From: Bodo saltans
Taxonomy: Eukaryota; Euglenozoa; Kinetoplastea; Eubodonida; Bodonidae
Direction: 5' to 3'
Length of the DNA stretch: 20,594 nucleotides
NCBI GenBank assembly: GCA_001460835.1
Contig: CYKH01000152.1
Span: forward strand, 1-20,594
A model generated the notes under the pieces. The model saw nothing but the letters and a program-made list of their open reading frames with translations, was not told where the DNA came from and did not search any database. The first letter of the stretch is position 1, and the number at the start of each line of letters is the position of its first letter. This document shows, piece after piece, positions 1 through 20,594 of the stretch. The position numbers and the translations under genes were made by a program.

Positions 1-53
1 ACGCACTTGGTGAACAAAAGCACAATGAGTATATAACGCTCAAGACAGCTGCA

Positions 54-77
54 ATTTTTTTTTTTCCTGCGAAACAG
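54..77 (+). promoter_or_regulatory. Candidate trans-splice acceptor for the first gene
   Basis: A run of about twelve T followed by CC starts near position 55, and the first AG downstream lies at 76-77. A polypyrimidine tract followed by AG is the usual spliced-leader acceptor in kinetoplastids. After it, the ATGs at 131 and 209 open frames that stop within a few codons, and the first ATG with a long frame is at 250. The acceptor assignment is inferred from pattern only. Confidence 0.4.
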
Positions 78-249
78 CGGTGAGGCACCGACGTGGACGG
101 TGCTGCTGTTCCAGTGCAAGTTTTGGTTTAATGACACACAAAAAGTGAAAGGGACACGAGGCAAGAAAGGATCGCAAGCGAGGAGAAATACTGTGCCAGG
201 AAAAACCAATGGTGAGGTGATTTCTGCTGTGGCAAAGTGGAGGGATTCG

Positions 250-741
250 ATGGGGCACCTCCCCGCGACTGTCGTCGATGCAGGCGGTAAGGAGCACACT
301 CTGCGTTACGTACGGATCCTTGTGACTGCCAACCCAGTAGAGGAATGTCACTTGACGCCACTGCCCAAGGATTCTGACGAGCAGGTCGAGCGGATCGATC
401 TGCTTGGACGGGCGAATGCAGCGTTTGTGGAATCCGACGCGGCCATGTTTGACAGCCTCAGTGCGTCAGCGGGAAAATGGGTCGATGAGACGCGTGCAAA
501 GTGCGACGAAGCGACGAAGAAGTACGAAGAAGCGAATATGAGGTACCAAAACGCCGAGAATCTTGATAAGAACCCAGCGGCACCTCTTGAGAATGAACAC
601 TTGATGGCCGGAGAGCGAGCGAGAGAGCTGCTGAGCCAACTCGGAGTGGAGTCGTCGAACGGCGCTATGAAGCGTCGACAAGATCACCCAGTGGTGTCCA
701 ACGGTAGGGCTATTTGTGTCGAACATCGTTTTTATTCGTGA
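250..741 (+). CDS. Small hypothetical coiled-coil protein (163 aa)
   Basis: I do not recognise the family. The start at 250 is the first ATG in the long frame, giving 163 residues. The middle part, about residues 60-115, is rich in Glu, Lys and Ala with heptad-like spacing (DETRAKCDEATKKYEEANM), suggesting a coiled coil. A second short helical stretch (LMAGERARELLSQLG) follows, and the C-terminus is basic. There is no signal peptide or membrane segment. The same frame is open without an ATG from position 37, and the extra residues just upstream of 250 read like ordinary protein. The gene may therefore begin elsewhere, be 5'-truncated, or use a non-ATG start. It lies on the same strand as its neighbours, as expected for a polycistronic cluster. 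Product and function unknown. Confidence 0.5.
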   Translation: MGHLPATVVDAGGKEHTLRYVRILVTANPVEECHLTPLPKDSDEQVERIDLLGRANAAFVESDAAMFDSLSASAGKWVDETRAKCDEATKKYEEANMRYQNAENLDKNPAAPLENEHLMAGERARELLSQLGVESSNGAMKRRQDHPVVSNGRAICVEHRFYS

Positions 742-1136
742 CTTGGCTGGTGATAGGGCGAATGGCGATGCCCAAGGAGGCAAGTGAAGCGACGTTGTTG
801 GCCGTGAATATTGTGCTTAGGGCATGGGTAAGTAACTACGTCGGTTGGCACATGCAGCTTGATGAGGGACGTTGGGCGGTACAAAATCAAGAAAACAGAT
901 TTGAAACGTATCTTATTGAAACGAGTATTATTGCACTTGTGGATTTGCTAGTCGATGGAAGGCTGCTAGTTTCTTTGTTTTTATCGCCTAATTCGAGTGA
1001 AATCAAACGAGAACATCCCGCGACAATAAGTTGTGTGTGGTAGCGAATCAAAAAAAAGGAAAACAAACAACGGCAAGAGCCACCCATACTTCTAAAAAAA
1101 ACGTGCTTTGCTTGAGAAAAGAAAAAAAAGAGAAAC
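742..1136 (+). other. Spacer upstream of the BEACH gene
   Basis: No convincing gene lies here. A weak 93-codon frame with an ATG at 762 runs to 1043; it follows a T-rich stretch and an AG near 755, so it could be a small gene, but its composition is unremarkable and it covers the next gene's presumed acceptor. The last 100 bases before the BEACH ATG are strikingly A-rich, with several runs of seven or eight A, and contain no ATG upstream of 1137. That fits a 5' UTR. Confidence 0.5.
970..997 (+). promoter_or_regulatory. Candidate trans-splice acceptor for the BEACH gene
   Basis: A T-rich tract (TTTCTTTGTTTTTATCGCC) is followed by the first AG at 996-997. Use of this AG would give a 5' UTR of about 139 bases with no upstream ATG. 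Other AGs closer to the start, for example at 1114-1115, are possible, so the exact site is uncertain. Confidence 0.3.
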
Positions 1137-4100
1137 ATGAGCTTCAACGACAACAGCAGCTCTGCAGCAAATCGTCGAAGCGCAACGTCACTGTATCGCG
1201 AGTTCGGAATGATTCCCACTAGTGTCTCCACTCCGTCTCAATCATCACCTCTCGACTCTGCATCGTATCCGCTGGTGGAGCCGAGTACTGCCACCAGCGC
1301 ACGATCGTCGATGACCGGCGAAGTTGGAACCACTGCTCAGCTAAGCAGCAGCAGTAGTGCAGCAGCAGCATCGGTTGTGTCCCCTACTTCTCCCGTATCA
1401 TTATTACGACTGTGGCAACAAGTGGAAATGTGCAAAGACAATCCTATCCGTCAAAAGTCTATCATTGTGGACTCCCTCTACGAACCGTTTGTGACACAGT
1501 GTGTGTCGAGTGCGTCCGCCCCGTACCGTCAAGCCTTTGGTGACGGCTCATCGTTGGTATCCGTTCTATGCCGCCTGCTGTGCACAGACGCGCGGAGTTC
1601 TCTCAGAGCAGGATTCCCAGAGTGTGCCAGCACTGCAAAAGCGTTGCTGGATGAACCAACCCATATGATTATGTTGTCGTACTTCTCTACAATATGCGAT
1701 CCCACGTTTTTCCCAGGATCTGTTGAGCTGCGATACTTGGATTCTATTGTCCGTATTCTCGCTCTTCACAACATTCCGTCCATATTGATCTCGCTTCACC
1801 GCACGTTCTTGGATCTTGTCGAGGACGCAAAGCGAACGATTCACTCCACCATCACCCCTCAAATGGCCGCCGCAGACCAGAAATATTTGGCCCTGCTACA
1901 AAATTTTCTGTCCTTCCAGCACACCAATACACAACCGCTGCTTGCCGATATTTTACAAGTCAACGGTATTGTTCACATCGCAGAAACGATTTCGACAGCG
2001 CTGACAGTGCCATTCTGGGCAAGTGGATCGATTGCTGAGCTAGCCGCATCGATGCTGCTTTCCCTTCTCCACAGAAATGAGCTGAAGGCAGTTGCCTTTA
2101 GCGGGAGGGTTATCGAGGAGGTAGAAACTGTACTGGTCGACGGAATTCTCAAGGACGCTGACTCTGCCACCGAAGAATTCGGTGACGCGTCCAAATCTAC
2201 TTTAAAACTCACTGCCTTGACACAGTGCTTAGCTGTACTGCTCGCCCTTCGCAAGAATTTCTGCACCCCATTCAACGCCAATATCGACTTCGGTTTGGTC
2301 GTCACCGTGCTGCTTTCAATCCAAGAGTCGATGGCATCCCAACGTCGCTTGACGCAGCGTCTCTTAAGTATCTTGAACGATTTCATGGTGACCCCCCTTG
2401 GACCCTCAGGTCAAGGCGGTTCCAAATCAGACGGCTCAGGCTCAAGCAGCAGCGGTGGTGGTGGTGGTGGGAAGCAACCTGGTAAGGGATTTTCATTCTC
2501 AGCACTCGCGTCACACGTAGGGAAGATGGTAAGCTCTGCAGTGGCCTCTGGTGACAAGGCTAAATCCAACGACAACTCTGCATGGAAGGTCATTACCGCC
2601 TCACAGGTCGTAGAGGGCATGTGCCAATTTATTATTTGCGCCGCCAACGATGATGCAAGGATTCTTGTGGCCCAGAATTTATTTGAATTCCTACAAGTGC
2701 CAAAGAGCGTCGAGCCAGCATTTTTACTCACACAATTGACGTCGATTGCGGAGTCTGTACCAACGATGTCCCTCCATCTTCTCACAGAGTTCTTGCAAGT
2801 TGCCGAAGACGTTGCACACCGACATGACGCCTCTAATGTTCTCATCGTTTTGTCGAGGAAGCTCACGGACGTTGAGAATACACCAGAGCTGCACATTCTG
2901 AAACTGATTTCCTTTTTTGCGTCACTTGGCACACGATCGCATGTTGCAGCAAATGCCGTCCTAGCGTGCGGTGCGATCCGCAACTCCACCAAACTAGTTG
3001 AAATGATTGGATGCTTCTCCTGTGCAAGTGAATTGCTGCATCACATTCATCATCTGTGGATGACAGTGTGCAGAGTGCCTGGTTGCGCTGACCTGTTTGA
3101 GTCTAGTGGTACCGCAGAAGTGGTGACTCGTTCGATGCTATTCTTTGGATTGGCTCGTGCAGTTCGTCCGGAGCCAATGGGGAAAGGAAGCGTCACAAAC
3201 CGTATCCCAGCAACACCTCTGCAACCTCAAGCCCAACAACAGGCAGTGGAGGGCGCTCAACTCCGACGTGAGATCCTCAGAGTGTCAAGGGAGGCCCTTG
3301 CAACGCTTATCTCCACAAGAAGTAATGCAGTGCATGTTCTCCTTGACCGACTCTTGCAACACACTGGGAAGGTGGTATGGACCGATGAAGTATCGTGCTT
3401 GTTGGGAGCCCTCGCATACGTTCTGCACAGCGCCTCCGACAGCCGCTGTGCAACGGAGGCAATCAAAGGTAACGCGATCGAGTTGTGCTTGTCGCTCCTT
3501 CAGTCTGTGGAATCAGAAAACAATCGTGTGGATGAAGAAACAGCCCTGCTAAGCACTTGCCTCACCGCGATGCTCCCGTGTGTTCGGTTCAGTGAAGTAG
3601 GACGAATGCTTGCCGTGTCCATTCCGACATCGCTTGTTGGGTCAACTGCATTGTGCCAAATGTTAGCCGACCTATCCTTAGGCTCAACCCGAGATCCGCG
3701 GCATGTGGAATCTCTCCTCTTGTGGTATGATATTGTTCTCAGCGCTACTCCACTACAAGACCCGATCGAAGATTGGCGAACCTCATGGTCAGGCAGAATG
3801 CCCGGTGGAAGTGCAGCAGACAAGAAGTCTTCTAGCGCCGTGGATACATCATCCCCTGTGGCTTCCTTCCAAAGGTTAGGCAATGCTGTCGGCGGTAGCG
3901 ACGGCACCATAGGTCCCTTCGTTGTCCCTAGGAGCAAGAGATTCTTCTGTGAGTTGACATTTCCTTTGCTGGAGTTGTGTCGTTGGTACCGGGCGGAGGT
4001 GCTCAACGAGGAGATAACCATCGACTCCCCAGCCCGTCGACCCTCTCATTCTGTCCTCCCCACCACACCAGCGGCAGTGGTAGTGGAGCCTTCTGTGCCG

Positions 4101-7100
4101 TCACCTGCTGTGTCCCTCGAGGACCTCACTGCCTCTACGTTAGATATTTCGTCTGCTCAGGATGGTGTCACGCCCACCCGATCACAGCCACAGCAACATC
4201 TCGACGATGACGAAGCGTCGGTCTCGTCGCCACAGCGCCGCCCTTTGCGGAGACATTCACTTCGAGAACTTGCACAATTGGTCCGCGCAGTTGCAAGTCG
4301 ACTTGCAGCACCTCTCAGCGACCCAACATTCGCAGAGTTTGTCCTGCGACTAGGTCTCTATGACTTGGTTCCTTTCATTGCTAACGTGGCGGCATCTAAC
4401 GACCTGAAGCGGCATTTCTTCTTTGATGAGTCTACTCTGTCCGCTGCAATGTACAGCAACAACAACAACGCAGGTGTAACGCCCTCCACATCCTTCCAAG
4501 CTCTTGATCAACAAGAGTCGTTGGGTGCAACGACGACGATGTTGAACGACGGTGGAACACCAATCACAAACGCCCCAAAGAGAACATTAACGCAGCGGAA
4601 CCTCACAAGCAGCCGCCAAGTGCAGCTGTTCAGAATTATTCGAATGTGGCAAGCTGCGGTGGTGCCCAGAGTCGCCTTCAACCCAGACCGGAATACCCAG
4701 TCCGTCACAGATCGGAACGGCGGCGTTGGCTGTGCGGTAGGTAGCTCCACCACTGGGGTGGACCCGTGCCGCGTTGACTTCCCCCACCACATTCAATTCT
4801 TTGGATCCGGAGGCGCCGAGGGAGATGTACGGCGATGTGGGGAGGAGGGGTGGCCGTCCCCGGACGGTTACAGCGTCTGTGCCTGGTGCTGGTGGGTGGA
4901 CCTAGAGTCCGGAGGAGCCGATGGAGCTCCTCGCACAGAATTCAATGCAAATGCCCGCTCCACGACAAGCCGATCGGTTTTGCCGATATGGCAGTGTGAG
5001 TGGAGAGAACTCCCAGATCCTACGTCCCCTGTGAGCAACATCACATGCTACGTAGACCTTGTGGAAAAGAAAACGATGCTAGACATCTTGTACAACGCAA
5101 TCCACCACACAGTAGAGCTACCGCTGATTGCCCCTTCCACTTGGGCTCACATTGCAGTGTCCCATCAGCGGAATCGACTGTTTAACTCCGAAGTATCTGT
5201 GTACATGGACGGGGCGTTGGTGAAGAAAACAACGCTTACCTACCCCCTTACAGCACTCACGCAAGCAACAGGATTTTCTCCTTGTAAGCAGTTCCATTGC
5301 CGCCTCGGCTTCCCTGCGCAGCAACTTTCATCTGGACCGATGATCATGGGGGTTGAAGGGGACAACGCATCCATGACTCAGCATCGTGTTCAAAACTTTG
5401 CAAGGGGTGACGATACGATGCTAAGGTTGAAGCTTGGTCCATTCCAAGTGTACAACTCTCCGCTATCCCAAGCTTCCATTATGAGCCTTTTCGCCGCCTC
5501 GGTTCACAATTTGCAAGCAGGTCGATGGTTTGCGAACGGGGACGCCTCTGTGTCTACCAGTGCTGTGGTGTTTGATCGTGCCGTGCTGAATTTCCTTGCC
5601 GCATCCGCCTCGAATGATTTGCTACAGTCAACTGTCCAATCAGGGCAATGCAGCTTTGTTGCAGCGCCACAAAGCCGCGATACGCTTCTGGTCTCTGTGC
5701 ATCCCTCAGCCGCTGCACTAGCAGACGCTTCCTTCCGGTACTTGGACAACCATGATTGGACCTTAGTGAACTTGGCCGATGCTAGCTCTCGCAGCACATT
5801 CACTCTGTATGGCCCGCATAGCGAACCGACGGTTTCCTGTGTTGATGCCGCTCACGCTCTTGTGGCGTGTGGCGGGACAACCGAGTGGATGAACTGGCTC
5901 TCGATGATTACCGACATTGATGTGGAAGATGTTGACGACGATCCGCAAGCAGACGACACGGACGGCTGCGCCAGCGACAACGGTGAGCTCGACCTGAGCT
6001 ACAACGCGGCACTGACGACCCAAGAGAGTGTCTCGTGGGGCCTGACAACTGCTGTGGTCGCAAATAGCGCTAGCAATTCGCCATCAGGTGCGTGGTCACT
6101 ACGGAAGTTAGCTCGTGGGGCCATCAGTGTGATTGCATCGTGCGTGGCACGTGTCTCTGTCAAGGAGCTTCGCCATCGAGCGTTTTATTACAACATTGCA
6201 CTTTTGATTCGCAAGAATCCGAGATTGTTCCTGGTACCTAGCACCCCTAGCGACACGCACCTACCATTCGGTCGAGCACTCGACGGCACCATCAACTCAA
6301 CCACAACTCTTCCCACAAACTCTCTTGACGATGCCCGTGCGTTTGCCACCATCGCATCGTTGTGCTTTACTCTAGTTCACGCCGATGGGGCTGCCCTAGG
6401 CTCGAGAGCACTTACGGACGAGCAGATCTGTCGTCGTTCCCTACTCCTCCCTGTACTATCCAACACAGCGTTGTTTGAAATGGTGTTTGCCAAGACCTCC
6501 ATATGGGCGAACCTCCCCCACAGCAGCGCCATTTCCGTGTTGCAGTACATTGCCGTCGCATTGCACCCTGGCAATCGTTACCGCCGGCTGAATGCGCGCC
6601 GGATGCAGGCGAACGGGTTCATGACCAGCTTTGTCTATGGCATTGTTCGACATTACGTTCCACTTGCAGTTCTCCCCACAGTCATGGACACTATGTCAGC
6701 CTACATTTCTGCCATGGACGACGATGGCAGCACTGTGAGTGAAATTCTTACATTCCTTGCCGCATCGGTTCCTACAGGTGCGGAGGAGGACAACAGCGGT
6801 GTGGAGAAGCGTCTAGGGTCCAGACTAGCGATGGTCGCCCCGGAGTACATTGCCCTTGTCCGCAACTTGCTACTTAAGAGCATCGTTGAGCTTGCTGCGG
6901 TGCCAATCTCCTCTTCTGCAGGTGATACAGCGACTCCTTCCACTGGTGCTGCTGCTGCTGCTGCTGCTGCTGGAGCTCCAGTCGCCAACCGCACACTTCT
7001 TCAAACCATAGCGGAGGTGGTGCCGTTATCTTGGGTCCATGCCATGACCGGCCCCTACTCCCACCCAAGCACTGTGGCACTCGCACTGCAGCTTACCGTG

Positions 7101-10100
7101 GTCCTCTTGCAATATCAGCAACCTTTCCGCCAAAGGGCGGAACGATCGAATCTGCTGCATCTCCTCACTGTCAACTTATCTCACTACAGTCATCAGCCTG
7201 ATATCACATCGCTCCTCTTGCACGGGTTCCTCGGGCATTCCCGCGACGTGCTTGTGTTTCAAAGCGCGCTGCTGGACGATAACTTGGCACCCAATCCTCA
7301 CCGAGGCGTTCCATTCTTGATTCACTTAGTGATGTCTCTGCAGAAGTGCAACGCCATCAGCTCACGAGACCCTTCGCAAATCGAATCGGCCACTAAGTAT
7401 TACGATCAAGCGCCTGCATGCGCATATTTCTCGCAGGTCAACCGATTTATGTCTCGCGCCTCTGTTGTCCGAGGAGCACGTCGGTTGCGTGCAGTGATGC
7501 ATCTCGTCCGCTGTATTCGAATCTTGCAAAAGAACGTCGAGCTTGGACGCTCTCGGAGAGGCACCACTGCTTCTGCTTCTGTGGCGTCACCCGCCGGAGC
7601 GCATCGAGCTAGCAGCAGCACACAGCAACTTTCAACAGCTGATGTCACCACACCGGTCGCTAACAGAGCCTCAACACGGAGATGCGACTTGATGAGCCCA
7701 GCGGAGCATCAACGAAAGCTCCAGGACGAGTGCCTACGCAGAATGGACCTTGTCTCCCGCGTGCTCAACTGGGCAGCGTTTGCGTTCCTGAAGCACGATT
7801 ACGTGGCGTGTGCACTGTTCAATCCAGGTGCACTTTGTGCATCCAGCTCCGGTATTTCCATGTCCGCGTCGTCCTCGCTGCCCAACGGACTCAATCCTAC
7901 CGCCATTGCTTCCTTTCAAGCACTTCCACAGCTCTATGGCGAGACGTATCCCATCGACTTCCTATCGTGGATGGTGGTGTGTGCCTTAGGGCAAGCTGAC
8001 CCACTCCATGTAGTCTCCAACGGCAGCCAGTTACGAGGAAACCGTTTCTTGGAAACTGTGGCCGCCCCGGAGGCATCGCCCCAAGGGGCCACCGCCCCAC
8101 GTACAGGGAGCGACGATGATGAACCTGGTGATGGCTTTGGTGCTGAGGCAGCTCTCAGCGCCACATCTGGTGCCATCGACGGAGACGCATCACGTGGGGA
8201 TGCTGCTGCGACACAGTGCCGCAGTGCTGGACTTGACCGCCTCCCCCCTCCCGCATACGAGCCCCTTTTCCAAGCCTGCTGCAACATGTACGTCGCCATG
8301 ATGGAGCTTCAAGTCCGTGACTACGTCGCTATTTACGTGGGGAAACAAAATATCAAAACGTCTCCGTTTGCCCTTGTTTTGCATCACGTGCTGTGCCTGT
8401 GCCCCTCCGGCATCGGCGATGAGGCCGAGTCTTGGTACCACGCCGCACTAATCTCCCTGTGGCTACAGACCACCACACGAGCACTGCAACGACATAGCCT
8501 TCAGGGAGATCGTGGTCATCACCTGAGCAAGAATTGTGTCAGCGTTGGTCACTACGTTGTGGAGCGACTCCTGAGTGGGCTGCCAACGCCCCCAGGCGCG
8601 GTCATGGAGTTCTTGACGGTCCTCCTCGGTGCACTGCAGTATTCTGACCACATCAAGCAAACACGGCACCTTATCTTAGAGTGGGGTTGTTTCATTCTAT
8701 CCCCCAAGTTCCACAACAACAATCTGAAAGAGGCGCAAGTTGCTCGGGACTTGATCTTCACGCACCGCCATGTGCTGTTCGGTCCACATGTGTTAGGCCA
8801 GGCCACCATCGACGCACAGCGTCATCTCCTAGTCAAAATGCTTGAACTCAGCGCTGTATTGATTACCAACTACGATAGCACGCAAACACCTGAAGCTCAG
8901 CGCATTGCGGAGTTGTGGCTAACCGTCTTGCAAGCCATGAAGCAAAGCCCAGCACTTTCCTACGTCCTAGCAGAGGGTTGTGGGCTCGTCAAGACAAGCT
9001 CGTCTGCACATCATCACTACGACTTCCTGCACGGCGGGTTTGATATCCTCTACCACCGTATTGGTGCCACGTCCATGTTCCTGAGTTGGTTTGCCGACAC
9101 ACGTTACGCCATCAAGGACTATCTTACCCACCACGCGCCCGTTCAGCCATTCCATCAGTTGAAGTTACCACCCACTGCTGGGCTGGTGGTGTTGGGGAAG
9201 AAGTACATGAAGTGGGTCTGTGGCTCCGTCAAGCTTATGCAGAAGTCTCGATCGAAACAAGCACAGAAGGCAGAGTCGGCGGTGCTGCACGTGACACAAT
9301 CGTATGAAAAGTTGTTGTCGACGGGGACATTTGTAGACCCCAAGTTGTTACTCCAGCGAGACTACGCTAGGAGTGATGTTCTCGTGGTGGCGTCACCCTC
9401 CCCAGAGGAACTGCAGCAACAGGAGGAGTTGTACGAGGCAAGCACCAGCGCAACACACTGCCGTCCGGTATTTAAGAACTACTGGACTCCTCATGCTGGC
9501 GGTGTGCGCAGCACTCGTTGGTATGCCTCCGAAGCGCGTTCCCAAAGTCGCCTTGTGGACCTGAACGGTGAGCCTCTTGGTGTCTACTTTAGCGATGTGC
9601 CCGTTGCAATGGTTCCTCTGTTGGCAGGGTCAACTGTGGATGGAATGCACGTCCACCACCAGCCTACCATGAGCAACGCCAGCAACAACAGCGCTTCAAG
9701 CGCATCCCTTCCGCTGAATACGGCCGCTACGGGCAACACTCACGGGCTCAAACCGAATGCGATCCAAATTCTACACCGCATCCTCGATGCAGGCTCCGTG
9801 CAACCAAAGGACTCGAGAATCTTATGGATCGGTAATGTGTATTACATTGTTGGAACTGAGAGTGTCATCTGCACGTTGGTACTGACTCGTACCGAAATGG
9901 TGTGGATCAGCCACAGCCAAGCCACCAAGCATGGCGACTTCTTTATCACACAAATTGCAACGCATACGGCGGCAGATAAAGCGCACAAGAAACGGTCAGC
10001 TCCTGGCGCTGCTGCAATTGCTATTCAAGATGCAATTGGTCGGTTCCTTCCAAAAGCATCTGCATTTGTTGCCTCTGCCACAGGCGTCTCTTCCGCGAAG

Positions 10101-11213
10101 CTCGCGTCACTTTCCACACATCGACACTCCCAATACTACAGGCAGCTCAGGACTGAGGCACTCCAACGCGACCATGCGGCGTTTGTATCCGCCACGCCGC
10201 TCTCATCTCTCTCAGCAGCCCACCACCGCCGCTTCCAACATCAGAACGCAGCGCTAGAGGTGGCCTCAGAGTGTGGCGCATCGCACTTCTTTGTTGTTCT
10301 GGATCATGATATGAATATGACGAGTGATGCTCGTAACCGCCTCGCTGATGCGCTGCGCAGCACTCATTCCGGCATGATCATAGAAACAGAGAAGACAAAG
10401 GAAGCGAAGGTGCTGTCAGCGCAGAAGCGGTGGGTCAAAGGTGCGCTCAGTACTCGGTCGTATCTTGCTGTTCTCAACGATGCGGCGTCAAGGACCACAA
10501 GCGACCTGAGTCAGTACCCAGTGATGCCGTGGGTGCTCTCCCAGTACGATGAGATATTCGTGGACCTCAACGACCCATCAAACTATCGAGATTTATCGAA
10601 ACCAATGGGCGCCATTAACCCTGCCAATGCTGTTCAAATCAAACATCGTTTTGATGACTGGCCAGACGACACCCAGCCTCCCTTTCACTACGGAACCCAC
10701 TACAGTACCAGTGCAGTGGCGATGTATTACTTAGTGAGACTTGAGCCCAAAGTGGTCACCTCGCACGCCAATCAAGGAGGACGTCTTGACGTGGCCGATC
10801 GACTATTCCACAGTGTCGCAGAAGCGTGGCTCAGTGCATCGGGCGCAGGCAGTGACGTCAAGGAGTTGGTACCAGAGTTCTTCTCAACTGCATGCTGGGT
10901 GCGGAACGACAACAGCATCGCACTAGGAGAGCGCCGTGATGGTGTCTCCCTCAATCACGTCGTCCTTCCACCATGGTGTGGGGGAAGGCCCGATGTCTTT
11001 ACCGCGACGTTATGTGAGGCCATCGAAAGTGACACAGTTGGCGCTTCGATTCACGAGTGGTTCGATCTTGTGTTTGGATTCCGGCAGCGTGGAGAGGAGG
11101 CCGTCAAAGCGTTGAACATATTCCACCACTTATCCTACGATGAGGGGCTTGAGACAGCAATGGAGGCTGCGTCCAACGAAGAGGACCGAAACTGCATGCT
11201 GGGTGCGGAATGA
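1137..11213 (+). CDS. BEACH-domain protein, main 5' part (frame broken in BEACH domain)
   Basis: This encodes a very large neurobeachin/LRBA/LYST-like protein. That family works in vesicle trafficking and lysosome-related organelles, usually as a membrane-associated scaffold. The frame gives 3358 residues. Residues 1-90 are Ser/Ala-rich. A long alpha-helical, armadillo-like region follows, interrupted by low-complexity loops (Gly/Ser near 425-450, eight Ala near 1940). A ConA/laminin-G-like lectin module covers about 1220-1460, ending in a typical GPFQVYNSPLSQASIMSLFA strand. The DUF4704-like solenoid lies near 1800. A PH-BEACH module spans about 2885-3075. The BEACH domain starts near 3092 and shows the family signatures DLSQYPVMPW, RDLSKPMGA, PFHYGTHYS, YYLVRLEP, ADRLFHS, SDVKELVPEFF and HEWFDLVFGFRQRG. 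The start at 1137 is the first ATG after an A-rich leader. The last seven codons are out of frame because of the 304-bp duplication, so the BEACH end and WD40 tail are lost from this frame. Family assignment is firm; whether the break is real is not. Confidence 0.93.
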   Translation: MSFNDNSSSAANRRSATSLYREFGMIPTSVSTPSQSSPLDSASYPLVEPSTATSARSSMTGEVGTTAQLSSSSSAAAASVVSPTSPVSLLRLWQQVEMCKDNPIRQKSIIVDSLYEPFVTQCVSSASAPYRQAFGDGSSLVSVLCRLLCTDARSSLRAGFPECASTAKALLDEPTHMIMLSYFSTICDPTFFPGSVELRYLDSIVRILALHNIPSILISLHRTFLDLVEDAKRTIHSTITPQMAAADQKYLALLQNFLSFQHTNTQPLLADILQVNGIVHIAETISTALTVPFWASGSIAELAASMLLSLLHRNELKAVAFSGRVIEEVETVLVDGILKDADSATEEFGDASKSTLKLTALTQCLAVLLALRKNFCTPFNANIDFGLVVTVLLSIQESMASQRRLTQRLLSILNDFMVTPLGPSGQGGSKSDGSGSSSSGGGGGGKQPGKGFSFSALASHVGKMVSSAVASGDKAKSNDNSAWKVITASQVVEGMCQFIICAANDDARILVAQNLFEFLQVPKSVEPAFLLTQLTSIAESVPTMSLHLLTEFLQVAEDVAHRHDASNVLIVLSRKLTDVENTPELHILKLISFFASLGTRSHVAANAVLACGAIRNSTKLVEMIGCFSCASELLHHIHHLWMTVCRVPGCADLFESSGTAEVVTRSMLFFGLARAVRPEPMGKGSVTNRIPATPLQPQAQQQAVEGAQLRREILRVSREALATLISTRSNAVHVLLDRLLQHTGKVVWTDEVSCLLGALAYVLHSASDSRCATEAIKGNAIELCLSLLQSVESENNRVDEETALLSTCLTAMLPCVRFSEVGRMLAVSIPTSLVGSTALCQMLADLSLGSTRDPRHVESLLLWYDIVLSATPLQDPIEDWRTSWSGRMPGGSAADKKSSSAVDTSSPVASFQRLGNAVGGSDGTIGPFVVPRSKRFFCELTFPLLELCRWYRAEVLNEEITIDSPARRPSHSVLPTTPAAVVVEPSVPSPAVSLEDLTASTLDISSAQDGVTPTRSQPQQHLDDDEASVSSPQRRPLRRHSLRELAQLVRAVASRLAAPLSDPTFAEFVLRLGLYDLVPFIANVAASNDLKRHFFFDESTLSAAMYSNNNNAGVTPSTSFQALDQQESLGATTTMLNDGGTPITNAPKRTLTQRNLTSSRQVQLFRIIRMWQAAVVPRVAFNPDRNTQSVTDRNGGVGCAVGSSTTGVDPCRVDFPHHIQFFGSGGAEGDVRRCGEEGWPSPDGYSVCAWCWWVDLESGGADGAPRTEFNANARSTTSRSVLPIWQCEWRELPDPTSPVSNITCYVDLVEKKTMLDILYNAIHHTVELPLIAPSTWAHIAVSHQRNRLFNSEVSVYMDGALVKKTTLTYPLTALTQATGFSPCKQFHCRLGFPAQQLSSGPMIMGVEGDNASMTQHRVQNFARGDDTMLRLKLGPFQVYNSPLSQASIMSLFAASVHNLQAGRWFANGDASVSTSAVVFDRAVLNFLAASASNDLLQSTVQSGQCSFVAAPQSRDTLLVSVHPSAAALADASFRYLDNHDWTLVNLADASSRSTFTLYGPHSEPTVSCVDAAHALVACGGTTEWMNWLSMITDIDVEDVDDDPQADDTDGCASDNGELDLSYNAALTTQESVSWGLTTAVVANSASNSPSGAWSLRKLARGAISVIASCVARVSVKELRHRAFYYNIALLIRKNPRLFLVPSTPSDTHLPFGRALDGTINSTTTLPTNSLDDARAFATIASLCFTLVHADGAALGSRALTDEQICRRSLLLPVLSNTALFEMVFAKTSIWANLPHSSAISVLQYIAVALHPGNRYRRLNARRMQANGFMTSFVYGIVRHYVPLAVLPTVMDTMSAYISAMDDDGSTVSEILTFLAASVPTGAEEDNSGVEKRLGSRLAMVAPEYIALVRNLLLKSIVELAAVPISSSAGDTATPSTGAAAAAAAAGAPVANRTLLQTIAEVVPLSWVHAMTGPYSHPSTVALALQLTVVLLQYQQPFRQRAERSNLLHLLTVNLSHYSHQPDITSLLLHGFLGHSRDVLVFQSALLDDNLAPNPHRGVPFLIHLVMSLQKCNAISSRDPSQIESATKYYDQAPACAYFSQVNRFMSRASVVRGARRLRAVMHLVRCIRILQKNVELGRSRRGTTASASVASPAGAHRASSSTQQLSTADVTTPVANRASTRRCDLMSPAEHQRKLQDECLRRMDLVSRVLNWAAFAFLKHDYVACALFNPGALCASSSGISMSASSSLPNGLNPTAIASFQALPQLYGETYPIDFLSWMVVCALGQADPLHVVSNGSQLRGNRFLETVAAPEASPQGATAPRTGSDDDEPGDGFGAEAALSATSGAIDGDASRGDAAATQCRSAGLDRLPPPAYEPLFQACCNMYVAMMELQVRDYVAIYVGKQNIKTSPFALVLHHVLCLCPSGIGDEAESWYHAALISLWLQTTTRALQRHSLQGDRGHHLSKNCVSVGHYVVERLLSGLPTPPGAVMEFLTVLLGALQYSDHIKQTRHLILEWGCFILSPKFHNNNLKEAQVARDLIFTHRHVLFGPHVLGQATIDAQRHLLVKMLELSAVLITNYDSTQTPEAQRIAELWLTVLQAMKQSPALSYVLAEGCGLVKTSSSAHHHYDFLHGGFDILYHRIGATSMFLSWFADTRYAIKDYLTHHAPVQPFHQLKLPPTAGLVVLGKKYMKWVCGSVKLMQKSRSKQAQKAESAVLHVTQSYEKLLSTGTFVDPKLLLQRDYARSDVLVVASPSPEELQQQEELYEASTSATHCRPVFKNYWTPHAGGVRSTRWYASEARSQSRLVDLNGEPLGVYFSDVPVAMVPLLAGSTVDGMHVHHQPTMSNASNNSASSASLPLNTAATGNTHGLKPNAIQILHRILDAGSVQPKDSRILWIGNVYYIVGTESVICTLVLTRTEMVWISHSQATKHGDFFITQIATHTAADKAHKKRSAPGAAAIAIQDAIGRFLPKASAFVASATGVSSAKLASLSTHRHSQYYRQLRTEALQRDHAAFVSATPLSSLSAAHHRRFQHQNAALEVASECGASHFFVVLDHDMNMTSDARNRLADALRSTHSGMIIETEKTKEAKVLSAQKRWVKGALSTRSYLAVLNDAASRTTSDLSQYPVMPWVLSQYDEIFVDLNDPSNYRDLSKPMGAINPANAVQIKHRFDDWPDDTQPPFHYGTHYSTSAVAMYYLVRLEPKVVTSHANQGGRLDVADRLFHSVAEAWLSASGAGSDVKELVPEFFSTACWVRNDNSIALGERRDGVSLNHVVLPPWCGGRPDVFTATLCEAIESDTVGASIHEWFDLVFGFRQRGEEAVKALNIFHHLSYDEGLETAMEAASNEEDRNCMLGAE
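6948..6971 (+). repeat. (GCT)8 microsatellite encoding poly-alanine
   Basis: Eight perfect GCT codons in a row encode eight alanines in a disordered loop of the BEACH protein. A uniform codon run of this kind usually expands by replication slippage and is often length-variable between strains. Confidence 0.9.
10887..11190 (+). repeat. 304-bp direct tandem repeat, unit 1
   Basis: The first unit begins ACTGCATGCTGGGTGCGGAA and ends GAGGACCGAA. It encodes about 101 residues of the C-terminal half of the BEACH domain, including the HEWFDLVFGFRQRG signature. Unit 2 begins at the next base. The junction shows two bases of microhomology (AA). The unit length is not a multiple of three, so it shifts the frame by one. 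Confidence 0.97.
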
Positions 11214-11494
11214 CAACAGCATCGCACTAGGAGAGCGCCGTGATGGCGTCTCCCTCAATCACGTCGTTCTCCCACCATGGTGTGGGGGAAGGCCCGATGT
11301 CTTTACCGCAACGTTGTGTGAGGCCATCGAAAGTGACACAGTCGGCGCTTCGATTCACGAGTGGTTCGATCTTGTGTTTGGATTCCGGCAACGTGGAGAG
11401 GAGGCGATCAAAGCGTTGAACATATTCCACCACTTATCGTACGATGAGGGGCTTGAGACAGCAATGGAGGCTGCGTCCAACGAAGAGGACCGAA
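11191..11494 (+). repeat. 304-bp direct tandem repeat, unit 2
   Basis: The second unit has the same length as the first, with 11 substitutions and no indels by eye. Read in the BEACH frame, 10 of the 11 changes are synonymous; the remaining one is Val to Ile. After this unit the BEACH domain continues normally into NNFGLTPRQLF-type family sequence, here DNFGLTPRQLF. Confidence 0.97.
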
Positions 11495-13209
11495 AAGCAA
11501 TTGTCGCGTCGGTTGACAACTTTGGTCTGACCCCTCGACAACTTTTCTCAGTCCCTCATCCTGCACGTGCCATGATGGGAGGAGGATCTCACGCCGCCAC
11601 CAACACCGTGGGAAGTTCAGGGAGTCCGGCTGCAACTACCACCACCACAGCAGCAGCATCATCACCACAACAGCCACTTCCAGCATCCCCTGCACCTCGG
11701 CAAATCACATTTCTTGCCGCACTCGGTCAACTTGTGAAGCGAACTCAGCATTTTGTACTCCACGTCCCTGCATCCCCCATCTCCCATCAACGCCTCACCA
11801 ATGAAACCATTACGGAGGTGCAGCTGCTTGATTCGATGATTTACGCGTCGACCACCTCTGCAAAATATTGCGGAAAGAAAGCTATGCTGGTCGTGTATGT
11901 GGAGGAATCAAGCAGCAGCGTACACGTGTCGTCATTGGCATCCCCAAGTGGAGGAGGGCCCTCTGCAGCACCTGGCGGTGTGGCAGTGGCACAGAATGCA
12001 GGTGGTGGCGGTGGCAACAACAGTGCTGCCTCAGGCCAAGGACCTTCACAGAATTCTCTGTTCTCGGGAACAGGGTTAGTGCTCCCAGGCTGCACGTCTT
12101 TTGGGTCGGGATGGGTCACCTCAGTCTGCGCATCTGCGTGCGGCAATATTGTTGTTTGTGGCACCAATAAAGGGTGTGTGGTGGTGTACGGTCGTAGCAC
12201 TGCGGACAGCGCGTTCTCTATCTCCAACTTCATCTACGCCGCACAGGTGGGAGCGATGAAAGAGAAGAGTACCACCCTCAAGTCCCCAGTAGTAGCCACC
12301 AACTCCCCACCAACTCCGGCACCACCACCACCTTCGTCAGCGTCTCGAAGCCAAGGTCGTGTTCGTCTTGTTCAATTGTGGAACGATGGTCAGCTTCTTG
12401 TCTCAACGGAGCCTGGAACTCTCAGTGCATGGCACGTCACAAACAAAGCTGCGGCGTTCTGCTTTGCAGTGGACGTTGCAGCGGAGATTCATGATCACAC
12501 CGCCACTGTGCTGCAGCAGCAACGCAATCAGTCGTCAAGCTTTGATGCAACGACTGTGCTGATTACGACTGCGAGCTTCACTGTGCGGTCCCCACAAGTG
12601 TTATCGTCACTGTCGCCTGTTGCGCATGTCGTTCGATTTGTGTGCCGCGATGAAGAGCACAAACATTATTATGTTGCGACAGACCATCACGTGCTGGTGC
12701 TTTCGAGTATTGGGGCCGTGCTGTCAGTGCTTTGGGTGGAGGGAACCAACCCATTTGACCCCAACACTCCCTCGCAGCCTGCCCTCGCGGCATCCACGAT
12801 TCCGTCTGTTGGCCTTACATCATCGTCGGCATCCGCATCGTTCTCAACCCGGAGCAACGGAGCCCTTGGCTCTGCAGTATTGTCGTCACAGACACTTGTG
12901 GAGCCGATCACGTCTATTGCGTACTGCAACTTCAAGTGCCACTCCTCCATCAATGTTCTTATGTGCGGGCACGCCAATGGCTGTGCGTCGGTGTGGACTG
13001 TGTTCGCCGATGTCAGCCCATCAAGCCCCTCAATTCGTAGCATCCGCTTTCATAGCTGCTTAGCAGTGGAGAAGGGAACTGCAGTGACGAGCATTGCGCC
13101 AGTGATGGAGACGTCGATGGTGATCTTTGGGCTGTCAGGAGGCGGAGTGGTTGTGCTTGGTCTGCCGCCAAACGTGGTGGTGGAGGGTGGCGAGAGCGGC
13201 GCCAACTAA
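11191..13209 (+). CDS. BEACH-domain protein, 3' part: BEACH end and WD40-like tail
   Basis: This is the continuation of the BEACH gene in the frame shifted by the 304-bp duplication. It repeats the last 101 residues of the BEACH domain, completes it (DNFGLTPRQLFSVPHPAR), and then runs through Gly/Ser/Thr/Pro-rich linkers into degenerate WD40-like blades. Recognisable blades include VTSVCASACGNIVVCGTNKG, LWNDGQLLVSTEPGTLSAWH, ITSIAYCNFKCHSSINVLMC and the final AVTSIAPVMETSMVIFGLSG. A C-terminal propeller behind BEACH is standard for the family. The frame has no ATG between the duplication junction and 11464, so it is unlikely to be an independent gene. Counting 1137-13209 minus 304 gives exactly 3923 codons including the stop, which supports one original gene. 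A second, partial copy of this end lies at 19160-20122. Confidence 0.9.
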   Translation, partial: TACWVRNDNSIALGERRDGVSLNHVVLPPWCGGRPDVFTATLCEAIESDTVGASIHEWFDLVFGFRQRGEEAIKALNIFHHLSYDEGLETAMEAASNEEDRKAIVASVDNFGLTPRQLFSVPHPARAMMGGGSHAATNTVGSSGSPAATTTTTAAASSPQQPLPASPAPRQITFLAALGQLVKRTQHFVLHVPASPISHQRLTNETITEVQLLDSMIYASTTSAKYCGKKAMLVVYVEESSSSVHVSSLASPSGGGPSAAPGGVAVAQNAGGGGGNNSAASGQGPSQNSLFSGTGLVLPGCTSFGSGWVTSVCASACGNIVVCGTNKGCVVVYGRSTADSAFSISNFIYAAQVGAMKEKSTTLKSPVVATNSPPTPAPPPPSSASRSQGRVRLVQLWNDGQLLVSTEPGTLSAWHVTNKAAAFCFAVDVAAEIHDHTATVLQQQRNQSSSFDATTVLITTASFTVRSPQVLSSLSPVAHVVRFVCRDEEHKHYYVATDHHVLVLSSIGAVLSVLWVEGTNPFDPNTPSQPALAASTIPSVGLTSSSASASFSTRSNGALGSAVLSSQTLVEPITSIAYCNFKCHSSINVLMCGHANGCASVWTVFADVSPSSPSIRSIRFHSCLAVEKGTAVTSIAPVMETSMVIFGLSGGGVVVLGLPPNVVVEGGESGAN

Positions 13210-13337
13210 CAGAACACAGAGATTATGTGGTTATGTGAGATACTTTTTCTCAACAAGGTTTCGTTGTTTTTCTTTTTGCGGCATTGCAAGCGAATACTCT
13301 TCTGAAACAAAATAAATACATTTTGCTTGCTTACTTC
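12236..13337 (+). repeat. Dispersed duplication, copy 1 (BEACH 3' end and 3' UTR)
   Basis: This stretch recurs at 19160-20250 in the same orientation, at an offset of 6924 bases at the left edge and 6913 at the stop codon. The offset change comes from small indels in low-complexity codons. Homology starts abruptly at 12236/19160. It continues through the stop codon and the 3' UTR, then resumes in the kelch coding sequence after a 283-base gap in this copy. Confidence 0.95.
13210..13337 (+). other. BEACH 3' UTR and intergenic region, copy 1
   Basis: This short region holds a pyrimidine-rich tract (about 13259-13278) followed by AG at 13289-13290, a candidate acceptor for the downstream kelch gene. 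It is almost identical to 20123-20250. At 13334 it has C where the other copy has the G of a well-formed acceptor (TTTTTCTTGCTTAG), so that second acceptor is absent here. The kelch leader and the first codons are missing at the right edge. Confidence 0.6.
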
Positions 13338-14529
13338 CGTCAAGAACGATGTCTGGAAGTTTGACCTGACCACTGAGGAATGGTCACGAGTTGCCACTAC
13401 TGGCCCTGGTCCGAGACCATCGTTTGGGGCTGGGCACGTGCTGCTGAGCGACGACAGGCGTTGGCTCTTCTATGGCGGCCTCGGAATGCATGATGTCAAA
13501 TTGAGCTGTGTTCGTGTTCTGGATCTCGACACGATGGTGTGGTCCCGTGTCCCTCAACTGTGCACACATGCTGGAGATCGACTTCGGCGTGTGTGGGGGC
13601 ACAAAATCTCGTCAGTGACCTTGAATGGGAAGGGGAAGCTGATTATCTTCGGTGGAATGGAAGGGAACGATACCAACGATGACATCTACGTGATCGATGA
13701 AGCAACACTTCGCTTAGACGCGTCTCTATCTGTTACTGGCTCTCAGATGACGAGCCCTGATCATGTGCGTTCCAATGTCAAGAGCCGACGTTGCCATGGT
13801 GCTTGCACGTACCGCGACGTGTTCATCTTTATTGTCGGTGGCCGAGATCATCAACATTTTTTCAATGATATGTGGTGCTACAACGCCTTGCTGAACGAAT
13901 GGATTCCTGTGACCGAGTACGCCTCCCCCCAAGATATGCAGACGTATTTCGACAACCCGATACTGGCCGAGCCGGGAAGGCAAATCCGACAGAAATACGC
14001 GATGGCAGTGTCCCGTCATGCAGGGCTCCAACCACCGAGTTCTCTCCTCAGCAGCATGTGCCCGCGCACAGGGGTTTCCATGGTGATCTCTGGAGAGTAC
14101 CTGTACGTCACTGGGGGGTTCTTGTTCTTCCTTTTCGGCTCCACGAACTTCAACGACATGCATGTGTACAGTATCAGAGATCATCATTGGGAGAATGTAC
14201 AGTTACCTCGGAATTCACTTGCTGGAGGCGTCGACGATGACGTTTTGACTCCCACCTCGATCCCGGCCACATTCGATGTTTCAGCTCGCTTGCAAGTGGC
14301 TGGAGAGTATGGGTGCGACGTGCCCAAGCCATTCACGATGGCTTCCCTGGTTGAGTGGCCCCTATCACCCGGGCATCCTTCGCAACGCCAAGGCTCTCAA
14401 GCGATAGGCACGCAGTGGCTACTCTTTGGAGGCCGCATGGGAGACCACCCGCGTGCTGCACAGTACCGTGTTCGCATTTTTGAACCTTGGCGTCCACTGA
14501 CGTGGCTTGCTGCGAGGCCTCGTGGCTGA
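13338..14529 (+). pseudogene. Kelch-repeat protein, 5'-truncated
   Basis: The frame encodes about 397 residues of a kelch beta-propeller, a fold that usually mediates protein-protein contacts. Five Gly-Gly doublets mark the blades: FYGGLG (13474), IFGGME (13651), IVGGRD (13837), VTGGFL (14113) and LFGGRM (14428). Each is followed by blade sequence such as NDMWCYNALLNEW or NDMHVYSIRDHHW. The frame opens inside the last strand of blade 1 (VKNDVWKFDLTTEEW) and has no ATG until residue ~54, so the start and most of the first blade are missing. The other copy at 20337 carries exactly this missing part, which shows that 283 bases are absent here. The C-terminus may also be frameshifted, since an acidic tail follows in another frame. 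It could be a true pseudogene or an assembly join; the family call is firm. Confidence 0.85.
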
Positions 14530-14582
14530 ACAGGCACGCAACGCCCTCCGATATTTCCAGCATCACAAATCGCTGTGTTTCC

Positions 14583-14840
14583 ATGATAAAGTCGTTTCAA
14601 GCGCCGCATGTGTTCTCCGTTGTCATTCCTATTCGTCTCCCGGCGCACGACATCATGGAGGCATTATTCGAGGGCCCAGCGACCGACGACTTAGAGCTTG
14701 ACGATGTGATTGAGCATTCGGGAGCAAGTTCTAGCGAAGACGACGAGGAGCTGGATGATGATGCAATGTGGGAAGATGTTGAAGATGATGACAACGATGA
14801 GGACGGCTTCGACGACAACGACAACGAAGAGGTGGAGTGA
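14583..14840 (+). CDS. Acidic-tail ORF (85 aa), possibly the frameshifted kelch C-terminus
   Basis: The first ATG in this frame is at 14583 and gives 85 residues. The N-terminal part is mildly hydrophobic (FSVVIPIRLPAHDIMEALF). The last 45 residues are dominated by Asp and Glu (SSSEDDEELDDDAMWEDVED and similar to the end). The same frame is open back to about 14487 and overlaps the end of the kelch frame. One reading is that the kelch protein originally ended in this acidic tail and a small indel near 14487-14529 cut it off. The alternative is a separate small acidic protein, but no good trans-splice acceptor lies directly upstream. I do not recognise a family; acidic tails often serve as interaction segments for basic proteins. 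Confidence 0.4.
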   Translation: MIKSFQAPHVFSVVIPIRLPAHDIMEALFEGPATDDLELDDVIEHSGASSSEDDEELDDDAMWEDVEDDDNDEDGFDDNDNEEVE

Positions 14841-15411
14841 TTCGTCGTGTCTGCTGCTAGGATGGACATTTACCTCTGCAACAAACGGTTGTGCTAAAAA
14901 AAAAAGGCGTCTGTTGATGTGGCTTGCTGCCTCGTGGCGCGGGCTTGTGAGCTTTCCATCGTCCGGCAGGGGGACGTCGATCCAACCGCTTTCAGCACAG
15001 CACGATTCCACGAGTTTATCGCAGGTGTTAGCACAGTAATAGGCTAGCTTTACGCAACTCAAGAGTCATCCATTACAATCCATGATGAGAGAAGAAGCCC
15101 CCAATCCCCAGTATTCTCGCGCGCTCTGGGGCCGTACTCCCCATCGGTAGATGGTGGCGAGTTCACTGCAGCTATGGCGCCGATGGATTGAGTCATCGTT
15201 CATGATTACGGCATTATGGAGCGCCTGTGTGAGATTAGACAGGTTGCTCTTTTTCGCCCTTGCTCATTTCCACAGCGATACTACATATTTCTTGCAAATT
15301 CTCTGGTGAAAATATCCGTAAGGACGTGAATGAAAGATAATTTTCGTTGAATTTGGCAGAAATTAAGAGAAGTCGACAATTTTTTCCCCCCTGCCTATTA
15401 GTTTCCTTTTC
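14841..15411 (+). other. Intergenic region before the membrane-protein gene
   Basis: About 570 bases without a supported gene. It contains a run of ten A near 14887. The right-hand third is AT-rich and ends in a clear acceptor before 15412. I found no tRNA-like or repeat structure and no similarity to other parts of the window by eye. Confidence 0.6.
15378..15401 (+). promoter_or_regulatory. Strong candidate trans-splice acceptor
   Basis: The tract ATTTTTTCCCCCCTGCCTATTAG ends in AG at 15400-15401, only ten bases before the ATG at 15412. This is the clearest polypyrimidine-AG acceptor in the window, and it supports both the start codon choice and a kinetoplastid origin. Confidence 0.6.
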
Positions 15412-18400
15412 ATGCCGTGTCTCAGCCCTGTCGATGCATTGCCTTGCGTCTCGCTAATGTGGCTCATTCTCGTGTTCCTCGCAGTCCAAGCCACCAACGA
15501 TGCCTGCACGAAGTGCTGCAATGCTGGTGATACACTTTTAGGGTCGGACTGCACTACCACAGTTCCCGCCTCGGACAACTGCCCTATTGGGTTTTCTCCA
15601 AGTGGCGGTCAGTGTGTTAATGCAGGTGCACGATGCTCGGGGCTCATTCCCACAATGTTAGCAAATATTGGTGCTTGTTGCTACGGAACTAAAAAGCCTC
15701 CAGCAAATACCGCTCCCGGCTTCTACTCGTGCAGGCCATTAGACCTAGGCCCAGGTGGGTATTACTGCAGGACATCGTCAGAGATTGGCTGCTACTCTGA
15801 CTTGGGGTCACCCTCTTCGTGTCCGTTGGGTAGTAGTGCAGATGGCAACGACTGTGTTAGCAGCTTGACCTACTCCTGCCCATCGGGTTACACACGATCA
15901 GGCACCACCTGTACTAATACTTATGCTGCCTTCACCATTACAACATCAACACAATGTAACAGAGCAAGTCCCGCTACAGATGGATGTCAGTGGTGCACAA
16001 ATGTCAGTGCATGCCTCCCTGATGCGGCGTCATGCCCTGCAAGCTGCTTGGTGACGCCTCAAGCCATGTGCAGCAACACTCCATCCGCGTGCCAGTGGTG
16101 CTCAGCCATTGGAGTGTGCCAAAAGGACTCCATCGGGTGCTTCGCGTCATGTCTTAACGCGACAACAGATTCTAGTATCTGTGATGCGAGCACATCGTGC
16201 AAGTATTGTACGGCCATTGGCGTGTGTCAACCCGATGCTGGGCTATGCTACGCAACGTGCTTGGCTGCTACTGCTGAGTCTAGCGTTTGTGATGGCAGCA
16301 CATCGTGCAAATACTGCTCGACGTCTGGATCCATCGGTGTGTGCCAACCCAACAGTGGAACGTGTTGGGCTACCTGCACGCCTGCATCAGACGACCTCCT
16401 TAGCTCTGCTCTATGCACAACAAGCGAAGACTGCAAGTGGTGCCCAACACTCAACTATTGCACGGAGCGGACACGTGACTGCCACACGCAGTGCACGACG
16501 GTTGCACCGGACGACCCTGCAATCTGCCAGGTGCAGTCTATTCAGTCACAGTGCCAGTGGTGCGGTGTGCCTGGGAGCGTCAAGTACTGCGTGGCGGTGA
16601 CGGAAGAGCCGCGGCTGCGATGTGCGGCGTCGTGTGCTGGGCTGATCTGGCGGCAGGACGTGTGCGACGGAGCGCTTGAGTGCCACTGGTGCGGCGTGCA
16701 CAACGCTGCGCAGGGTGGTCGGTGCAAGCCGCTTCCTGGGAAGAGCCGTGGGTACGTTGCGTGGCGGCGTGAAGTGGAGTGTGACACTGAGAGTGACACG
16801 GTCAGTTTCTCCGCGCTGCATTCCCTATCAGAATCGCCAATCATCAGTGCAAGTCGGTCATTCAACACGTCGACAAGCACGAGCCCCTCGTGGTCTATCA
16901 GCAAATCACGAAGCATTTCGTCCTCTCTGGGTAGATTGACACTGACGCCAACGAACTCTACTTGCCCAACCATGACGTTGTTGGTGACTGGACGAACCGA
17001 CAGTGTTTCGTTGAAACACACGACATCGCTTTCGGGCTTGACGACAAAGTCAGCGTCGCTAACCTTGACCCATGAGCTTACAGCGACGCGTTTCTATTCA
17101 CGGGATCAAACACTTGTCGAAGCCGTTGCGACGTATTTGGCCTTGGGACTCATCGTACCCTCAGTGGTTGGGGGAGGCATGATGACGAGCTCACTGAGCC
17201 GCGTGATAGCTGCCCGTAACCTCGGACAGTGCTGGGGCCAATCTGGCAGCTCTGTGTTCTCCCTCCCAATTGACGTATGCAGTTACTCTGCGAGCGATGC
17301 GGAGCAACTTGAAGGCCAGGGTGATGCCGTGGTTGGTGTGGTACTAGTGGTTTGCGGCGCATTGATCCTCACAGTGTGTGGCGTCGGTTATTGGAAATTG
17401 AAACAAACGTCTTTTTGGGTGACCGCAGGAGACTTGTCGCTTGTCAGTGTTCTTACGCCCCTGTGTGTTGCTGCGATTCCACTAGTTGTTGGTGGTGCGG
17501 TGACAACTGCTGTTGCCCCGACGTCATCTGATCATCCTCGCGCCAAGACTTGTGGCGCTACTGCCGCCCTTATTGCCGTGTGCTTTGTGCTGACGTTGCT
17601 CCTCATGATTGTCCTTGCGGTTGTACCGATGGCGACACCAGCTCTATTTGGGGTTGAATGTAGACGAGGCAAGCCTCTTCGAGACGTCGGTGACACTACA
17701 TCGTTGCTTGCTCGTGCGTTGACGTGGTTTCGTCGCAGCGGCCGACGCTGGTGGCACTGGGAGCCCATAGGTGCTGCCTCACCTAGCTCCTTGTCGCATC
17801 GCATGGTGCGTACCTTGCTCCTCGAGTACCGTGCGTTGTGGTACAGTGCTTTAGATTGCACAATTGTATGCGCAGTGTCTGTGCTTGGCTCGCTTGGTCC
17901 TTTCCTTTCATGGACCCCGTGCGTGGCGACTGGGGGAACTGTCACAGCAATATTTGCAGCGCAGTTGATTGTCTGCCTCTTGACCCAACCGATGGCAAGA
18001 CCCTTCGACTGGTACATTTGCAACGTTACGTTGACACTGACGTTGATGAGCAGTGTGCTACGAGTTGTGTACGGTGCATCGACTACAGACGATGAGCGAG
18101 AGGATCGTGGCGAGTTGTTAACAGTCGCGGCTGTTTTCGATCTCATGGTGAGCGTTGTGACCTTTGGCCCAATAGTTATTGATGCGATCGAACTTATCAA
18201 ACACGCTGTGGCGAAATGCAGAAGTCGGAAACATCATCACGAGGCAGTTAACGCTGATCAACATCATGACGTAGTACTGCTGCAAAACTATCAAGCTGAC
18301 GCTGGTGGCTATCACCCAAATGAAGGATGCTCGATGGAGCTACTCCATTTCGCCGACAGAGAGGAGCTCGTTGCGAGTGGATTAGTGGTTGAGGAGCAAC

Positions 18401-18594
18401 TCTTAGAAATGTTGTTTGAAGGAAATGTCGTTGAAGCGCAGCTTGCTGAGGGCCATGCTCAAGTGGACGAAGACGACGACCCCCTTCTCTTGGATGCGGA
18501 ATTGATGCCTACAAGCGTTGCGGTCATGTATGAGGACGGTCAAAATCGTGTCCCGTCAAATGCGTTGCTTGAGGCTTACGGGTACAACGACTGA
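15412..18594 (+). CDS. Cys-rich, multi-pass surface membrane protein (1060 aa)
   Basis: I do not recognise a named family; the architecture resembles large surface proteins of bodonids. Residues 1-27 form a signal peptide (hydrophobic core VSLMWLILVFLAV). Residues 30-190 are Cys-rich with short CPxG-type motifs. Seven Cys-rich units, each opening with C-x-[WY]-C, begin at residues 192, 227, 263, 299, 341, 381 and 424, at intervals of 35-43. A Ser/Thr-rich stalk with alternating Ser (SISKSRSISSS) follows at about 460-560. About eight membrane segments lie near 567-588, 638-661, 674-700, 713-745, 806-833, 840-862, 864-889 and 901-927. The C-terminal tail of about 130 residues is His-rich, then acidic, with an acidic-dileucine motif DDDPLL at 1021-1026. 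The layout suggests a large ectodomain, a membrane bundle and a cytoplasmic sorting tail. A sensory or adhesive role is possible but unproven. The start follows a strong acceptor directly. Confidence 0.88.
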   Translation: MPCLSPVDALPCVSLMWLILVFLAVQATNDACTKCCNAGDTLLGSDCTTTVPASDNCPIGFSPSGGQCVNAGARCSGLIPTMLANIGACCYGTKKPPANTAPGFYSCRPLDLGPGGYYCRTSSEIGCYSDLGSPSSCPLGSSADGNDCVSSLTYSCPSGYTRSGTTCTNTYAAFTITTSTQCNRASPATDGCQWCTNVSACLPDAASCPASCLVTPQAMCSNTPSACQWCSAIGVCQKDSIGCFASCLNATTDSSICDASTSCKYCTAIGVCQPDAGLCYATCLAATAESSVCDGSTSCKYCSTSGSIGVCQPNSGTCWATCTPASDDLLSSALCTTSEDCKWCPTLNYCTERTRDCHTQCTTVAPDDPAICQVQSIQSQCQWCGVPGSVKYCVAVTEEPRLRCAASCAGLIWRQDVCDGALECHWCGVHNAAQGGRCKPLPGKSRGYVAWRREVECDTESDTVSFSALHSLSESPIISASRSFNTSTSTSPSWSISKSRSISSSLGRLTLTPTNSTCPTMTLLVTGRTDSVSLKHTTSLSGLTTKSASLTLTHELTATRFYSRDQTLVEAVATYLALGLIVPSVVGGGMMTSSLSRVIAARNLGQCWGQSGSSVFSLPIDVCSYSASDAEQLEGQGDAVVGVVLVVCGALILTVCGVGYWKLKQTSFWVTAGDLSLVSVLTPLCVAAIPLVVGGAVTTAVAPTSSDHPRAKTCGATAALIAVCFVLTLLLMIVLAVVPMATPALFGVECRRGKPLRDVGDTTSLLARALTWFRRSGRRWWHWEPIGAASPSSLSHRMVRTLLLEYRALWYSALDCTIVCAVSVLGSLGPFLSWTPCVATGGTVTAIFAAQLIVCLLTQPMARPFDWYICNVTLTLTLMSSVLRVVYGASTTDDEREDRGELLTVAAVFDLMVSVVTFGPIVIDAIELIKHAVAKCRSRKHHHEAVNADQHHDVVLLQNYQADAGGYHPNEGCSMELLHFADREELVASGLVVEEQLLEMLFEGNVVEAQLAEGHAQVDEDDDPLLLDAELMPTSVAVMYEDGQNRVPSNALLEAYGYND

Positions 18595-19159
18595 GCTCTT
18601 CATTCTCAAAACAACAATCGTTATTTGTTGCACTTCACTTTCACTCGTGTATGGTTTTAATTTTATTCGCCAGCCAAACCTATTTGAAGGCTTCAGGCTT
18701 CTTGATAGCCCTTCGGCTTGTGCACACCATTTTTCCCGCACCCACCGATCCTCCTGTTCGGTACTTGCCCTTATTTGTTAAAAAAAAAAACTCTAATTAA
18801 TTCTCCCATTCTGCAACATCCTCGAGCGCAAACTGTGCTTGCTATCCCTAAAAAAGCTATCAATGGGCATTTTCGGACGGTCGAGGAAACCGGTCGAAGA
18901 AACCAAAATACAACCCCGCACAAAACAAGAATAGTAATGCCACTTACCACCTACCAGAAAGGTGGAAGAGCGGCACTTTCATATTCTTTGTGGCATCAAT
19001 CATTGGTATCTTTTTTTGAATCACAAAAAAATGATGTTGTGCTACCTGGCCCATTCAAAATTCATTTGCCTTTTCTCGCACTAGAAAAGGACCAACAGTC
19101 GACGACTGATGGAATGCCCAACCCCATTGGAGGAGCCGTATTGTAGAATCGTTCGTATC
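18595..19159 (+). other. Intergenic region between the membrane protein and the second BEACH fragment
   Basis: About 565 bases with no convincing gene. The left part is presumably the 3' UTR of the membrane-protein gene and includes a run of ten A near 18780. A 69-codon frame with ATG at 18937 ends at 19146, but it shows no recognisable motif and its composition is not distinctive. The right edge is the abrupt breakpoint where the duplicated BEACH sequence begins. Confidence 0.5.
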
Positions 19160-20122
19160 ACGCTGCACAGGTGGGATCGATGAAAGAGAAGAGTACCACC
19201 CTCAAGTCCCCAGTAGCCACCAACTCCGGCACCACCACCACCTTCGTCAGCGTCACGAAGCCAAGGTCGTGTTCGTCTTGTTCAATTGTGGAACGATGGT
19301 CAGCTTCTTGTCTCAACGGAGCCTGGCACTCTCAGTGCATGGCACGTCACAAACAAAGCCGCGGCGTTCTGCTTTGCAGTGGACATTGCAGCGGAGATTC
19401 ATGATCACACCACCACTGTGCAGCAGCAGCAGCAACGCAACCAGTCGTCAAGCTTTGATGCAACGACTGTGATCATCACGACTGCGAGCTTCACTGTGCG
19501 GTCCCCACAAGTGTTATCGTCACTGTCGCCTGTTGCGCATGTCGTTCGATTCGTGTGCCGCGATGAAGAGTACAAACATTATTACGTTGCGACAGACCGT
19601 CACGTGCTGGTGCTTTCGAGTATTGGGGCAGTATTGTCAGTGCTTTGGGTGGAGGGAACCAACCCATTTGACCCCAACACTCCCACGCAGCCTGCCATCG
19701 CTGCATCCACGATTCCGTCTGCTGGCCTTACATCTACGTTCTCAACGCGGACGTTCTCAACGCGGAGCAACGGAGCCCTCGGCTCTGCAGTGTTGTCGTC
19801 ACAGACACTTGCGGAGCCGATCACGTCCATTGCGTACTGCAACTTCAAGTGCCACTCCTCCATCAATGTTCTTTTGTGCGGGCACGCCAATGGCTGTGCG
19901 TCGGTGTGGACTGTGTTCTCCGATGTGAGCCCATCAAGCCCCTCTATTCGTAGCATCCGCTTTCATAGCTGCTTAGCAGTGGAGAAGGGAACTGCAGTGA
20001 CGAGCATTGCGCCGGTGATGGAGACGTCGATGGTGATCTTTGGGCTGTCAGGAGGCGGAGTGGTTGTGCTTGGTCTGCCGCCAAACGTGGTGGTGGAGGG
20101 TGGCGAGAGCGGCGCCAACTAA
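19160..20122 (+). pseudogene. BEACH-gene 3' fragment, second copy (WD40-like tail)
   Basis: This repeats the last 320 or so codons of the BEACH gene and ends at the matching stop codon. It has no upstream solenoid, PH or BEACH sequence: the homology begins at 19160 with unrelated DNA to the left. Near 19211-19228, two losses totalling 14 bases in the Ser/Thr/Pro linker shift the frame. Residues matching MKEKSTTLKSPV are therefore in one frame and everything from about 19229 to the stop is in another. After that the frame is fully open for about 297 codons and differs from copy 1 by scattered substitutions, several in-frame small indels (an extra Gln codon, and a doubled 15-base unit near 19735-19764) and conserved blade motifs. 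It lacks a usable start and looks like a pseudogene fragment, unless the left edge is an assembly join to an intact gene. Confidence 0.85.
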
Positions 20123-20227
20123 CAGAACACAGAGATTATGTGGTTATGTGAGATACTTTGTCTCAACAAGGTTTCGTTGTTTTTCTTTTTGCGGCATTGC
20201 AAGCGAATACTCTTCTGAAACAAAATA

Positions 20228-20247
20228 AATACATTTTTCTTGCTTAG
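20228..20247 (+). promoter_or_regulatory. Candidate trans-splice acceptor for the intact kelch start
   Basis: The tract TTTTTCTTGCTTAG ends in AG at 20246-20247, 89 bases before the ATG at 20337, with no ATG between. An alternative acceptor follows the upstream pyrimidine tract, with AG at 20202-20203. In copy 1 the AG of the first site reads AC. Confidence 0.45.
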
Positions 20248-20336
20248 TTCGCGTTACCTCACAACCATTACGTCTTTGGGTGCACACTAATTGCTGCAAC
20301 AGACACTTTCAAGAACTTAACTCGCGCAGCATAGTG

Positions 20337-20594
20337 ATGATGATGGCACCGCCTCAGGTAGGATCTCCCTTTGACGGCCACCGCGCGTTCTTCACTGCTG
20401 CAAGCGGATCATCACAATTTACTTTCTCGAGTCCTGCGCCGTCTGCGCCGTCAGCGCGCAGTGGTCATGCTATGGTGTACTGTAAGTATCTCCATTGTGC
20501 GTTTATGTGCGGAGGCCTGGGCTTTGGCAACAACGTCAAGAACGATGTCTGGAAGTTTGACCTGACCACTGAGGAATGGTCACGAGTCACGACT
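20337..20594 (+). CDS. Kelch-repeat protein, N-terminal part (runs off window)
   Basis: A frame opens with three consecutive ATG codons at 20337 and is still open at the window end after 86 codons. The first 40 residues are a Ser/Pro/Ala-rich leader (SSPAPSAPSARS). A complete first kelch blade follows: SGHAMVYCKYLHCAF, then the Gly-Gly doublet in FMCGGLGFGNN, then NDVWKFDLTTEEWSRV. From codon 67 on (20534) the sequence matches the kelch frame that starts abruptly at 13338. This is the intact 5' end of the gene truncated in copy 1 and would complete a six-bladed propeller with the five blades seen there. A GTAAGTAT string inside blade 1 resembles a splice donor but is simply coding here, since the blade reads through. 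Confidence 0.8.
   Translation, partial: MMMAPPQVGSPFDGHRAFFTAASGSSQFTFSSPAPSAPSARSGHAMVYCKYLHCAFMCGGLGFGNNVKNDVWKFDLTTEEWSRVTT

Follow-up and report, generated by a model that had tools for sequence, protein, structure and literature searches.

A BEACH gene split inside its conserved domain by a probable assembly artefact

The window, that is, the whole stretch of DNA analyzed here, is the entire contig C73 of the Bodo saltans assembly (20,594 nucleotides; CYKH01000152.1), and the genome sequence searched alongside it comprises 29.3 Mb in 934 contigs. The window carries the following features.

1137..11213, + strand: 5' portion of the BEACH gene in the first frame, running from the ATG at 1137 to the stop and covering Pfam Beach positions 1-251 of 276
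10886..11189, + strand: unit 1 of a 304-bp repeat, end of the BEACH domain, version 1
11116..13209, + strand: 3' frame of the BEACH gene, with Beach positions 158-276 of 276 and the C-terminal tail
11190..11493, + strand: unit 2 of the 304-bp repeat, version 2, with 11 differences, 10 of them at third codon positions
11211..11213, + strand: TGA stop reached by the first frame past the junction
13306..14529, + strand: kelch-repeat gene, which relative to the second copy (next line) lacks 283 bp (20251-20533) at 13337/13338, start included
19160..20250, + strand: partial second copy of the BEACH gene tail plus the spacer behind it (94.4% identity with 12236-13337)

Comparison of the sequence with itself placed two adjoining direct units at 10886-11189 and 11190-11493 with a period of exactly 304, which bears out the adjacent units proposed in a sequence-only reading of this DNA. 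Two bases match past the 304 period, so that a start of the repeat at 10887 or 10888 is equally valid. The units are not identical, a point on which that reading was silent, and differ by 11 mismatches and no gaps (96.4% identity). Since mononucleotide shuffles of the stretches surveyed in the same assembly (see below) contained no abutting repeats of at least 100 bp, the 304-bp repeat is not due to chance. A search for an RNA element or a tRNA at the repeat site found none.

The open reading frames confirmed that 304, not being a multiple of three, changes the frame and leads to a stop at 11211-11213. The first frame is open stop to stop over 1116-11213 (3365 codons), with the ATG at 1137, and ends at this TGA, while the second is open over 11116-13209 (697 codons). 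The arithmetic offered for 1137-13209 likewise holds, with 12073 - 304 = 11769 = 3923 x 3. Pfam analysis matched positions 1-251 of the 276-position Beach model in the first frame (E 4.6e-82) and 158-276 in the second (E 2.8e-31), confirming that the gene is split inside the domain and identifying the part of Beach common to both frames as the repeated piece. At the thresholds used, solved relatives were limited to neurobeachin (1mi1) and LRBA (1t77). The first frame aligns with their chain residues 132-377 and the second with 298-414, so that residues 298-377, a piece that each of the two proteins has once, match both frames.

Like these BEACH proteins, the window gene has a Beach domain, here split over two frames; in contrast to them, it gave no hit to the PH_BEACH model at E 0.01 and none to a WD40 model close to the cut-off. 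Specifically, the PH-like domain PF14844 gave no match at E 0.01 before Beach, and the best WD40-type Pfam models on 11593-13206 reached E values of 0.12 and 0.54, far below their cut-offs, so the WD40 identity previously assigned to the tail is not established by Pfam. From residue 3013 onward, the window gene aligns with the BEACH gene of contig C403, which has the PF14844 domain. At four other BEACH loci of the genome (C279, C36, C403 and C833), the Beach domain is whole in one open frame, in C833 in two adjoining pieces.

Substitutions between the repeat units and between the tail copies

Ten of the 11 differences between the units fall at third codon positions (P 1.3e-4 in a binomial test with an expected share of 1/3), and the eleventh, Val to Ile, is the sole amino acid change. 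When the same 11 changes were placed at random, a mean of 7.4 amino acid changes resulted, compared with the 1 observed (P 1e-4; 20,000 trials). Between unit 1 and unit 2, dS was 0.158, dN was 0.004 and dN/dS was about 0.03; the copies, putative alleles, thus differ as two functional haplotypes would. Because the differences are nearly all synonymous, the units appear to have diverged while both coded for a working protein. This signature of purifying selection, read from the sequence, points to divergence within two working gene copies that then came side by side; the placing would have happened after the divergence, in the cell or in the computer.

At 19160-20250 the tail copy sets in abruptly, the sequence before it being unrelated, and a 14-bp gap lies close to its start. 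Relative to 12236-13337, substitutions number 13, 6 and 21 at the three codon positions, plus 3 beyond the stop, with a dS of 0.099, a dN of 0.031 and a dN/dS of about 0.3; this weaker constraint neither helps nor excludes a haplotype reading. Of the three mismatches in the spacer, two are no more than 13 bp from the break at 13337/13338. The tail copy and the missing 283 bp may stem from a genuine tandem duplication, from additional misjoins or from a combination of the two. Also in the window, an open frame at 15367-18594 (1075 codons) is cysteine rich, contains by eye a membrane-spanning-like stretch and had no Pfam match up to E 5.

Abutting repeats elsewhere in the assembly

We surveyed 20 other stretches of the assembly, chosen nonrandomly: nine were taken from contigs that carry BEACH genes, one from contig C516 for its match to the region downstream of the window BEACH gene, and ten arbitrarily. 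Three of the 20 were all N and five partly N, which left 145,751 readable bases, 1,289 of them counted twice where two stretches on contig C36 overlap. Six further abutting two-copy repeats of at least 100 bp were found, about 1 per 24 kb, with periods of 118-353, identities of 94-100% and a BLAST gap between the copies of -4 to +11 bp.

C1: abutting repeat, period 224
C36: abutting repeat, period 347
C74: abutting repeat, period 353
C194 (locus L026, 7787-8299): abutting repeat splitting a second BEACH gene, period 253/256
C279: abutting repeat, period 118
C403 (locus L020, 9475-9949): abutting repeat inside a third BEACH gene, period 237

These six were all of the direct-repeat pairs of at least 60 bp found in the survey, two shorter pairs having been left out. 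The 10 arbitrarily chosen stretches alone yielded two abutting repeats in 52,779 bases. By comparison, no abutting repeats were found in 15 tiles of 10 kb (150 kb) from the finished genome of Escherichia coli K-12 MG1655, a control that tests the scan and not kinetoplastid biology. With the window included, the period was divisible by three in one of seven cases, as expected if coding is irrelevant. No period reached 400, although the scan itself was limited only by the length of the stretch. Exact counts gave junction overlaps of 2, 1, 3 and 2 bp in four cases and an 11-bp spacer in a fifth.

The repeat in the C194 BEACH gene shows a codon bias of the same kind as that in the window, but weaker. 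Nine of its 13 substitutions are at third positions (P 0.009), with one 3-bp indel, and they cause 4 amino acid changes, compared with 8.6 at random (P 0.005; dS 0.149, dN 0.022). The repeats elsewhere that are 99-100% identical contain 0-2 substitutions each, too few for a test of codon bias. The frames at the C194 locus run from 2026 to 8049 and from 7994 to 9388, and an additional in-frame stop, at 9389-9391, precedes the Beach domain. The 237-bp repeat in the C403 gene is in frame, adding 79 residues downstream of the Beach domain, and its copies have one difference.

Twelve further loci, found by searches, were scanned for repeats of at least 80 bp. Three were detected, one being the C403 repeat again and the other two new (locus L039 on C385, 3204-3367, and locus L042 on C112, 2646-3020). 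The new repeats, of 82 bp and 182 bp, are abutting or nearly so and lie near a paraflagellar-rod gene and the site of actin primers; paraflagellar-rod genes had nine matches in the genome sequence. The primer pairs published for qPCR of B. saltans PFR2C and actin (PMC12018706) both fit the genome sequence with no mismatch and in facing orientation, at loci L038 and L042. A spliced-leader pattern, looked for as a kinetoplastid marker, had no match, a negative result for that single pattern.

Origin of the repeat and comparison with known assembly errors

The near-purely synonymous differences, the recurrence at about 1 per 24 kb and the published assembly method together favor an assembly error as the most likely source of the repeat, a verdict that we infer from these three lines. 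We put at roughly 0.88 the probability that the repeat is an artefact of the "duplicated overlapping contigs" type, in which contig ends from two versions of a gene, most likely haplotypes, were joined end to end. A shared 304-bp piece of a single BEACH gene would have lain at the ends of two contigs, each built from a slightly different version; read pairs would have linked both ends, which would then have been joined end to end and not merged. The sequence up to 11189 would thus derive from one version and that from 11190 on from the other, and since 304 is not divisible by three, joining them would shift the frame and introduce the stop. The versions are probably alleles or haplotypes; paralogues, or a culture of two strains, would fit equally well.

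The B. saltans Konstanz assembly is described as 39.9 Mb in 2,402 scaffolds, produced from Illumina 500-bp and 3-kb libraries with Velvet (insert setting of 400), SSPACE, GapFiller and IMAGE (PMC4728078). The 29.3 Mb searched here are probably a filtered subset of that assembly; the contigs whose lengths were seen all exceeded 10 kb. Periods below 400 fit the 400-bp Velvet insert setting, and a scaffolding or gap-filling step would, we infer, have made the join. The authors of GapFiller ascribe the enlarged genomes produced by IMAGE most likely to the extension of scaffold edges and give a default overlap of 10 nt for their own program (PMC3446322). The junction overlaps here are shorter than that default, so the GapFiller step is not established as the maker of the join. 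Two further observations count against an artefact: REAPR was run on the published assembly, yet the join was kept (PMC4728078), and a DNA search of the 934-contig, 29.3-Mb genome sequence found no second copy of the BEACH core elsewhere. A biallelic knockout has been described in B. saltans, which is treated as diploid in that report (PMC9544060), and the main text of neither PMC4728078 nor PMC2621209 contains the string "heterozyg".

We consider it unlikely that the repeat is a real recombinant. Under this reading, version 2 came to lie behind version 1 in one haplotype by recent unequal recombination or end joining between diverged alleles (or tandem paralogues), which broke that copy and left the other allele functional. 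Such an event between diverged copies would leave the same synonymous pattern, short junction overlaps are also typical of end joining, and a second partial copy of the tail of the gene lies on the same contig. However, one such event would be needed roughly every 24 kb, in many genes and always giving two abutting copies of less than 400 bp, and the E. coli control has no such repeats. Somewhat less probable still is a general form of this explanation, whereby the junctions are real, haplotypes or subgenomes of B. saltans are in places about 15% apart at synonymous sites and frequent end joining creates gene-breaking duplications about every 24 kb, each with an intact partner allele.

An old disabling tandem duplication, in which one unit gave rise to the other, the gene lost its function and the two then diverged by drift, would account for the frame shift and stop that the contig does carry. 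Decay after gene breakage would ignore codons, whereas 10 of 11 changes are at third positions with a dN/dS of about 0.03, and both frames are otherwise open over 3365 and 697 codons; we rejected this very improbable explanation on the codon pattern. Least credible of all is a functional frame switch, or one gene read as two polypeptides with about 100 residues in common. In its favor, each frame is open over a long distance and the shared piece hardly differs at the protein level; against it, the same structure occurs at other loci of the assembly and the split falls inside a Beach domain that is whole in the four other BEACH loci.

The sequence-only reading had left a disabling mutation, an allele and an assembly error as options. 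The data favor assembly error, with the units probably alleles, and do not support a disabling mutation. The predicted loss of the C-terminus of the protein stands for the contig but probably not for the organism, in whose living cells the BEACH gene is probably uninterrupted.

B. saltans serves as the free-living comparison for the parasitic trypanosomatids (PMC2621209, PMC4728078). Where gene models of this assembly appear truncated, split or newly duplicated, a search for abutting repeats below about 400 bp should come before any inference of gene loss. If the rate seen in the survey applied everywhere, there would be about 1,200 junctions in 29.3 Mb, an extrapolation from 145,751 nonrandom bases. 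A dS near 0.15 between units is also a hint of two well-separated versions of some genes in the culture that was sequenced, a point of interest should it be confirmed. We make no claim that such an artefact in the B. saltans assembly is unreported.

Duplicated overlapping contigs are a class of false segmental duplication described by Kelley and Salzberg in 2010 (PMC2864568). In that class, adjoining contigs keep the same heterozygous stretch at their ends, so that two nearly identical copies lie next to each other with differences like those between haplotypes; adjacent near-identical copies are likewise seen here (period 304, 96.4% identity). To adjacency and near identity the present analysis adds recurrence across the assembly, with 6 repeats in 145,751 readable bases compared with 0 in 150,000 of E. 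coli. The window repeat differs from that class in that its copies abut without a gap. Kelley and Salzberg make the call by mate pairs, which should fit better once the contigs are merged. False gene gains caused by assembly duplication errors likewise spoil gene content (PMC9516828); that report concerns vertebrate assemblies, whereas the present case involves a 304-bp gene fragment in a protist.
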